A DNA stretch of 64,000 bases from Pelosinus fermentans JBW45 (GTDB lineage: Bacteria; Bacillota; Negativicutes; DSM-13327). Location: contig NZ_CP010978.1 of NCBI RefSeq assembly GCF_000271665.2, positions 2,882,501 to 2,946,500 of the forward strand, written 5' to 3'. Positions 1 through 64,000 of the stretch are shown piece after piece. Positions within the stretch are counted from its first letter, which is position 1. Every line of letters starts with the position of its first letter. The notes beneath the pieces were generated by a model, which worked only from the letters and a program-made list of their open reading frames with translations, ran no database searches and was not told the origin of the DNA. The position numbers and the translations under genes were made by a program.

Positions 1-823
1 GATGGTCAAGGATAATATAGTCCTCCAGATAGTCTCCGTTATGCTCTTTCAAACCGACTCCATATTTTTTAGCAGTATCCGCCAACAGCTTTGAGCTCTG
101 ATAGCTAAACTCTCCCACATTTTTCGTCAATCGGGTCAACGTACCTGTCTGTCCCACGATAAATACGGGGATGGGAAGTCCTCTCTTAGACAGCTCGCCA
201 GTCAGTTGTCGGATGAATAACTCATAATTTCCCTGACTCGTCAGCCCTCCATTCGTCTCCTCGGTACCCACTTCATAACCGATTTCCGGCAACTGCCGAA
301 GCCTTCTTTCATTCTCCACATATGCAATGAGTTCTATCGTTCTGTTGATTACAACATCCATCGCGATGGATTTGCCCATCACATAAGGATCTTTGGTAGG
401 ATCAATATGCAGCAGATCAAAATTGTGAATTAAATCTTCTACATAAGACTTTTTTGCCAATTCCATAGCAGTGGCTTCGGACAAATGACTGTTGCGTTCA
501 TTATCCCGCTGCCAAGGTCCACCATGGTCCCGGCACAAATAGTAGAGACCTGTAAAATCTACCTCTTTAGCAATCTCTTCAATAGCCTCTTTAAACCCTT
601 GCTGATCCCAATTGCAGACATAACCTCCCCCCAATTCTTTGGCATCGACTTGGTTGCGACTGGCGATAAACAGGATGGGAAAATCTTTTTCCTTTGCTAA
701 TTCCAGGGATGCGACTATCAAATTTCTGGACATAGGCCCGATGCCTAACAAGGTAGTCCGAAAGCCTGTCTCTTCCAAGGTAAAAATCTTATCAATCACT
801 TCTCGTATATTCATTTTATTCAT
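1..823 (-). CDS. Tagatose-bisphosphate aldolase non-catalytic subunit-like protein (GatZ/KbaZ/AgaZ family), partial
   Basis: The first 274 codons are visible; the 3' end lies beyond the left edge. The translation carries blocks I associate with the GatZ/KbaZ (tagatose-6-phosphate kinase-like) family: CRDHGGPWQRD near residue 105, HIDPTKDPY near 146, YEVGTEETNGGLT near 190, then QTGTLTRLTKN and LKEHNGDYL. Family members assist class II cleavage of tagatose-1,6-bisphosphate or related ketose bisphosphates. The ATG at 823 is preceded at good spacing by a GGAGG-type ribosome site (833-838). It is the last visible gene of the minus-strand PTS operon, so it probably acts on the phosphosugar delivered by that transporter. 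The exact sugar cannot be read from the sequence. Confidence is good for family and moderate for role. Confidence 0.75.
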   Translation of the reverse strand, partial: MNKMNIREVIDKIFTLEETGFRTTLLGIGPMSRNLIVASLELAKEKDFPILFIASRNQVDAKELGGGYVCNWDQQGFKEAIEEIAKEVDFTGLYYLCRDHGGPWQRDNERNSHLSEATAMELAKKSYVEDLIHNFDLLHIDPTKDPYVMGKSIAMDVVINRTIELIAYVENERRLRQLPEIGYEVGTEETNGGLTSQGNYELFIRQLTGELSKRGLPIPVFIVGQTGTLTRLTKNVGEFSYQSSKLLADTAKKYGVGLKEHNGDYLEDYIILDH

Positions 824-866
824 TGTAATAATCTCCTCCATTACACCATTTATAACGCACTCGTAG

Positions 867-890
867 TCATTGCGAGTACGAAGCAATCCC
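867..890. repeat. Short intergenic repeat of the CATTGCGAG...GAAGCAATC type
   Basis: Between the EIIC and aldolase-like genes lies TCATTGCGAG followed by TACGAAGCAATCCC. It forms a small stem (ATTGC/GCAAT). From memory it resembles a dispersed intergenic palindrome known in many bacterial genomes. Only one copy is visible in this window. Confidence 0.4.
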
Positions 891-891
891 C

Positions 892-1953
892 TCATGCCTG
901 CCTAGCGTATTCTTTGCTAACATCTACTTTTAAGGAATTCACCAGCAGTGCAGTAACCACAGTCCCGACAACAATCCCCAATATATAAAACAGTGGATTA
1001 TCAACCACGGGCAATACAATAGGACCACCATGGGGTGCATGATCCGCTACCTTACCCAAGGCGCCAATAACGGCCCCCACTGCCGACCCGGTCATAATAG
1101 AAGGCAACACTCGCAAGGGATCTGCGGCAGCAAAAGGAATGGCTCCTTCGGTAATGCCAATCATGCCCATAGCCAAAGCTGCTTTTCCAGCTTCTAACTC
1201 TTCCTCGCTATATTTCCTTTTCGCTAGTAAAGTGGCAAGCCCCATCCCTAAGGGAGGCGTGCAAATGGCAATACCAATCGGTCCCATAACGGTATATACC
1301 CCTTCTGCCATTAGTCCAAAAGCAAACATGCAGGCGGTTTTGTTGACAGGACCGCCCATATCAAAAGCAATCATAAGACCAGTAATAATAGCAATCACTA
1401 CAGCCCCTTGTTGGCTGATACTCTTTAATCCATCGGTAATTCCGCCCATAACGGAAGCAATGGGTTGTCCCAGTAAATAAATATAAGTAAGACCAACGAG
1501 TAAGGAACTCAAAATGGGAATCACAAAGATCGGCATAACGGGACGCAAGTAACTAGGAACCTTCCATCCCTTGATCCATTTCACGATATAGCCGGCAAAC
1601 AGCCCCATGACAATAGCTCCCAGAAAACCTGCTTTATAGGGACTGTCTGCTATCGGCTGGTTTGCCAGATAGCCGCCGATCATTCCGGGGACAACTCCCG
1701 GCTTACCCGCAAGACTATAGGCAATATAGCCCGCCAAAATCGGAATCATCAAGGTAAAGCCTGCCACACCGATGTTCAATATGTGATTTGCTAAGACACT
1801 CGTGACCTCCATACCTTTGGCTCCCGGTGTCCCCGTTGCTAACGCTCCGGCAATACAAATACCACCCACCACAACGGATGGAATCATATAGGAAACGCCT
1901 GTCATCAGATGGTTTTTCACTTTCTTTAATTCATCCATTACCAATTCGCTCAT
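892..1953 (-). CDS. PTS fructose-family transporter EIIC component
   Basis: A 353-residue polytopic membrane protein, the sugar-translocating EIIC subunit of a fructose-superfamily phosphotransferase system. It has about eight to ten hydrophobic helices, and the C-terminal half holds the motif HAPHGGPIVLP, typical of fructose EIIC. In this operon EIIA, EIIB and EIIC are separate polypeptides, unlike fused FruA. Its ATG overlaps the EIIB stop by four bases (ATGA, 1950-1953), indicating translational coupling. Upstream partners are EIIB and two EIIA genes; downstream is an aldolase-family gene. It imports and phosphorylates a hexose or related sugar at the cytoplasmic membrane. The substrate is not deducible; fructose, tagatose or a 2-O-glycerate type sugar are all possible. 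Confidence 0.88.
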   Translation of the reverse strand: MSELVMDELKKVKNHLMTGVSYMIPSVVVGGICIAGALATGTPGAKGMEVTSVLANHILNIGVAGFTLMIPILAGYIAYSLAGKPGVVPGMIGGYLANQPIADSPYKAGFLGAIVMGLFAGYIVKWIKGWKVPSYLRPVMPIFVIPILSSLLVGLTYIYLLGQPIASVMGGITDGLKSISQQGAVVIAIITGLMIAFDMGGPVNKTACMFAFGLMAEGVYTVMGPIGIAICTPPLGMGLATLLAKRKYSEEELEAGKAALAMGMIGITEGAIPFAAADPLRVLPSIMTGSAVGAVIGALGKVADHAPHGGPIVLPVVDNPLFYILGIVVGTVVTALLVNSLKVDVSKEYARQA

Positions 1954-2264
1954 ACCTCTTCCCCCTTCTTCTCTGCTTTTTCGATCACAACAGCAGGATT
2001 CTCAATGGCTTTGCCAACTTCCACCATGATGCTTGGCTTACCATGAAATCGTTCTTCTCCTTCCACGTTCACACCCACGGCAAAAATAATAACCTGGGCT
2101 TCTGCCACATCCTGCATCGACAGCTCATTTTCAATTCCCATCGCTCCTTGGGTTTCAATCTTGATATCATGTCCTCTTCCCAATGCAGCTTTCTCCAAGG
2201 CAGCCTGAGCCATATACGTATGAGCAATCCCCGTTGGACATGCACATACAGCAATCATTTTCAA
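1950..2264 (-). CDS. PTS fructose-family EIIB component
   Basis: About 104 residues. The N-terminus has the fructose-type EIIB signature CPTGIAHTYMA, whose Cys (residue 9) accepts phosphate from EIIA and passes it to the sugar. I choose the TTG at 2264 as start. It gives MKMIAVCACPTG, matching family N-termini, and lies about 5 nt after a strong GGGGGG/GGAG Shine-Dalgarno sequence at 2268-2277. The next ATG (2258) is the alternative; a longer reading to 2303 adds an uncharacteristic extension. The stop overlaps the EIIC start. Length and motif match stand-alone FruA-type EIIB proteins. It is cytoplasmic and works with the downstream EIIC. Confidence 0.87.
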   Translation of the reverse strand: MKMIAVCACPTGIAHTYMAQAALEKAALGRGHDIKIETQGAMGIENELSMQDVAEAQVIIFAVGVNVEGEERFHGKPSIMVEVGKAIENPAVVIEKAEKKGEEV

Positions 2265-2305
2265 AATACTCCCCCCTTTCACTTCTAGATTTGAACCATC
2301 CAATT

Positions 2306-2340
2306 CCCCTCTTGAGAGGGGTGCCTTCAGGCGGGGTGTG
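2306..2340. repeat. Palindromic intergenic repeat with two stem-loops
   Basis: CCCCTCTTGAGAGGGG (2306-2321) forms a 7-bp stem with a 2-nt loop. It is followed by GCCTTCAGGC (2323-2332, 4-bp stem) and GGGGTGTG. The block sits between EIIA and EIIB and resembles widely dispersed CCCCTCTC/GAGAGGGG intergenic repeats. It could adjust relative expression of the two PTS genes. No second copy is visible here. Confidence 0.5.
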
Positions 2341-2359
2341 TCTCACGTCGTCCCCCTCC

Positions 2360-2806
2360 CTATAACCCCATCTCTCCGAATATTGCGACTATTTCTGCTG
2401 CACTTGTAGCCTGTACTAACCTTTCCCGATAAGAATCATTCATCAGACCTCTACTGATATTCGCTAGGATTTTCAGATGCAAATTATTCGCTTTCTCCTC
2501 TGGTACGCCAATGAGGAAAATAAGTCTGACTTCCTGATCGGTCCTCTTATCCCAGCTAAAGGCTTCTTGGCTTTTAGCAAAAGCGATAAAGGGCTCCTGC
2601 ACATAGCTGCTTTTGCCATGAGGAATGGCAATACCATAGCCGATGGCAGTAGAAAATAACTCTTCCCGTGCAAGAACTGCCTGCATATAGCCTGCAACAT
2701 CACTGACACGACCAAGTTCCACAGCTTTACGGGTTAAATGTTCGATGATTTCGTTTTTGTTTTTGGACGTTACATTTAATTCGATAAGTGATTCATGGAT
2801 AATCAT
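2360..2806 (-). CDS. PTS EIIA component, fructose/mannitol (EIIA-2) family, active copy
   Basis: 148 residues, one EIIA type-2 domain. The motif GYGIAIPHGKS places the phosphorylatable His at residue 63, which takes phosphate from HPr and hands it to EIIB. I use the ATG at 2806, preceded by a GGGGGCG ribosome site. It gives the same length and same MIIHESLIEL start as the adjacent paralogue. The longer open frame to 2944 would run into the neighbour's coding end. It is the downstream partner of a tandem duplication (2850-3296) and is followed by EIIB and EIIC. It is presumably the copy that actually supports transport. Confidence 0.88.
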   Translation of the reverse strand: MIIHESLIELNVTSKNKNEIIEHLTRKAVELGRVSDVAGYMQAVLAREELFSTAIGYGIAIPHGKSSYVQEPFIAFAKSQEAFSWDKRTDQEVRLIFLIGVPEEKANNLHLKILANISRGLMNDSYRERLVQATSAAEIVAIFGEMGL

Positions 2807-2849
2807 TTTTCGCCCCCATTCCATTTTTAAAATACAACTATAATCAGAC

Positions 2850-3296
2850 CTACAGTCCCATTTCTTTAAATAGTTCCACCACTTCCGCTGCATCGGAAGT
2901 CTGCAGGAGCCGCCTCCTAAAGGACTCATTCGTGAGACCACCAATCATATGGGTTAGCATTTTAACATCGAAATCATCGTCCTGCTCTTCTGGTACGCCA
3001 ATAAGAAAAATGAGTCTCGCTTCATGATCGACTCGATGATCCCAAGTAAACGCTTCCTCACTTCTGGCAAAAGCGATGAAAGGAGTCAGGACATAGCGAC
3101 TTTTGCCATAGGGAATGGCAATGCCATAGCCGAAGGAAATAGGAGAAGATTCGTCTAGGGCAAAGACATCTTGCAGGTAGCCTTCTACTTCACTGATATA
3201 ACCAAGCTCCTTGGCTTTATGAGCTAGGGTTTCGATAATTTCCGTTTTGCTTTTGGATTTCATATGGAGTTCGATAAGTGATTCGTGAATGATCAT
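2850..3296 (-). CDS. PTS EIIA-like paralogue with the active-site His replaced by Tyr
   Basis: 148 residues, collinear with the next gene and clearly a tandem duplicate: same start MIIHESLIEL and same end EMGL. The active-site motif reads IAIPYGKS, so residue 63 is Tyr (codon TAT, 3108-3110 on the complement) where the phosphorylated His is expected. It should not be able to relay phosphate from HPr to EIIB in the standard way. It is the first gene of the operon and has a strong GGAGGAG ribosome site 8 nt before the ATG at 3296. The rest of the fold appears intact, which argues against simple decay. A regulatory or decoy EIIA role is an inference. Confidence 0.82.
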   Translation of the reverse strand: MIIHESLIELHMKSKSKTEIIETLAHKAKELGYISEVEGYLQDVFALDESSPISFGYGIAIPYGKSRYVLTPFIAFARSEEAFTWDHRVDHEARLIFLIGVPEEQDDDFDVKMLTHMIGGLTNESFRRRLLQTSDAAEVVELFKEMGL

Positions 3297-3536
3297 TTGC
3301 TTCGCTCCTCCAGCGATTGTTAATATTTTTAAAAGACATTTTAAATATTTTCCAGAAAAATGGATTTAATATTTTCTTTTCGCTATACTATAGATAACTA
3401 TAACAGGAAAATTTTTACTACTCTCCTTTCACTTGCAAAATTGCTCATGCAAATCATTACTCTTACTTTCAAAATCTCATAGGCTTTATGTATTGAGTTG
3501 AAAAGATTGTCCATTTGTAAACAATTCATCACCTCC
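3297..3536. other. Leader/promoter region of the PTS operon
   Basis: About 240 AT-rich bases between the EIIA operon (minus) and the small HTH gene. It must hold the PTS operon promoter and the 3' end of the HTH gene. I see TATAGTATAG-like -10 candidates on the minus strand around 3385-3400 but no operator or cre site I would defend. Confidence 0.35.
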
Positions 3537-3761
3537 TTAACTGGCTTTAGGTTTTGGGAATTTAAATTTTCCATTTAGCAATTTCGAAAGCGTTACTTTT
3601 AAAACCGCTGCAAGTTTTAGTGCTTCCATAACATCAGGAAGATATTTATCATTTTCCCAATCACTAATTGTTGTTTGGGGAAATCCCGTTTCGGAAGAAA
3701 GCTTTGTTTGTGAAATTCTTTTCCCTTTTCTAATTTTTCTTAAATTCTCCCCAAATGTCAT
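3537..3761 (-). CDS. Small XRE/Cro-type HTH transcriptional regulator (74 aa)
   Basis: 74 residues, almost entirely one Cro/C1-type helix-turn-helix. It begins with FGENLRKIRKGKRISQTKLS and continues through TGFPQTTISDWENDKYLPD, the classic recognition-helix pattern. There is no effector or dimerization domain beyond a short basic C-terminus (FKFPKPKAS). It is divergent from a second HTH gene at 3883. The 121-bp gap holds three related operator-like sequences, so the two proteins probably regulate each other and themselves like a phage cI/cro switch. No phage structural genes are nearby, so it may be a domesticated switch or a relic. Confidence 0.82.
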   Translation of the reverse strand: MTFGENLRKIRKGKRISQTKLSSETGFPQTTISDWENDKYLPDVMEALKLAAVLKVTLSKLLNGKFKFPKPKAS

Positions 3762-3785
3762 GCTTCCACCTCCCTTCCATTATTA

Positions 3786-3865
3786 TAACGACACGTCGTT
3801 AATTTGTCAACGATGTGTCAGTAACTATTTTTACTTATATGTGATAAAATAACGATAGCGCGTTA
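3786..3865. promoter_or_regulatory. Three operator-like sites between divergent HTH genes
   Basis: Site 1, 3786-3801, TAACGACACGTCGTTA, is a perfect dyad with 7-bp arms and a 2-nt centre. Site 2, 3850-3865, TAACGATAGCGCGTTA, has the same outer arms TAACG/CGTTA. A degenerate third, 3808-3823, CAACGATGTGTCAGTA, matches site 1 at 10 of 16 positions. Start-to-start distances are 22 and 42 bp, close to two and four helical turns. They lie across the region where both divergent promoters must be. Confidence 0.65.
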
Positions 3866-3882
3866 ACAAAGGAGATAATATT

Positions 3883-4224
3883 ATGGATGTAGCAGCTAAG
3901 ATTGCCACTAGAATCATCGAGTTATGCAATCAAAAAGATATAACAGTTAACAAGTTGGCAGACTTATCTGGCTTAACCCAATCTACAGTAGACAGCATCG
4001 TTAACGGCAAGAGTCGCAATCCACAAGTAGTTACCATCTATAAAATTTGCGAAGGTTTGAATATATCGTTATCCGAGTTCTTCTCCGACAATGAAACCAT
4101 AGATGCAACTTGTAATGATAACGAAATGGACAACTTACCAGAGCACATCAGAAAAGAAATTGATATGGCTAAGGAATTTGTTCTTTATAAACATGGCATA
4201 AAAAAATCTACTACAGATAAGTAG
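3883..4224 (+). CDS. XRE-family HTH transcriptional regulator (113 aa)
   Basis: 113 residues. Residues ~5-70 are a Cro/C1-type HTH (LADLSGLTQSTVDSIVNGKSRNPQVVTIYKICEGLNISLSEFF), typical of Firmicute SinR/ImmR-like repressors. Residues ~75-113 are acidic then lysine-rich and may mediate oligomerization. The ATG at 3883 follows an AAAGGAG ribosome site. A strong terminator follows at 4243-4284, so it is monocistronic. It is divergent from the 74-aa HTH gene, with repeated operators between them, suggesting mutual repression. Target genes beyond this pair cannot be read. Confidence 0.83.
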   Translation: MDVAAKIATRIIELCNQKDITVNKLADLSGLTQSTVDSIVNGKSRNPQVVTIYKICEGLNISLSEFFSDNETIDATCNDNEMDNLPEHIRKEIDMAKEFVLYKHGIKKSTTDK

Positions 4225-4242
4225 CAGATCAAACCGTAGATA

Positions 4243-4284
4243 AAAAGGGATTTTCGATGCCACACTGGCTCGAAAATCCCTTTT
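4243..4284 (+). terminator. Rho-independent terminator of the 113-aa HTH gene
   Basis: Perfect 15-bp stem: AAAAGGGATTTTCGA (4243-4257) pairs with TCGAAAATCCCTTTT (4270-4284). The loop itself contains a GCCA/TGGC mini-stem. It lies 19 nt after the stop codon. Confidence 0.85.
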
Positions 4285-4349
4285 CCATTTTAAGATTTCG
4301 AAATATATAATCAAATACAAAATTTAATTCTTTCGTTTTGAAATTAGTA

Positions 4350-4372
4350 GGGTAAGGCAATGCGCCTTACCC
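4350..4372 (-). terminator. Stem-loop after the HAD phosphatase gene
   Basis: GGGTAAGGC (4350-4358) pairs with GCCTTACCC (4364-4372), loop AATGC, starting one base after the stop codon on the minus strand. There is no clear T-run, so termination strength is uncertain. Confidence 0.55.
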
Positions 4373-4373
4373 A

Positions 4374-5027
4374 TTAAGCAAGCCATCCTCTCTCCTGCAA
4401 ATACTTCTCAATTTCTTTGAAATTTTCAAAAGGGACAAATTCTTGTTGTTCCTTACTGAGCAATTTCTTCAAATCCTTTTTGGCAAAAGCAATGTCCGCT
4501 TCTTTGGCTGCTCCTAAATCTGGCTCACTATCTCCAGCGAAGAATACCGTCTCAAATTCCTTTTTCAGATCTTCTACTACTTTGGCTTTATTAATGCCAA
4601 AAAGCTCAGAGAAATAAGGGCTCTCTTCATCTGGAGTAATTTCGATACCACCATCTTTATATACTCCGCTCATGGAAATGACCGTTACACCTTCAATCCC
4701 ACGATGAGCAAGCAATCGGTCAATATAATAAGTTGTACCAGCACTTAGGATATAAAATTCCCCGCCTGCCTCTTGTACTCTACGAATAAAATCTACCGCA
4801 TATTCATCCAAAGGCAAACGATGGATTTCAGACAAAATCTCTTCTTCGGTTCTTCCGATTGACCCCAATATTTTATTTAAAAACTCTACATTAATCTTCT
4901 TCGTTTTTTTCCAATCCTCATAAAATGGTCTTCCCCATTCCTGCAGATAAGTATCTATAATAATATGATAAAAATCTTTCTCCGTTAATGTCCCGTCGAA
5001 ATCCGATACAAATGCAAACTTTTTCAA
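4374..5027 (-). CDS. HAD-superfamily phosphatase, MtnX/SerB-like (subfamily IB)
   Basis: 217 residues. The HAD nucleophile motif FVSDFDGTLT lies near residue 6, motif II is YILSAGTTYYI near 93, and motif III/IV is FFAGDSEPDLGAAKEADIAFAK near 163, giving a complete catalytic set. The family includes MtnX, which dephosphorylates 2-hydroxy-3-keto-5-methylthiopentenyl-1-phosphate in methionine salvage, and other small-metabolite phosphatases. No other methionine-salvage gene is nearby, so the substrate is open. The ATG at 5027 has a GGAACAATTTT-type leader with a moderate ribosome site. It stands alone, bordered by an HTH gene and a gene-debris region. Confidence 0.78.
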   Translation of the reverse strand: MKKFAFVSDFDGTLTEKDFYHIIIDTYLQEWGRPFYEDWKKTKKINVEFLNKILGSIGRTEEEILSEIHRLPLDEYAVDFIRRVQEAGGEFYILSAGTTYYIDRLLAHRGIEGVTVISMSGVYKDGGIEITPDEESPYFSELFGINKAKVVEDLKKEFETVFFAGDSEPDLGAAKEADIAFAKKDLKKLLSKEQQEFVPFENFKEIEKYLQERGWLA

Positions 5028-5123
5028 AATTGTTCCTCCATAGTAGCTGTGGCTATTGCTATATCCTTGTTTGCTTTCACTTTAGTGATTGAAGTATACC
5101 AAGTAAAATGTAATATCAGTATC

Positions 5124-5258
5124 TCATATTTCGACACTTTTTTCAAACTTTTCTTCATGGTGGATGTCATCAATCTCTCGTTGTATACTTTTACTTAACT
5201 CGATCATTTTCTTTACATCAACAAAATGATCTGAATGCCTTCCCTTTGTTGCAAACAT
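5124..5258 (-). pseudogene. Small ORF resembling an internal piece of a DinD-like damage-inducible protein
   Basis: A 44-codon frame on the minus strand encodes DHFVDVKKMIEL and QREIDDIHHEEK. This recalls the conserved DHF...KMIE+GSG.QREIDDI stretch of DinD (damage-inducible protein D) family proteins, but the GS(G/N) residues and all flanking sequence are missing. There is no good ribosome site. I read it as a decayed fragment inside the 632-bp gap between 5028 and 5659. Alternatively it is an unrelated small gene. Recognition is from memory of the family. Confidence 0.35.
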
Positions 5259-5302
5259 AACATCAAAGACCTGTTACAGATAAGTAGCAGGTCTTTGATG
5301 TT
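5259..5302. repeat. Perfect 15-bp inverted repeat (terminator-like)
   Basis: AACATCAAAGACCTG (5259-5273) pairs with CAGGTCTTTGATGTT (5288-5302) around a 14-nt loop. The 16-nt stretch 5275-5290 is identical to 4212-4227, which covers the last codons of the 113-aa HTH gene. This suggests the hairpin grew from a duplicated gene end. Confidence 0.5.
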
Positions 5303-5323
5303 GACTTTCTGAAAGTATTGAGA

Positions 5324-5383
5324 TTTTCCATACGGGATGTGTTATGCACGCGTTAGCGTGAATGACACATCCCATATGGAAAA
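5324..5383. repeat. Long inverted repeat, 19-bp arms with an internal hairpin
   Basis: Arms 5324-5342 and 5365-5383 pair with a single mismatch. The loop contains CACGC/GCGTG (5347-5351/5356-5360, tetraloop GTTA). The 60-bp structure stands alone between gene remnants and the hsd operon. It could be a bidirectional terminator or a dispersed palindromic element. Confidence 0.5.
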
Positions 5384-5592
5384 TAATTGCTAAATGCAAT
5401 GAGTTATTTACTTTCCAAAATATCATTTTTTTACTATGAGTGATTTAATTTTATACAAAATAAATTACACTCCCACTTTCTGCTTTTTTTTGGCTTAAGC
5501 CCATCAGCCCCTCAAGCTGATGCGTTGGTCTCGTTACTAATTCATTCGTAGAACCGCACACTATAACTTACTAATGATTATATATAGCAAAA

Positions 5593-5630
5593 GACACAGC
5601 ACCATTCCACTGATGAATATAAGCTGTGTC
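5593..5630 (-). terminator. Terminator of the hsd operon
   Basis: GACACAGC (5593-5600) pairs with GCTGTGTC (5623-5630), 30 nt beyond the hsdS stop. On the minus strand the stem is followed by TTTTGC. The upstream AT-rich 5384-5590 holds nothing I recognise. Confidence 0.6.
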
Positions 5631-5659
5631 TACCTTATCATCGCTAACTCGGCTTCTGA

Positions 5660-6934
5660 TTATTTTTTTGATGCGGATAATTCACTAGTCATAGTTGCTG
5701 CAGCCATTCCTTCATCGTAAAGTTCTATTACTTGGTTTTCTTTTTCCAACGGAACCTTGCTCAAATCCAATTCTCCCTTAAATGCCCGCTGACTGAGGGA
5801 ACCGTAGAGGTTTTCCAAGTCAGTGAGGCTTTGGGTGTATTTTGCTTTAAGTACTTCGACTTTTTCAACAATGGCGGCAAATTGGTTTTGTAAGTTTACG
5901 GGTGGTACAATAATTATTATACTTTTCAATGATTGCTGATTGATCTTATATGTACCATTAGTTGTTCGTGAAAAATTCTCTATCTGTTTTCTTACAAAAG
6001 ACAATTTCCACATTAATTCAATAAACTTTTTATTAATTTTTGTTATATCGATATTTGCACAAATCATAGTATCAGGAAAGATTATTTTATCAGAAATATC
6101 TCTAACAACCACACTTCGGCCTACTAAATTTATATTTCCATTTCCTCTGCAAATAAGGAAATCATCATTTTTAACTATACTATTGTCATTAATAGATTCA
6201 AACGTGGATATTTTATACTCATTCCCCTTAAAAATGCCACCTGTAATAGCTGATAAAGTATAAACTTTTCCTTTTATATTTCCTGTACTAACTGGTGATT
6301 GTCCATTTCTAAAATCTTTAACAACACTATCGAATTCTTTTTTGTCCCACCCCTTCTCATTCCTTACCGGATCGCCAAACATCTCCAGAAAGGTACTCTT
6401 CAAAAGTTCGTCCAACGCCTTGATACTCTCTTTGCGTTTGGCAATCAGCTTTTCCGCCCGGGTAAGAACGGCGGCAATGCGAATTTGGTCGTCGAGGGGA
6501 GGGAGCGGGATCTGAATTTTTTCAAGTCCCTCATATTTTAAAGAATCTCTAACAGAACCTTGTGTATTATTCCTAATTTGCACATTACCATAGTTACTTT
6601 TTAAATATCGAAGTAAATACTCTGGAAATAAATTATCCTTATCAACCTCAAATATTACATATAATGGACTAACTAAAGCAAAATTCGCATCAAATAAACA
6701 TGCGATAGAACCAACATTAATTCTTGATGGATTATAAGCAAATTGTTCTCTTGTTACAAGCTTGTAATTAGATAAATTTTTACTGAAAACTTCTTTGTTA
6801 AAATAATCAGTAGATTTTGTAAATCCACTAGAATTAGTTACAGAATATACCTCGATGTTTTCCAATCCACGATTTCGGATACTTTGCTGAGAAATATACT
6901 TCCCTAGATTTACAATGTCCCATTTACTTTTCAT
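5660..6934 (-). CDS. hsdS: Type I restriction-modification specificity subunit HsdS
   Basis: 424 residues with the two-fold HsdS layout. A first target-recognition domain (~1-140) is followed by the conserved spacer IPLPPLDDQIRIAAVLTRAEKLIAKRKESIKALDELLK. A second target-recognition domain (~195-350) is followed by a second spacer, PPVNLQNQFAAIVEKVEVLKAKY...LENLYGSLSQRAFKGELD. The two recognition domains define the bipartite DNA target; spacers contact HsdM. The ATG overlaps the hsdM stop by four bases (ATGA, 6931-6934). Both halves are intact, so specificity should be functional. The target sequence cannot be predicted by eye. It works with hsdM and hsdR directly upstream. Confidence 0.93.
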   Translation of the reverse strand: MKSKWDIVNLGKYISQQSIRNRGLENIEVYSVTNSSGFTKSTDYFNKEVFSKNLSNYKLVTREQFAYNPSRINVGSIACLFDANFALVSPLYVIFEVDKDNLFPEYLLRYLKSNYGNVQIRNNTQGSVRDSLKYEGLEKIQIPLPPLDDQIRIAAVLTRAEKLIAKRKESIKALDELLKSTFLEMFGDPVRNEKGWDKKEFDSVVKDFRNGQSPVSTGNIKGKVYTLSAITGGIFKGNEYKISTFESINDNSIVKNDDFLICRGNGNINLVGRSVVVRDISDKIIFPDTMICANIDITKINKKFIELMWKLSFVRKQIENFSRTTNGTYKINQQSLKSIIIIVPPVNLQNQFAAIVEKVEVLKAKYTQSLTDLENLYGSLSQRAFKGELDLSKVPLEKENQVIELYDEGMAAATMTSELSASKK

Positions 6935-8496
6935 CCCAGCATCCCCTCAAGCTCACTCAACTCCTGATCAATTTTATTCTCCATAGTCTTAAGCTTAGCA
7001 AGAATAACTGCCGGTTTCTCATATTCAACTTCTTCAAATACATCCTCTTTGTACTTACTCATCGAGAGGTCATAATTTTCTGCTACAATCTCGCCTTTAG
7101 GCACAAAGAAAAACTTCTCTTTGCGATCAATTTCTTTCCTCTGATCCCGCTTTTTAAACTGCGCTACAATATCCTGTAGATCGCCATACCCTTCCTGTTT
7201 TGTCCGCTTATCATCAAGGCTATAGCCGTCGCTTTGCATATCGTAAAACCAGACATTTTCCGTTTCACCGCCCTTGGTAAAGATTAAAATTGCGGTACTG
7301 ACTCCAGCGTATGGTTTAAATACTCCACTAGGCATAGCAATAACGGCCTTAAGTTCACATTTCTCAACAAGTATTTTTCTTGCTTCAACAAAGGCTTTAC
7401 CACTGCCGAATAATACACCCTGAGGCACAATTACACCTGCAGTGCCACCCATTTTAAGTAGATTGTAGATATTTTCCACGAACAAAAGTTCAGTTTTGGT
7501 AGTTCCTAATTTGAGAGATTCGTTAATGTCACCTTTGTCGATACTGCCGGTAAATGGGGGATTGGCCATAATAATTTGATATTGGTTGGACTCGGTAAAA
7601 CCTTTACTCAAGGTATCTTTGTAATCAATGTGGGGAGTGTCCACACCGTGCATCATCAAGTTCATCAGACCAAGCCGCACCATGGTCACATCGATATCGT
7701 AGCCATACAAGCTGTCATTGAGAATATCACTCACTTTTTTAGTCAAGAGACCGCTCACCGAATTGCGAATAAAACCATCTTCGTCGGGCTGAATATTCTT
7801 CTTGTTTTTATCAAGCTGGGTCACCATATACTGATAAGCACCAAGTAAAAAACCGCCCGTTCCGCAGGCGGGATCAGCAATCATGTTGCCCAACTTCGGC
7901 TCTACCAGTTCTGCAATAAGCTTGATGATATGCCTAGGTGTTCTAAATTGTCCATTTTTGCCTGCTGAGGCAATTTCGGAGAGAAGCATTTCATAGACAT
8001 CCCCTTGAATGTCCTGAAATGCCTGTCCGCCTTCGTTGGCATCTTTTTCAATCTCCGCAAATATCTCTTCGATGGTAGATATGGCTTCTACCAGCAAGGC
8101 AGGCTTAGGGATAATAAAAACCGCATTCTGCATGTGATGAGTAAAGGGCGATTCATCTCCATTAAGCATTTTCAGGAAGGGGAATACTTTCATCTGCACA
8201 TGAGAAAGCATCTCTTCGGCTGGCATTTGTTTAAAATCACTCCAGCGAAGAGTCTGTTTATCCACTTTTTGTTCGGTGCCGGGCAGGATAAACTGTCCAT
8301 CAAACTTAGAGGTATACTTTTCACCTGTAAATTCAGCATCCGATATCCGTTTCAGATCAAGATCATCCAGTTGCTTCATAAATAGGAGATAAGTAATTTG
8401 TTCAATAGCGGTGATAGGATTGGAAATACCACCGCTCCAAAATTTATCCCATAGTTGATTAATTTTACTTTTAAGTGCTGCGTTATTTTGTAACAA
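6931..8496 (-). CDS. hsdM: Type I restriction-modification DNA methyltransferase subunit HsdM
   Basis: 521 residues. The N-terminal HsdM helical domain (INQLWDKFWSGGISNPITAIEQITYLLFMKQLDDL) precedes an N6-adenine methyltransferase domain. That domain has the SAM motif ADPACGTGGFLLGAY near residue 207 and catalytic NPPF near 310. It methylates adenine within the HsdS target to protect host DNA and is required for restriction. The start appears to be TTG at 8496, nine bases after AAGGTGG and one base after the hsdR stop, so translation is probably coupled. It overlaps hsdS by four bases. All key residues are present. Confidence 0.94.
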   Translation of the reverse strand: MLQNNAALKSKINQLWDKFWSGGISNPITAIEQITYLLFMKQLDDLDLKRISDAEFTGEKYTSKFDGQFILPGTEQKVDKQTLRWSDFKQMPAEEMLSHVQMKVFPFLKMLNGDESPFTHHMQNAVFIIPKPALLVEAISTIEEIFAEIEKDANEGGQAFQDIQGDVYEMLLSEIASAGKNGQFRTPRHIIKLIAELVEPKLGNMIADPACGTGGFLLGAYQYMVTQLDKNKKNIQPDEDGFIRNSVSGLLTKKVSDILNDSLYGYDIDVTMVRLGLMNLMMHGVDTPHIDYKDTLSKGFTESNQYQIIMANPPFTGSIDKGDINESLKLGTTKTELLFVENIYNLLKMGGTAGVIVPQGVLFGSGKAFVEARKILVEKCELKAVIAMPSGVFKPYAGVSTAILIFTKGGETENVWFYDMQSDGYSLDDKRTKQEGYGDLQDIVAQFKKRDQRKEIDRKEKFFFVPKGEIVAENYDLSMSKYKEDVFEEVEYEKPAVILAKLKTMENKIDQELSELEGMLG

Positions 8497-8497
8497 G

Positions 8498-11296
8498 TTA
8501 TGCTGCCACCTTTTTTGTTAGTTCTAAGATTTCGTTAATTTCTGCAGGGGTAAACAAGCCACGGATTCCCTGTGGGTGCAATACTGTAAAAGGTGATTCT
8601 ATCAAATCACGCTTTTGCACAGTCTCTTTTTCCATTATAAATTCTTTCAATAGATTCAAAAAATCCAATTGCCGGGAACTTAGATTGGTATGGCTAAGAA
8701 TAAATTGTTCAAATGCTCTAGTGACTGTTTCCGGGAAGCTTTCCAATACTTCTAGGCCCAAGATATGTCTAATGAACTGAATGAACTTTGCTTTTCGATT
8801 TTTATACACATTTTTAAGTAAATCCTCCGTAATATGAGGATGCTCGTCGTGTAACATGGCGGCGAGTTCCTGTGCCTCATCTTCGGTAATCTCTTTACCC
8901 TCTTTGATCCTCTGCAAAATCGGGTTTCGTTCTGTAAGTTCCATAATGAGCTTTTCTACCATTTCACGATACTTAGAAACACTCACCGCTGAATGTTCCG
9001 GCCCAAACTCTACCATTTCTTTTGTTTTCAGTAAATCGGTAAAGTCAAACTTAGCAGGTCCTAAAGATTGAATATCACCATCACGATATTTCATTAATGT
9101 AGATAACTTTTCGGCAAGTTCATCAAACGTTTCATCCGTTGCCCTTGCCCAATAGTGATTGGTTTGAGCAAGCTTAATAATCGACTCTTCTCTTGCAACA
9201 ATATTGACTGAAAGAGGAAGTTCACCAATCAGCTCGACAAGATTATCCTTTAAGGTTTCAAATTTTTCTTTTTCATCTGCCAACTTCGCCAAGGATGCTT
9301 CAAGCAAATCTTTCTGAAATCGCATAGCCTTAAAATCGGTTTGGGAAACCGTTCTAAAAAGCGGCTTTATGGTGGCACGTAAAAACTCAATCTTATCATG
9401 AGTCAATTTTGTCCAGAAATTATCATCTTCAAGTTTTTGCAATTCTGTGGCTGACTCTTGAATCACCACCGAGTTTTGCGGGAGTTCCTGAATCTGCTTT
9501 CTAAGCTTACTAATCTCTTTTTCGGCAATGGCATGGTTTTGCGTGTCAATTGCCTTTTCTATTTTATCAAGCCGTATGCCGATAAAGCGTACTGGGAGCG
9601 GAATTTGAACTGTTGCTTCCTTGCCTTTAGGATTGAGCTTAAAATATGCAAAGTTATCCCAGCAATCCAAAATAAGGAACCTATCTTTAACCGTGCACCA
9701 TGGTTTCATTTTGTGTGGTTCTAAAAGCCTCGTACCACGGCCAATCATTTGCCAGAACTTAGTATAAGAATAGACAGGCTTCGCGAAAACAAGATTCACT
9801 AGTTCTCTAATATCAATACCTGTATCCAACATATCAACACTAAGGGCAATACGCGGCATATCGTTGTTTTTAAACTGATCTAGAAGTCCGCCCTTGCCAT
9901 AGACCCTTGAATCCTCTGAGATAAGTACCTTAGCCAGTTCACCGTTGTATTCAGGGTACAAAGAATCAAATATTTGTTCAATCCGCCGGGCATGAGACTT
10001 AGAAGAACAAAAGAATATCGTCTTCCCAGGTAATACACCATTTGTATCTTTAATTGACTCTTCCATGAACTCTTTGACAATAAGCGCATTTGTTCCCTTA
10101 TTGATAACAGTTTTCTCCAGCTCGGAACCTTCAAAATTTATCTCTTCTATCTCTTTGCCTTCAAGAATTAATCGTTTTTGGTCTTCCAGAGAGATTGTTC
10201 GCTTGCTAATACCCTCATCCTGAAACTTGGTATGTATTTTCATCACCTGAAAGCTGCACAAGTAAGGCGGTATATTATTCACTGCTTCTTCATATGTGTA
10301 AGCAAACGTTGGAAGACCATTATCGCAATTAAAAAGCTTGAAAGTATTGTGATCTATGATATCTGTCGGCGTTGCGGTTAGCCCGAGGCTAATCGCTTTG
10401 AAATAGTCAAGTACTTCTCCATAGGTATTATATATGGAACGATGGCTTTCATCAATTACAATTAGATCAAAGAAGTGAGGTGAAAGAGTGTTTTCCTCTT
10501 CCCTGATAATATTGAGCATCGTGGGGTAGGTTGAAATATAGATACGACGATCTTTTGCAATGAGTTTTTCGCCGTCTTTCGGCCACCGGGGTTCATTGGG
10601 TAAGTGTTCTTTGAAAGCTTCTAGCCCCTGCTGCCGTAAAGCAATCCTGTCCACCAGAAATAACACTCTTTGTGCATGACCTGCACGCATGAGTGCATCC
10701 ACAAGGGCAATACATGTTCTTGTTTTACCAGTCCCTGTGGCCATCACTAGAAGAAAGTTTCGTTGTTTCTTTTCAATTCCCTCCATTACAGAACGGATCG
10801 CTCGAATCTGATAATCTCTTCCAGCAATTTCTGTATTGATTAGCTCATCAGCAAGCCGTTTCCTATGTTCGCGAATATATTGAAACCGTTCTAAATCATC
10901 TCTTGTTGGATAACCTAATATCTTTCGAGGAGGGTAATTCTCTAAGTCCCAGAAGTAAATTTCAAGACCGTTCGTATAAAAGCAGAAAGGAAGTTTGCCA
11001 CCACGTTGTTTTTGAATGTTATAACAATACTGTTTTGCCTGTTCCCGACCAATTGCAGGATCTTTGGAAGTCTTTTTCGCCTCGACAACTGCAAGGGGCT
11101 TTGCATCCCTACCCAATAGAACATAATCACTATATTGATGACCTTCATAAGGAGTTCGCGCCTCTGCCACGCCCTCTGGTAGGGGTACAGAAATATCAAA
11201 CTCTTTAGAAACCTGAGTAAGATTATTGACATCCCAACCCGCTATATGTAATTTTACATCGATTAGTTCTTTTCGTGTTTCTGCTTCCGTTTTCAT
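8498..11296 (-). CDS. hsdR: Type I restriction enzyme endonuclease/translocase subunit HsdR
   Basis: About 932 residues. The N-terminal nuclease domain has LAVVEAKKTSKDP (the ExK of a PD-(D/E)xK site). An SF2 motor follows, with Walker A MATGTGKTRT near 183, DESH box (IVIDESHRS) near 275, SLGLTATPTD, and motif VI QMIGRGTRL. A C-terminal domain contacts the methylase. I prefer ATG at 11296 (AGGAG five bases upstream) over the frame opening at 11323. It is the first gene of a compact R-M-S operon. HsdR translocates DNA and cuts unmethylated invading DNA. Confidence 0.93.
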   Translation of the reverse strand: MKTEAETRKELIDVKLHIAGWDVNNLTQVSKEFDISVPLPEGVAEARTPYEGHQYSDYVLLGRDAKPLAVVEAKKTSKDPAIGREQAKQYCYNIQKQRGGKLPFCFYTNGLEIYFWDLENYPPRKILGYPTRDDLERFQYIREHRKRLADELINTEIAGRDYQIRAIRSVMEGIEKKQRNFLLVMATGTGKTRTCIALVDALMRAGHAQRVLFLVDRIALRQQGLEAFKEHLPNEPRWPKDGEKLIAKDRRIYISTYPTMLNIIREEENTLSPHFFDLIVIDESHRSIYNTYGEVLDYFKAISLGLTATPTDIIDHNTFKLFNCDNGLPTFAYTYEEAVNNIPPYLCSFQVMKIHTKFQDEGISKRTISLEDQKRLILEGKEIEEINFEGSELEKTVINKGTNALIVKEFMEESIKDTNGVLPGKTIFFCSSKSHARRIEQIFDSLYPEYNGELAKVLISEDSRVYGKGGLLDQFKNNDMPRIALSVDMLDTGIDIRELVNLVFAKPVYSYTKFWQMIGRGTRLLEPHKMKPWCTVKDRFLILDCWDNFAYFKLNPKGKEATVQIPLPVRFIGIRLDKIEKAIDTQNHAIAEKEISKLRKQIQELPQNSVVIQESATELQKLEDDNFWTKLTHDKIEFLRATIKPLFRTVSQTDFKAMRFQKDLLEASLAKLADEKEKFETLKDNLVELIGELPLSVNIVAREESIIKLAQTNHYWARATDETFDELAEKLSTLMKYRDGDIQSLGPAKFDFTDLLKTKEMVEFGPEHSAVSVSKYREMVEKLIMELTERNPILQRIKEGKEITEDEAQELAAMLHDEHPHITEDLLKNVYKNRKAKFIQFIRHILGLEVLESFPETVTRAFEQFILSHTNLSSRQLDFLNLLKEFIMEKETVQKRDLIESPFTVLHPQGIRGLFTPAEINEILELTKKVAA

Positions 11297-11455
11297 CGTT
11301 TCTCCTATCTTAGAGTAACACACAAGGACAAGTATATGTGTTATCCCAACTCATTTATGATAGTACATTATTTATGATACGATAAACCCAAGGGTTAGGC
11401 ATCCTATATAACAGTGACACTTTCCTTTACGGGACAATTATCCAGAATATTTTAT

Positions 11456-11535
11456 AATTCACCTTCGTCCATTGAATTTCCTTGTTTTCTTACAAAAAAA
11501 TACAACGCCTTTCTCTAAGCGTTGTATTTTTGTAT
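11456..11535 (-). repeat. Terminator-plus-start interspersed repeat, copy 1
   Basis: On the minus strand an AAAAATACAACGC/GCGTTGTATTTTT hairpin (11496-11531) follows the helicase stop by about 25 nt. It is succeeded by AAGGAAATTCAATGGAC, a ribosome site plus ATG that opens only a few codons. The same arrangement recurs near 15970, 23895, 25671 and 30887. Here the hairpin should terminate the helicase gene. Confidence 0.7.
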
Positions 11536-11556
11536 CTTTTAAAGCATATATGTCCT

Positions 11557-14430
11557 TCAGCTGCCCCATATTTCAAAATGAGCAGCACTTCCAGAACTTC
11601 TAATATAATGATTTGATGCTCCTAAAACTTCTTGAATTTTCTCCGGCATCGGGATTGTCTTACTAATAGAAGGTTGAACAATAATAATTCTACCCACCAA
11701 AGGTTTATTCTGTTTTAGTGAATCCAAAAAGCCTTTATGATCTCCACTAAGAAACTTGCACTTGTTAGACTTTCTTCGCTGAGCAATTTTATTAATTAGA
11801 GTTCCTTTATTCTTCAACCATATCAAGCATTTAACAGCTTGTCCAGCTACCTCATAGACATCTGACACGCTTGAATTATATTGAGTGGCAGACATTCCTT
11901 TTACATGAAACAAAGATACTTCAAATGAATTTAGCATTTCCTCAACAGTAATAAAATCGGCAATCTCTCCACTGGAATGATCATAGATAATATAGCTATA
12001 AGATGAGTTTGATATTAAAATTGTCTCCAGAGCTGAATGAATAGAGTCTTTCCCATTGCATTCATTGTTCACATTGGTTCCATATTGCTTCCAATTAATT
12101 TCTTTTATATTTGATTGATCAAAAATTATTGAATTTGGATCTCCTTTATGAACTTCATTTCGAATAATTAATATATCATTTGAAGTTCTAAAGCTCAAAG
12201 GATTTTGATTTAGATATTCAGCTATTGATACCTCTTTCCTTCCATCTTTTAAAAATATTGTATCGAGCTTAGACGAGTAAATACCACTTGTATTACAAAT
12301 TAGCTCTTGTGTATTACCATTGATGTAAATAGTTAATGAAATAAAGGCATGGTTGATTTTATTGATTCTCAAATCTGCATCGAGTAAAGTACTCTTATAT
12401 CCACCTTCTTGCTCAATACAAAAAACTGGCGGTGTAATATATGTATCTCCACCAAAGTCCCACATAAAGATATTATCGGGATATTGTTTTAACTCTTCTG
12501 GCACTGGAAGCAAATCATAATTTGTTTCCGTTTTCACAGTAATGTTTGGGTTTGCAATCTTTGTTCCATTAAAATCACACCATTTTACAAATTCAGGAAT
12601 AGTCAAGTAAGCACTACTCCATATTTTAGACCCACTACTATAACCTATTGTAATGTTATTCTCTAAGCCTTGTGCTTTACAAAACACATGTCCCGGAGAA
12701 AACATTTTTCCAGTTGTAGGATTAATCGATTTACTAACATCTGACCCTGCCATAATACGATATGTTTCACCAGCTTTAGCATACCTATTGAGCATACCAG
12801 AATTGAAAATCTCAAATGACCTTAGCTCTCCAAGTACATGGTGAATCTCAGATCTTGAAACTTTATAAAAATTATTTTCTCCACAATATGCTTTTGCTAT
12901 TTCTTCATAAATTGTTTCGCTTTTAAGCTGAGAATAGATAAAGAGCAAGTTTGTACTTTGCTGAAAATGTACAATAAATAGCTTATGACTTATGTCGTTC
13001 AAAGTATCTCCATTGCTCCACTTTGGAGATACATACTCTTGTCCAATTACTATAATAGTATTTTCTCTTTTGTTTACCAACACACCTGTTGTAATCTTAC
13101 AAAGATCAGGGAATTTTGAATCTAGAATAAAATTTGAAACTTTAAATATTTTAGCGTGGCAGTTTGGGCAAATATTGTATAACGAAATATCATCCTCAAA
13201 ATTGGTACTCTTATTATCGCGTTGTTCAAAATCATGAAAATACTGCTTCAGTTCTTCTTCGGAATTAGTTTTATTTTCACTCATATCAATTATCATATCT
13301 TGCCATATAGCATCAGCAGAATATAATCTGTTATTTTCAATAATAAGCTCGCTATCATTCATCGCTATAAACTTTGCTGTACCAATGTTCTCAGAATTGG
13401 TTCGTGCAAACCTGCCAATAAATTGTAACGTATTAGCCAATGATTTATGTGCGGAATGTATTGCCGCAATTTTTAGGTTTGGAAAATCAAATCCTTCTCC
13501 TAACATATCAACACATATAATTCCATCCACTTCTCCAGCTTTTAATTGTTCTACAACTTCTTTAACATGTTTATTGCTTTTAGAGCTATCGATATTTTTT
13601 AATCTTAATTGTGTATTTCTTGCATACAACTCTGACAGTTCTGCTGCATGCTTCTTTGAATTAGTTCTAATCATTAGATAATGAGACAATCCTTGTGCTT
13701 TGTCAGATAAAAATACTTTTTCGGCTTTTGTAGCGATTAAAATATCCTTATCATCATTTTCTTCTAAAGGAACATATTCAATTTCTCCAAATATCCCATC
13801 ACGATATGCCATAGATAAAGGATAAGAATAAATTATTTCTCCGCGTATTTCTTTTTTATCCAGTCTAAATGGAGTTGCAGTAAACAAAATCTGCTTTGCC
13901 AAATTCATATTTACAAGAATTTCTTCCCATGTTTTTGCTGGAGAATGGTGTGCTTCATCAACTAAAACTAAGTCAAATAACTTTTGAGCTTTTTGATCTT
14001 GAGATAGTACTAATGCACATTGTGGAGTAGAAATAACCACATTGGCTTCTAATATACTATTATAATACTGCTCATCATATTTGTTTTTTAGTTCAAACAC
14101 TTTGGGCTTTATAGTACTATTTTGAAATACGGTAGCTTTGCATAGTGTTCTCAATTCACCAAAATCCTCTACAATTTGACTTCTTACCAGAACGCTAGGG
14201 GTTACAACCAATACTTTTTTAGACTCCAATACATATGGTGACATCATTAAAACTGACGTTTTTCCAGAACCAGTAGGCATAACAACAATCGCTGCTTTAT
14301 TTTTTCTTAAAGTAAAGAACGAATTAATAGAATGTATAGCACCTATTTGAGCATTACGCAAACCGTTCCCATTACTTTTTTGTTTAGGATATCTAATGGC
14401 TGAGTAGTGTTTTGAAAAATAGTTATTCAT
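11557..14430 (-). CDS. Large DEAD/DEAH-box SF2 helicase with uncharacterised C-terminal half
   Basis: 957 residues from the ATG at 14430 (GGAG seven bases upstream). Walker A is MPTGSGKTS (51-58), DEAH is LVLVDEAHH (158-161), motif III is FTATPF (~183), and motif VI is LQFIGRFART (336-343), so the UvrB/RecG-like SF2 motor is complete. A CPNC (421-424) begins a possible zinc knuckle. Roughly residues 430-957 match nothing I recognise. It lies between a type I restriction operon and a GIY-YIG/DUF4357 gene, the usual setting of defence-linked helicases. It is transcribed alone, with the repeat hairpin after its stop. A role in nucleic-acid defence is inference from context. Confidence 0.75.
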   Translation of the reverse strand: MNNYFSKHYSAIRYPKQKSNGNGLRNAQIGAIHSINSFFTLRKNKAAIVVMPTGSGKTSVLMMSPYVLESKKVLVVTPSVLVRSQIVEDFGELRTLCKATVFQNSTIKPKVFELKNKYDEQYYNSILEANVVISTPQCALVLSQDQKAQKLFDLVLVDEAHHSPAKTWEEILVNMNLAKQILFTATPFRLDKKEIRGEIIYSYPLSMAYRDGIFGEIEYVPLEENDDKDILIATKAEKVFLSDKAQGLSHYLMIRTNSKKHAAELSELYARNTQLRLKNIDSSKSNKHVKEVVEQLKAGEVDGIICVDMLGEGFDFPNLKIAAIHSAHKSLANTLQFIGRFARTNSENIGTAKFIAMNDSELIIENNRLYSADAIWQDMIIDMSENKTNSEEELKQYFHDFEQRDNKSTNFEDDISLYNICPNCHAKIFKVSNFILDSKFPDLCKITTGVLVNKRENTIIVIGQEYVSPKWSNGDTLNDISHKLFIVHFQQSTNLLFIYSQLKSETIYEEIAKAYCGENNFYKVSRSEIHHVLGELRSFEIFNSGMLNRYAKAGETYRIMAGSDVSKSINPTTGKMFSPGHVFCKAQGLENNITIGYSSGSKIWSSAYLTIPEFVKWCDFNGTKIANPNITVKTETNYDLLPVPEELKQYPDNIFMWDFGGDTYITPPVFCIEQEGGYKSTLLDADLRINKINHAFISLTIYINGNTQELICNTSGIYSSKLDTIFLKDGRKEVSIAEYLNQNPLSFRTSNDILIIRNEVHKGDPNSIIFDQSNIKEINWKQYGTNVNNECNGKDSIHSALETILISNSSYSYIIYDHSSGEIADFITVEEMLNSFEVSLFHVKGMSATQYNSSVSDVYEVAGQAVKCLIWLKNKGTLINKIAQRRKSNKCKFLSGDHKGFLDSLKQNKPLVGRIIIVQPSISKTIPMPEKIQEVLGASNHYIRSSGSAAHFEIWGS

Positions 14431-14579
14431 ATAGCAACTCCACCTTTTCAATCTTCTATAACAGAATTAAGTATGCAGCCATGGTGGTCTTTTGTCTTAC
14501 AAATTTGCTATTACATAAATAAACCTCTCCCTAAAGACAATCATGAGCAATTTGATTATATTTCTTTCTGAATTTTCTA

Positions 14580-14618
14580 TATTTTTAAGTGATTCTTGAC
14601 TTGAATCATTTAAAAATA
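14580..14618. other. Inverted repeat upstream of the helicase gene
   Basis: TATTTTTAAGTGATTC (14580-14595) pairs with GAATCATTTAAAAATA (14603-14618) with one wobble. A related sequence (CTTAACTAGAATTATTTAAAA) lies at about 15885-15905. Function unknown; the rest of 14452-14650 shows nothing clear. Confidence 0.35.
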
Positions 14619-14650
14619 TCTCCCTAATATTGTCCGCTGCTTGTTACTTT

Positions 14651-14684
14651 TTGAGACGCTAAGGGACGTTCCTTTTCTGTCAAC
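14651..14684 (-). repeat. REP-like repeat unit flanking the RAYT tail (left)
   Basis: A 34-bp unit beginning TTGAGAC and ending GTCAAC, with core AGGGACG. It matches 14888-14921 at 26 of 34 positions in the same orientation. The stop codon of the adjacent transposase tail lies inside it. Confidence 0.6.
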
Positions 14685-14886
14685 TTCTTGCTACCACACC
14701 ACGAGATATTCCGGTGGCTCGCTCAATTTGGCGAATGGAGAGTCCTTCTTTGTCTTTCAATTGCCTAAGTAAAGCATCACGCTCTGCTTTGGGCCAAGCT
14801 GCTATTTCATGAGGTTCGCTTCCTTCTGTACATCGCAATATTTTGCGGCGAATTTCTTCTTTAGATGGATTGATCTTTCCTGACAC
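14680..14886 (-). pseudogene. C-terminal fragment of a REP-associated tyrosine transposase (RAYT)
   Basis: 68 codons. The tail KAERDALLRQLKDKEGLSIRQIERATGISRGVVARS is the HTH C-terminus commonly seen on clostridial Y1/RAYT transposases. The catalytic HUH/Tyr domain is absent, so the piece cannot transpose. It is flanked by two direct 34-bp REP-like units, the usual neighbours of RAYT genes, and its stop codon lies within one. I treat it as a fossil rather than a 68-residue regulator, although the HTH alone could still bind DNA. Confidence 0.65.
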
Positions 14887-14887
14887 A

Positions 14888-14921
14888 TTGAGACATACAG
14901 GGACGCTCTCTTTTTGTCAAC
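14888..14921 (-). repeat. REP-like repeat unit flanking the RAYT tail (right)
   Basis: A 34-bp direct copy of the 14651-14684 unit (TTGAGAC...AGGGACG...GTCAAC). It sits between the transposase remnant and the GIY-YIG gene end. Confidence 0.6.
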
Positions 14922-14952
14922 ATTTTGCCACTATATGCTAACAAAAAGTATA

Positions 14953-15840
14953 CTAATCACGCTCTTCCCCATTATCCGCCATTTCTTTATCAATCTCTTT
15001 CAACATCTTTCCTTCACGCTTCCACAATTTCCTACCGTTTGCAGCACCACCAACAATGGCTGCTGCCGCATAACTGGGACTATTGAAAGTAGCATCTTGC
15101 ATAAATATATAAAGACCATTTCCATTATTCAACATTATACCTGTGTCGACTAAATCTTGCCGAAGCTTCACAAGAAAATTAGGGATCGATGGCCTATTAT
15201 CCATCACAGATGTCGATCCTTTTAAGACTACATATTTATTATTAATAATTGCCATTTTAGCAAAGACATTTTTAACCTTCAACTCAAAAATATTTTCTAT
15301 AGAAACCGTATTTTCTTCAACTAATATTCGAGGCTCTAGAATATCAATTCCCAGCGTTAGCAACAATAATTTGATCGCATCTAAAAATTGACTCACTTCG
15401 GCTTCATCGACTTCAGAAATATTTGGTTTTGTCGGAATCTGCGCATTATCAAGTTTGGTTCTATACGCTTCCTTAGCCAGAGCATATAATTCTGCTTCAA
15501 GGTATTTTACTTGTGTCTTGGTTAGATAATCATCTTTAGATGAAAATACAATAGCCTCCGTCCAAAAATCTTTGTTAATCGCGTGACTTTTCAGCCTAGG
15601 CAGCACTGGATCACCCTCGCCTATATATAAAACCTTTTTCTCTGGATCATCTTCATCTGCTCCAAGTAACATATATACACCTGGTTTTTTTGCTGATTCT
15701 CGCATCATAAATTTATCTAATTGCGGTCGAGGGAAAATAGTTCCGTGAATCGTCATATTTGAAACTTCAATTGTTCGAAGTCCATTAGGTTGTCCATCGG
15801 TTAAAAATAGCCGAATTAATTTACCTGACACTATCATCAT
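14953..15840 (-). CDS. GIY-YIG nuclease family protein with DUF4357-like C-terminus
   Basis: 295 residues. The GIY-YIG half has KKPGVYMLLG (GVY at 54-56) and VLYIGEGD (YIG at 72-74), followed by RLKSH. The C-terminal segment FNSPSYAAAAIVGGAANGRKLWK (~232-256) is a DUF4357-type module. Proteins of this build are frequent near restriction-modification genes and may nick or sense DNA; no specific reaction is established to my knowledge. Start is one of two adjacent ATGs (15840 or 15837) just after AAGGA. It sits with the type I system and the large helicase. A later catalytic Arg/Glu of the GIY-YIG fold cannot be verified by eye. Confidence 0.75.
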   Translation of the reverse strand: MMIVSGKLIRLFLTDGQPNGLRTIEVSNMTIHGTIFPRPQLDKFMMRESAKKPGVYMLLGADEDDPEKKVLYIGEGDPVLPRLKSHAINKDFWTEAIVFSSKDDYLTKTQVKYLEAELYALAKEAYRTKLDNAQIPTKPNISEVDEAEVSQFLDAIKLLLLTLGIDILEPRILVEENTVSIENIFELKVKNVFAKMAIINNKYVVLKGSTSVMDNRPSIPNFLVKLRQDLVDTGIMLNNGNGLYIFMQDATFNSPSYAAAAIVGGAANGRKLWKREGKMLKEIDKEMADNGEERD

Positions 15841-15969
15841 TCCTTAACTTTTATATTCTTTTATAATAATCTTTCTAGACAGATCTTAACTAGAATTATT
15901 TAAAACGATATTCCCGGCTATTTTTGCTAGCAGTTATTTCTACTTTTTTAAAAATCTCTTAGTTTTACA

Positions 15970-16040
15970 ATTCAACTTTAGTCATTGATTTTCCTTGTTT
16001 GACAAAAAAATACAACACCTGTTTTCAGAGCATTGTATTT
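15970..16040 (-). repeat. Terminator-plus-start interspersed repeat, copy 2
   Basis: A degenerate copy. AAATACAA/TTGTATTT (about 16008-16040) forms the hairpin, followed on the minus strand by AAGGAAAATCAATGACT. It is placed between the RAYT pseudogene and the GIY-YIG gene start. Confidence 0.6.
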
Positions 16041-16052
16041 AAAGAGTAACAT

Positions 16053-16338
16053 TCAGCTTCCTGACACGTCAAAATGGTCATTTGAAGAAAAAGCTGTATC
16101 TGTCAATGTCCCCCCACGCACATAGTCTCGATAACTGCTAAATCTATATTCCTCCAGCGTTCCGACTATTCCTGCCTTGATAGGGTTTTGGTGTATACCC
16201 AAAATGCCACCTCCGCCTTTCATCGTTTTAAACTAAATATAAAAAGTCGATTTCGTCCTCATAAATGCTGCCGATTTATGCCACAAAAACTATATGATAA
16301 AAGCCTGTAGCGCTTAGTCCTCTCGCCTGTCTGGCCAT
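16053..16338 (-). pseudogene. Internally deleted RAYT (Y1-type) transposase
   Basis: From ATG 16338, after a GGAAAGAG site, the minus strand reads MARQARGLSATGFYHIVF, the typical N-terminus of these transposases. It then hits a stop and frame change, and resumes near 16207 as GIHQNPIKAGIVGTLEEYRF followed by SSYRDYVRGGTLTDTAF to a TGA at 16053. The central part with the HUH and much of the catalytic region is missing. This shows decay by deletion and frameshift. It is related to the fragment at 17988-18122. Confidence 0.7.
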
Positions 16339-16677
16339 TTTTACCATCTCTTTCCTATTCTATCACATTTATGACAAATAGGAGCGTCCCCATTGTCCCT
16401 TCATAAAAAAATACACGTGGTATAAAAATATATACTATACTACAAATAAGTGCGTACTTATTAGTTGTGACATTAGTATATATTATTATAGCGTGGATGG
16501 AGCGTCCAGTGGGTAATACCATAGGGCAGCTTTTAGCAGTACAAACTGGATAAATTTTAGGAACAAGAACAGAATAGTAAATAAAAGGTCTGGAGAAGTT
16601 ATTGATCGTCTTTGTGTTCAGTTGTAAGAATTTGTTTAGTGCGTTATATAATATATATATATATGAGGAGTGTTATT
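16339..16677. other. Promoter/leader region of the flavodoxin-family gene
   Basis: About 340 bp with no gene. Contains a GGAGCGTCCCC REP-like scrap (about 16380-16391), an operator-like dyad (16445-16462), a candidate promoter and a long AT-rich leader ending in TATATATAT before the ribosome site. Confidence 0.45.
16445..16492 (+). promoter_or_regulatory. Candidate operator and promoter of the flavodoxin-family gene
   Basis: AATAAGTGCGTACTTATT (16445-16462) has 7-bp dyad arms. It abuts TTGTGA (16465-16470), with TATAGC (16487-16492) 16 bases later, a plausible -35/-10 pair. Flavin reductases of this type are often controlled by redox-sensing HxlR/MarR repressors; no such regulator gene is adjacent. 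Confidence 0.4.
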
Positions 16678-17364
16678 ATGAAAGTTTACGCTATTAATGG
16701 AAGTCCAAGAAAAAATCAAAACACAGCTAAGCTACTTCAAAAAGCTTTAGATGGAGTGAAGGAATCAGCAAAGGATAAGGAAGTCGAAACTAAAATAATT
16801 AATTTATATGATTTAAACTTCACTGGATGTATAAGTTGCTTTGCTTGTAAAAGGCTTGAAGGTAAAAGTTATGGAAAATGTGCAGTAAAAGACGATCTTT
16901 ATGAAATCTTAAATGAAGTATCGCAAGCCGATGGGATTATATTGGGAAGCCCAATCTATTTTTTGAATATAACAGGTCAATTAAAATCATTTTTGGAAAG
17001 ATTACTATTCCCTTACTTAGCTTATGCTCCTAACCATCCTTCAATTGCACCAAAAAGGATGCCAACAGCATTTATTTATACAATGGGTGCTACAGAAGAA
17101 ATGATGAACGATACCAATTTGGCAGCTACATTTAATATACAAGGTATAAGCATACTATCAACACTCAATATAATGGAAACTTGGATAGAACGTACGCTTA
17201 CAAAGCCAGAAGTTTTGCATTCATATGATACTTATCAATTTGACGATTACTCAAAATACAAAGCCGACATGTTCTCTGAAGAAGAAAAAGCTGAACATAG
17301 AAGAGTTCAATTTCCTTTAGATTGTCAAAAAGCATTTGAATTAGGTGCTAATTTAATAAAGTAA
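16678..17364 (+). CDS. Flavodoxin-family NAD(P)H-dependent oxidoreductase (FMN reductase-like)
   Basis: 228 residues from the ATG at 16678 (GAGGAG eight bases before). The N-terminal flavodoxin-like fold has AINGSPRKNQNTAKLLQKAL, the phosphate loop for FMN. It continues with GCISCFACKRLEGKSYGKC, a cysteine cluster as in iron-sulfur flavoprotein-like members, then GIILGSPIYFLNITGQLKSFLERL. It probably binds FMN and reduces quinones or other electron acceptors in the cytoplasm. It is monocistronic, followed by a separate secreted-protein gene. The upstream in-frame extension to 16612 lacks a ribosome site and is rejected. Confidence 0.82.
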   Translation: MKVYAINGSPRKNQNTAKLLQKALDGVKESAKDKEVETKIINLYDLNFTGCISCFACKRLEGKSYGKCAVKDDLYEILNEVSQADGIILGSPIYFLNITGQLKSFLERLLFPYLAYAPNHPSIAPKRMPTAFIYTMGATEEMMNDTNLAATFNIQGISILSTLNIMETWIERTLTKPEVLHSYDTYQFDDYSKYKADMFSEEEKAEHRRVQFPLDCQKAFELGANLIK

Positions 17365-17473
17365 TTACACTCCCGAAGATAGATTATGAGCGGCTTTTCC
17401 CTTTCCATTGTCATACTTTTGTCAAAGTTTTGTAATATAGTAATATCAGACTGAGATTAAGGAGATGTTACAT

Positions 17474-17926
17474 ATGAAAAAATTACCTTGCTTCGCACTA
17501 CTCACCTGCTTCCTTGTCACCTTATCTGGAACCGCTTTTGCCTGGAGTGACCGTTCCGAGGGTCGTCCAGCACAAAGTCCCTCCAGCCTGTCCGTATGGC
17601 ATGATCGAAATGACGAGTTTCATGTGAAAACAACTAACTTTCGTAAGCAACATGTATTTTCTGGCGTGATTCGTACAGACGGACGCTTTTACGGTATTGA
17701 TGAGAAAAATCTGGAAAACGGTGATTTCGTCAAAGTAGACCGTGACCGTAATACGATTCGCTTCCGTTTCACAGGACGCGGGATTGATGAATTAGATTTC
17801 AAAATAAGAGGAGGAGATACCTTAACTTTTGATATCAATAAAGATGGTCATGACATGGCGACCGATCAAATATTCATCGGTAAAAAAGGCTGGCATCCTA
17901 AAGACAATACGTTTACCTTACGATAA
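17474..17926 (+). CDS. Secreted hypothetical protein with N-terminal signal peptide
   Basis: 150 residues from the ATG at 17474, nine bases after GGAG. The N-terminus KKLPCFALLTCFLVTLSGTAFAWS is a clear Sec signal peptide with an AFA-W cleavage site. The mature part (~125 residues) is rich in charged and aromatic residues and beta-prone, with repeated short motifs such as DGRFYGID and KVDRDRNTIRFRF. I do not recognise a family; it may be a cell-envelope or calcium-binding-like protein (DINKDGHD resembles a loop of acidic metal-binding motifs). It is closed by a terminator at 17943-17970. Confidence 0.7.
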   Translation: MKKLPCFALLTCFLVTLSGTAFAWSDRSEGRPAQSPSSLSVWHDRNDEFHVKTTNFRKQHVFSGVIRTDGRFYGIDEKNLENGDFVKVDRDRNTIRFRFTGRGIDELDFKIRGGDTLTFDINKDGHDMATDQIFIGKKGWHPKDNTFTLR

Positions 17927-17942
17927 TAACGAATCCATTCCT

Positions 17943-17970
17943 AGCGGGCGTTTCATACGCTCGCTTTTTT
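17943..17970 (+). terminator. Terminator of the secreted-protein gene
   Basis: AGCGGGCG (17943-17950) pairs with CGCTCGCT (17958-17965, one wobble), followed by a run of T to 17970. Confidence 0.8.
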
Positions 17971-17987
17971 GCTGTTTAGAAGGACAC

Positions 17988-18122
17988 TTAGCGACGTTCC
18001 GCAAAAGAAGCTGCATCCTTCAATGCTCCATCATGCACATAACCCCGATAGCCGCTAAATCTATATTTCTCCAGCGTTCTGGCTATTCCTGCCTTGGCAG
18101 GGTTTTGGCGTATACCCAAAAT
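17988..18122 (-). pseudogene. C-terminal core fragment of a RAYT transposase
   Basis: The minus strand reads GIRQNPAKAGIARTLEKYRF then SGYRGYVHDGALKDAASFAERR and stops (17988-17990). It aligns residue for residue with the tail of the pseudogene at 16053-16338. There is no start or catalytic domain. A second relic of the same transposase family lies only 1.7 kb away. Confidence 0.65.
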
Positions 18123-18311
18123 GCCATCTCCTTTTTAATTGTTTTAAACTTTCGAGAAATTATAGAAATCCGCTTTCTCTTTATTCGTTAATAACGCCAT
18201 ATTATAACTTGTATTTTCGAAAGATTTTTGCGGACAATATATATAATTGATCTGTAATTTGTTATGGTTTTTGTTAAAATACAGTTTATGAAATTAGGAG
18301 GTTCATGGCAT

Positions 18312-20153
18312 ATGTGCGGAATCGTAGGATGGATTGATTGGGAGAAAGATTTGAACCAACAAAAACAACTCATCGAAAAGATGAACAGCACGTTACGTCA
18401 TCGTGGTCCAGATGCAGAAGGTATTTGGCTTTCGACTCGGGCTGCATTCGGGCATCGCCGCCTTAGCGTAATTGATCCGGAATGCGGTCTGCAGCCAATG
18501 ATTTATAAAGCAGGTGATTATACCTATGCCATCACTTTTAATGGAGAAATTTATAACTATCAAGAATTGCAAAGAGAGCTAAAGACACTCGGTCATACTT
18601 TTTCTACGCAATCAGATACCGAAGTGCTATTGCATTCCTATTTAGAATGGAAGGAAGACTGTGTTTCTCATTTAAATGGTATTTTTGCATTTGGCATTTG
18701 GGATGATCGTAAACAGCATTTATTTTTAGCGCGAGATCATATGGGTGTGAAACCTTTATTTTATGCGCAGCGCGGCAGTGCTGTTTTATTTGGTTCAGAA
18801 CCGAAAGCACTACTGGCTCATCCACTGGTCAAGGCAAAGATAGACAAGGAAGGATTAGCAGAACTGTTTAATGTTTTTCCACTGCATACGCCGGGATTTG
18901 GTATGTTTCATGACGTTCATGAAGTTCGCCCAGGATATTATGCAATTTTTAACCAAAGCGGGAAACACATGACCCAGTATTGGTCTTTGCATAGTGCACC
19001 CCATACAGACGACTTGAAGAGTACCACAGAACATATTCGTGACTTGCTGAAAGATACTGTAAAACGGCAATTGATTGCCGATGTGCCGATTGTCACATTA
19101 TTGTCAGGCGGCTTGGATTCAAGTGGCTTGACAGCTTTAGCTGCTAAAGAATTTCAACGGGAAGGAAAGCAGCTTCACACGTATTCAGTTGATTTCGAAG
19201 ATAGTAAACAATATTTTGTATCTAGCGCCATACACGAAAGTCTAGATGCACCTTGGGTAAAACGTGTTTCTGAATATGTTGGGACACAGCATCATATCAT
19301 TACGGTGGATACTGCAGAACTATTGGAAAACATCTTGGCACCTATGTATGCCCATGATTATCCTGCCTTTGGTCAAATAGAAACTTCGATGTATCGTCTG
19401 TTCAAAGCAATTAAACAGGATGCAACCGTTGCTTTATCGGGAGAGTCTGCCGATGAAATTTTTGGTGGTTATAGTTGGTTCGGCAGTGAGGATTTACTGC
19501 AAATCTCTACCTTTCCCTGGATTGCTGCCTTTGGGAAAATAGAAGTAGCCCAAACAATACTTTCTTGGCTATCTCCTGAGGTACTTGAGAAGGTCAATCC
19601 TAAAGAATATATTGCACAGCGATATCAAGAAGCTATTGCAGAAGTGCCTCGCTTAAAAGGGGAAAATGCTCTGGCAGCAAAACAGCGTGAAAGCTTTTAC
19701 TTGAATCTGACTCGCTTTCTCCCAGTGCTATTAGATCGAAAGGACCGGTTAAGCATGGCTGCCGGTTTTGAAGTGAGGGTGCCTTTCTGCGATTATCGCC
19801 TGGTAGAATACGCTTGGAATGTACCGTGGGATATGAAATTCGTTGATAACATCGAAAAAGGAATTTTACGTCGTGCCTTTGCAGATGTATTACCAGAAGA
19901 TGCCCGCAACCGCCGTAAAAGCGGTTACCCTACCTCTCAGCATCCTGACTATGTAAAGGGAGTAAAAGGATTAGTGCTAGATATCCTGAATGATCCCAAT
20001 GCACCAGTTTACCCCTTTCTTAACGTCCCCATGATTAAAGACATCGTTGGAGAGAAGGCCCCTGCATTAACTCACGTGTTCAATATAAATCCGTTGGAAC
20101 GTATTATACAAATCAATAGTTGGCTTAAGGATTATCATGTAGAAATAGGCTAA
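18312..20153 (+). CDS. asnB: Asparagine synthetase, glutamine-hydrolysing
   Basis: 613 residues from the ATG at 18312, nine bases after AGGAGG. The N-terminus CGIVGW supplies the catalytic Cys of the class II glutaminase, followed by RHRGPDAEGIW and the domain to about residue 190. The C-terminal synthetase domain begins with the ATP pyrophosphatase loop TLLSGGLDSSGLTALAA. ALSGESADEIFGGYSWF and KDRLSMAAGFEVRVPFCDYRLVEYAW follow. It converts aspartate, glutamine and ATP to asparagine, glutamate, AMP and PPi in the cytosol. It is a single gene with its own terminator (20204-20243). Length and motifs are full. Confidence 0.94.
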   Translation: MCGIVGWIDWEKDLNQQKQLIEKMNSTLRHRGPDAEGIWLSTRAAFGHRRLSVIDPECGLQPMIYKAGDYTYAITFNGEIYNYQELQRELKTLGHTFSTQSDTEVLLHSYLEWKEDCVSHLNGIFAFGIWDDRKQHLFLARDHMGVKPLFYAQRGSAVLFGSEPKALLAHPLVKAKIDKEGLAELFNVFPLHTPGFGMFHDVHEVRPGYYAIFNQSGKHMTQYWSLHSAPHTDDLKSTTEHIRDLLKDTVKRQLIADVPIVTLLSGGLDSSGLTALAAKEFQREGKQLHTYSVDFEDSKQYFVSSAIHESLDAPWVKRVSEYVGTQHHIITVDTAELLENILAPMYAHDYPAFGQIETSMYRLFKAIKQDATVALSGESADEIFGGYSWFGSEDLLQISTFPWIAAFGKIEVAQTILSWLSPEVLEKVNPKEYIAQRYQEAIAEVPRLKGENALAAKQRESFYLNLTRFLPVLLDRKDRLSMAAGFEVRVPFCDYRLVEYAWNVPWDMKFVDNIEKGILRRAFADVLPEDARNRRKSGYPTSQHPDYVKGVKGLVLDILNDPNAPVYPFLNVPMIKDIVGEKAPALTHVFNINPLERIIQINSWLKDYHVEIG

Positions 20154-20203
20154 TCAATGCAGAAAATATGTTATGCGATCTGGATAAAACTTAATTCTAT
20201 AAG

Positions 20204-20243
20204 ACAGGACTGGAGAATAAGCATAGTTATTCTCCAGTCCTGT
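20204..20243 (+). terminator. Terminator of asnB
   Basis: Perfect 17-bp stem, ACAGGACTGGAGAATAA (20204-20220) with TTATTCTCCAGTCCTGT (20227-20243), loop GCATAG, followed by TT. The rest of 20244-20419 is the promoter region of the LysR gene. Confidence 0.85.
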
Positions 20244-20419
20244 TTACTGCATCTCTAATTAAAAAAGCCTATTGATGCAATAGATATATCCAATTTCTCT
20301 TTTGAGTAAGAGAAGGGTATCATTAAGCAAGAGAAAAGACCAAACAGATGATCAATTGTCAGGAAGCAACTATTATACTACAATAAGTACAAAGTGAAAA
20401 TCGGGGATGTGGCAATTGG

Positions 20420-21313
20420 ATGGATATACGGTTATTACAAACTTTTCTCTTAGTTGCAAAAATAGGCAATGTAACACAAGCGGCAGAACAGCTCAATTTT
20501 AGTCAGCCAACGGTAACAGCTCAAATACGAGCATTGGAAGAACATTTCGAAGTGCTCTTATTTGAAAGGGTCGGTAAAAAACTCTATATAACTAAAGCAG
20601 GTTTACGTCTTATTGCTTATGCAGAGAAGCTATTGTTATTGTATGGGGAAGCGCGAGCAACAGTACAGGAATTTTCCCATGATAGAACGATTAAGGTAGG
20701 TCTTGGTACTGCTGTGGCGGCGCATACATTATCACCCATCTTGCGAGAGTTTCAAGAGCGGGTTCCCAATGTATCAGTTAGTATTGAACATTGTTTCAAT
20801 ATACCGATTACCGTTAAAGGTATCTTAGATAATAGCTTTGATTTAGCTCTGGTTCATGACAAGATATCGAATAGCAGAATTCTGCAGTTCAATGTTGTAG
20901 CCGAGAAATTGTTATGGGTTACTCATGCGAGTCTTCTAGATACATATGGCGATACTCTGCGGCAGCAGCCTTTTATTGCCTTAAAACAAGGCAGTGTTTA
21001 TCGGGAAAAATACAATCCCTACCTACGGCAAAATGCAATCATACCTATTTTAGAATATAGTGATTCTGAGGCAGTTCGACAGGCTGTTTTGAATGGGTTA
21101 GGTATTGGCGTACTGCCCGAGGTGCTGGTTCGATCTCATATAGAAGATGGGACCCTTCATGAATTTTGTGATGCACCAAAGTTAGAGATTGATTTTTCGG
21201 TAATATTTCATAAAGATAAGACCTTTACGTTGGCAATGCGTACGTTATTAATGGCAATTGCCGAGCATGCCAATATCAATGGTGGTTTATCAGAGTATTT
21301 ATCATCTATGTAG
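20420..21313 (+). CDS. LysR-family transcriptional regulator
   Basis: 297 residues. The winged HTH at the N-terminus (LLQTFLLVAKIGNVTQAAEQLNFSQPTVTAQIRALEEHFEVLLFERVGKK) is the LysR signature. A LysR substrate-binding domain (~90-290) with the usual periplasmic-binding fold follows. It lies 33 bp upstream of, and in line with, an MFS exporter gene, so it probably controls that gene and perhaps itself. The inducer is unknown. Arrangement in the same direction rather than divergent is less common for LysR pairs. Confidence 0.87.
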   Translation: MDIRLLQTFLLVAKIGNVTQAAEQLNFSQPTVTAQIRALEEHFEVLLFERVGKKLYITKAGLRLIAYAEKLLLLYGEARATVQEFSHDRTIKVGLGTAVAAHTLSPILREFQERVPNVSVSIEHCFNIPITVKGILDNSFDLALVHDKISNSRILQFNVVAEKLLWVTHASLLDTYGDTLRQQPFIALKQGSVYREKYNPYLRQNAIIPILEYSDSEAVRQAVLNGLGIGVLPEVLVRSHIEDGTLHEFCDAPKLEIDFSVIFHKDKTFTLAMRTLLMAIAEHANINGGLSEYLSSM

Positions 21314-21346
21314 CATCAACGCATAGAGGAAAGGTAAGAAACGAAA

Positions 21347-22540
21347 ATGAATAAAAGTTGTGACAGTAAAGAAATGACAAAGGGTAAGAAAGTCTTATTT
21401 GCAGGATGTCTCGCTCATCTGATACATGATGGATTTAGTGACATGCTCTACATCTTTTTCCCAATCTGGCAAGTTCAATTTTCTTTAACCTTTGCTGAAA
21501 TTGGTCTTCTAAAAACATTGTTTTCTGGTTCTTTGGCAGGATTTCAGGTACCAGCAGGTTTTCTCGCTTCCCGTATGGGCGAAGTTAAATTGCTGCTCCT
21601 TGGGACGATTCTCACCAGTGCTGCCGTTTTCATGCTCGGCTGGGCAGCAGCACCAATAATTGTTGGTTGTTTATTAGTAATTGGCGGGTTAGGATCAAGC
21701 ACGCAGCATCCCTTATCGTCTTCCTTAATATCGAGTGCTTATCCTGATAAAGCTGAACGCAGAACCGCTCTTAGTACTTTCAATGTAGCTGGAGATTTTG
21801 GTAAATTGCTATTACCGGGCATGACTGCCCTGCTAATTACCCAATATGACTGGATGACTGCAAGTCGATTTTTAGGTATGTTGGGTATGATGAGTGTAAT
21901 TGTCATTTTTCTAATTACTAAAAACATTCGGCAGCACTCTTCAATGAATGAGGGAAAAACAAAGACAGCAGCGCTTGGCTGTTTTGCGTGGAAGGGAAAT
22001 CAGTCTTTTTGGTCCTTGTCGATGATCGGAGTGATTGATAGTGCAACTCGAATGGGATTTCTTACTTTTTTTCCATTCTTATTGCAAGAAAAAGGTGCAC
22101 AGGTTAGTTTGATTGGTTTAGCATTGTCTCTTGTATTTGCAGGAGGTGCAATTGGTAAATATATATGTGGGAAATTAGCTACAAAATTTGGTGTATTGCG
22201 AACGGTAGTGACTACGGAGATGGTTACAACCTTGTGTATTTTAGGAATACTTTTTCTTCCCTTAGGGCCTGTCCTTCTGCTTTCGCCTATTCTGGGCGTT
22301 GCATTAAATGGTACTTCATCGGTATTGTATGGCAGTGTTCCGGAATTGGTTTCTGATGAACAATGCAAGCAGGCGTTTGCCATTTTTTATACAGCAACCA
22401 TTGGTTCAGGAGCGATATCTCCTTTTCTTTACGGATTAGCAAGTGATATGGTTGGGATAAACATTGCTGTCGTAATGATTGCTTTCGTTGTTCTTCTGAC
22501 TCTTCCATTAACATTACGCCTCCGAGGAAAATTTGCATAA
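21347..22540 (+). CDS. Major facilitator superfamily transporter
   Basis: 397 residues with about twelve hydrophobic helices in two six-helix halves (second half starts near residue 215 after a charged loop). Early motifs such as LAHLIHDGFSDMLYIFFPIWQ and LGSSTQHPLSSSLI suggest kinship with the fosmidomycin-resistance (Fsr)-like branch, but I cannot place it firmly. It probably exports a drug or metabolite across the cytoplasmic membrane. The gene is cotranscribed with the LysR regulator just upstream. A 28-bp palindrome follows it. Confidence 0.82.
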   Translation: MNKSCDSKEMTKGKKVLFAGCLAHLIHDGFSDMLYIFFPIWQVQFSLTFAEIGLLKTLFSGSLAGFQVPAGFLASRMGEVKLLLLGTILTSAAVFMLGWAAAPIIVGCLLVIGGLGSSTQHPLSSSLISSAYPDKAERRTALSTFNVAGDFGKLLLPGMTALLITQYDWMTASRFLGMLGMMSVIVIFLITKNIRQHSSMNEGKTKTAALGCFAWKGNQSFWSLSMIGVIDSATRMGFLTFFPFLLQEKGAQVSLIGLALSLVFAGGAIGKYICGKLATKFGVLRTVVTTEMVTTLCILGILFLPLGPVLLLSPILGVALNGTSSVLYGSVPELVSDEQCKQAFAIFYTATIGSGAISPFLYGLASDMVGINIAVVMIAFVVLLTLPLTLRLRGKFA

Positions 22541-22603
22541 TCATTTTTAAAATATTCCATATGCACAATCTTTGTGCCAATGTAATACCGTGCACAAATT
22601 CAT

Positions 22604-22631
22604 CGTCTGCATAGAAATTTCTATGCAGACG
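22604..22631. terminator. Perfect 28-bp palindrome after the MFS gene
   Basis: CGTCTGCATAGAAA followed immediately by its exact complement TTTCTATGCAGACG. No T-run follows on either strand. It is probably a transcript end for the converging MFS and 3D-protein genes, though a protein-binding site is possible. A smaller TTTGTGC/GCACAAA pair (22571-22598) precedes it. Confidence 0.55.
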
Positions 22632-22688
22632 TCACAGTATTCTTGTATCCTGTTCATTCTTCAGTCCAACCACAGTGAATTCTCATCG

Positions 22689-23084
22689 TCATTCCTCCTC
22701 GATCTTCACCGTTTTCCTCTGCCTCCCGAGTCTCAATGCCTTTTCCTTGTCTGCAACGTATACATCGACCCTATCGCCTACAATATAGCCACCTCGATCC
22801 TCATTGACATACCAATGTCCATCTATGCATATCCTAGTTCCCAAGGCATACCTAGAACTCATTGCTACTGTGCGCCCCTCGTTTACCCTAGTACCACTTG
22901 CGGTAATTCCATGGCCATTCATACCTTCATCATTTGCGGTGTAGTACGAAATTTCCATGACAACTTCACGATATCGAGGCTCTGGCTCCGCAACTACGGT
23001 TTCCTCTATGGGAGCTACATACTCCACGGGTACTTCGTAGTTATCTTCGTACAAGCAATGTGGTGCAGTGAAAAGCAGCACCAA
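22689..23084 (-). CDS. 3D (Asp-box) domain protein, probable cell-wall enzyme
   Basis: About 131 residues, 138 if it starts upstream at a CTG. The C-terminal ~75 residues form a 3D domain: NGHGITASGTRVNEGRTVAMS, RICIDGHWYVNEDRGGYIVGDRVDVYV, with the conserved aspartates. This is the RlpA/MltA-like double-psi barrel found in peptidoglycan-active proteins such as YabE/Rpf-type. The hydrophobic N-terminus (LLILVLLFTAPHC) acts as a signal or lipoprotein-like anchor. The start is odd: the strong GGGAGG site (23116-23121) leads to an ATG in a different frame. The coding frame is open only from codons TTA and CTG (23105) and TTG (23084). A frameshift in the signal sequence is possible. Confidence 0.7.
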   Translation of the reverse strand: MVLLFTAPHCLYEDNYEVPVEYVAPIEETVVAEPEPRYREVVMEISYYTANDEGMNGHGITASGTRVNEGRTVAMSSRYALGTRICIDGHWYVNEDRGGYIVGDRVDVYVADKEKALRLGRQRKTVKIEEE

Positions 23085-23193
23085 AATAAGCAGTGTAATA
23101 CGCAGTAATCATCGACCTCCCTTAACTCCCAGAATACATTCGTAAAACCTATGCAATATTCACACAGAGCATCAGTAAGTCCCTCCTATTATC

Positions 23194-23361
23194 TTATGAA
23201 GTCTTAGTTGATTTTGTAACCTTATTGTGTCTTCTTGATTTCTTCCCTTGCATTGGTATATATATAAAAGTACCACCAAAGCTATCATTGGATAACATTG
23301 GTGGTACTTTTATTGTTCTTATATTGCTGCTTTCCAAGCCTTGCTGAATGTACTTCTCCAT
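23194..23361 (-). CDS. Possible small basic protein or gene remnant (55 codons)
   Basis: The minus strand has an open frame MEKYIQQGLESSNIRTIKV...GGTFIYIPMQGKKSRRHNKV... ending TAA at 23194. It is open another 22 codons upstream without a start. Codon use looks coding and the C-terminus is basic. The frame includes the perfect hairpin 23266-23311, which argues that one of the two readings is coincidental. I do not recognise the product. It is most likely the residue of a small DNA-binding-type gene. Confidence 0.25.
   Translation of the reverse strand: MEKYIQQGLESSNIRTIKVPPMLSNDSFGGTFIYIPMQGKKSRRHNKVTKSTKTS
23266..23311. terminator. Perfect 14-bp stem-loop with flanking A and T runs
   Basis: AAAAGTACCACCAA (23266-23279) pairs with TTGGTGGTACTTTT (23298-23311). 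It looks like a bidirectional terminator beyond the C-GCAxxG-C-C gene (minus strand). Confidence 0.65.
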
Positions 23362-23431
23362 TACTATCTTTTCAACGTCTGTAGGAGATTTAACCCGTAA
23401 AATATGTTTATGAGTATAAAACGCCAGCTAT

Positions 23432-23854
23432 TTAGCAAACCATTCCCATTTCTTCTAAAATGAATTGCGCAGAAAAAGCAACAGCCTGTTTAGTGATATT
23501 TTCACAAAGATGTGGAGGGTTACCTGGACTGAACCCTTGGGTTCTTAATTCGTTACATAATAGGCTGCCGAAACGTGCTTGAAACTTACGACAAAATTCA
23601 TGACATATGGCTGCGATGTTTTCTTTATTCATATTTCTATAGCTTCCGTAGCTTCCGATAAACAGTAATGCTCCCTCAACTAAACCGCACTGAGAACCGA
23701 ATCTGCCAGCATTTAACCCAAATGCAGCTTCTACGACTTGCGGATGCAGCTCAGTATAGAATAATTCAGATAGAATTTTTAGTGTTGTCACTGCACAACT
23801 AAGATCTTCATCCCAATAATAGTCATGTACTCTTACATTTATTAACTCCTGCAA
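23432..23854 (-). CDS. C-GCAxxG-C-C family protein
   Basis: 140 residues with the family cysteine pattern: Cys in LSCAVTTLKIL, then RFGSQCGLVEGALLFIG (the GCxxG-type block with C preceded by Gln rather than Gly), FCRKFQ, LLCNEL and HLCENIT. Family members are small, probably metal- or redox-active proteins of unknown reaction, often in anaerobes. The TTG start at 23854 follows GGAGGTG by nine bases. A repeat (23895-23981) lies just upstream. A fragment matching its LLFIGSYGS segment occurs at about 25617-25646, beside another copy of the same repeat. Confidence 0.75.
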   Translation of the reverse strand: MQELINVRVHDYYWDEDLSCAVTTLKILSELFYTELHPQVVEAAFGLNAGRFGSQCGLVEGALLFIGSYGSYRNMNKENIAAICHEFCRKFQARFGSLLCNELRTQGFSPGNPPHLCENITKQAVAFSAQFILEEMGMVC

Positions 23855-23894
23855 CTAGAATTCACCTCCGGCTTTCCAGTTCTGGACTTATCTT

Positions 23895-23981
23895 TCATTT
23901 CAACTTCGTTCATTGATTTTCCTTGTTTTATATTGTTACACAAAAAAATACAACGTCTGTTTTTAGAACGTTGTATTTTTG
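23895..23981 (-). repeat. Terminator-plus-start interspersed repeat, copy 3
   Basis: AAAAAATACAACGT/ACGTTGTATTTTT-type hairpin (about 23943-23981), 46 nt after the CBO0543-type gene stop. On the minus strand it is followed by CAAGGAAAATCAATGAACGAAGTTGAA in two parts: ribosome site, ATG, and codons MNEVE. The start opens a 23-codon frame that overlaps the start of the C-GCAxxG-C-C gene. Confidence 0.75.
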
Positions 23982-24026
23982 AATAAATCTAAATTTGAAA
24001 AAAACTCGTACCTAACTGGTTTCTCC

Positions 24027-24578
24027 TTATAGAGATTGGTTCTTTTTTATCAATCTCCCCATTACCCAGCGAAGAAATATGGCAAGGAAGAAGTATCCTG
24101 GAACAGAATATATGTGTTTCCATTGCATCATTTGATATATATCTAACCTCATCAGAAGCGGTTCCGCACCAAAGGCAAATACTAATGCAAGGATAATATG
24201 AGCAATAATGAATGGCTGCCACTTTGGAAAATACTGATAAATAACCATATAGCTGACTGGCAATACCGCTATATCATAGACAATGAACACATCCAGCAAA
24301 GGGATAAGGTCGTATTTATAATCCCATGCATCCATTTCCACACCGATAGCATCGAGTAAACCGCTCAGTAACGTTACGAGTAGTCCGTAGGTTATTATTT
24401 CGAAAAGTCTTCTGCGGTCAACAATTTTCCACCAGACCATATAGGAAATAATGGTTACGACCACTAATAACCACCACTGATAAGAAAAAACCACGTTATT
24501 AAACCAGAATTCACGGCCTGTTGCATCAGCTGCTGATTGCAGGTCATACATCTCTTCGAACATTGGTATCCGCTTCAT
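24027..24578 (-). CDS. CBO0543-type polytopic membrane protein
   Basis: 183 residues with five or so transmembrane helices (WWLLVVVTIISYMVWW, IITYGLLVTLLSGLLDAIG, LDVFIVYDIAVLPVSYMVIYQYF, FIIAHIILALVFAFG, YFFLAIFLRWVMG). The pattern WDY..DL+PLL..F...D....P+ and overall size recall the CBO0543 family of spore-former membrane proteins of unknown function. The ATG at 24578 follows GGGGGGATAAG. It is transcribed alone and ends in a repeat hairpin. Localisation to the cytoplasmic membrane is clear; the role is not. Confidence 0.65.
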   Translation of the reverse strand: MKRIPMFEEMYDLQSAADATGREFWFNNVVFSYQWWLLVVVTIISYMVWWKIVDRRRLFEIITYGLLVTLLSGLLDAIGVEMDAWDYKYDLIPLLDVFIVYDIAVLPVSYMVIYQYFPKWQPFIIAHIILALVFAFGAEPLLMRLDIYQMMQWKHIYSVPGYFFLAIFLRWVMGRLIKKNQSL

Positions 24579-24782
24579 CTTATCCCCCCATACCTTAGAA
24601 GGTTAAATTGTAAATAAATCTTCTGCTCATAGTCTCACCAATGAGTAACTAGATATACACTGTCATCATTTCCACCAGCAAAGCCCCTATGCTTATAATA
24701 AAAAACACACTATCTATGATGACAGCGCGTTGTTTCTAAGTATCTCATAAATTCTGCTCTTGTAAGCATTTAAACTCTCCAC

Positions 24783-25181
24783 TCATATACCCATTCTCAT
24801 TTTAATCTGTTCTTTCAATTGGCCAAATTCACATACATATTCTTTGATAATTTTATTACATATTTCAATTGCTAATTGTTCATTGTAGATATGTGCAGTT
24901 GTGTTCCTATCACTTAACATTGCAAGCCACAATTCATCTTTTTCGATAAGTCCTGCGGAGAAAGCTTCACGAAGTACTGTTTTGGGAGAATTAAGACCTG
25001 TAAGTCCTTCCTCCTCAAAAATAGCTTTCAATGCTTTCCAAGCAAGCTCAAAGGTGAATTCAAAACGTTGAATTAATCCATCCCGTAACAAATCATTTGT
25101 CTGGTCAAATTTCATAATTCCATCATTTAGTCTGTTCAATGCATTCTTGTAGTTTTCAAATTTTTGCTTATAATCGCTCAT
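24783..25181 (-). CDS. HepT-type HEPN ribonuclease toxin (nucleotidyltransferase substrate-binding family, HI0074)
   Basis: 132 residues, all helical. The HEPN active motif reads DRNTTAHIY: Arg92-x4-His97 with Tyr99 one residue after the His, the Rx4HxY form. In characterised MntA/HepT pairs that Tyr is adenylylated by the antitoxin to silence RNA cleavage. Start at ATG 25181 is usual for the family (MSDYKQKFENY). An upstream ATG at 25193 has the better AAGGTG spacing and cannot be excluded. It overlaps the antitoxin gene by 14 bases, so the two are coupled. Catalytic residues are intact. Confidence 0.82.
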   Translation of the reverse strand: MSDYKQKFENYKNALNRLNDGIMKFDQTNDLLRDGLIQRFEFTFELAWKALKAIFEEEGLTGLNSPKTVLREAFSAGLIEKDELWLAMLSDRNTTAHIYNEQLAIEICNKIIKEYVCEFGQLKEQIKMRMGI

Positions 25182-25467
25182 ATATAACCACACCTTCTTT
25201 TTTTATATTTTCTAATAATTTTATATCGGTATGATTATCTATAAATATTACATCTATTTTGAAAAGTGTTGCAAGATCGTCAATTTCACTGGAGAAATAT
25301 CCTTTACTTTTAAATTCTGGCAAAGGGTACACTGCAAGATCAATATCGCTAGTTGACTTGTTGTCACCTCTTGCTCGAGAGCCAAAAAGAACAATTCGTT
25401 TGATTGCATACTCTCTGCCGATAGCTTGTATGGAATGAATGAGTGTATCATTCAGTGCACAATCCAT
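25168..25467 (-). CDS. MNT-family minimal nucleotidyltransferase antitoxin (MntA-type)
   Basis: 99 residues. The polymerase-beta-like signature GSRARGDNKSTSDIDLAV gives Gly29-Ser30 and the metal carboxylates Asp41 and Asp43. The third carboxylate is Asp72 in KIDVIFID. In the MNT-HEPN system this enzyme transfers AMP to a tyrosine of the HEPN toxin and so neutralises it. The gene precedes and overlaps the toxin gene, the standard order. Upstream 25468-25670 carries the promoter and a scrap of another gene. Confidence 0.82.
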   Translation of the reverse strand: MDCALNDTLIHSIQAIGREYAIKRIVLFGSRARGDNKSTSDIDLAVYPLPEFKSKGYFSSEIDDLATLFKIDVIFIDNHTDIKLLENIKKEGVVIYERL

Positions 25468-25670
25468 TTATACGCCCTTCTCTCTCACTAAACCTTATTT
25501 TCACTATATTGTTGCCAATAAAACTTTATTAAAAACATCGATCAACGAATATTTCTTTGTTCAATAGTATATCATATAATCTTATGAAATTCATTACAGC
25601 TTATCCCCAGCCTGTAGAAGCTTCCATAGCTTCCGATAAACAGTAATTCGTACAAACCCATAGTATTTTA

Positions 25671-25757
25671 CATTCAACTTCGTTCATTGATTTTCCTTGT
25701 TTTATATTGTTTAACCAAAAATACAACGCCTGTTTTTTTAGAGAGCGTTGTATTTCT
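25671..25757 (-). repeat. Terminator-plus-start interspersed repeat, copy 4
   Basis: An AAAATACAACGC...GCGTTGTATTT hairpin (about 25718-25754) closely follows the stop of the protease-nuclease gene. On the minus strand comes TATAAAACAAGGAAAATCA, then ATG AAC GAA GTT GAA, as in copy 3. The continuing 28-codon frame runs into a fragment (25617-25646) nearly identical to part of the C-GCAxxG-C-C gene. Confidence 0.75.
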
Positions 25758-25774
25758 GACAATATTGATCTTAA

Positions 25775-27595
25775 TCAGATTCTAATATCTGAAGGAGTGT
25801 TGATAACATTAACGATTGCGGATTCAGTATCATCAGCAACCTCTGTAATACTCCTAAGAGGATCATGGTTCCGTAAATCACCAAAGTCAAGTCCCGTTAA
25901 AATTTCGATGTTACTGACAGCTACTTGGTACGTTTTGTAACTGCCAAATGCAAATTCCAAGTCTCTAATAAGGTTCTTTTGGGTTTGCAAATAGGCTGTT
26001 GCTGACAGATTGCCATCTTCTTTAACCATTACCACTATTTTCCAAAACTCGGCGGGAATTTTAACACCACGATATAGCATATCGTCCGTACGAAAGACCG
26101 GTCCAGTGAACACGGTCACTTTAAGATCAAAAGTCTCAGCGTTTTTTAAAATATAGTTTTCTAAATCTAGCCATGTGAGTTGATTAAAGTTTTTATGTTG
26201 GGGAGAGCAATTCGTAAAATGGAAAGTATCTTCGTTGGCTTTTTTGGCAAGCTTTCCCCATATTGGATCCAGTCTACGGACAAGATGCCCCCGATCAATA
26301 TCATTGTTGTCATACAATTCAGGACCACATTGGTATTTGCGGTCAATACGAGGATCAAAGTACCATTTCTTTGGACGCTGAATATTAATGAGCTGTTGTC
26401 CATTAATATTTACTGCTGTATAATACGCTAAGCGACGCGATTTACTCATAACAATCGAAAAATGGGTATAATCTAGTACTGTTGTACCATTCTTTAGCAG
26501 GGCAATATCCTGCTTTAGATCAGATCGCAACTCAGGGAGAGGTACTGCATAATGGTTGCCGAGAAAGGCAGTGTTATAACCAGTTGATCTTTCATACCAG
26601 TCAATAGCTAAGTTCCCTATTATCATCTGACTTCTTTCAATGTACGGCAACCCAGAACTAGCAAAGAGACTATCCAGTAGTACTTGCTGCTCTTCATGTA
26701 GTGTGGGTCGCAGCAGGGTAATACACTCCATAATACTACTGATACGAATGCCTTCATTAGCAATGTATTTGGTACTGTCATCGGGGTCAGGAACGCCTGT
26801 ATGATGAAGAGCAATGGTCACCCACTCATCATTAAACACCGGAGAACCCGACGAACCTGGCATAGTGTCTGTTGTATAGTTGATAAAGTCGTCAAATATA
26901 TCGGTGATTCTATTCTCTCTAATCGCAACTACTTTGGGTGCTCCTGAAGGATGCTGGATACTCGAGACATATTCACCTAAGAGTGCTTTTCCTGATTCTA
27001 TGTACAGTGGTAAGAATCCAAATTCGCTTAATTTCGTTCCGTCAGCAGAGTCAGTCTCTAATGCGACTAATGTGAAATCAAGTTTCACATCCGTTATAAA
27101 CAAACGTTCCGGTACAAAACGGAAGCTTTTGATTTGACGCGGCATTAAGTTGAGATCAACCTCGCAGTTAAATTGGGCGAGGCTAGAACGTGCTACGCTT
27201 GCGCTGTCTAAGACGTGCTGATTGGTAAGCAGCAAAGAAGGCGCAACGAGAAATCCTGTACCATGCCCGAGTACCCTACCGATAGAATCACGTATTTCAA
27301 TTCTACACACGGACTTACCAGCTTTCAACCCCGCTTCCAGATACGAAATGGGAAATAGGTCACTTTCACCGATGATCCGCTTCATAGACAAGCCATCTCG
27401 AGGATTGATGAGTGTTTTACGAATCGCAACTCGGTAAGATGTATCTACCTCGAGAGGGCTTTGGGTTGAAAGTTTACTAGCAATATGCTCTCGTTCACTC
27501 CTTCGATCGATGTAGCGTTTCAGTGAATTTTGCTCTTGCCTATCTACAAGGCTCTTATTCAATCTAGGAAAATCTTGATATGATATAACTGACAA
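25775..27595 (-). CDS. Trypsin-like protease fused to a DNA/RNA non-specific endonuclease
   Basis: 606 residues. After ~95 unassigned residues comes a trypsin-like serine protease: His127 (LLLTNQHVLD), Asp173 (VKLDFTLVALE), Ser249 (DTMPGSSGSPVF), the full triad. From ~345 to 580 lies a beta-beta-alpha-metal NUC endonuclease: NDIDRGHLVRR (catalytic His437), FTNCSPQHKNFNQLTWLDLE (metal Asn471). There is no signal peptide, so both act in the cytosol. Such protease-nuclease fusions occur as effectors in defence or self-killing contexts; proteolysis could unleash the nuclease. It stands alone between a toxin-antitoxin pair and a zinc-ribbon gene, and ends at a repeat hairpin. No cognate inhibitor is adjacent. 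Confidence 0.85.
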   Translation of the reverse strand: MSVISYQDFPRLNKSLVDRQEQNSLKRYIDRRSEREHIASKLSTQSPLEVDTSYRVAIRKTLINPRDGLSMKRIIGESDLFPISYLEAGLKAGKSVCRIEIRDSIGRVLGHGTGFLVAPSLLLTNQHVLDSASVARSSLAQFNCEVDLNLMPRQIKSFRFVPERLFITDVKLDFTLVALETDSADGTKLSEFGFLPLYIESGKALLGEYVSSIQHPSGAPKVVAIRENRITDIFDDFINYTTDTMPGSSGSPVFNDEWVTIALHHTGVPDPDDSTKYIANEGIRISSIMECITLLRPTLHEEQQVLLDSLFASSGLPYIERSQMIIGNLAIDWYERSTGYNTAFLGNHYAVPLPELRSDLKQDIALLKNGTTVLDYTHFSIVMSKSRRLAYYTAVNINGQQLINIQRPKKWYFDPRIDRKYQCGPELYDNNDIDRGHLVRRLDPIWGKLAKKANEDTFHFTNCSPQHKNFNQLTWLDLENYILKNAETFDLKVTVFTGPVFRTDDMLYRGVKIPAEFWKIVVMVKEDGNLSATAYLQTQKNLIRDLEFAFGSYKTYQVAVSNIEILTGLDFGDLRNHDPLRSITEVADDTESAIVNVINTPSDIRI

Positions 27596-27733
27596 TGGTT
27601 AGACCTCCTTTCAACTGCCAAAAATAAAGGAACAGGTTTAATAATATATTAGAAAATTAAAGAGATAATGAATTTTTTCTTCGAGGAAATACATATATTT
27701 ATTCCCATATTTTAGCATTTGTCATGGTAAGAT

Positions 27734-27780
27734 AAAACTCCTGCTAAATGAATCACAAATTTAACAGTAACAGGAGTTTT
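27734..27780. terminator. Stem-loop AAAACTCCTG/CAGGAGTTTT
   Basis: A 10-bp stem (27734-27743 with 27771-27780) around a 27-nt loop, with A and T flanks. First of three hairpins in the 378-bp gap 27596-27972, which otherwise holds only the promoter of the protease-nuclease gene. Confidence 0.55.
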
Positions 27781-27830
27781 GTTGATTTAATAATCGAATG
27801 CAATGGCTACTAAAGAAAATATTATAGTTA

Positions 27831-27864
27831 AAAAACTACTCACATTATATGGTGAGTAGTTTTT
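27831..27864. terminator. Stem-loop AAAAACTACTCAC/GTGAGTAGTTTTT
   Basis: Perfect 13-bp stem (27831-27843 with 27852-27864), loop of 8, with T-runs on both outer sides. A strong bidirectional terminator with no obvious gene of its own just upstream, possibly left from a lost gene. Confidence 0.7.
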
Positions 27865-27918
27865 TTGGATTGCATATCAAACCGTCTGTTTGCTCCATTT
27901 GCTATATTTTTCATCAGC

Positions 27919-27950
27919 TAAAAAAACTGCCTACCATGAGGTAGACAGTT
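27919..27950 (-). terminator. Terminator of the zinc-ribbon gene
   Basis: AACTGCCTACC (27925-27935) pairs with GGTAGACAGTT (27940-27950), one mismatch. On the minus strand it ends in a run of T, 22 nt after the stop. Confidence 0.8.
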
Positions 27951-27972
27951 AAATCAAAGATCGGTTACTTCG

Positions 27973-28272
27973 TTATCGATGGTTGATTTTGCTAAAACAG
28001 TCTCTGCAGTACACTGGACGATCTCCGCTTGGGCGAAAAGGTACTTGAGTGGTTATACCGCACTCTGCACAAATAGCCTCATGCATTTCACGTTGTTGAT
28101 AGTTATTACCTCGACCGCCGCTATTATGGGCTTGTTTGCGGGCAGCTCTGCATTCAGGGCAGCGTCCAGGTTCGTTAGTAAACCCTTTTTCGGCAAAGAA
28201 ATCTTGTTCTGATGCTGAAAAAACAAATTGAACACCACAATCCTTGCATGTTAATGTTTTGTCTTGATTCAT
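27973..28272 (-). CDS. Zinc-ribbon protein of the CxxC-x17-CxxC type
   Basis: 99 residues from the ATG at 28272, eight bases after AGGAGG (the 33-nt longer frame is rejected). It has two zinc ribbons: CKDCGVQFVF...GRCPEC, and ICAECG plus 17 residues to YCRDCF, the CxxC-x17-CxxC module common in Firmicutes and candidate-phylum genomes. It probably binds nucleic acid or acts as a structural metal protein; no reaction is known. It has its own terminator. Confidence 0.75.
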   Translation of the reverse strand: MNQDKTLTCKDCGVQFVFSASEQDFFAEKGFTNEPGRCPECRAARKQAHNSGGRGNNYQQREMHEAICAECGITTQVPFRPSGDRPVYCRDCFSKINHR

Positions 28273-28381
28273 ATTATTAGCCTCCTCGAACATATAAGAA
28301 AGCAACGAGCTACTATGTAATAAGGACCATAATGATTGATATAAAGATTATAATCGAAATCTAATTACTCATTGCTTCCCT

Positions 28382-28424
28382 TGTAAATAACAACATTTCT
28401 GGAATAAGAATGTTATTATTTACA
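28382..28424. terminator. Stem-loop TGTAAATAACAACATT/AATGTTATTATTTACA
   Basis: A 16-bp stem with one mismatch, 28382-28397 with 28409-28424. It lies between the end of the GNAT gene and the zinc-ribbon promoter and probably terminates the GNAT gene (minus). Confidence 0.6.
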
Positions 28425-28477
28425 GTGTAGTACTAATTTTTTTTCATGTCAAGCCTGAGCTAAAAGAGAAATACTTT

Positions 28478-29371
28478 TTACGCATGAGACAAAATGGGAA
28501 ACCGTATCTTATTATCACTGAATATTTTCATATCATTTCCCTTGACAAAAAGCGTTGTATCTTCTTCTTTCAGTAATTCAATGTTATACGAAGTATCATT
28601 GCAAGGAGAAAATCCTAAAATAACCTTTTGAACATTTTCTGTCAACATTATATTCACTACCTCTTCAAGAACATCTTGTCTTCCAAAAACATCATGTATA
28701 CATAGAATATTTTCATCATACTCCGCCACAGCAACAGTGTCTATCTCTTCAATGTAATATACATGATTCTTCATAAAAGAAGTTAGATAAAACATAATCA
28801 GGGAGGCATTGCTTTGCATTGCTATCTTTGAAAGGGAAGCCGCTTGCAGAGCTTTTGCAAAAACCAATTGTCTATTTTTATCTACAGACATATCTAATGG
28901 AATTACATTGAAAGAATGCTTTATATAAGTTGCTTGTTTATAATACTGATATTCATTTATCGGACTGAATCCGAACTTTGGGTAAAAATCAATAACGCTG
29001 TCATTTGCGAACAAATAGATCAAATCACAATTTTCTTCCCATTGGTCAATGATTTTTTCCATTAAAAAACGGCTTAAGCCTTGATTTCTATATCTTTGAT
29101 CAGTCATTACCGTACCGATTTGAATATATCGCTTATTTTTTTCTAACACACTAAAATTGATTATGCTAATTGAAACATTGGCGACGAGCATTTCACCATC
29201 TAAAACAGAATGGGGAATATAACTGTTTCCCCAATAACCATCTTGATACCATTGCTCAAAATCAAATCCATATGTTTGTTTTGTCAATCGATTAAAACCA
29301 CCCCTTAATACATCATTATCTTTATAATCTGAAGCATAAGTATAATTTTTCTCATTGATTGTGTATTTCAT
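28478..29371 (-). CDS. GNAT-family N-acetyltransferase
   Basis: About 297 residues. The N-terminal half is a GNAT fold: QIGTVMTDQRYRNQGLSRFLMEKIIDQW is the acetyl-CoA pyrophosphate-binding motif A (Q/RxxGxG/A in the form RNQGLS). It is followed by LIYLFANDSVIDFYPKFGFSPINEY (motif B). The C-terminal ~120 residues resemble a second, GNAT-like lobe without a clear motif, as in Eis-like two-domain members. The substrate is unknown. Of two neighbouring ATGs I take the second (29371), four bases after GAGGTG. It is monocistronic and lies next to a broken Nudix gene. Confidence 0.78.
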   Translation of the reverse strand: MKYTINEKNYTYASDYKDNDVLRGGFNRLTKQTYGFDFEQWYQDGYWGNSYIPHSVLDGEMLVANVSISIINFSVLEKNKRYIQIGTVMTDQRYRNQGLSRFLMEKIIDQWEENCDLIYLFANDSVIDFYPKFGFSPINEYQYYKQATYIKHSFNVIPLDMSVDKNRQLVFAKALQAASLSKIAMQSNASLIMFYLTSFMKNHVYYIEEIDTVAVAEYDENILCIHDVFGRQDVLEEVVNIMLTENVQKVILGFSPCNDTSYNIELLKEEDTTLFVKGNDMKIFSDNKIRFPILSHA

Positions 29372-29406
29372 CATTCACCTCAAAAATAAAATTCTTTCCA
29401 GTGCTA

Positions 29407-29793
29407 TCAAGGAAAGAGTTCTCTCCATTTCTCTACAATTGGAATATCGGCTGGGGCAAATTTATAATTCAATATGGTTTATTTATCAACCCAGGTAATT
29501 TCATCATGTACGGTTGGATGTAACGAATGACCATTCCAATTTACCCAATAAGCTAACAACTGAATCGTTCCCCGTTCATATTCGTAGATACTCTCGGCAA
29601 AGAAAGTACCAACTTCTACATCAATTTGAAATTCTTCCTGCATTTCACGCTGTAAGCACTCCTCAGGAGTTTCGCCTTCTTCGATTTTCCCTCCAGGAAA
29701 TTCCCAAAGATTTGCCAAAGGATCTGGGGCACCTCGCTTTGCTATTAAACACAATCCGTCTTTTATTAACAATGCAGCAGTTACAGTTCTCAT
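29407..29793 (-). pseudogene. MutT-like Nudix hydrolase interrupted by an in-frame stop
   Basis: From ATG 29793 the protein reads 104 residues with an intact Nudix box GGKIEEGETPEECLQREMQEEF. It ends at TAA (29479-29481) after HDEITWVDK. Past that stop the same frame continues with NYKFAPADIPIVEKWRELFP to a TGA at 29407. This is exactly the C-terminus expected of an ~128-residue 8-oxo-dGTP/CTP pyrophosphohydrolase. A single nonsense change therefore removes ~24 residues. The shortened protein may still fold because the catalytic helix is complete. Call: recent pseudogene or truncated functional allele. Confidence 0.75.
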
Positions 29794-29821
29794 ATTTATA
29801 CTCCTATGCGTACTTAGGCTC

Positions 29822-30454
29822 CTAAATCGACTGCGAAATACTTAAAATTTCATGGGGTTTATGAACTATATAGTTTGGATGTTCGTTCTTCGCATTATCA
29901 ATCTGATCGTATCCCCAACTTACCCAAATCACCTTAACACCACTTTTTTTGCCCGCAATAATGTCTCTAACTTCGTCTCCAACATAAATCGCTTCGGAAT
30001 CTTTCAGTTTGTGCGTTTTTAAAAATCTTTTAATATCTTCATTCTTTCCAAACATATTGTTAGAACAAATAATTTCATTAATAAAGTCAATCTGATTATG
30101 CTTAAGACATTCTCTTATATTCTGCTCCGAATTTGTTGAGACAATTGCTAGCTGAAAGCCACAGGCATTTAATTCTTCCAATAATTCCTTAATTCCATCA
30201 AACAAAATAAGATCCTTTATGGAGTATTTATATAGTTTGTAAATGTCCAACGCTAGAAGTGGAAATTTATATAATTTAAAATCAAGAAATTTAGACCTTT
30301 CCGTAATAGATAGTCTTTTTATATGTGCAATATCCTTTTGCTCTATTTTCTTTGCTTCATACTTGCTTGCAAGCTGGTTATACACTTCGATAACGATATT
30401 CAGTGAATCTACCAAAGTACCATCAAAGTCAAATAGTACGTACCTTACCATCAC
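29822..30454 (-). CDS. HAD-superfamily hydrolase (phosphoglycolate phosphatase-like)
   Basis: 210 residues. Motif I is LFDFDGTLVDS, with a helical cap domain at ~20-85. Motif II is LAIVSTNSEQNIREC, then a motif III lysine region (FGKNEDIKRFL), and motif IV is AIYVGDEVRDIIAGKKSGVKVIWVSWG. It is a Gph/PpaX-type phosphatase with all catalytic acids present. The substrate is a small phosphometabolite or pyrophosphate, not determinable here. The GTG at 30454 is nine bases after AGGAGG; the next ATG at 30451 is the alternative. A separate transcription unit next to the Nudix gene. Confidence 0.8.
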   Translation of the reverse strand: MMVRYVLFDFDGTLVDSLNIVIEVYNQLASKYEAKKIEQKDIAHIKRLSITERSKFLDFKLYKFPLLALDIYKLYKYSIKDLILFDGIKELLEELNACGFQLAIVSTNSEQNIRECLKHNQIDFINEIICSNNMFGKNEDIKRFLKTHKLKDSEAIYVGDEVRDIIAGKKSGVKVIWVSWGYDQIDNAKNEHPNYIVHKPHEILSISQSI

Positions 30455-30610
30455 AATACGTATCCTCCTTTTAAATTGGTTGCCTAATTCATATTCACTA
30501 CTATATCAAATCAAAAGAGAAGATACTAATGATTTAATCTTCAGATTCCTAAACATTTGTGATCCTTACCCCTAATGCCATATCGTCTAGCATCGATCTA
30601 AAGTCGTTCA

Positions 30611-30856
30611 TCAACTGCCACATACCATTTGCAGAAGCACTTTTGGCTTTTCTAACTCATATACCTGCGGTTCAATTCGTTTTAATTCTTCTGGTACCCA
30701 TCCTTGTTCTTTGGCAAGTTCAGTCAATGCCTCATCCATGGTTTCTGCCACTACAACCGCAATTGCATCCGTATAGAAGTCTTGATGCACATTAGGTTCG
30801 TTGATCATACTCCAACTATGAAATTTTCGATTATGCCGCCATACAAATACTTTCAT
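30611..30856 (-). CDS. Small conserved-looking hypothetical protein (81 aa)
   Basis: 81 residues beginning KVFVWRHNRKFHSWSMINEPNVH, with a helical acidic middle (ETMDEALTELAKEQGWVPEELKRIEPQVYEL). It is preceded by GGAGGGGCGGC, a good ribosome site. No family is recognised; composition suggests a compact soluble alpha/beta protein. Its stop overlaps the ATG of a 20-codon frame (30549-30611, MNDFRSMLDDMALGV...), which could be a coupled micro-gene but is weak. A repeat of the terminator-plus-start family lies just upstream. Confidence 0.6.
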   Translation of the reverse strand: MKVFVWRHNRKFHSWSMINEPNVHQDFYTDAIAVVVAETMDEALTELAKEQGWVPEELKRIEPQVYELEKPKVLLQMVCGS

Positions 30857-30886
30857 GCCGCCCCTCCGATGCCAGTTTTATTTTCT

Positions 30887-30968
30887 ATTTCACCTTCTTT
30901 CACTGCTTTTCCTTGTTTTATATTATTTAGCCAAAAACTACAACGCCTATAGTAGAGCGAGTTATAGC
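30887..30968 (-). repeat. Terminator-plus-start interspersed repeat, copy 5 (degenerate)
   Basis: Shares the ribosome-site segment (minus strand AAGGAAAAGCAGTGAAAGAAG) and the AACAATATAAAAC-like linker with the other copies. The hairpin arm is damaged (CAACGC...GCGAG). Here the start is GTG and opens 16 codons that end at the start of the 81-aa gene. Confidence 0.6.
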
Positions 30969-30982
30969 CGACCTATAAAACA

Positions 30983-31022
30983 GAGAGAACGTCCCTGTCA
31001 AAATGACTAGGAACGCTCTCTC
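30983..31022. repeat. REP-like imperfect palindrome
   Basis: GAGAGAACGTCCCTGTC (30983-30999) and GACTAGGAACGCTCTCTC (31005-31022) form an imperfect hairpin. Both halves contain the GGGACGTTC/GGAACG core seen in the REP-like units near 14651 and 14888. Confidence 0.55.
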
Positions 31023-31119
31023 TTTCTTTGCGGTTAACTGGCGCAACATGCTAGAAAGTCAACGCTACAATTGCGGTGAAAGACAGCCATCCTGCAAACA
31101 GAGCTCCGGGGGCAAAAGG

Positions 31120-31290
31120 TCAGCTACTAGTTGTATGATTGTCCATTTCCACATTTGCAACTTCGTTTTGGCTATTGATTTCCTGCTGCTCAGCTGGCGC
31201 ATCCTCAGCCTCTGACTCAGCAGCCAATAACATCATTAATTCAGCTTCGGACACAGTGGAAAACATGCCAGAAATCAATTTTTCTCTCAT
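31120..31290 (-). CDS. Small acidic protein (56 aa)
   Basis: 56 residues from the ATG at 31290, eight bases after a perfect GGGAGG. Sequence starts MREKLISGMFSTVSEAELMM and continues LLAAESEAEDAPAEQQEINS before a polar tail; strongly acidic, helical, no transmembrane segment. It is not a shadow of another gene, and the ribosome site plus coding composition support it. Function unknown. Confidence 0.6.
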   Translation of the reverse strand: MREKLISGMFSTVSEAELMMLLAAESEAEDAPAEQQEINSQNEVANVEMDNHTTSS

Positions 31291-31414
31291 GCTTCAAACC
31301 TCCCTTGCTGTGCTTATGCTACCAGTTTACCGCATGATTAGTTATTGACCTGTGGCGAAATTCTTATGCACTGCATTTTCAGGAAATCGTATATCTAATT
31401 TTATAATTTCTTAA

Positions 31415-31984
31415 TTATAATCCATCCCACTTGGATAGGTCTTTTACGCCATAACGTTTTTCTGCCTTGTCAGATCGAGAAAGGATGTCAATAAAATATT
31501 TCATATCATTACTATCTCCCTTAATTTGCCTCCATTCACTTATAACCCAAGTTTCCCCTTCCCGTTCTAATCCGATATTGGATTGATAAGGAGCAATGTT
31601 GGTTCCTATCGTCCCAGGCTTTATAAATTCCGCAGAATACAATACTACCGCTCTCAGTTTTTCACCATCATAAGACACATTTTCAAATCCTTGCAGCGTA
31701 TAGCTCTTCACTGAGGCAAAATTAGCTAGTAATTGCTCATCGGACAGATGTCGTAAACCTGGGTTGATCTCTTTTATCGTCTTAGCATCTTTATTCGTTA
31801 TAGCTGTAAAAAAAGGTACCAATGCCCGAATCATTTCTCTTTCCTCAGCTGCAATGGCTGTCCCATCTTTAGCAATGAGCGGCTGGGAAGTAATTTGATA
31901 TGGGGCCTGCTGACTTGATACGCAGTTTATTGAAAAAAAGGTGACAAGTAAAAAAGTAATACATAACAAACATTTTTTTATCAT
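31415..31984 (-). CDS. Putative lipoprotein of unknown function
   Basis: 189 residues from the ATG at 31984 (GAGGAG eight bases before). The N-terminus MIKKCLLCITFLLVTFFSINC is a lipoprotein signal with Cys21 as the acylated residue (SINC lipobox). The mature region (~168 residues) contains ALVPFFTAITNKDAKTIKEINPGL and ends with RYGVKDLSKWDGL. It resembles NTF2-like/DUF-type secreted stress proteins in layout, but I cannot assign a family. It is anchored on the outer face of the cytoplasmic membrane or in the envelope of a diderm cell. Single gene. Confidence 0.7.
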   Translation of the reverse strand: MIKKCLLCITFLLVTFFSINCVSSQQAPYQITSQPLIAKDGTAIAAEEREMIRALVPFFTAITNKDAKTIKEINPGLRHLSDEQLLANFASVKSYTLQGFENVSYDGEKLRAVVLYSAEFIKPGTIGTNIAPYQSNIGLEREGETWVISEWRQIKGDSNDMKYFIDILSRSDKAEKRYGVKDLSKWDGL

Positions 31985-32014
31985 GATGACATCTCCTCGC
32001 ATCGTAGAGTTCAT

Positions 32015-32353
32015 AATCCCTTTTTATTCTTTTTCTATAAAATTCAACAAAAGGGAATCAATTCCTGCTATGTAAATCGAAGCATTTCTTATGATCGCCT
32101 ATTATAAATTAAAGGTTGAGGCAACAAACTGTCGCTTCTACCTTACTGTATTTTATATTCCCTTGTGTTTGCGATTGCCAGTCGATCCTAACCTTTTCTT
32201 GCACGCAAAAAAAGGAACTGAGGTTTTAAAACCGCTAGATCAGAATTTACCGCATTTGGAATTGGTTGCCAATCGTCATTATTTTGTCACATTTATATAC
32301 TATTCTAAAGATAGTATTTCAAGTAAATTCCAAAAGAAAGGAGTTTATCATAA
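32015..32353. other. Intergenic region between lipoprotein and 91-aa genes
   Basis: About 340 bp between divergent genes. An open frame on the plus strand (32091-32432) has no ribosome site and odd composition and is not accepted. Promoters for both flanking genes must be here; I see no defensible motif. Confidence 0.4.
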
Positions 32354-32629
32354 ATGCAACCAATCATTAAAGTATCTCCCATACGAAAAATGGGTGCTGC
32401 CTATCTTCAAATATCGCAGCAAAATCAAATGACTGACATACAAAAGAGCAGCAAATACAATAAACGTAATTTCGGCTCAAAAATTACACGACAAAAAGCA
32501 GATGTTGTTGAAATTAGTGCTCAAGGTTTACGCGCATTACAGCAGCAGGAATACTTAGCACCTCCTACTCAAAGTAGCACCACTTGCATGTCATATATTT
32601 CACGTTTAATCGAAAACTACGAAAAATAG
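32354..32629 (+). CDS. Hypothetical protein (91 aa)
   Basis: 91 residues; AAAGGAG lies ten bases before the ATG. It is polar, with basic N-terminal half (KSSKYNKRNFGSKITRQKAD) and the segment DVVEISAQGLRALQQQE. That segment faintly recalls the D.VEIS motif of FlgM-type anti-sigma factors, but there is not enough to claim it. No signal peptide or membrane helix. A terminator follows about 100 nt downstream. Confidence 0.5.
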   Translation: MQPIIKVSPIRKMGAAYLQISQQNQMTDIQKSSKYNKRNFGSKITRQKADVVEISAQGLRALQQQEYLAPPTQSSTTCMSYISRLIENYEK

Positions 32630-32731
32630 CACTTTACTATTAGCACAAAAACCTGCAAAATTTAGAATGAACCGACTTAAGGAAGATTGAAAAAACCTCT
32701 TAGTTAGGAATACTTGAAATTACGCAAAAGA

Positions 32732-32784
32732 ACCTAACGACCTGCAAGAACTCAACAGAGAACTTGCAGGTCGTTCGGTTTTTA
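32732..32784 (+). terminator. Terminator between convergent 91-aa and cupin genes
   Basis: ACCTAACGACCTGCAAG (32732-32748) pairs with CTTGCAGGTCGTTCGGT (32763-32779) with one mismatch, then TTTTT. Confidence 0.8.
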
Positions 32785-32806
32785 TTGCAAATGGTAGTAT
32801 TATTTT

Positions 32807-33223
32807 TTAAAAGCTGCTATACCACTCATCTAAGCTTCCGTTATCCTCAACGGTAACTTTATCATTACCCGAAGGATATTTGAAAAACAATAATTTAAGC
32901 CCCGCTTTTGACTTTTGTGCATAGGTAATTCCTTGATGAATTAAATAAAAATCTCCTTGTTTAACGAAGGTTTCTTCTCGCGTCTTTACGTTGATATACT
33001 TGCTTTCCCCTGCTAATACATAGATATACTCGGTTGTTGTTGTATGATAGTGCGGTTTTTCAATCGTATACTCTGTATATTCTGTAATGCCGGCTTCTAC
33101 ATGAGGATCTCGTAAATATTCCAGTTCTTGAGGCAAGGCTAATTCACCCACTAGATATTGTCGCTTTGAGCTGCCTAGTGCTAATTGGATATTTTCGCCA
33201 CTTATTACTTGGATTCTTTTCAT
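32807..33223 (-). CDS. Cupin-domain protein
   Basis: 138 residues from the ATG at 33223 (AAGGTG six bases before). A single cupin barrel: EKPHYHTTTTEYIYVLAGESKYINVKTREETFVKQGDFYLIHQGITY, with the metal-binding histidines of cupin motif 1 and a partial motif 2. Such small cupins bind metals or sugars, or act as isomerases or sensors. No partner gene defines the role; pfkA lies 27 bp upstream in the same direction, so it may be the last gene of the tkt-pfkA transcript. Confidence 0.75.
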   Translation of the reverse strand: MKRIQVISGENIQLALGSSKRQYLVGELALPQELEYLRDPHVEAGITEYTEYTIEKPHYHTTTTEYIYVLAGESKYINVKTREETFVKQGDFYLIHQGITYAQKSKAGLKLLFFKYPSGNDKVTVEDNGSLDEWYSSF

Positions 33224-33250
33224 CCTTCTCACCTTACTCTTGCCGTCCTG

Positions 33251-34210
33251 CTAGATTGACAATATTTGAGATAAATTGTACATTTCTTGATCAAATACTT
33301 TTCTTTTCGTAAGCGCTTCCATAATATCTATGTTAATCAAGTGATTGTCTTTTATGCCAATAGCACGATTGGATTTCCCCTCAATCAATAGATTAACAGC
33401 CATAGCTCCCATTTTGCTTGCTAATATTCGATCAACAGCGGTGGGCACTCCGCCTCGCTGAAGATATCCAAGCACCGTAACTCTTGATTCAATACCAGCA
33501 TTATTCAATATTTCTTTTTGTAACTGGGCAGCAGATCCTCTGCCTTCAGCCAACATAATAATATTATGAGCTTTCCCGCGCTTCCTGCCTTGCAGCATTT
33601 TCTCACAAATTTTCTTCACTTCATATTGTTCTTCTGGAACTAAGATACTTTCCGCCCCTCCAGCCAGACCTGCGTAAAGAGCGATATCCCCGCAGTGCCT
33701 TCCCATCACTTCAATAATGGTTACTTTCTCATGAGACATGGATGTATCTCTTATTTTGCTGATGGAATCGAGCACCGTATTGACTGCTGTATCAAAACCA
33801 ATTGTATAATCGGTGTACGCTAAATCGTTATCAATGGTACCGGGAAGTCCCATCACTTTGATATTGCCACGACCAAGTTTATTAATTCCCTGAAAAGAAC
33901 CATCTCCACCGATTACGATGAGGCCGTCAATTTCATTTTTCTCTAATATTCCAATTGCCTTATTGATGCCAGCTTCTGTTTTCATTTCTTCACATCTGGA
34001 AGTTTTAAGAATCGTTCCGCCTCGGTGAATGATATCGCCAACCGATGCTATATGCATTTCTTTTATTTCACCATGTAAGAGACCCGTATAACCTCTTTGG
34101 ATTCCAACAACTTTGAGATCATGATAAATGCCTGTTCTTACTATGGCTCGAATGGCTGCATTCATGCCTGGGGCATCCCCGCCGCTGGTTAACACTCCTA
34201 TCTTCTTCAT
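33251..34210 (-). CDS. pfkA: ATP-dependent 6-phosphofructokinase
   Basis: 319 residues, the normal bacterial PfkA length. [22 protein letters not shown] binds [16 protein letters not shown] is the phosphate loop, and [24 protein letters not shown] contains the catalytic Asp (TIDND). [19 protein letters not shown] binds the sugar phosphate. It catalyses the committed glycolytic step, fructose-6-phosphate to fructose-1,6-bisphosphate. I take ATG 34210 (GGAG nine bases upstream) instead of the longer frame at 34234. It follows transketolase by 46 bp in the same orientation, a glycolysis/pentose phosphate pairing. Confidence 0.94.
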
Positions 34211-34256
34211 GAATTCGATCTCCTTTTTTAACACTACCGTTCCTATTTCTTCTACG

Positions 34257-36254
34257 CTAGTTGCCTTTCAATACCTTCTTGGTTACTGCAACAACATTTT
34301 CTGTGGTGAAACCAAATTTATTAAATAATGTTTTCGCTGGCGCTGATGCCCCAAAACCTTTCATGGTTACATATGCACCATCAAGTCCAACATACTTGCC
34401 CCAACCAAAATCGCTGGCTGCTTCTACTGCGACTCTCCCTCTCACGGCTTTGGGCAGCACACTTTCTTTATATTCGTCTGACTGCTCCTCAAAAACATCT
34501 ATAGAGGGCATACTTACAACTCTTACGTCAATATTTTCTTTAGCTAATTCTACTTTGGCATTCACTGCCAATTCCACTTCTGATCCGCTTGCTATAATAA
34601 TTCCATCTGGCACTGCTTTATTGGAATCGGCCAGGACGTATCCACCTTTTAATGCTTCTTTGCTTGCCCCTTTTAATTGTGGCAGATTTTGTCTTGATAA
34701 AACCAAAGCAGTCGGCGTTTTTGCCGATGTAATGGCATAGTACCATGCAGCACATGTTTCGGTTGCATCTGCTGGTCTGAACACGGTGAAATTTGGCATT
34801 GCTCTCAGCATAGCTAATTGTTCGATTGGTTCATGGGTGGGACCATCTTCACCAACACCGATGCTGTCGTGAGTCAAAACATATGTAACAGGCAATTCCA
34901 TCAGCGATGCCAATCTTGCCATTGGTTTTACATAGTCACTAAATACAAAGAAAGTCCCAACAAAAGTTTTCAGTCCCCCATGTAAAGCAAGACCATTACC
35001 AATCGCTGCCATTCCAATCTCTCTTACACCATAGTGAATATTTCTGCCACTGTAATTTGATTTTGAAAAATCTCCGGCATCTTTCATATTTGTTTTATTG
35101 GAAGGTGCAAGATCGGCACTGCCGCCAATAAAGTTTGGTAATATATCTTTAATGCGATTGATCATAATTCCAGACAAGTTTCGTGTTGCATCTGCTTTGT
35201 CAGCGTAAGCCCAAAACTCTTCTTTATTTAGAAGATCTGTTAATGCATTATTATCGAAATATTGCTGCCAAAGAGTTTTCATCTCAGGGTATTTTTCACA
35301 ATAGGCCAAAAACAGCCCATTCCAAGTTGTTTCGTCCTCTGCCTTTTTTTCTGCAATCTTTTTGTAATGATGGTAAACAGCATCAGGGACATAAAACGCA
35401 TCTTGTTTTTCCCATCCGAGATTTTCTTTCAAAGCTGCAACATTTTCTACACCTAAGGGTTCGCCATGTGCACTTGCTTGGCATTGCTTTGCCGGGCAGC
35501 CATAGCCAATTTGTGTTTTTACTATGATAAATGAGGGTTTATTGGTTTCACCCTTAGCCGCTTGAATTGCCTTTCCAATTCCCTCAAGATCATTTCCATC
35601 CTCTACTACGATGGTCTGGAAACCAAATGCCTGCATCCTTTTTTCTACATCTTCTGTGAAAGCAATGTCCGTGCTTCCTTCTATGGTAATGTTGTTGCTA
35701 TCGTAAAATACAATCAGCTTACTTAGACCTAAGGTTCCTGCCAGTGAAAGTACTTCTGAGGTGATTCCTTCCATCATGCATCCATCACCGCCTAGTACAT
35801 AGGTATAATGATCTACAATAGGAAATCCCTCTTTATTAAAGATGGAAGAAAGATGGGCTTCTGCCATTGCCATACCTACGGACATACCCATACCAGCGCC
35901 AAGTGGCCCGGTTGTAGCTTCCACTCCTATGGTATGACCATATTCTGGATGACCTGGAGTTAGCGAATCCTCTTGTCTAAATTGCGCGAGGTCTTCAATT
36001 GACAAATTACCATAGCCAAATAAATGTAATAGTGAATAGAGTAATGTAGATCCATGACCGGCTGATAAAACAAAGCGGTCTCGATTTACCCATTTCGGAT
36101 TTTTAGGATTGTGTTTCATGTGATTTGCCCATAATTCATACGCCATGGCTGCGCAGCCAAGGGGCAGTCCAGGATGACCGGAATTCGCTTTTTGTACCGA
36201 ATCTGCCGCTAGAATTCGAATTGCATTTACTGACATCTCATCAATTTTACCCAT
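34257..36254 (-). CDS. tkt: Transketolase
   Basis: 665 residues, full length. The N-terminal thiamine diphosphate domain includes [33 protein letters not shown] and the GDGCMMEG...ITIEG stretch (Mg/ThDP motif). The pyrimidine-binding domain has [12 protein letters not shown] and [27 protein letters not shown]; a C-terminal domain closes the protein. It moves two-carbon ketol units between pentose and hexose phosphates. Start ATG 36254 follows GGAGAG. It heads the tkt-pfkA-cupin string. All active-site histidines appear present. Confidence 0.95.
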
Positions 36255-36300
36255 TTGTTTCTCTCCTTTTACATACCGTTTTTTTAGTAACTACTAGTTT

Positions 36301-36344
36301 TACAATAAAAGCTGATATGAATTTTCATATCAGCTTTTATTGTA
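36301..36344 (-). terminator. Perfect 21-bp stem-loop between tkt and the exporter operon
   Basis: Arm 36301-36321 and its exact complement 36324-36344 are separated by TT. It lies beyond the exporter operon (minus strand) and just upstream of tkt. T-rich stem but no T-run after it; probable terminator or processing site. Confidence 0.65.
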
Positions 36345-36364
36345 ACTCTTAATCGATAAATATT

Positions 36365-36481
36365 CTACTTATTATACATCGCATCTTGTTCTTTGCGAAG
36401 CTTATAAATCTTATTCGATACCAAACCGTAAGGAACATAGCCTTTAACATCAGATTCTTTAGCACTGGCAATCGAGCCATA
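36365..36481 (-). pseudogene. Gene remnant, C-terminal 38 codons of an unknown protein
   Basis: A frame without start on the minus strand reads GSIASAKESDVKGYVPYGLV then SNKIYKLRKEQDAMYNK and stops at 36365. Composition is coding-like and an upstream in-frame TAG closes it. It lies between the exporter operon's last gene and its terminator, so it may be what is left of a fourth operon gene. Confidence 0.35.
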
Positions 36482-36491
36482 CTATGTTGAG

Positions 36492-38681
36492 TTAATGACC
36501 ACCTGTCGGGTGATTTTTGCTCTCAATTTCCTGCAGCTTATACAATTCATAATAACTGCCTTTTTGGGCCAGCAATTCATGATGCGATCCTTGTTCAACG
36601 ATCTTTCCCTGCTCCATTACGATAATGGTATCACAGTCACGTATTGTCGTCAGTCGATGAGCGATCATGATTAATGTTCGTCCTGCTGCCATTTGTCCGA
36701 GATTCGCTTTTATAATATTTTCTGATTCATTGTCTAGTGCACTGGTGGCCTCATCAAAAATAAGAATTCTAGGATCTGTAAGCAATGCCCGGGCAATGGC
36801 GATGCGTTGTTTTTGCCCTCCTGATAAGGTAGCACCTCGTTCACCTACAATCGTGTTATAACCATTGGGCATTTCATTGGCAAATTCATCTACTCCCGCA
36901 ATCTGTGCGACCCTTTGTATTTCTTCCATACTAGCATCCAGTTTAGCTAATGCAATGTTATCTTTAATACTCCCATTGAACAGGTAGGTTTCTTGCAGCA
37001 CTACCCCTACCTGTCGTCTCAGCCAAGCGGGTTCGACTTGAGCCATATCCACACCATCAATTAGTATTCTGCCTGTTTCTGGTACATACAGTCTTTGAAT
37101 GATTTTGGTCAAGGTACTTTTACCTGAACCCGATCTGCCAACAATACCAATGCTAACACCAGCCTCTATTTTCAGGTTGATTTGGCTAAGTATCTCATTT
37201 GTATCTTCCCGATACCGGAATGTGACTCGATCTAATACAATTTCTCCACGAATCGTTGATAGGGTGGTTCGGTTTGGATCAAAAACAGGTTCTGATTTTT
37301 CACTCATAATATCATCAAGTTGATTGATCGATACTCTTGTCTGTTGGAAATTCTGCCAAAGATCAACTAATCGCAGCACCGGAGAAACTACAAAACTGGA
37401 ATACATTTGAAAAGCAATCAATTCTCCAACCGTTAGTCGATTCTCCATGACTTGATTGATGCCAACCCACAGTATACCAATCATGCAAAGTTGCTGAATC
37501 AACGCTGCTGTGTTATGACCGATATTGTTTATATTCGCAGTGACAAAAACCGATTTAATATATCTTGATAACATTTCATCCCACTTTTGGATAAAATATT
37601 TTTCTACTGCCAAGGATTTTACGGTTTGAATGCCTGTAATGGCTTCTATCATAAAGGTTTGGTTTGCAGTCTCAAGCTTAAATTTCTCTTTCAATTTTCT
37701 TCGAAACAAAGGGGTCAATATTAAATTAAGGATGATATAAAGCCCCAAAGCTACTAATGTAATTCCGGTGAGATAACCACTATACGTAAACATGATGGCA
37801 AGATAGATTACTGAAAACGCACTGTCGAGAACCGCAGTGAAAGCAGAGCCGACAATAAACCCCCGTATCGTATCTAACTCTCGAATCCGAGATACAATCT
37901 CACCAACTTTATATTTTTCGAAAAACCGTATTGGCAATGCCATAACATGATGAAAGATTCTCGCACTAAGCGTAACATCAATTTTACTTACGTGATGATT
38001 AAACATACAACTTCTTAAACCATTAATCCATGCTTCAAAGATACAAAGGATTATCATTCCTACAATGAATATATTGAGGGTACTAAGACCGTGATGTACT
38101 AAAACCTTATTAATGATTACTTGGATAAATAAAGGGCTCACAAGTCCGAACATCTGTAACACTAATGAAAGCAGCAGTATTTTACCAAAGGCTTTTTTGT
38201 ACTGCATAATGATCGGGAGAAACCATGCTAATCCAAATTTGGGCTCTTCTTTTTCGATATAGCTAGGCTGCTTCGCAATCAGAATGATTTTGCCACTCCA
38301 TTGTTCTAAGAAAACACTTTCAGCGATACTTACTGGATGGTTCTTGTAAGGGTCAAAGACAATTGTGTTTTCATGATCTCGATTCAGTATAATTATGTAA
38401 CAGCCATTTTTTAAGATTCCGATTGCAGGCAATGGGAATGATGCTTTACCTTTTTTATTACTGTAATCCGTAAAATGAGCTTTTAGCCCCATTTCTTTCG
38501 CTGTTCGGATGAGAGTTGTTAAATCCATCCCCTCATTGCCTATGATGTGAGCACGACGTATTTGTTTTTCATCAGCTGCAATGCCAATCATTTGAGCTAT
38601 CATTAGTAAGCATTTTAATGCTGAATCAACAAAAATGTTTTCTTGCAGCTTCACTTCTTCTTGCATTTTTTGTTTAGCCAT
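36492..38681 (-). CDS. Type I secretion ABC transporter with degenerate C39 (CLD) domain, second copy
   Basis: 729 residues with HlyB-type layout. An N-terminal C39-peptidase-like domain (~15-140) is followed by six membrane helices (~155-440) and an ABC ATPase. The ATPase has Walker A GRSGSGKST near 510, signature LSGGQKQRIAIARAL near 608 and DEATSALD. In the C39 domain the catalytic Cys position of the DCGxxCL motif is Ser (VDSALKCLLMIA), so it cannot cleave leader peptides. It should act as a CLD substrate-docking domain as in HlyB. It starts three bases after the HlyD gene. Paralogue of 40096-42249. It exports a protein in one step with HlyD and an outer-membrane channel encoded elsewhere. 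Confidence 0.88.
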   Translation of the reverse strand: MAKQKMQEEVKLQENIFVDSALKCLLMIAQMIGIAADEKQIRRAHIIGNEGMDLTTLIRTAKEMGLKAHFTDYSNKKGKASFPLPAIGILKNGCYIIILNRDHENTIVFDPYKNHPVSIAESVFLEQWSGKIILIAKQPSYIEKEEPKFGLAWFLPIIMQYKKAFGKILLLSLVLQMFGLVSPLFIQVIINKVLVHHGLSTLNIFIVGMIILCIFEAWINGLRSCMFNHHVSKIDVTLSARIFHHVMALPIRFFEKYKVGEIVSRIRELDTIRGFIVGSAFTAVLDSAFSVIYLAIMFTYSGYLTGITLVALGLYIILNLILTPLFRRKLKEKFKLETANQTFMIEAITGIQTVKSLAVEKYFIQKWDEMLSRYIKSVFVTANINNIGHNTAALIQQLCMIGILWVGINQVMENRLTVGELIAFQMYSSFVVSPVLRLVDLWQNFQQTRVSINQLDDIMSEKSEPVFDPNRTTLSTIRGEIVLDRVTFRYREDTNEILSQINLKIEAGVSIGIVGRSGSGKSTLTKIIQRLYVPETGRILIDGVDMAQVEPAWLRRQVGVVLQETYLFNGSIKDNIALAKLDASMEEIQRVAQIAGVDEFANEMPNGYNTIVGERGATLSGGQKQRIAIARALLTDPRILIFDEATSALDNESENIIKANLGQMAAGRTLIMIAHRLTTIRDCDTIIVMEQGKIVEQGSHHELLAQKGSYYELYKLQEIESKNHPTGGH

Positions 38682-38684
38682 ATC

Positions 38685-40103
38685 TTATCTCTCTCTCAAA
38701 GATTCGCTTTGGTATTTTTTAAAGGGTTCTAAGAAAAATTCATAGATTTGCTTTTGCCGCGTTTTAATTTCAGCATTGACCACCATGCCACTATTGAAAC
38801 GCGTTTCTTGGTTGTTCACAACCACATAGTCTCTATCCATTTGCAAAATTACTCGATATACATTGCCCTTTTCCCGGTCTTCTACTGCATTCGGGCTAAT
38901 CGTAAGGACAACAGCAGGCACCGTGCCATATTTTTGAAAATTAAAGGATTCTATCTTAACCTCGGCAGACTGTCCCTTCTGTATGAATCCAATATCTTTA
39001 TTTGCCACCCAGGCCTCAACTTCTAAGCTGACTTTATCAGGCACTACCTCCAGCAGTACTTGCGCAGGCGTCACAATGCCTCCAATTGTATGCACTGCTA
39101 AATTGCTTATGTATCCGTCATCTGGCGCCACAATGGTTGCTAAACGATTCTTTTCTTCTGCCTTTTTCACTGCTTCATTGCAATAGAAAAGTTTTTGTCT
39201 TGCCTCAACCAGCTTTGTATCAACATCCACATTTTTTTCTGCTACAACCCGCGCTAAAGATGCCTGGCTTTTCGATAATAAGGATTCTTGTGCCATGATT
39301 ATCGATTCTTGTTCTGCCAAATTCTGCTCCACTTCTTCTCGTTTACTTTCCTGGTCTATCAAGGTAAATTTTGATATCGCATTTTCATTTACTAATTGTT
39401 CTAGTTTACTCTCTTTTTCTTTAGCAAGCTGATGCAACTTTGTTAGTTTATTCTTCTCCACTTGAGCACTTCGCAAATTTTGCTGATATTGCTGCATCGT
39501 ATGCCGAGCCTCTTCGATTCTTGTTTGATATGCAAAATTACGACTGTTATAGAGATTGATTTGCGTTTGTATATCTTTTTCATCTGCTTCGGGTATTGCA
39601 TGGGGCAGAAAGGATCGATTTGCTTTTTCGGCGGTCAAGCGCTCTACTTCAAGATTGGCATAAATGGCTTCCCTTTTCACTTTAGCTAAATCATCTGCAG
39701 AATATGTAGTATCTAATTCTAATAACAAATCTCCTTTTTGTACTTTTTGTCCATCTACAACATAAATCTTTTTAATGATCCCCTTATCTTCGGCTTGAAG
39801 TACTCTAACATAGCCATTAGGAATAATTTTTCCTGGCGCTATAGCAACTTCGTTTACACTGCCAAATGTCACCCACAGCAATCCAATAACTGCTAAGATG
39901 AAAAAAGTCCATAATACAGTTCTACTGCCATAGGATGGCGGCGATTCAACGATTTCCAAAGCTGCAGGTAAAAATTCAGCTTCTTTACTTTGAAACTTTT
40001 CGATGTTCTTAATTTTTACTCTTTCATAAAATTCCTTTATCTTTTCTGGAAGAATCTTTAATTCTTCATTCTTCTTTATATATCCATACATTTTATTAAA
40101 CAT
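38685..40103 (-). CDS. HlyD-family membrane fusion (adaptor) protein
   Basis: 472 residues. A cytoplasmic N-terminus, one transmembrane helix (~62-82, VLWTFFILAVIGLLWVTFG), then a lipoyl half (VRVLQAEDKGIIKKIYVVDGQKVQKGDLLLELD). A long coiled coil (~150-320) with many Glu/Lys/Gln residues, the second lipoyl half (TIVAPDDGYISNLAVHTIGG) and a beta-barrel complete the protein. This is the periplasmic adaptor of type I secretion. It overlaps the upstream ABC gene by eight bases and sits between two ABC genes, so the three are one operon. Its presence supports a diderm cell envelope. Confidence 0.9.
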   Translation of the reverse strand: MFNKMYGYIKKNEELKILPEKIKEFYERVKIKNIEKFQSKEAEFLPAALEIVESPPSYGSRTVLWTFFILAVIGLLWVTFGSVNEVAIAPGKIIPNGYVRVLQAEDKGIIKKIYVVDGQKVQKGDLLLELDTTYSADDLAKVKREAIYANLEVERLTAEKANRSFLPHAIPEADEKDIQTQINLYNSRNFAYQTRIEEARHTMQQYQQNLRSAQVEKNKLTKLHQLAKEKESKLEQLVNENAISKFTLIDQESKREEVEQNLAEQESIIMAQESLLSKSQASLARVVAEKNVDVDTKLVEARQKLFYCNEAVKKAEEKNRLATIVAPDDGYISNLAVHTIGGIVTPAQVLLEVVPDKVSLEVEAWVANKDIGFIQKGQSAEVKIESFNFQKYGTVPAVVLTISPNAVEDREKGNVYRVILQMDRDYVVVNNQETRFNSGMVVNAEIKTRQKQIYEFFLEPFKKYQSESLRER

Positions 40104-42249
40104 GGCTGTCTCCTTGCTGTTGATAGAGATTATAATACGCGCCTCTGTTCTTTATAAGTTTGTCATGTGTCCCTTCTTCTATAATTTGACCTCGCTCCAT
40201 GACAATGATTGCGTCACACTCTTTGACATTTGCCAGACGGTGGGCAACGATGATCATCGTACGTCCAGCTGCGATCTGTACAAGATTTCCCATGATGATC
40301 CGCTCTGAATGATAATCTAACGCACTGGTAGCTTCATCAAATATTACAATCTTAGGATTGGAAATTAATGCTCGGGCAATTGCAATTCGCTGGCGCTGAC
40401 CACCAGATAATGCAGCACCCCGTTCTCCGACAATCGTATCATATCCTTCGGGAAGTTCGAGAATAAACTCGTGAGCACCTGCAAGCTTAGCGATCTGAGT
40501 GATCTCTTCCATACTTGCACCTTGACGGGCAAGAGCTATATTGTCCCGTACACTGCCATTGAACAGATAGTTATCTTGCAGCACTACACCAATCTGCTGT
40601 CTTAACCAAGCTGGATCAGCTTGGGCTATATCCACATCATCAATCAAAACCCGACCTGCTTCCGGAATATATAATCGTTGAATGATTTTGGTTAAGGTAC
40701 TTTTCCCGGAACCCGATCGTCCTACGATACCTATCTTCATGCCTGGTTTTATGTGTAGATTGATTTTTCGCAGCACTTCATCATTCTCAATGTAGTACCT
40801 AAAGGTTATATTTTCAAGTTTAATTTCGCCTTTGATCTCTGATAATCGAATTGCATCGGGTAAACAGGTTGGTTCTGGTACTGCATTTAATATATCTCCG
40901 ATTCTTGTAACAGCGAGCTTTGTCTGCTGAAAGGATTGCCACATTCCTACTAAGCGCAATAAAGGTGCACCAGCCTGATTCGCCATCATTTGGAAAGCAA
41001 TAAACTGGCCAATTGTTACTGCTCCATCAATTACCATAAATCCGCCAAACCAGATCAGTAAGTAGGCAACTAGTTTTTGTGTAAGGCTTCCTCCATTATT
41101 TAATACAACGCTGAACTGTGCTTTATCCAAATTGGTACTAACGCTTTTGGCTAATAATCTTTCCCATTTAAAATTGAATTGCGGCTCCACTGCCAGAGAC
41201 TTTACAGTATGAATGCCCGTTATCGCTTCAACAACAAACGCATTGTTTTCTGCACTGGCATTCCAAGAATCTTGCAGTCTTTTTTGATACATTGGCGTTC
41301 CTACTATATTGATTGCCAATTGAATGGGTATGGCTGCAATAGCGATTAAGGTCAAAGGTGCACTATAATAAAACATTACAGCAAAGAATACTACGGAAAA
41401 ACCCAAGTCAATCAGCACCGTCATGGCGGTACCAGTTAAAAATTCGCGAATATTATTTAAAGCAGATACTCTCATCAGAGTATCCCCCACTCGCCTTTTT
41501 TCAAAGAATTGTATAGGTAGATGCATCAAAAGCCGGAACATTCTAGTACCTAAGATTACATCAATTTTATTTGTGGTATGGGTAAATAAATATGTCCTTA
41601 TCAGGTTCATTACGGTCTGGAATAGGACTACAAACACCATCCCCACGACGAGTATATTTAAAGTGACTGTTCCATGATTAACAATTACTTTGTCAATGAT
41701 TACCTGTGTGCATAAAGGCACTACTAGTCCAAATAATTGAAAAAAGAATGCGGCTCCCAAAATTTCTATGAAGTAACGCTTATATCGGACTACAACAGGT
41801 ATAAACCAAATTAAATTAAATTGTCTACTGATGTCCTTTAAATTAAAGGAGCGCTTACATATAATAGCTTGACCCGTCCAACTAAGAAGAAATTCTTCTA
41901 AGGACATTACGATGGAATGTCCATGCCTTGGAGAAAACAGTGCTATTTTCTTTGCATTATGTTCCCCAATCACTATATAATCTCCGTTGTTCATAATCGC
42001 AATTGCAGGAACCGGAATGGCCGATAGTCCTCTTTTCCCTGATTTTACTACTTTTGCTTTCAGATTTATCTTTCTTGCAGCTTTTATTAAGTCCTTTGGT
42101 TCAAAGAGATCATCGCCAATCCCATATTCGTTTGTCAGTTTTTCTTCGTCAATTGGCATTCCAAAGCCTTTTGCTACCACTGCTAAACAAATTTTCCCGG
42201 TGTTCATATACGCTAAGGTTTCTTTTTCCATAATTATTTTTTCTTCCAT
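40096..42249 (-). CDS. Type I secretion ABC transporter with degenerate C39 (CLD) domain, first copy
   Basis: 717 residues, same architecture as 36492-38681. The CLD (~10-135) has NTGKICLAVV, where Thr replaces the C39 catalytic Cys. Then come six transmembrane helices and an ATPase (GRSGSGKSTLTKIIQRLYIPEAGRVL, LSGGQRQRIAIARAL, DEATSALD). The two ABC proteins may form a heterodimer or serve different cargo. It is the first gene of the operon (start ATG 42249 after AAAGGAG). Divergently upstream lies the Imm74-like gene; the operon order is ABC-HlyD-ABC. Confidence 0.88.
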   Translation of the reverse strand: MEEKIIMEKETLAYMNTGKICLAVVAKGFGMPIDEEKLTNEYGIGDDLFEPKDLIKAARKINLKAKVVKSGKRGLSAIPVPAIAIMNNGDYIVIGEHNAKKIALFSPRHGHSIVMSLEEFLLSWTGQAIICKRSFNLKDISRQFNLIWFIPVVVRYKRYFIEILGAAFFFQLFGLVVPLCTQVIIDKVIVNHGTVTLNILVVGMVFVVLFQTVMNLIRTYLFTHTTNKIDVILGTRMFRLLMHLPIQFFEKRRVGDTLMRVSALNNIREFLTGTAMTVLIDLGFSVVFFAVMFYYSAPLTLIAIAAIPIQLAINIVGTPMYQKRLQDSWNASAENNAFVVEAITGIHTVKSLAVEPQFNFKWERLLAKSVSTNLDKAQFSVVLNNGGSLTQKLVAYLLIWFGGFMVIDGAVTIGQFIAFQMMANQAGAPLLRLVGMWQSFQQTKLAVTRIGDILNAVPEPTCLPDAIRLSEIKGEIKLENITFRYYIENDEVLRKINLHIKPGMKIGIVGRSGSGKSTLTKIIQRLYIPEAGRVLIDDVDIAQADPAWLRQQIGVVLQDNYLFNGSVRDNIALARQGASMEEITQIAKLAGAHEFILELPEGYDTIVGERGAALSGGQRQRIAIARALISNPKIVIFDEATSALDYHSERIIMGNLVQIAAGRTMIIVAHRLANVKECDAIIVMERGQIIEEGTHDKLIKNRGAYYNLYQQQGDSHV

Positions 42250-42642
42250 AGTACTCCTTTCTCCGGAATCAAAACATATCTTCTTTCCAACTTTTATTCA
42301 CATTCTCACTTATTTTGGGCGTTTTATTAAAATACGTTACACATATGTATAGATTTTGTCACATATTGAGTATCCTGGCAAGGCTTTCAAGCAACAAGAG
42401 GACTAAAGTAACATTTTATTTTCTATAACAAAAAATTGCTACTCCCAGCACATTACTGAAAGGCAGCAATCTATTTTAAAGACACTATGATGCTCAGTAA
42501 CGAATGTTCGCTAATCATAAGCTTGTCATAAATTTGTCATATTTTTCTTATATTATAACAATAGAACACCATAATTGGAAGAATCTAAGAATCATACAAT
42601 AATCTGGCAAATATAAAATAAATCAATTGAAGAGGTGACAAC
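42250..42642. promoter_or_regulatory. Divergent promoter region between exporter operon and Imm74-like gene
   Basis: About 390 AT-rich bases. Contains the direct repeat TTGTCATAAATTTGTCATAT (42523-42542) next to TATATTATAA, a plausible promoter/activator region for the plus-strand gene. An ATTGCT/AGCAAT pair lies near 42435-42470. No operator is firmly identifiable. Confidence 0.4.
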
Positions 42643-42882
42643 ATGAAAATAACAGCAACAGCATCGTATCTTAAAGTAGAGATCGCTGACAAAGAAACAA
42701 TCATTCAAGGAAAAATGCTTACAGACGGATTCATTGCTTTTAGCGATACCATGAAGTATTGGGAACCGCCATATGAAGATATCAAAATTAAAGAGAATAT
42801 AAAATCGGAACTTATAAACTGCCTAATGAAAGGAACTCAGAATTCTGATTTTAAAATCATCTTCACTAAAGAATCAAATTAG
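42643..42882 (+). CDS. Imm74-like immunity protein
   Basis: 79 residues. MKITATASYLKVEI at the start, then GFIAFSDTMKYWEPPYEDIKI, and a C-terminal FKIIFTKES strand. This order of a beta-hairpin, the (S/T)MKxWEPPYE core and a final F.I.F strand is what I know as the Imm74 immunity family, found beside polymorphic toxins. AAGAGGTG sits seven bases before the ATG. It is divergent from a type I secretion operon and its stop lies only 13 bp from the end of the convergent 217-aa gene. That context suggests it protects the producer from a secreted effector. Recognition is from memory and should be verified. Confidence 0.62.
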   Translation: MKITATASYLKVEIADKETIIQGKMLTDGFIAFSDTMKYWEPPYEDIKIKENIKSELINCLMKGTQNSDFKIIFTKESN

Positions 42883-42895
42883 TACATTCTAATCC

Positions 42896-43549
42896 TTAAT
42901 CACCAAGATCCGTCTTCTTACTCTTCTTAAGAGCCTCCCCCGCAGTGATATCGATTTGGATTTCATTACGATCATCATTTCGGTAAAACACATTGCTTTG
43001 ATCAGACTCTGCAATGTCTCCTTTGATACAACCATCTAACTGAATATTTCTGTAGGGACTATCCCAACCCCCAGATGAAATTTCTTCAATTTTTGTTACG
43101 ATCTTATTATCGATATCAGTAATAACTTTCTCTACACTTTTCATTTCTGGTGATACATATTTATTATATAAATCAGTGACAACTTGCACTACCGATCCAA
43201 CTATACTTCCACGTTGAAACCAACTTTGAACATTGCCAAATTCACGAGTATCACAGATTTCCTCTATTGAATCATTTACAAAATAGCGATTCATATTTCC
43301 TAAATAGACAGCACCTCCTGCAATCCCCCCTTTAGTATCAGTATTAATATCTAACATACTCCCAACTGATTCTATAGCAATTTCGCTTCCTAGGACTGCC
43401 TTGTAATCACTGCTAGGATTCTCTACTCCAAAGCCACCATTAGAACTATTATTTAAGAGCTCTAATCCAAAACCGCCACTAAAGCTGCTATTGGAAGTTT
43501 CTGCTCCAAAACTTCTATTAGAATTTTTTTCAGAACTATCATGACTCAT
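42896..43549 (-). CDS. Unrecognised 217-aa protein with N-terminal 13-residue repeats, candidate secretion cargo
   Basis: 217 residues from ATG 43549, nine bases after GGGGG. No signal peptide or membrane helix. Residues 13-51 form three tandem 13-residue units starting SFGAE, GFGLE, GFGVE with Asn/Ser-rich tails. The middle holds GGIAGGAVYLGNMNRYF and YNKYVSPEMKSVEKVITDIDNKIV. The C-terminus is polar and ends in KKSKKTDLGD. I know no family. It is convergent with the Imm74-like gene and sits beside a leaderless (CLD-type) exporter operon, so a secreted toxin or surface protein is a reasonable inference. There is no RTX nonapeptide array. Confidence 0.6.
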   Translation of the reverse strand: MSHDSSEKNSNRSFGAETSNSSFSGGFGLELLNNSSNGGFGVENPSSDYKAVLGSEIAIESVGSMLDINTDTKGGIAGGAVYLGNMNRYFVNDSIEEICDTREFGNVQSWFQRGSIVGSVVQVVTDLYNKYVSPEMKSVEKVITDIDNKIVTKIEEISSGGWDSPYRNIQLDGCIKGDIAESDQSNVFYRNDDRNEIQIDITAGEALKKSKKTDLGD

Positions 43550-43722
43550 TTATTATTACCCCCATCCATTTAGTTCTTTCTAAAAATAAAATTCCTATCT
43601 ATGTTATATTTACCATTAAATATAAAAATCCTGCAATTAATTTACAAAAAAATGTAATTTAATTGCATATTTTTTTTAATATAGAGTTTCACTTAATTTT
43701 GGAATCATATTCAGATTTACAC

Positions 43723-43757
43723 AAAAGACCGGATACTGGACTAGTATCCGGTCTTTT
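43723..43757 (-). terminator. Terminator of the citrate lyase operon
   Basis: AAAAGACCGGATACT (43723-43737) pairs perfectly with AGTATCCGGTCTTTT (43743-43757). It lies about 55 nt past the citF stop and works in both directions. Confidence 0.85.
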
Positions 43758-43811
43758 GTTGCTGATTTTTTAATCTTATTCCTCTTGCTTTTATATTTGA
43801 GACAATTCCAC

Positions 43812-45353
43812 CTAGAATATTGGTCGTCTAATTACATCAATAATGGTTCCATCCCGATATTCTACAACTCCGACAATCTCATCGCTAAGCTGAATCGCCT
43901 CTGGTTTACCACACAGTTTGTAGGCAATATCCTTAAGTTCATGTATGGACATGATGGGAAGACCAGAATTTTTTACATTATCAATGATGTCCAATCGTTT
44001 CGGATTGATAGCAATTCCTCGTTCCGTAACAATGGCATCCACTGTTTCTCCTGGCGTTACTACCGTCTGAACGGCATCTTTAACCATGGGCAAACGACCA
44101 CGGAGCAGTGGCGCTACCACAATGGTTAGTTTAGCACCAGCAGCCGTGTCGCAGTGACCGCCGGAAGCACCCATAATCACTCCGTTTGAATCGGTAATCA
44201 CATTGACATTAAAATCAACGTCAACTTCTGTCGCACTTAATATCACTGCGTCAAGATTATTGACAATCGCTCCGCTATTATGAGGGTTTGCATAATAAGA
44301 CGCTGACATTTCTAAGTGATTACTGTTTTTCTTGATGGAATCAATGGCGGGAATGTCAAAACTCTGTACATCAAACATCATTTTGAATAAGCCTTCTTCC
44401 ATCATTTCAGCAAAAACACCTGTCATGCCGCCAACTCCAAAGCTGCCGGTTATTCCTCTTTCGAGCATCTTTGTCTTGATAAACCGACCGACAGCCATGG
44501 AAGCACCGCCGCTGCCAAGCTGCATGGAAAAATCTTGCTGCAAGTAACCTGAATAGTCCATCACATCGGCAGCATATTTGGCAATGAGCAATTCTTTTGG
44601 GTCTTTCGTATAACGAAGGGCGCCTGAAGCGATCCCTGCTGGGTCACCAATACTGTCAACTACAACAATATAATCGACCTGGGTTTGAGGGATACTGATG
44701 GGAAACAGGGGATGAGGCATTAGATTATCGGTAATGGCTACAACTTGATCGGCATAGGCTGCATCTTGTATGGCATATCCTAGAGAACCACAAGCAGACT
44801 GACCTTGAATTCCGTTAATGTTGCCGTAGCGATCGCAGGCCGGAGCACCTAGGAAAGCCACATCAATGTGAATGGCTCCACTTTCAATGGCCTGCGCCCG
44901 ACCGCCATGGGAACGGATATGCAATGGTTTTTTTAAATGGCCTTCTGTTAAGAACCGTCCCATTTTCCCTCTGGCGCCGCTTGTTTCAATTGCTGTAATT
45001 ACACCCTGCTCGATATAAGGAATAAGTGCATCATTGACCGTGTTAAGTGAACTCGGGGAAAGGGTAATATCACGAATCCCCTTTTTCGCAATGGCTTCAA
45101 CAACACGGTTTAAGATTCGATCTCCATTGCGAAAATGGTGATGAAAAGAAATGGTCATTCCGTCTTTAAGTCCTACTGCATCAATCGCAGTTTCAATGGA
45201 AGCTAATCGTTTATCCGCACGCGGCAGGCATGTACTTAAAGCTGCTCCGACAGTCCGTCCTACAGGTTTACGGGCAAAGGCACCGCCAAAGCCAGTCACC
45301 TTCCCTAGCCCAGGTATAAAGTCAGGTATTTCTCTTCCGATGGAATTTTTCAT
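43812..45353 (-). CDS. citF: Citrate lyase alpha subunit (citrate:acetyl-ACP transferase)
   Basis: 513 residues, full CitF length. Hallmarks are GREIPDFIPGLGKVTGFGGAF at the N-terminus, GMTISFHHHFRNGD near 84, AFLGAPACDRYGNINGIQGQSACGSLGYA near 190, and GASGGHCDTAAGAKLTIVVAPLLRGRLP near 420. It exchanges the acetyl group on the ACP prosthetic arm for citrate, forming citryl-ACP and acetate. It is the last gene of citD-citE-citF, two bases after citE, and ends before a strong terminator. It is cytosolic, part of the large citrate lyase complex. Confidence 0.95.
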   Translation of the reverse strand: MKNSIGREIPDFIPGLGKVTGFGGAFARKPVGRTVGAALSTCLPRADKRLASIETAIDAVGLKDGMTISFHHHFRNGDRILNRVVEAIAKKGIRDITLSPSSLNTVNDALIPYIEQGVITAIETSGARGKMGRFLTEGHLKKPLHIRSHGGRAQAIESGAIHIDVAFLGAPACDRYGNINGIQGQSACGSLGYAIQDAAYADQVVAITDNLMPHPLFPISIPQTQVDYIVVVDSIGDPAGIASGALRYTKDPKELLIAKYAADVMDYSGYLQQDFSMQLGSGGASMAVGRFIKTKMLERGITGSFGVGGMTGVFAEMMEEGLFKMMFDVQSFDIPAIDSIKKNSNHLEMSASYYANPHNSGAIVNNLDAVILSATEVDVDFNVNVITDSNGVIMGASGGHCDTAAGAKLTIVVAPLLRGRLPMVKDAVQTVVTPGETVDAIVTERGIAINPKRLDIIDNVKNSGLPIMSIHELKDIAYKLCGKPEAIQLSDEIVGVVEYRDGTIIDVIRRPIF

Positions 45354-45355
45354 TT

Positions 45356-46237
45356 TTATTTGCCTCCTTTCCCAGCAGTGGCTTTAGCATAAGCCAAGGT
45401 ACGTTCTGCCCGTGCTACAATCGGCAGATCAATCATTTTTCCGTTTAGTGAGATAACTCCCGATTTTTTCTCAAGGGCTTCTTGGTAAGCAGCAAGAACT
45501 CTTTGGGCATGATCAATTTCTTTCGCCGTAGGTGCAAAGAAATCATGAACAACACTGACTTGGCGAGGGTTTACAACGGATTTACCATCAAAGCCCATTT
45601 CTTTAATGAGTTCGAGTTCCTTTTTAAATCCTTCTTCATCATTAATATCAGAGAAAACGGTATCAATACACTGAATGCCCGCTTCCCGAGCCGCCAGTAC
45701 CAACTGTCCCCTGGCCGCCAGTAACTCCCGGCCCAATTTGCTGCGCGTGGTTTTTAAGTTGGCAATAAAATCTTCTGCCCCAATGGCTAATGCCACCATT
45801 CTTGGACTCGCTGATGCTATTTCATAGGCTAATCGTAAGCCTTTGGGGGTTTCAACGGCCGCCATCATTTTTATGGATCCCGCAGGAAATTTATGTTTAT
45901 GTTCTGCTTCGCTAATGAATTCATCAATTTGGCGAATTTCATCTGGCCCTTGGCACATCGGTAAACGAATGAGATCCGGTTTTGCTGGTAGGATTCGTTT
46001 TAGATCATCCCAGCCAAAGGGTGTGCTGATGTGATTAATTCTAACAGCTACTTCTGTACCATAATTGATTTCTGATATGGCTTGAAATACAAGATTTCTT
46101 GCGGAATCTTTCTCCGTAATTGCTACGGCATCTTCACAGTCTAGAATGATTGTATCAGCGCCATAAATGCCGGCGTTTAGGAGCATTCCTGGATTGTTAC
46201 CAGGAACAAACATCATGCTTCTTCTCAGCTTTTCCAT
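45356..46237 (-). CDS. citE: Citrate lyase beta subunit (citryl-ACP lyase)
   Basis: 293 residues of the HpcH/HpaI (PEP/pyruvate-type TIM-barrel) family. LRRSMMFVPGNNPGMLLNAGIYGADTIILDCEDAV is the CitE N-terminal signature with the metal-binding acid in ILDCEDAV. RINHISTPFGWDDL and MAAVETPKGLRLAYEIA supply Arg and Glu of the active site. It cleaves citryl-ACP to acetyl-ACP and oxaloacetate. It is tightly packed between citD (10 bp) and citF (2 bp). Start ATG 46237 after AGGAGG. Confidence 0.95.
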   Translation of the reverse strand: MEKLRRSMMFVPGNNPGMLLNAGIYGADTIILDCEDAVAITEKDSARNLVFQAISEINYGTEVAVRINHISTPFGWDDLKRILPAKPDLIRLPMCQGPDEIRQIDEFISEAEHKHKFPAGSIKMMAAVETPKGLRLAYEIASASPRMVALAIGAEDFIANLKTTRSKLGRELLAARGQLVLAAREAGIQCIDTVFSDINDEEGFKKELELIKEMGFDGKSVVNPRQVSVVHDFFAPTAKEIDHAQRVLAAYQEALEKKSGVISLNGKMIDLPIVARAERTLAYAKATAGKGGK

Positions 46238-46247
46238 TGTATCCTCC

Positions 46248-46520
46248 TCACTCTCCTGCTCTTTGTAATGCGGTTATTACGCGGGCCTTTATTGTACAAT
46301 CTAATGCGCCTCTGTCGTTCGCATTTACCAGCACATCTTCAATTCCATGGTCAACAAGTGTTTTCGTTATTAAATTTCTGATATGCGCCCCATATTGCTG
46401 CATTGTAGGACTGACTAGCTCTACTCTTATTCCAGTTCCAGCATCTGCTGGTGCCAAGGTGATAAGGATATCGCTTGATTCTACCGTCCCAGCTTGGGCT
46501 AATTTAAGTAACTTACTCAT
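46248..46520 (-). CDS. citD: Citrate lyase gamma subunit (acyl carrier protein)
   Basis: 90 residues from ATG 46520. It has the CitD signature AGTVESSDILITLAP; the first Ser of ESSD carries the phosphoribosyl-dephospho-CoA arm. The conserved ALDCTIKARVITAL closes the protein. It carries the acetyl/citryl group between CitF and CitE. The extra in-frame codons to 46547 lack a ribosome site, whereas GGGGGG precedes 46520. It is the first gene of the lyase operon. The genes for arm synthesis and attachment (citG, citX) and the ligase citC are not in this window. Confidence 0.92.
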   Translation of the reverse strand: MSKLLKLAQAGTVESSDILITLAPADAGTGIRVELVSPTMQQYGAHIRNLITKTLVDHGIEDVLVNANDRGALDCTIKARVITALQRAGE

Positions 46521-46695
46521 AAATACCCCCCATTTCTGTTTGTTCATACATAAAAATCAAGGATTAAATAAGAAAATCATTCTATAATCTAGAACACTCT
46601 TGCTTATCGACAAGTTCACAATAATAGAATTGCCTTCTCTGGTCTTATGTTATCATATATTATCAAAGAATTCTCAATAATCAGAGTTTCGTATT

Positions 46696-46720
46696 TTTAG
46701 TTTATTTAGTTTATTTAGTT
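46696..46720. promoter_or_regulatory. Tandem 9-bp direct repeat in the cit upstream region
   Basis: TTTAGTTTA TTTAGTTTA TTTAGTT, nearly three copies of a 9-bp unit, lies between citD and the response regulator gene. CitB/DcuR-type regulators are known to bind AT-rich TTTA-containing direct repeats, so this may be the activator site. The rest of 46521-46849 is AT-rich with a -10-like TTATAA. Confidence 0.45.
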
Positions 46721-46779
46721 CATCATCTTTACTATAAAGATTAGTTGATTACCATAAAGACCAATCTATCCAAAAAGAT

Positions 46780-46812
46780 AAACATGAAATTTTATATCAA
46801 AATTCCATGTTT
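46780..46812 (-). terminator. Stem-loop after the response regulator gene
   Basis: AAACATGAAATTTT (46780-46793) pairs with AAAATTCCATGTTT (46799-46812), one mismatch, followed on the minus strand by ATCTTTTTGG. Confidence 0.65.
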
Positions 46813-46849
46813 ATTACTTCTCTTAAAATTAGAGCGTAGTATTCATAAC

Positions 46850-47542
46850 TTATAGATCTATATCAGGGCTTACTAACGTGAAGCGGTGGATTGGTCGACC
46901 TACTGAAATGTAAGATAAATCCATCTGCAATTGTCCTTTATCGACTAAATACTCCAGGTAACGTCGACATGTCACCCGTGAAATCCCCACACCAGAAGAA
47001 AGTTCTTCAGCCGAGATCGGTTCTTTACACGCAAGTAAATAATTAGTAATCATAGCCAGCGTTTGAGTATGAAGATTCTTAGGCATTACCTTTTTTTCAT
47101 TGTGCACTGAAACAGCTAACATATTGTCAATATCACTTTGTTCAAGATTTGTTTTCTGCAGTATAGTTTGCTTTTGTCGTCTATAATTTTCAAGAATGAA
47201 TCGATAACGATCAAACTTAAAGGGCTTTGTTATATAGGCAATGACGCCTTGGCGCAACACTCTACTAACGGTATCAGAATCATCGGCAGCAGTAATCATT
47301 ATTACATCAATGTTTTTGTCTCCCCTCCGAATGAGAGATAGAAGGTCTACTCCATTGATTTCTGGCAAATAGATATCAAGAATGACTAAATCTATATTCA
47401 TTGTGTTAATCTTCTCTAATGCATCTTTCCCATTTTTGGTAACACAACTAACACAAAACCCTTCAACAGCTTCCGTATAATTCTTATTAATCTCCGCAAC
47501 CATAGGGTCGTCTTCTACAATTAAGACCTTAATTTTTTTCAT
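46850..47542 (-). CDS. CitB/DcuR-type response regulator
   Basis: 230 residues from ATG 47542 (AAAGGTG six bases upstream). The receiver domain has the acidic pair VLIVEDDPMV, phosphoacceptor Asp56 (LVILDIYLP), and conserved Thr (MITAADD) and Lys (YITKPFKFDRY). The C-terminal HTH is SAEELSSGVGISRVTCRRYLEYLVDKGQL. This is the CitB/MalR/DcuR class that activates citrate or dicarboxylate genes. It follows its kinase by 16 bp and lies directly upstream of citDEF in the same direction, so it most likely controls citDEF and the transporter. Confidence 0.9.
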   Translation of the reverse strand: MKKIKVLIVEDDPMVAEINKNYTEAVEGFCVSCVTKNGKDALEKINTMNIDLVILDIYLPEINGVDLLSLIRRGDKNIDVIMITAADDSDTVSRVLRQGVIAYITKPFKFDRYRFILENYRRQKQTILQKTNLEQSDIDNMLAVSVHNEKKVMPKNLHTQTLAMITNYLLACKEPISAEELSSGVGISRVTCRRYLEYLVDKGQLQMDLSYISVGRPIHRFTLVSPDIDL

Positions 47543-47558
47543 ACTCATCACCTTTCTA

Positions 47559-49130
47559 CTAATAGGGTAACCATACGATAAACTCTACTCCACCTTTAGG
47601 CAAATTGCGATGAAATATCTCACCAGCCACTAGTTTTAGTTTGTCCAAAATTAATGCAAGACCTAACCCGCTATTTCCTTTCTTAGTCGTAAAGCCACGT
47701 TGATAAATTTCCTCTGCCAATTCAGTGGATATTTGCTGACCAGAATTCTGTACCCTAATTTCCAATTTATCATCAAGCTGAACTATACCAAAGACAATGC
47801 GTTTGTTTTCAACACTAACAACGGCTTCAATCGCATTCTGCAGAAAATTACCTATAATTAAAGCAATATCACCACTATTCATTTTTGCCGGCAACTTAGT
47901 CATCATCGTATCAGGCAAAATATTAAATTTTATACCTAATTCTCGCATGTGACTTATTTTTCCGATAAGTAAACCACAAATAGTTGGATCTTTAACTCGC
48001 CCACTCAGCCAATCGACAACTTCCTGCTTTTCCAAACCACTATCTATCGCAAAATCTACCGCCTCTTCATATCTGTGCAGTTGTATTAATCCGACTATGG
48101 TATGCAATTTATTTTTAAATTCGTGGGCTTGGGCTCTTAAAACATCTACAAATCGATGCACCCCTGTAAGTTCCTCAGCCAGCCTATTTATTTCGGTACG
48201 ATCTCTAAAGGATATTACAGCACCTACTACCTTACCATCAACAGTTATCGGCACACTGTTGGAAAGAATAATAATGTCATTGACCCTTTGTTCCTCATCG
48301 TATACAGCTTGATCATTATTAATAACAACATCTAGTCTATTTTGAGGAAGAATGGTATCAATATGATGCCCACAAGCCATCTCTGAATTGATCCCTAATA
48401 GAGAAGCAGCTTCGCCATTTAGTAAACGAATCGTTCCATTCTGATCTACAGCGATTACTCCTTCCCGGATAGATTCCAGGGTAGCTTGCTTTTCCCTGAC
48501 AATTGTTGCTATTTCGTGCGGTTCTAGACCAAAAATAGATTTTTTAATATTGCGGGCAATCATGACAGAACCCAAAACGCTCAATGCTATTGCCACTAGA
48601 AATAAGTATAAAATTGGAATAAATTTTTCTAAAGCCTCTTTATAGACATTCGTCAAATAATAACCTACAGAAACAAATCCAATTTGCTTATCCCCACTCT
48701 CACTATAGATAGGTATATTGGCCCGAATAGAACTAGGCAGACTTCCTCGCGCAACATATATATATTCCTCTCCCCTAAGTACAGGCTCCCGATAAAGGTT
48801 TGATAACGAAGTACCTATTTTTGAAGGATCAGGATATGATAGTCGCACTTGATCCATATTTGCTACAATAACAAACGCAGCCTCACTGGAAAGTCGCCAA
48901 TTTTCGGTTAGGGGCTGCAGCACTTCAGAAGGGTTTTCAGAAAGAATCGCCTGTTGCACTTTTGGTGTTTGTGCTACAATCCGTCCTATAATCATAGCCC
49001 GCTCACCCACATCTTCTCGAACCTGATGATCAATGATACGGACCACTAAAACACTTACTACTAGCAGTAATATAGAAATCATTGAAATAGTAAGAAACAT
49101 CACTTTATATTGCAATGATAATTTATGCAT
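47559..49130 (-). CDS. CitA/DcuS-type membrane sensor histidine kinase
   Basis: 523 residues. Helix 1 (~10-30), a periplasmic PDC/CACHE sensor (~35-170), helix 2 (~172-195), a cytoplasmic PAS (~215-310), the SpoOB-like dimerization helix with phosphorylated His in AQAHEFKNKLHTI, and an ATPase with NFLQNAIEA and GNSGLGLAL. In CitA/DcuS the ligand pocket usually has a His-Pro pair; here the matching segment is VRLSYPDPSKIG with Tyr99 in place of the His. This may alter ligand choice. It pairs with the response regulator 16 bp downstream. Citrate is the likely signal from gene context. Confidence 0.9.
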   Translation of the reverse strand: MHKLSLQYKVMFLTISMISILLLVVSVLVVRIIDHQVREDVGERAMIIGRIVAQTPKVQQAILSENPSEVLQPLTENWRLSSEAAFVIVANMDQVRLSYPDPSKIGTSLSNLYREPVLRGEEYIYVARGSLPSSIRANIPIYSESGDKQIGFVSVGYYLTNVYKEALEKFIPILYLFLVAIALSVLGSVMIARNIKKSIFGLEPHEIATIVREKQATLESIREGVIAVDQNGTIRLLNGEAASLLGINSEMACGHHIDTILPQNRLDVVINNDQAVYDEEQRVNDIIILSNSVPITVDGKVVGAVISFRDRTEINRLAEELTGVHRFVDVLRAQAHEFKNKLHTIVGLIQLHRYEEAVDFAIDSGLEKQEVVDWLSGRVKDPTICGLLIGKISHMRELGIKFNILPDTMMTKLPAKMNSGDIALIIGNFLQNAIEAVVSVENKRIVFGIVQLDDKLEIRVQNSGQQISTELAEEIYQRGFTTKKGNSGLGLALILDKLKLVAGEIFHRNLPKGGVEFIVWLPY

Positions 49131-49364
49131 CTTTTCGATAGACCCCTTTCTGATTATAAAGAACTAAATGAATGACCTATGAACGATACATTCAATCGTA
49201 TTAGATTATTATACATCATTTCAATTAATAAAATAATTAGAAAGCAGAAAATATCTCAGTATTACTTTTAAGATTTTTATAACCAAAATGAACAAAATAA
49301 TATCTCTGCCAATTAATATGTTATCCTATTAACGGAATATACTAAAAATTCAGGAGGAATAAAC

Positions 49365-50690
49365 ATGTTAGCACTTATTGGTTTTCTCATGGTAATCTTT
49401 ATTATTTATTTGTTAATGCAATCAAAAGCAACGCCAGCCCCTATATTTATCCTTGTGCCCTTGATTGCTGCCGCTGCTGCCGGCTCATCCTTTGTAGAGG
49501 TATCAAAGTACGTTAAAGACGGTGTGGCTGTTACGATGCCCATCGCTGTCTTGTTTATGTTTTCTATTATCTACTTTGCTTTAATGTCTGATGCAGGGAT
49601 GTTTGATCCTCTTATCAACTTTTTAGTTAAGAAAGCAGGAAATAATGTTGTAGCAATCACAGTTGCAACTGGAATCATCGCCACAATTGCCCATCTCGAC
49701 GGCTCCTTAGCAGCTACCTTGTTGGTAACGGTACCAGCAATGCTGCCTTTGTACAAAAAACTTAATATCAGGCCATTGGTGATGCTCGTCATTATCGGAT
49801 CGGCTATGAGTATCATGAATCTGGTTCCATGGGGCGGACCTGTTGCCAGAGTAGCTGCTATTACTAAAGTAGACATCAACCAGTTATGGCATACTCTAAT
49901 TCCCCTTCAGGTCGTGGGAATGATCATCGTTCTTGCCTTTGCTGCTTTCTTAGGCGTACTAGAGAAAAGACGCGGTGCTGGTATGCAAGCAATTGATGTA
50001 AATGCCGCTACTCTTACTGCTGAGGAACAAGAGCAAAATGCTGCTAAATCCGCCAAGGCAGAAGCTCTAAAGCGTCCTAAGCTGGTCGTGTTCAATGTCT
50101 TCTTGACAATTGGTGTCATTGCTTTAATGATGTTCACTAAGATTCCATTGTATGCAGCATTCATGTTTGGATTAGCTATTGCCTTACTTGTAAATTATCC
50201 TAATGTTAAGGAACAAAGTGCCCGGCTCAAGGCTCATGCTGGAGAAGCATTATCTATGGCAACCATCTTATTAGCATCCGGCGTATTTTTAGGGGTCATC
50301 TCTGGTGCTAAAATGCTTGATGGCATGGCGGTAGCCTTCATCTCGATCATTCCTCCTTTTTTAGGACCATATTTGCATCTTGTTATGGGAGTATTTGCAG
50401 TACCGATTGGTATGTTGCTCGGAACAGATTCTTATTTCTTTGGCTTACTTCCAGTTGCTATGAGCGTAGGAAGTAAGTATGGTATTGATCCAGTAAATAT
50501 GGCTAACGCAATGCTGATTGGTAAAAACTATGGAGTTCTCGTTACTCCTCATGCAGCAACAACCTTTCTAGCAATCGGACTTGCCGGCGTAGAATTAAAA
50601 GAACATTTAAAGTATTGTATGCCGTTATTGTGGGGACTAAGTCTCGTATCACTATTTGCAGCAATTCTACTAGGTATTGTTAAAATCTAA
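49365..50690 (+). CDS. CitMHS-family citrate/divalent cation:proton symporter
   Basis: 441 residues, about eleven to twelve hydrophobic helices with a central loop (~200-230, charged and Ala-rich). MLALIGFLMVIFIIYLLMQSKATPAPIFILVPLIAAA, AHLDGSLAATLLVTVPAMLPLYKKL and GTDSYFFGLLPVA are typical of CitMHS (CitM/CitH) transporters, which import citrate complexed with Mg or Ca in exchange for protons. AGGAGG lies before the ATG. It is divergent from the sensor kinase, so one intergenic region (49131-49364) probably carries both promoters. A strong terminator follows. Confidence 0.88.
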   Translation: MLALIGFLMVIFIIYLLMQSKATPAPIFILVPLIAAAAAGSSFVEVSKYVKDGVAVTMPIAVLFMFSIIYFALMSDAGMFDPLINFLVKKAGNNVVAITVATGIIATIAHLDGSLAATLLVTVPAMLPLYKKLNIRPLVMLVIIGSAMSIMNLVPWGGPVARVAAITKVDINQLWHTLIPLQVVGMIIVLAFAAFLGVLEKRRGAGMQAIDVNAATLTAEEQEQNAAKSAKAEALKRPKLVVFNVFLTIGVIALMMFTKIPLYAAFMFGLAIALLVNYPNVKEQSARLKAHAGEALSMATILLASGVFLGVISGAKMLDGMAVAFISIIPPFLGPYLHLVMGVFAVPIGMLLGTDSYFFGLLPVAMSVGSKYGIDPVNMANAMLIGKNYGVLVTPHAATTFLAIGLAGVELKEHLKYCMPLLWGLSLVSLFAAILLGIVKI

Positions 50691-50710
50691 TAAATCTAAT
50701 AAATCTAGTT

Positions 50711-50757
50711 AAAGCACTGCTCTTCATTTTTTGTTCATCAATGAAGAGCAGTGCTTT
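50711..50757 (+). terminator. Terminator of the citrate transporter gene
   Basis: Perfect 18-bp stem, AAAGCACTGCTCTTCATT (50711-50728) with its complement at 50740-50757, followed by TCTT. Confidence 0.85.
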
Positions 50758-50769
50758 TCTTCATACAAA

Positions 50770-50825
50770 AATCCAGGCTTTCTGCAATATTTCTAGTTTA
50801 GGAAACATTGCAGAAAGCCTGGATT
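50770..50825 (-). terminator. Terminator of the malic enzyme gene
   Basis: Perfect 19-bp stem (50770-50788 with 50807-50825). On the minus strand it begins six bases after the stop and ends with TTTTT. Confidence 0.85.
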
Positions 50826-50830
50826 ATTAT

Positions 50831-52057
50831 TCATTCAATTCTAGCTGCCGTCTTAGCCCTTATTTCTTCAGGATCAACGATGATTCTGGCAACACCAGTT
50901 TTTATCGCCGCTTGCGCTACAGCTGCTGCCACGGCTGGAGCAACACGTTTATCAAAAACGTCAGGAACAACATAATCTTCTCGCAGTTCTTCTTCTGCGA
51001 TTAACTCGGAAATGGCATACACTGCTGCTAGTTTCATTTCTTCATTAATTTGGCGGGCCCTAACATCTATGGCTCCACGAAAAACTCCAGGAAAGACAGT
51101 AACATTATTCACTTGATTCGGAGAATCCGAACGCCCCGTACCCGCTACTTTTACCCCAGCAGCTTTAGCATCCTTATAGCTGATTTCTGGTTCTGGATTA
51201 CACAAGGAGAATACGATCGAATTTGCATTCATACTTTGAACAATATCTGTTGTGAAGGAGCCAGGCTGTGATACACCGATCAGCACATCTGCGCCTTTGG
51301 CAATATCTGCTATACTGCCTTTCTCTTTCTTTAAGTTGGTTTTAGGCAACAGTGCCGCCTGAACCCGATTCACTCGGGACATCTCCATTCCCTCGTACAT
51401 GGCGCCTTTGGAGTTCATCATAATGACATGCCCCACGCCAGCATTGAGTAACAACTGTACAATCGCAGTACCAGCTGCACCAGCACCATTGACGACAACT
51501 TTGACATCGGACAATTGTTTTTTTACCAGCCGCAGTGCACCGATAGTAGCTGATACAGCGGCAATAGCTGTACCATGCTGGTCATCATGAAACACTGGTA
51601 TATCCATTTCTTTTTTTAGAGCATCTTCAATATCATAGCATTTAGGAGAAGAAATATCTTCTAAATTAATTCCTGCAAAATTAGGCTGCAGCATCCGAAC
51701 CGTTCTGATAAATTCATCTGCATCCTTCGTATCAATGGATAAAGGAATCGCATCTACATCCGCAAAGGTTTTATATAGCACAGCTTTGCCTTCCATTACA
51801 GGTATAGCTGCTTCTGGACCAATATCTCCAAGCCCTAATACCCTAGTTCCATCCGTAATCACTGCCACCATATTACCCCGACAGGTGTATTCAAAGGATA
51901 GATCTTTCTCACGGTGGATCTCCATACAGGGTTCTGCTACTCCTGGGGTATATGCTAGACTAAGATCATAACCATCTCTTATAGGAGCCTTAGCTATCAC
52001 ACCCATTTTTCCATTATTTTTTCGATGATATTGTAGTGCTTCATCACGTAAACTCAT
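50831..52057 (-). CDS. NAD(P)-dependent malic enzyme (oxaloacetate-decarboxylating)
   Basis: 408 residues, the short bacterial malic enzyme form. SLAYTPGVAEPCMEI holds the catalytic Tyr, KAVLYKTFADVDAIPLSID the Lys region. GINLEDISSPKCYDIEDALK and PVFHDDQHGTAIA contribute the metal acids, and VVVNGAGAAGTAI is the NAD(P) loop. It converts malate to pyruvate and CO2 (and can decarboxylate oxaloacetate). Next to citrate lyase and a citrate transporter it probably takes the C4 product of citrate toward pyruvate. It is convergent with the transporter and has its own terminator. Confidence 0.93.
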   Translation of the reverse strand: MSLRDEALQYHRKNNGKMGVIAKAPIRDGYDLSLAYTPGVAEPCMEIHREKDLSFEYTCRGNMVAVITDGTRVLGLGDIGPEAAIPVMEGKAVLYKTFADVDAIPLSIDTKDADEFIRTVRMLQPNFAGINLEDISSPKCYDIEDALKKEMDIPVFHDDQHGTAIAAVSATIGALRLVKKQLSDVKVVVNGAGAAGTAIVQLLLNAGVGHVIMMNSKGAMYEGMEMSRVNRVQAALLPKTNLKKEKGSIADIAKGADVLIGVSQPGSFTTDIVQSMNANSIVFSLCNPEPEISYKDAKAAGVKVAGTGRSDSPNQVNNVTVFPGVFRGAIDVRARQINEEMKLAAVYAISELIAEEELREDYVVPDVFDKRVAPAVAAAVAQAAIKTGVARIIVDPEEIRAKTAARIE

Positions 52058-52204
52058 ATCTATCTCTCCTTCTAACTCAATAAACTAGCAATGACTTCAT
52101 CCACATTATACGGTTTATTAGAATAGAAAGATAATATCGAATATTCATTACATGATAACTTTTAGTTATCGATATCATTCTCGATCGCTATATATAAGTA
52201 ATTA

Positions 52205-52238
52205 AAAAGAAAGTCGCTTATTAGGACGACTTTCTTTT
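52205..52238 (-). terminator. Terminator of the two-micro-gene operon
   Basis: AAAAGAAAGTCG (52205-52216) pairs perfectly with CGACTTTCTTTT (52227-52238). On the minus strand T-rich sequence follows. It lies about 40 nt after the 33-aa gene. Confidence 0.8.
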
Positions 52239-52275
52239 CAGGATTTCAGAGAGAAAAGAGAAGAGTACCGTATTC

Positions 52276-52377
52276 TTATAAATTGAATAAGACCCTAATT
52301 GAGTTACTTACAGTATACACTACCAATAATCCAGCAATGAATACAACCGGACTTTCTTTCCATTCGCAATTATTCAA
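52276..52377 (-). CDS. Small single-span membrane protein (33 aa)
   Basis: 33 codons with a TTG start at 52377, six bases after AGAGGTG. It reads MNNCEWKESPVVFIAGLLVV then YTVSNSIRVLFNL: a short polar head and one hydrophobic helix of about 20 residues. It is cotranscribed with the 28-aa gene just upstream and closed by a strong terminator, which argues for a genuine micro-operon. It may be a small subunit or regulator of a membrane transporter. No family is recognised. Confidence 0.6.
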   Translation of the reverse strand: MNNCEWKESPVVFIAGLLVVYTVSNSIRVLFNL

Positions 52378-52422
52378 ATCAAACACCTCTTTTACCATTT
52401 AATACTATTAACAATGCCATGG

Positions 52423-52509
52423 TTATGGCAATTTAAAGTACATGCACAATACAGTAACTAACGTGATAACACCGATACAAAATGATCCGTATAAAATATC
52501 TAACAGCAT
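52423..52509 (-). CDS. Small single-span membrane protein (28 aa)
   Basis: 28 codons from ATG 52509, six bases after a perfect GAGGAGG. It reads MLLDILYGSFCIGVITLVTV then LCMYFKLP: essentially one transmembrane helix. First gene of a two-gene micro-operon with 52276-52377. The size resembles KdpF-like or symporter small subunits, but no such partner is adjacent; the nearest genes are malic enzyme and sugar-transport permeases. Strong translation signals support it being real. Confidence 0.6.
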   Translation of the reverse strand: MLLDILYGSFCIGVITLVTVLCMYFKLP

Positions 52510-52714
52510 CTAAATCCTCCTCTATTAAGTTAAAAGTAATTACAATTCAATATAATATCAAATCATTACTGTAAAAATATGTAATCTCATGGTAAGTTAT
52601 TAACTTTATTTATTGACAAATTTCGTGATTAAGTCTGACTTAATCCCATTATCTTTTTTCATCATTGACTATCGTTTCGATTTCTAGATCCTCAAATATT
52701 GTATGATTCAATAC

Positions 52715-52747
52715 AAAAAAAGCCACTCATTATGAGTGACTTTTTTT
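52715..52747 (-). terminator. Terminator of the sugar ABC operon
   Basis: AAAAAAAGCCACTCAT (52715-52730) pairs with ATGAGTGACTTTTTTT (52732-52747), one mismatch, with T-run on both sides. Positioned after the last permease gene. The remaining 52510-52714 is the micro-operon promoter region; nothing else seen. Confidence 0.85.
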
Positions 52748-52830
52748 ATACTATTTATCTATTATATTCAAAGTGCTGCGTCCTGGCGCATGTATTAACG
52801 TAAGAGCAATCCTGGCTATTCTCGGTTATA

Positions 52831-53814
52831 CTATGAGATTGACTTAGTACGCTCCTTTCTGAAAACAACGATTCTTTGCAGTACAATAAACAAGCAGAGT
52901 AAAAATGCAACAGCAATTTTGGTCCACCAAGAACTTAGTGTCCCCTGGAACATGATTAGGGTTTGGATTACTCCTTGAATCAAAACGCCAAAAAGTGTTC
53001 CTGTGACAAATCCGACCCCGCCTGTTAAAGGTGTCCCACCGATAACAGCAGATGCAATCGCATCCATTTCTAAACCCATGGCGTGTAGTCCATAACCCGA
53101 AAGCATATAAAAACTAAATACAACTCCTGACAAGGCAGAGCAAAATCCGCTTAGACCATACACTAAAACTTTTGTCCTGCCAACTGGCAGTCCCATCAAC
53201 ATTGCCGATTGCGCATTACCACCGATGGCATATACGGCACGTCCGAATTTAGTATAATTGCTAAGATATAATGCTGCTAATACTAATACAAGAGCAATAA
53301 TAACGCTAATTGAAATAAAATTACCAAAAGGTAATGGTATTCGGTAGGTAGCGACAAATTGATAAAAGGGATTGGTAATCATAATGGTATCAATGCTGAT
53401 TACATAGCATAATCCTCTAGCTAAAAACATACCTGCAAGAGTTACAATAAAAGGCTGTATAGTAAAAAAATGAATAAAACTACCTTGCACAAGCCCAAAG
53501 AGAAATCCCATTAGCAGCATTAGAGGTATGACAATTATAGCGCTAAGGTGCTGTATTTCCAGCAAATATGCTGATAGCATACATACTAACGCAATTACGG
53601 AACCCACAGAAATATCAATCCCGCCAATAATAAGTACAAAGGTCATACCGATTGCTGTAATAATCAGAAAGGCATTATCAATGAGCATGTTGAGCAGCAC
53701 TTGTGTGGAAAAAAATCCATTATACAAGACAGAGCCCGCTGCAAATAAAGCAAAAAACAATACAACCGTAATCATTAGATTAATGTACTTATAACTTAGC
53801 TGCATTTTTTTCAC
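52831..53814 (-). CDS. Sugar ABC transporter permease, YjfF-like
   Basis: About 327 residues from a GTG at 53814 after GAGGGGGA, with the start 26 bases inside the upstream permease gene. The polytopic permease has the RbsC/YjfF signature GGIDISVGSVIALVCMLSAYLL near 65, TLAGMFLARGLCYVIS near 120, and AIGGNAQSAMLMGLPVGRTKVLVYGLSGFCSALSG near 200. It forms the membrane channel with the second permease (53789-54871). By homology to YtfQRT-YjfF the substrate may be a furanose sugar such as galactofuranose, but that is only family knowledge. The longer frame to 53901 is not supported. Confidence 0.85.
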   Translation of the reverse strand: MKKMQLSYKYINLMITVVLFFALFAAGSVLYNGFFSTQVLLNMLIDNAFLIITAIGMTFVLIIGGIDISVGSVIALVCMLSAYLLEIQHLSAIIVIPLMLLMGFLFGLVQGSFIHFFTIQPFIVTLAGMFLARGLCYVISIDTIMITNPFYQFVATYRIPLPFGNFISISVIIALVLVLAALYLSNYTKFGRAVYAIGGNAQSAMLMGLPVGRTKVLVYGLSGFCSALSGVVFSFYMLSGYGLHAMGLEMDAIASAVIGGTPLTGGVGFVTGTLFGVLIQGVIQTLIMFQGTLSSWWTKIAVAFLLCLFIVLQRIVVFRKERTKSIS

Positions 53815-54871
53815 CTGGAATCCCCCTCTTTTGAGCCCATTTAGAAAATACAATTTTTCGAAAATTAGCAGATTGCAGCAAGCATATGACAATGACAACA
53901 ACGGATTTGACCACTAGTGTAATTTCTGGCGGTACCCCTAGGGCGTAAATTGTCGTTGTGATACTTTGAATAACTAAAGCCCCAATCAAACTTCCGACCA
54001 AGGAAAATCGACCACCATCGAGAGAATTCCCCCCAAGAGAGACTGCTAAAATAGCATCTAGCTCGATAAATAATCCCGCATTATTTCCATCAGCTGAACT
54101 TACATTGGAGCAGATAATAAGTCCTGCCAAGCCAGCGCACAAGCCGGAGAAGGCATAGGCAGAAAAGATGTATTTACTCACATTGATTCCTGCAAATCTG
54201 CTAGCAACGGCATTAATTCCTATCGATTCAATAAACATACCCAAGGCTGTCTTTCGTACTGCATAAAAGGTAATACCGAAAACCAGCCCTACAATAAAGA
54301 GGGAAAAAGGCAATCCGAATATATATCCAGTGCCAATGAATTGAAACGGTTTATAATATACTGTAATAATCTGTCCTTGAGTAATCAGCTGGGCGATTCC
54401 TCGACCAGCAACCAGTAGAATCAGCGTGGCAACAATCGGCTGAATTCCCACTTTAGAAATTAATAATCCATTCCACATTCCTAAAAGAGTGGTAACCAAA
54501 AGAGCAGTAAATATGGCAACGGGCATAGGAACAAGTGTCACGAGTGTTTTTACGCCATCGACATATTCTAGCTTTCCGCCAATTAGCGAAGCTGCTACCG
54601 CTCCAGAAATAGCAATCATCGACCCTACAGATATATCAATTCCTTTTGTAGCAATGACCAAGGTCATACCAATGGCGAGCAGCATCAAAGGCGCGGCACG
54701 ATTCAAAACATCAATGGTAACTCCGTAGAAGTGTCCATCCTTCATTTCAATCGTGAAAAAATCTTTCGTAAAAAAGAAATTGAAAAGCAAAACAAAAAAC
54801 AATGCTGCTAGAGGCCAACAGAGTCTAGAACTCGTAAATCGATTCCAAATAGACTGTATTTTCTCCATCAT
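53789..54871 (-). CDS. Sugar ABC transporter permease, YtfT-like
   Basis: 360 residues. An N-terminal helix is followed by the permease core: LLAIGMTLVIATKGIDISVGSMIAISGAVAASLIGG near 75, ATLILLVAGRGIAQLITQGQIITVYY near 140, AVASRFAGINVSKYIFSAYAFSGLCAGLAGL near 220, and SLGGNSLDGGRFSLVGSLIGALVIQSI near 280. Typical of RbsC/YtfT permeases. It is one base downstream of the ATPase gene and overlaps the second permease, so the proteins are made in linked amounts. It forms the heteromeric membrane pore of the importer. Confidence 0.87.
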   Translation of the reverse strand: MMEKIQSIWNRFTSSRLCWPLAALFFVLLFNFFFTKDFFTIEMKDGHFYGVTIDVLNRAAPLMLLAIGMTLVIATKGIDISVGSMIAISGAVAASLIGGKLEYVDGVKTLVTLVPMPVAIFTALLVTTLLGMWNGLLISKVGIQPIVATLILLVAGRGIAQLITQGQIITVYYKPFQFIGTGYIFGLPFSLFIVGLVFGITFYAVRKTALGMFIESIGINAVASRFAGINVSKYIFSAYAFSGLCAGLAGLIICSNVSSADGNNAGLFIELDAILAVSLGGNSLDGGRFSLVGSLIGALVIQSITTTIYALGVPPEITLVVKSVVVIVICLLQSANFRKIVFSKWAQKRGIPGEKNAAKL

Positions 54872-54872
54872 C

Positions 54873-56384
54873 CTACACCCCTGCTATCGTCTGCATAATA
54901 TATTTTTCTTCCATCTCATCACCGGAAATCTCTGCTATCTTTACTCTGTCCCTTAAAACTGCCATACGGCTGGAGCATCGAACCGATTCATCCAGCTCTG
55001 AAGATATAAATACAACGGACATGCCGGTTTCTGCCAGAGACAGTATTAATTTTTGAATCTCAACTTTAGCACCTACATCAATCCCCCGTGTAGGCTCATC
55101 CAGTATTAAAAGCTTAGGTTCTGTCAGCAGCCATCTGGCTAATATTACTTTTTGCTGATTGCCTCCGCTTAAATTTTTGATTAGTTGTTCCGGTCCAGCG
55201 GTCTTAATATTTAATAATTCAATATATTTTTTTGAAATCTCATCTTGCCTTTTCTTAGGTATGTATTTCATCCACCCTACTTTGGCCTGTAATGCCAAAA
55301 TGATGTTTTCTCTTACAGAAAGGTTTTCGATAATCCCTTCTGTTTTTCTATTTTCGGAACAATATGCCAGACCATGTTGAATTGCATCAGCAGGGTTTTG
55401 TATGGTGACGGTTTGTCCTTCAATGGCAATTTCTCCGCTATCGGCTTTGTCAATACCAAAAATAGTGCGGGCAACTTCTGTTCGCCCTGATCCCAATAAA
55501 CCTACAAGACCAAGCACTTCACCTTTGCTGATATCAAGGTCAAAGGGATGAATCGAACCTTTGTGCCCAAGACCACGAACTCGTAAAAAGTTATTACGGC
55601 TTTCTTGAAGAATATCCAGTTTCAATGTCTTACAGCTGCTTTCAAATCCATCAAAGGCTTTGCCAATCATTTTTGCAATCAGCTGAACACGAGGCAGATT
55701 TACAGTCTCATAGGACCCAACTAATTCACCATTACGTAATATGGTAATCTTATCGGAAACGGCATAAACTTGCTCAATAAAATGGGTTACAAAAATAATT
55801 CCTAAACCTTGCTTTTTTAATTTACGCATAAGTCCAAAGAGTTTTTCAACTTCTTGAGCATCCAGGCTCGAAGTCGGTTCATCCAATATCAAAACTTTAG
55901 CTGATATGTCAAGAGCTCTTGCAATCGCCACCATTTGTTGTATTGCAACCGAGTAACGCTCTAAAGGCTGGGTAACATCAATCCCAAGACTCAACTTCGC
56001 CAATAGCTCCTGTGATCTGCGATTCATTTCCTTCCAATCAATACTGCCAAAGCGCAATGGCTCTCTGCCTATAAAAATATTTTCGGCAACTGACAAATTG
56101 GCACAAAGATTAACCTCTTGATAAACTGTACTAATTCCTAGCTGCTGGGCATGATGAGGCGACTTGGGCGCAATGGCTTTACCGTCCAAAAATATATCCC
56201 CAGCATCGAGAGGATCAACACCTGTCAACACTTTAATCAAAGTCGATTTACCAGCTCCATTTTCTCCCATTAAACAGTGAATTTCTCCAGGCTTTAGTTC
56301 GAATTCTACATTGTTAAGAGCTTTAACCCCCGGAAAAGCTTTACAAATCCCCTTTGCCTTTAATAAAAAATATGCGTCATCCAT
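54873..56384 (-). CDS. Sugar ABC transporter ATPase (two nucleotide-binding domains), YtfR/RbsA-like
   Basis: 503 residues, two ABC domains. The first has Walker A GENGAGKSTLIKVLTGV (~39) and IQQMVAIARALDISAKVLILDEPTSSLD (~150-170). The second has the degenerate loop LVGLLGSGRTEVARTIFG (~290) and signature LSGGNQQKVILARWLLTEPKLLILDEPTRGIDVG (~400). This is the standard RbsA/YtfR arrangement for class II sugar importers. ATG 56384 is eight bases after GGAGG. It energises the two permeases downstream. Confidence 0.92.
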   Translation of the reverse strand: MDDAYFLLKAKGICKAFPGVKALNNVEFELKPGEIHCLMGENGAGKSTLIKVLTGVDPLDAGDIFLDGKAIAPKSPHHAQQLGISTVYQEVNLCANLSVAENIFIGREPLRFGSIDWKEMNRRSQELLAKLSLGIDVTQPLERYSVAIQQMVAIARALDISAKVLILDEPTSSLDAQEVEKLFGLMRKLKKQGLGIIFVTHFIEQVYAVSDKITILRNGELVGSYETVNLPRVQLIAKMIGKAFDGFESSCKTLKLDILQESRNNFLRVRGLGHKGSIHPFDLDISKGEVLGLVGLLGSGRTEVARTIFGIDKADSGEIAIEGQTVTIQNPADAIQHGLAYCSENRKTEGIIENLSVRENIILALQAKVGWMKYIPKKRQDEISKKYIELLNIKTAGPEQLIKNLSGGNQQKVILARWLLTEPKLLILDEPTRGIDVGAKVEIQKLILSLAETGMSVVFISSELDESVRCSSRMAVLRDRVKIAEISGDEMEEKYIMQTIAGV

Positions 56385-56441
56385 TATTATTCACCTCCGC
56401 ATCAAAGTCAGTAGTTCGATAAAAGAAAAACCCACTCTATC

Positions 56442-56468
56442 AGGGGCTATCCTTTAAAGATAACCCCT
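56442..56468 (-). terminator. Stem-loop between binding-protein and ATPase genes
   Basis: AGGGGCTATC (56442-56451) pairs with GATAACCCCT (56459-56468), one mismatch. Such intercistronic hairpins often stabilise the binding-protein mRNA and lower downstream expression. Confidence 0.6.
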
Positions 56469-56523
56469 AATGTTTCTATTTTACATAGAACTGGTGGGAT
56501 GGATCGGTATATCCGTATAATTT

Positions 56524-57531
56524 TTAGTATTTACGATTTGGCAATTCCTTGGAAGCAACTTCTGCAGGGAATACACCTTCTTTGGTAACAATCCGTTTGT
56601 CAAGGGTCTTACCTGCCACCAAGTCTTTTGTAGCTGTCATCAATTGATCGCCGAGCAGTGGACTACACTCAATTGTTGCATTTAATTTTCCTGCAATCAT
56701 GGCCTCAAAAGCACCTTTAACACCATCAATTGAAACAATAATAATGTCTTTTCCGGGTTTTAGCCCAGCTTCTTCAATTGCTTGAATCGCTCCAATTGCC
56801 ATATCATCATTATGGGCATATAATACATCAATTTTTTCTCCATCAGCCTTGGCTGATTTTAGGAATGATTCCATCACTTCTTTACCTTTGGCACGTGTAA
56901 AATCACCGGTTTGTGATTTAATGACTTTATAATTAGCATGTTGTTTTAAGATTTCTTCAAAACCGGCTTTACGATCAATCGCAGGAGCAGAGCCAACAGT
57001 GCCTTGCAATTCGACAATATTTACAGCCCCATTATCTTTTTTCATGAAATCGACCAGCCATTTACCAGCTCTTCTGCCTTCTTCCACAAAATCGGAGCCC
57101 ATAAAGGTAACATAATAATCTTCTGCATTGCCACTGCTCATTTTAATGGACCGATCCGTTAAAATCACAGGTATCTTAGCAGCCTTTGCTTCTTGCAGTA
57201 CAGCATCCCAGCCTGTTTCTACAACGGGCGAAAAAGCAATTACATCAACCTTTTGCTGTATAAATGACCGTAAGGCTTTTATCTGGTTTTCTTGTTTTTG
57301 CTGGGCATCAGAAAACTTAAGTTCAATCCCAGCTGCTTGTGCCGATGCTTTTATGGATTCCGTATTTGCTGTACGCCATTCGCTTTCTGCACCAATTTGC
57401 GAGAATCCTAGAACAATTTTTTTGTCTGCAGGCTTAGTCGTCGTCTCTTGCTTGGCTCCCCCACAGCCTGCCAGTGTGAACATCATAATGCCGACACTCA
57501 AAGCAACAGTAACTTTTTTCCACTTTGACAT
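56524..57531 (-). CDS. Sugar ABC transporter substrate-binding lipoprotein, YtfQ-like
   Basis: 335 residues from ATG 57531 (GGAGGG eight bases upstream). Lipoprotein signal KKVTVALSVGIMMFTLAGC with Cys23. The mature protein is a type I periplasmic binding protein (RbsB/YtfQ): VLGFSQIGAESEWRTANTES, DVIAFSPVVETGWDAVLQEAK, YVTFMGSDFVEEGRRAGKWL, VLYAHNDDMAIGAIQAIEEAGLKPG, and a closing KEGVFPAEVA. It delivers sugar to the permease pair. It is highly similar in sequence to the C-terminal half of the fused protein just upstream, implying a local duplication. Confidence 0.9.
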   Translation of the reverse strand: MSKWKKVTVALSVGIMMFTLAGCGGAKQETTTKPADKKIVLGFSQIGAESEWRTANTESIKASAQAAGIELKFSDAQQKQENQIKALRSFIQQKVDVIAFSPVVETGWDAVLQEAKAAKIPVILTDRSIKMSSGNAEDYYVTFMGSDFVEEGRRAGKWLVDFMKKDNGAVNIVELQGTVGSAPAIDRKAGFEEILKQHANYKVIKSQTGDFTRAKGKEVMESFLKSAKADGEKIDVLYAHNDDMAIGAIQAIEEAGLKPGKDIIIVSIDGVKGAFEAMIAGKLNATIECSPLLGDQLMTATKDLVAGKTLDKRIVTKEGVFPAEVASKELPNRKY

Positions 57532-57657
57532 GTTTCTTACCCTCCTCATGATTTAGAACTACTAGTACTAGTTCTATTATAGGATGGTAGTAACGTCTTA
57601 GTATTTAGAATAATCAGTAATTTCTTATACTTTTCCGCACTGTTTTAAAAAAGTTGA

Positions 57658-59523
57658 TTAATACCTGCGATTCAGATAGTCCTGCCGCGCCGTTTCTGCT
57701 GGAAATACACCTTCAGAAGTAATAATCCGCATTGGCAGCTGCCGCCCTGCCATCAAACTCTTTACCGCTTGCATAAGCTGAGGACCAAGAAGGGGATTAC
57801 ACTCCACAGTACAGTTTAGCTTACCTGCCATCATCGCTTTAAAGGCTGCTGCTGTAGCATCAACCGAAACAATCAGAATATCCTTGCCTGGTCTAAGTCC
57901 ATATTCCTCAATCGCCTTGATAGCGCCGAGAGCCATATCATCATTATGCGCATAAACGACATGAATTTGATTGCCATAAATGGCTAAGGCAGCTTTCATC
58001 ATATTCTGCCCGCCATCTTCGGTAAAATCGCCGGATGCAGAGTAAATCACTTGAAATTGAGGGTAATTGGCAATAATCTCAGCAAACCCTTTTTTTCGAT
58101 CAATAGCTGGCGCCGAATCAATTGTTCCTTCCAATTCAATCACATTGACTGATTGCCTAGCTATTTTTCTCTCCACAAGCCAGCGGGCGGCCCTGCGCCC
58201 TTCTTCCAAAAAATCGCTGCCAATAAAAGTAGCATACAAAGAATTATTGTCAGGTTTAATCGCTCGATCCGACAAAAGAACAGGAATTCCCGCCATCTTA
58301 GCTTCTTCCAATACTTCATCCCACCCCCCTTCTACGACAGGAGAAAAGGCAATTACATCCACGCCTTGGTTAATGAAAGATCGGATGGCTTGAATCTGCA
58401 TTTCCTGTTGTTGATCAGCCTCCAGAAAAATAAGATCAATGCCTGTCTCTAATGCCGCGTTCTTTATGGATTGGGAATTCGCCCTACGCCAATCACTCTC
58501 CGCCCCAAGCTGAGAAAATCCTAACATAATTTTTTTGTTGCGATTATCTTTTCTAGGTTCATTCGCAGTTTTCATATATTCCAAGACATTGTAAAGAGTA
58601 ATTTTATTGCTCCGAGGAATAATCTTCTTTGGTATCCCTTTCTCATGATTTAGAATGTCAACAGCATATTGAATGGCCTCTCGCCCACCTGTCAGACAAG
58701 TAAATGTCCCTTGCAAAATACCTTTCTCTACCAATTGCAATCCCCCATTAGGACCTGTAAAGCCATCAACGCCAACAAACTTTATCCCATTGGATCCATG
58801 TTTTTTTGCAGCCTTATAAGCCCCCAGTGCCATGTAGTCGCTATGAGCAAAAACAACATCAATTTTAGGATACTGCTGCAGCAGCTTTTCCATTTCATCT
58901 TCTGCCTTATCTCTCTGCCAATCGGCAATTACAGTAGCAACAATTTTAATATTGTCATACTGCCCCAGGACCTCCCGAAAGCCGGCACTTCTTTCTCTAA
59001 GGGAAGGCAATCCCGCTGGTCCCTGAATCTCTACAACATTTCCCCCATTTCGCAAAAGATCTGCGATGTATTGCCCCGCTTCTTTGCCAAGAGATTTATT
59101 ATCCGGTCCGATATATAACGTGTACGCATATCCTTCCACTGCTCGATCCAATACAATGACTGGAATCTTTTTGTAAGCCTTCGCTACAATTGGTGTCAGC
59201 TCCGCAGAATCATTGGGTGAAATAATTAATAAATCAATCCCCGCTTCTAACAATTCTTCTACATCTCGAATCTGCTTGCCACTGTTTTGCACAGCATCGG
59301 TAAAAACAATCTTAACATCTGCATGCTTTAGTGCTTCTTCTTTGATTTCTTCATTCATAATCACTCTCCAAGGCTCAACCAAATTGGCTTGAGATACACC
59401 AATTACAAACTTCACCTGATCGGAACTTGCTACTTGGCTTGATGGATGATAACATCCCGTAAGTATTGTCACTATAATCAAAAAAATGATCATACTCTGC
59501 ATGATTTTAAACACCCCACTCAC
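57658..59523 (-). CDS. Lipoprotein with two fused sugar-binding domains
   Basis: 621 residues. Start GTG 59523 overlaps the upstream stop by four bases (GTGA). Lipobox ILTGC puts the acylated Cys at 24. Domain 1 (~38-325, GVSQANLVEPWRVIMNEEIKEE, DLLIISPNDSAELTPIV, GPAGLPSLRERSAGF) is RbsB-like. Domain 2 (~332-621, LGFSQLGAESDWRRANSQSI, DVIAFSPVVEGGWDEVLEEAK, VVYAHNDDMALGAIKAIEEYGLRPG) is closely related to the adjacent YtfQ-like protein. It lies between a YesMN two-component system and the transporter. I infer it senses sugar for the kinase, with the two domains binding different or the same ligand. The fusion is unusual. Confidence 0.85.
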   Translation of the reverse strand: MSGVFKIMQSMIIFLIIVTILTGCYHPSSQVASSDQVKFVIGVSQANLVEPWRVIMNEEIKEEALKHADVKIVFTDAVQNSGKQIRDVEELLEAGIDLLIISPNDSAELTPIVAKAYKKIPVIVLDRAVEGYAYTLYIGPDNKSLGKEAGQYIADLLRNGGNVVEIQGPAGLPSLRERSAGFREVLGQYDNIKIVATVIADWQRDKAEDEMEKLLQQYPKIDVVFAHSDYMALGAYKAAKKHGSNGIKFVGVDGFTGPNGGLQLVEKGILQGTFTCLTGGREAIQYAVDILNHEKGIPKKIIPRSNKITLYNVLEYMKTANEPRKDNRNKKIMLGFSQLGAESDWRRANSQSIKNAALETGIDLIFLEADQQQEMQIQAIRSFINQGVDVIAFSPVVEGGWDEVLEEAKMAGIPVLLSDRAIKPDNNSLYATFIGSDFLEEGRRAARWLVERKIARQSVNVIELEGTIDSAPAIDRKKGFAEIIANYPQFQVIYSASGDFTEDGGQNMMKAALAIYGNQIHVVYAHNDDMALGAIKAIEEYGLRPGKDILIVSVDATAAAFKAMMAGKLNCTVECNPLLGPQLMQAVKSLMAGRQLPMRIITSEGVFPAETARQDYLNRRY

Positions 59524-60731
59524 CGCCAGTTGCCTTTTTTACGATATTCCGCCGGAGATAATCCCACTACTTTTTTAAATGTATTACTAAAATAATGCTG
59601 ATTACTATACCCTACTTTTTCTGCCACTTCATACAGTTTTATCGTAGGATCACCCATCATTTGAATGGCTTTTTCGATTCTCACCTGAGTTAAATATTCA
59701 ACGAAAGAAACACCAATTTCATTTTTTAACAAGCGACTTAGATACGTAGGGCTAATCTTAATAATTTCTGCTAGATTCTGAAGTGAGAAATCCTCCTTGT
59801 AGTAATTGGCTTCTATGTGTTTTTGTGAAAGAAGCACTGCGGGAGTATAACTAACCTTGCGGTTTAATTCTAAGGTCAGTTCATGATAAACAGAGGAAAC
59901 ACCGCTTAGCAAATCCACTAGCGGGCGTTGAGCGACAATTACGACTTGTTCTAAATGCTGCTCAATAACCTGCTGCAAAGCATCACTAAGTTCATACCAG
60001 TCGCTTGGATTAAGGAGGGGTGTTATCGCAATCAGATTATCCGCTCTATCATGAAAAATGATATACGGCTGCCATTGCTCTAATAATTCCACACAAATAT
60101 TTTCTATGGAAAACACCAACAATTCCCGCTCCCAATCTTTGAGAAGCTGTCCTCTGGTGTACTGACCGGCCACTTTCAGAGCAATCATTCCGGATACTGG
60201 CGACAAATCCAATTCCAAAAAAGCGAGCTGAGACCTAATGTATTCCTCACTTAATTGACCATTTACCCAATCTTTGCAGAAAGCTTCCCTTAATAGCGGC
60301 AAATGTTTTTTTGTTTCCTGGTTGGTCCAATTCAGATAATGATTTTGCAGACGAGAATTCAGTAATTGCTGTTCTGCTCGTTTTAACACGTTTTCTAGTT
60401 GATCTTCAAAGACAGGTTTTAATAAATAATCAAATACTTGCAATTTAATCGCTTTATGGGCATAGGAAAACTCATCATGTCCAGTAATGACAATGATGAT
60501 GCAATCTTGTAATATGCTGTTTACTTGTTCTATAAATTGCAATCCATTTAAAAAAGGCATACAAATATCTACTAGCAGAATGTCTGGAAGGGTTTTGCTA
60601 GCCACTTCCAAAGCCATTTCTCCGTCTTCAGCCTCCCCCACAACCTCCATGTCAAGCCTTACTTTCTCAACGAGGCTTTTGAGACCACGACGAATTTTAG
60701 GCTCATCATCGATGATTACGACTTTCAACAT
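59520..60731 (-). CDS. AraC-type response regulator, YesN-like
   Basis: 403 residues. Receiver with IDDEPKIRRGLKSLVEK (acidic pair), phosphoacceptor Asp55 (DILLVDICMP), VITGHDEF and YLLKPVFEDQL; a middle linker; and a C-terminal AraC DNA-binding domain with two HTHs (FSLQNLAEIIKISPTYLSRLLKNEIGVSFVEYL and IKLYEVAEKVGYSNQHYFSNTFKKVVGLSPAEYRK). It is 15 bp downstream of its kinase and overlaps the dual-binding lipoprotein gene. It most likely activates the sugar uptake operon. Confidence 0.92.
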   Translation of the reverse strand: MLKVVIIDDEPKIRRGLKSLVEKVRLDMEVVGEAEDGEMALEVASKTLPDILLVDICMPFLNGLQFIEQVNSILQDCIIIVITGHDEFSYAHKAIKLQVFDYLLKPVFEDQLENVLKRAEQQLLNSRLQNHYLNWTNQETKKHLPLLREAFCKDWVNGQLSEEYIRSQLAFLELDLSPVSGMIALKVAGQYTRGQLLKDWERELLVFSIENICVELLEQWQPYIIFHDRADNLIAITPLLNPSDWYELSDALQQVIEQHLEQVVIVAQRPLVDLLSGVSSVYHELTLELNRKVSYTPAVLLSQKHIEANYYKEDFSLQNLAEIIKISPTYLSRLLKNEIGVSFVEYLTQVRIEKAIQMMGDPTIKLYEVAEKVGYSNQHYFSNTFKKVVGLSPAEYRKKGNWR

Positions 60732-60746
60732 TGAACCACTCCCTAT

Positions 60747-62510
60747 TTAACGTATTGGATGCCAAAATTCTACCTTCGTACCTTCCTGATCCACGCTGGT
60801 ATATAGTAAGCCGTATTCTGAGCCAAAGGATAATCGAATTCGTTCATTCACATTAAAAATACCAAAGCCAGTCCTTGCTGCCCCTCCATGCTGATTGTCT
60901 AATGATTTTCTTAGTTCTGCGAGTTTTTCCGCTGTCATTCCTATGCCGTCATCTGCTACGCTAAAATATAATTTCTCCTTGTCAATGCGAGCGTTGATCT
61001 TGATGGTACCGCCCCCTCTTTTAGCATTAATGCCATGGTAAATCGCATTTTCAACAAGAGGCTGCAATATCAGCTTAAGTACTCTGTAATTCAATATATC
61101 TTCTTCATAGTTAATTTCATATCTCAATTTATCTTCATAGCGAGCTTTCTGAATCATTAGATAACTGCGAACATGTTCTAATTCTTCATGAACAGGAATC
61201 ATCTCTTTCCCTTTGCTTAAACCAATGCGAAATAAATTAGCAAGTGCACCAACAATACGAACGACTTCCTGTGCACCGTGTTCCCCAGCCATCCACTGAA
61301 TCGTATAAAGAGTATTATAAAGAAAGTGTGGTTTTATTTGGGCCTGCAAGGTTTTTAGTTCTGCTTCTCGTTTCCGTTTTTGTTCCGTATACACCATATC
61401 CACTAAATTACTAATCTCTTTGATCATCGTATTAAAACTATTACCAAGCTGTCCAATTTCATCATTATATTTACTGTTAAATCGTACGCTTAGATCGCCT
61501 TCCTCAGCCTTCTTCATTAAGCTGCGGAGTTTACTTAAAGGCTTGGCAATGGAAGCAGTAAAAAAGAAGGCGGCGACTACTGCCAGTATTAAGGTAACAA
61601 GCCCAATAAGTATGGAGTAATGACGCAGAATCGTTACCTCTTTCAGTGTCTCACTAAGGGAAAAGACACCGATGGTCTTCCATTGTGTATAAGCTGAATC
61701 TTTATAGATAATCTGAAACTCACTGCCCTGAATGATTTTTACAATACTATTGGCAGAATGGTTGAACCACTCACTTTTTACGCGATATACAATCGGATTG
61801 ACTGGCGCATATACAATGCCACCATTTGCATCCATAATATATAAAAATCCATTTTTACCTAATGTAATCGTCTCAATTACTTCTTTAAATTTATCCAATT
61901 TCAGATCAATCAGTATGACGCCAAGATGCTGGCTGGTCTTAGGATCAACAACCGCCTTAGCAATCGAAACCACTTCATCAGCACTATAGTTAAGAGTTGT
62001 CGTTATATTACGGCCAATCGGTTTACTAAATAGCTGCATTGCATTTGGCGATGCAATCGCTCTTTTGTACCAAGTCTCATCAGTAAGGGGATCACGTGAA
62101 ATTCGATGCATTTCATTGCTAATATAAAGATTATTCTCATTTACAATGAGTATTCCGGCAATCTCTGGATGCACATTCGTATAGGTTCTTAAGATTCGCC
62201 GAACCTCATTGTTCAGCGATTCATCCCTATCCCCCTCTTTCGCAATCCGTAAGAACGCAATGATCTGAGGATCACCCATAAGGTAAGAAACGATATTTTC
62301 CATATCATGAATATAAAACTCAACATTGCGAGTGACTTGCTCAATCATTTGTCCCGTATGTTCATTGGCCTGTTCTTCAATGGATTTGCTATAGATGACA
62401 TTACCCAATACTCCGAGTGTAACAATAGGCAATAAAATGAGAGTGAAAAAATATAATAACAATTTAGAACGAATATTTTCTATCTTAAGTAATTTGCGAA
62501 AGAATTCCAA
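60747..62510 (-). CDS. YesM-type sensor histidine kinase
   Basis: About 587 residues with a TTG start at 62510. The frame stays open to 62570, but that reading overlaps a TATAAT-like promoter sequence. Helix 1 (~15-35), a large extracellular CACHE sensor (~40-280), helix 2 (~285-310), HAMP (KPLSKLRSLMKKAEEGDLSVRF), then LKTLQAQIKPHFLYNTLYTIQW with the phosphorylated His and the ATPase (LVENAIYHGI, GIGMTAEKL, GFGIFNVNERI). It partners with the YesN-like regulator 15 bp downstream and probably receives signal from the dual-binding lipoprotein. Start choice is uncertain. Confidence 0.87.
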   Translation of the reverse strand: MEFFRKLLKIENIRSKLLLYFFTLILLPIVTLGVLGNVIYSKSIEEQANEHTGQMIEQVTRNVEFYIHDMENIVSYLMGDPQIIAFLRIAKEGDRDESLNNEVRRILRTYTNVHPEIAGILIVNENNLYISNEMHRISRDPLTDETWYKRAIASPNAMQLFSKPIGRNITTTLNYSADEVVSIAKAVVDPKTSQHLGVILIDLKLDKFKEVIETITLGKNGFLYIMDANGGIVYAPVNPIVYRVKSEWFNHSANSIVKIIQGSEFQIIYKDSAYTQWKTIGVFSLSETLKEVTILRHYSILIGLVTLILAVVAAFFFTASIAKPLSKLRSLMKKAEEGDLSVRFNSKYNDEIGQLGNSFNTMIKEISNLVDMVYTEQKRKREAELKTLQAQIKPHFLYNTLYTIQWMAGEHGAQEVVRIVGALANLFRIGLSKGKEMIPVHEELEHVRSYLMIQKARYEDKLRYEINYEEDILNYRVLKLILQPLVENAIYHGINAKRGGGTIKINARIDKEKLYFSVADDGIGMTAEKLAELRKSLDNQHGGAARTGFGIFNVNERIRLSFGSEYGLLYTSVDQEGTKVEFWHPIR

Positions 62511-62676
62511 TATTGCACCATCCCAGCGCTCATTTTTTTCTAATACTCCCACTTTTATTATTATACACAATAGAGCATGAAAAATGGTAATTTTTTCTTA
62601 TTATAGTGAAATATAATATATTAATATATTTCACTTTTAATGTGAACAATAGGAAATTGGGATAGTAAAAAGCCCC

Positions 62677-62716
62677 CTATATAGGCAGTTCGGGTGTCTT
62701 AACCCTGCCTACATAG
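62677..62716 (-). terminator. Terminator of the ROK gene
   Basis: CTATATAGGCAG (62677-62688) pairs with CTGCCTACATAG (62705-62716), one mismatch. On the minus strand it is followed by GGGGGCTTTTT, a T-run. Confidence 0.8.
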
Positions 62717-62734
62717 AGAGCATTTTCGTCATAA

Positions 62735-63934
62735 TTATCGTAAAAAAATTCCTTCCATTACCACATCAACAATTCCCTTCAGGGCATCTTGCCTGCCTTC
62801 AGAAGAAAACTCAATACGAGCTAGGGAATAACAACTTGCTAAAGCCCGTTCTTTTATGACTTGCATCATTGTCTCTTCCATAAAGACTCGCCCTTTAACA
62901 ATGCCTCCACCAATAAGTACTAGCTGCGGATTAAAAATATTAATGATATTGGCTGCGCCCATACCAATATATTTAGCAACATGCTGAAGCATCTTTATCG
63001 CAAGGAGATCTCCTTCCTCAGCCGCGGCGTAAATATGTTTAGGTCTAATAGCATCCATATCGCCTTTTACCATCTCTGACACTAGAGAACTTTCACCGTC
63101 GTTAATTGACTTAACCGTAATATTAACTAAAGCCGACTCTGATGCCATAGCTTCCAGACAGCCATAATTGCCACAGCTACATAAGGGACCATCAACATCT
63201 ACAACGGTATGACCTATCTCACCTGCACTATCCCCTAAGCCTCGATATAACTCGCCATTTAAAATGATCCCAGAGCCAATTCCACCGCCGACCCCCAGGA
63301 ATACCGCATTTTTAATATCTCGATAAGGACCATAATGATAAGCTCCCAGTGCCATAGCCCGCATATCATTCTCGACAAAAACAGGAAGCTGGAACTGCTT
63401 TTCCACAAGATATTTTAGTGGTACATTGCGCCAACCGGCACTAGGGGAAAACAAGGAAAGTCCCTCCCTGGACATAACAGGCCCTCGCACAATAATACCA
63501 ATAGCTAAAGCCAATTTGCCATTTTCAGAAGAATAACACTGTTCTATTGTATTCTCTAGTAAGGATAATATCTTTTCTTCTTTCAAATGTTGAATATCAT
63601 AGCACGTCTGTTCCTTAATCTCTAAACCGCCATTTATCAAATATCCAATCATTTCCTTAGAGCGAATGTCTACAATAATCATATTCGCTATTTCAGAATT
63701 AACCTTAAGAAGTACTGGGCGCCTGCCGCCGCTATATTCACCAACCATATACTCATGGATGAGTCCATGTTCAATGAGTTTACCTGATATGTTTGTTACA
63801 GTTGGCGCTGTTAAACCTGTCAATTTCGCAATATCGACACGAGATATTGGTCCACGCCTGCGAATCGTATTAACGATTAGCGACTCATTTAACCCTCCTA
63901 CTGCTTTTGAATTAATCGTATTTACACCTTCCAT
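62735..63934 (-). CDS. ROK-family transcriptional repressor (NagC/XylR-like)
   Basis: 399 residues. N-terminal winged HTH (NESLIVNTIRRRGPISRVDIAKLTGLTAPTVTNISGKLIEHGLI) followed by a ROK sugar-kinase-like domain. That domain has GVGGGIGSGIILNGELYRG, the zinc/ROK signature GEIGHTVVDVDGPLCSCGNYGCLEAMAS, and NIFNPQLVLIGGGIV. It represses sugar-utilisation genes and is released by a sugar or phosphosugar. It is a separate unit next to the YesMN/YtfQRT operon and may regulate it. The ROK zinc motif CxCGxxGC is intact. Start ATG 63934 follows TAGGTG at short spacing. Confidence 0.88.
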   Translation of the reverse strand: MEGVNTINSKAVGGLNESLIVNTIRRRGPISRVDIAKLTGLTAPTVTNISGKLIEHGLIHEYMVGEYSGGRRPVLLKVNSEIANMIIVDIRSKEMIGYLINGGLEIKEQTCYDIQHLKEEKILSLLENTIEQCYSSENGKLALAIGIIVRGPVMSREGLSLFSPSAGWRNVPLKYLVEKQFQLPVFVENDMRAMALGAYHYGPYRDIKNAVFLGVGGGIGSGIILNGELYRGLGDSAGEIGHTVVDVDGPLCSCGNYGCLEAMASESALVNITVKSINDGESSLVSEMVKGDMDAIRPKHIYAAAEEGDLLAIKMLQHVAKYIGMGAANIINIFNPQLVLIGGGIVKGRVFMEETMMQVIKERALASCYSLARIEFSSEGRQDALKGIVDVVMEGIFLR

Positions 63935-64000
63935 AAAACACCTACACTCTTGCTTTCAATATTTTTGATAAGAGATATCTTTAAAAAGCTTCTCTTCAAA

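Follow-up and report, generated by a model that had tools for sequence, protein, structure and literature searches.

A predicted cytosolic fusion of a V8-like protease and a NucA/EndoG-type nuclease in Pelosinus fermentans, and its protease-less relatives

Results

The fusion gene and its catalytic domains

The window analysed here is a stretch of 64,000 nucleotides from Pelosinus fermentans JBW45 (contig NZ_CP010978.1, positions 2,882,501 to 2,946,500). It carries a gene that joins a serine protease to a nuclease in one chain, with a strong ribosome-binding site, AAAGGAGG, preceding its TTG start. The features of the gene, in window coordinates and in the order of transcription, are the following.

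27604–27611, minus strand: ribosome-binding site AAAGGAGG, conserved, like the TTG start, in the copies of the window and of the genomes G001, G006 and G005 (copy G005a)
25775–27595, minus strand: fusion gene, V8-like serine protease and NucA/EndoG-type nuclease, 606 amino acids, TTG start (open reading frame, Pfam, alignment)
27383–27595, minus strand: residues 1–71, charged and quickly diverging, without a Pfam match at E < 1 (Pfam and divergence comparison)
27299–27382, minus strand: residues 72–99, conserved [E/K]RIIGxxDLxPIxYLxxG...VCRI just ahead of the protease core, a candidate processing site (alignment)
26807–27262, minus strand: residues 112–263, Trypsin_2 domain with the triad His127/Asp173/Ser249 and pocket residue Thr244 (Pfam, structure match, alignment)
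26498–26719, minus strand: residues 293–366, a linker of variable length followed by a conserved GYxxxFLG...VPLP lead-in (alignment)
25877–26497, minus strand: residues 367–573, Endonuclease_NS domain (Pfam)
26285–26296, minus strand: DRGH catalytic motif, residues 434–437 (alignment)
25704–25765, minus strand: terminator-like hairpin immediately behind the stop codon, −22 kcal/mol, z −7.0 (RNA folding energy)

Both Pfam matches of the protein, Trypsin_2 at 6e-18 and Endonuclease_NS at 1e-54, are far above chance. All 15 full-length fusions in the alignment share His127, Asp173, Ser249, His437, Asn462, Asn471 and Glu479 without exception. No transmembrane segment or signal peptide is predicted in the window protein, and none of 42 homologues has a hydrophobic N-terminus of signal-peptide strength. 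The first-pass annotation, which had placed both domains on one cytosolic chain with the triad, DRGH437 and Asn471, was therefore correct to the residue; as judged from sequence, both catalytic sets are intact and the chain is cytosolic.

The solved structures closest to the nuclease domain are NucA and EndoG, and the active-site set of this type (DRGH437, Asn471, Glu479) is complete. Nucleases of the NucA/EndoG type are sugar-non-specific and degrade both DNA and RNA. The lead-in ahead of the domain is also kept by nuclease-only relatives, and alignments against protease-less relatives, which are almost free of gaps, reveal no insertion or gate specific to the fusion. An AlphaFold model of the full chain, built with four sequences, reached a pLDDT of 28. 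A search for a NuiA-type inhibitor matched nothing anywhere, its controls being likewise silent.

The protease domain and the N-terminal part

The approximately 95 N-terminal residues described earlier as unassigned comprise two parts. Residues 1–70 match no Pfam family at E < 1; compared with relatives outside the genus, their pN is 0.38–0.48, as against 0.14–0.26 for the protease and 0.21–0.29 for the nuclease. Residues 72–99, on the other hand, are conserved alongside the protease across the fusions, and when placed by eye they sit about where a V8-type mature N-terminus is. Position 72, immediately before Arg73-Ile-Ile-Gly, is Glu in most relatives and Lys in the window protein and G001.

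The closest solved structures to the protease domain are V8 and the Spl/glutamyl endopeptidases, in which His213 and Thr/Ser190 are mandatory residues of the specificity pocket (PMC5508998). His264, one residue past the end of the Pfam match, corresponds to His213 and is invariant in the 15 fusions; Thr244 corresponds to residue 190, and 14 of the 15 have Thr or Ser there. These two residues suggest cleavage after Glu or Gln. Speaking otherwise are Asp243, which occupies the place of the Asp that selects Arg/Lys in trypsin, and the substitutions in G001, which alters both 243 and 244. One glutamyl endopeptidase matures itself by cutting after a Glu (PMC5508998), and one might guess from the sequence that the fusion processes itself near residues 72–99. 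In full-length copies the protease domain is itself under purifying selection, which argues that it matters where it is present.

Neighbourhood of the fusion gene

Downstream lies an MNT-HEPN pair of the HI0074/HI0073 type, which the first-pass annotation had associated with the fusion. The neighbouring features, in window coordinates, are the following.

24783–25467: MNT-HEPN pair, GSx10DxD and Rx4HxY motifs intact by eye, 26-base overlap
5660–6934, 6931–8496 and 8498–11323: HsdS, HsdM and HsdR, a complete type I restriction-modification set
11557–14451: large helicase
14953–15840: gene that strongly matches PDC-S14, a PADLOC candidate family

The hairpin that follows the fusion stop codon stands between the two units, and no MNT-HEPN pair was seen beside homologues at the loci read. 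We therefore reject the pair as a partner and assign it to a separate transcription unit. A defence island as the general setting fares no better: at most homologue loci read there is no recurrent sensor or other consistent neighbour, and the adjacent genes are mostly ordinary. EAD1, STAND and subtilase partners are absent from the domains of the window protein and from its adjacent genes, and some relatives adjoin EAD1-trypsin, multiple trypsin and subtilase-trypsin genes. One fusion is located within a type II secretion operon. A Pseudomonas member lies between ilvA and a LysR gene and, judging from these neighbours, is presumably PA1327; in the portion of the PA1327 literature available to us, a mention was found only among mutation lists.

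The small defence cluster at 5660–15840 is about 10–22 kb from the fusion gene, and nothing closely similar was seen in that portion of the G001 region which was read; these defence genes are near the fusion gene and not linked to it. PADLOC matches to trypsins were rejected as evidence of defence, since HtrA from that genome outscores them. About 9–15 kb from the fusion, at 36492–42249, the window also holds two ABC transporters carrying C39 peptidase domains of the sort found in peptide export.

Distribution and mobility

Of 398 Bacillota genomes sampled, two have a full-length fusion, and one of the two is the genome of the window. In the genus it is present in two of eight genomes, three of the eight being less than 90% complete. 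Copies of 68–69% identity occur in another family of the phylum, a 54% identical copy is found on Paenibacillus polymyxa plasmids, and plasmid copies in Rhizobium and Mesorhizobium have about 36–40% identity over 86–91% of the length. This sporadic distribution, with copies in another family and on plasmids, suggests horizontal transfer. The G001 fusion lies between the same flanking genes as the window copy, and between these two genomes the fusion is the most diverged of 14 syntenic genes (dN 0.122, dS 0.80; dN 0.019–0.088 for the others). Scans of viral contigs found no homologue; in phages the matches were weak and to the nuclease only.

Loss of the protease domain within the genus

Three nuclease-only copies occur in two genus relatives, G006 and G005. 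Their coordinates within their own loci are 9553–10608 (L024), 9500–10432 (L023) and 9009–9959 (L022), and they differ in their N-terminal remnants, which comprise about 50 residues in the L024 copy and about a dozen in the other two. The upstream region, the start and the lead-in match those of the fusion and the protease is absent; the copies align to window residues 320–604 with at most two residues missing. Omega (dN/dS) for the G006 copy against G005a, the corresponding copy in G005, is about 0.17, indicative of purifying selection. We conclude from these alignments that an in-frame loss removed the protease domain within the genus of the window and left the nuclease intact.

In DNA trees the window and G001 copies group with the G006/G005a pair, the second G005 copy lying outside, and a single protease-less clade is rejected (AU p 0.008 and 0.017). 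Protein trees have the same branching order and do not reject such a clade (AU p 0.07 and 0.19). The protease has probably been lost at least twice in the genus.

A nuclease that needed the lost protease would be expected to decay, and its maintenance under purifying selection is therefore the chief evidence against obligatory activation by the protease. It is possible to escape this argument if a housekeeping protease makes the cut, or if the role of the shortened protein has changed. The sole Trypsin_2 protein of the complete genome G006 is a membrane-anchored HtrA, and of the ten nuclease-only loci that were examined in Pseudomonadota, nine lack a Trypsin_2-type protease within about 8 kb.

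Exchange of protease and nuclease modules

In Methylobacter the fusion partner of the window-type protease is Endonuclease I; in another genome it is EAD1 (4e-9, a match that passes the curated cut-off). Conversely, NucA has a second trypsin family as its fusion partner in Pseudomonas and others; Methylobacter and related loci add a subtilase to this combination as a third domain, and in one genome the arrangement is split, a subtilase-trypsin gene adjoining a separate NucA gene. A profile search of 397 Pseudomonadota genomes found the protease at E < 1e-40 in nine, fused to NucA in six, to Endonuclease I in one and to another N-terminal part in two (one EAD1 by Pfam, the other only a weak EAD11 match). 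On these sequence comparisons, we regard the protease as a modular, exchangeable partner of the nuclease.

Several individual loci showed further arrangements. At L088 (7115–9013), NucA is preceded by some 340 residues that include LSNWHVL, a motif resembling those of serine proteases but missed by every Pfam trypsin model; this part is possibly a third type of protease in the same position. Nuclease-only proteins of about 420–435 amino acids occur at L063, L064 and L065, and L063, the only one of them scanned, matches a lamin-tail domain at its C-terminus (7e-7, below the curated cut-off). An island at L090 (6528–18741) contains a trypsin-NucA fusion, two further trypsin genes, an unassigned protein of 1097 amino acids and an EAD1-trypsin, and is close to published NucA-trypsin operons.

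Discussion

Possible roles of the fusion

We give about even weight to the reading that the window gene, which stands alone and moves horizontally, encodes a cytosolic effector of the NucA-trypsin kind for conflict or stress, its nuclease being the payload and its protease a modular part. Once free, the nuclease would degrade DNA and RNA, whether those of an invader or those of its own cell; the V8-like protease, together with the conserved segment on its N-terminal side, would either regulate the nuclease or act as a second hydrolase on other proteins. Sequence supports both catalytic sets, the lack of any export signal, domain exchange and the purifying selection on protease-less derivatives; nuclease activity, its trigger and restraint, and any role in phage defence are inferred. 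Of the conflict role proposed in the first-pass annotation, three points stand: the protein is cytosolic, both enzymes are intact as judged from sequence, and the chain is related to a predicted conflict system (below). The MNT-HEPN link and the defence island as a rule do not.

How the nuclease might be controlled is a separate question. The first-pass annotation and Kaur et al. (2020) favour a pro-nuclease, in which a triggered protease would cut the chain in cis or in trans and the freed nuclease would kill the cell or destroy phage DNA. The predicted cascade of Kaur et al. and the protease-gated nucleases demonstrated in another family (Tuck et al., 2025) lend this precedent, and the Glu/Gln-type pocket together with the E72-R73-I-I-G stretch of most relatives could permit self-processing. 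However, the window protein has Lys72, its nuclease aligns with those of protease-less relatives without a fusion-specific insertion, protease-less derivatives are still under purifying selection, and one complete genome has HtrA as its only Trypsin_2 protein. Cleavage as a necessity is thus not supported by the comparison within the genus; cleavage that activates the nuclease is possible and unsupported here, and the pro-nuclease as a whole seems to us rather unlikely. Tentatively, and with less than even confidence, we suggest instead that the nuclease is not a protease-gated pro-enzyme, that it works and is restrained without the protease, and that the protease, an optional part lost repeatedly, acts as a brake or as a second effector.

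A role outside conflict, in which the enzyme would recycle nucleic acids and proteins in the cytosol during stress, starvation or mother-cell lysis, would suit the solitary genes amid ordinary neighbours in many genomes, the Pseudomonas member among them. Such housekeeping is nevertheless improbable for a gene that is rare, patchy in genus and phylum, plasmid-borne, and whose modules are swapped with EAD1 and other nucleases. Endonuclease_NS domains also occur in toxins delivered to other cells, and the fusion inside a type II secretion operon could be taken to indicate delivery that does without a signal peptide; but no recurrent immunity gene, delivery domain or homologue with an export signal was found, and we consider delivery very improbable.

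If the nuclease is indeed not gated by the protease, the genus offers natural full-length and protease-less alleles with which to examine the evolution and control of such fusions. The presence of both versions of one gene in a small genus makes the activation model testable with few constructs.

Comparison with known systems

The window protease shares with V8 and the glutamyl endopeptidases, its closest solved fold, the equivalents of Ser195, Thr190 and His213. Those enzymes, which are activated by removal of a propeptide, are secreted, whereas the window protein is cytosolic, extends far ahead of the protease core and continues into a nuclease. The nuclease shares the DRGH, Asn and Glu set with NucA and mitochondrial EndoG over about 195 aligned residues with few gaps; NucA, unlike the window nuclease, is secreted.

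Protease-gated nucleases have been proven in Hachiman, AVAST, Lamassu and DRT pairs (Tuck et al., 2025; PMC12799240), which like the window gene couple a trypsin-like protease to a nuclease. Their nuclease, however, has a metallo-beta-lactamase fold and is encoded by a separate gene, whereas that of the window is an Endonuclease_NS domain in the same chain; their protease is fused to HamA, Avs1a or LmuA, and the window's is not. The window protein is therefore not a member of the Hachiman/AVAST gated nucleases, although by analogy it may work in a similar way. Disordered insertions block the nuclease active site in those pairs; the window alignments show no insert specific to the fusion. These related but distinct systems establish that protease–nuclease coupling is real in bacterial immunity.

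The closest relative is 'System 3' of Kaur et al. (2020; PMC7159879), NucA-trypsin proteins that were described as a core conflict system over-represented in multicellular bacteria and are predicted to deploy NucA through a proteolytic cascade; EAD1, STAND or subtilase partners occur in a subset only. In both cases a trypsin-like peptidase and an Endonuclease_NS domain with an intact site share one polypeptide, rhizobial (alphaproteobacterial) relatives match the window protein over both domains, and other relatives of the window gene carry EAD1, multiple trypsins or a subtilase. The window gene differs in standing alone, lacking a transmembrane part as well as the optional EAD1, STAND NTPase and subtilase partners, and in having genus relatives without the protease. 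Among the papers found, none contains a defence assay for the NucA-trypsin family. The fusion architecture has been known, as a prediction, since 2020; what the present sequence comparisons appear to add is the in-frame loss of the protease within a genus in which the nuclease has been kept under purifying selection.
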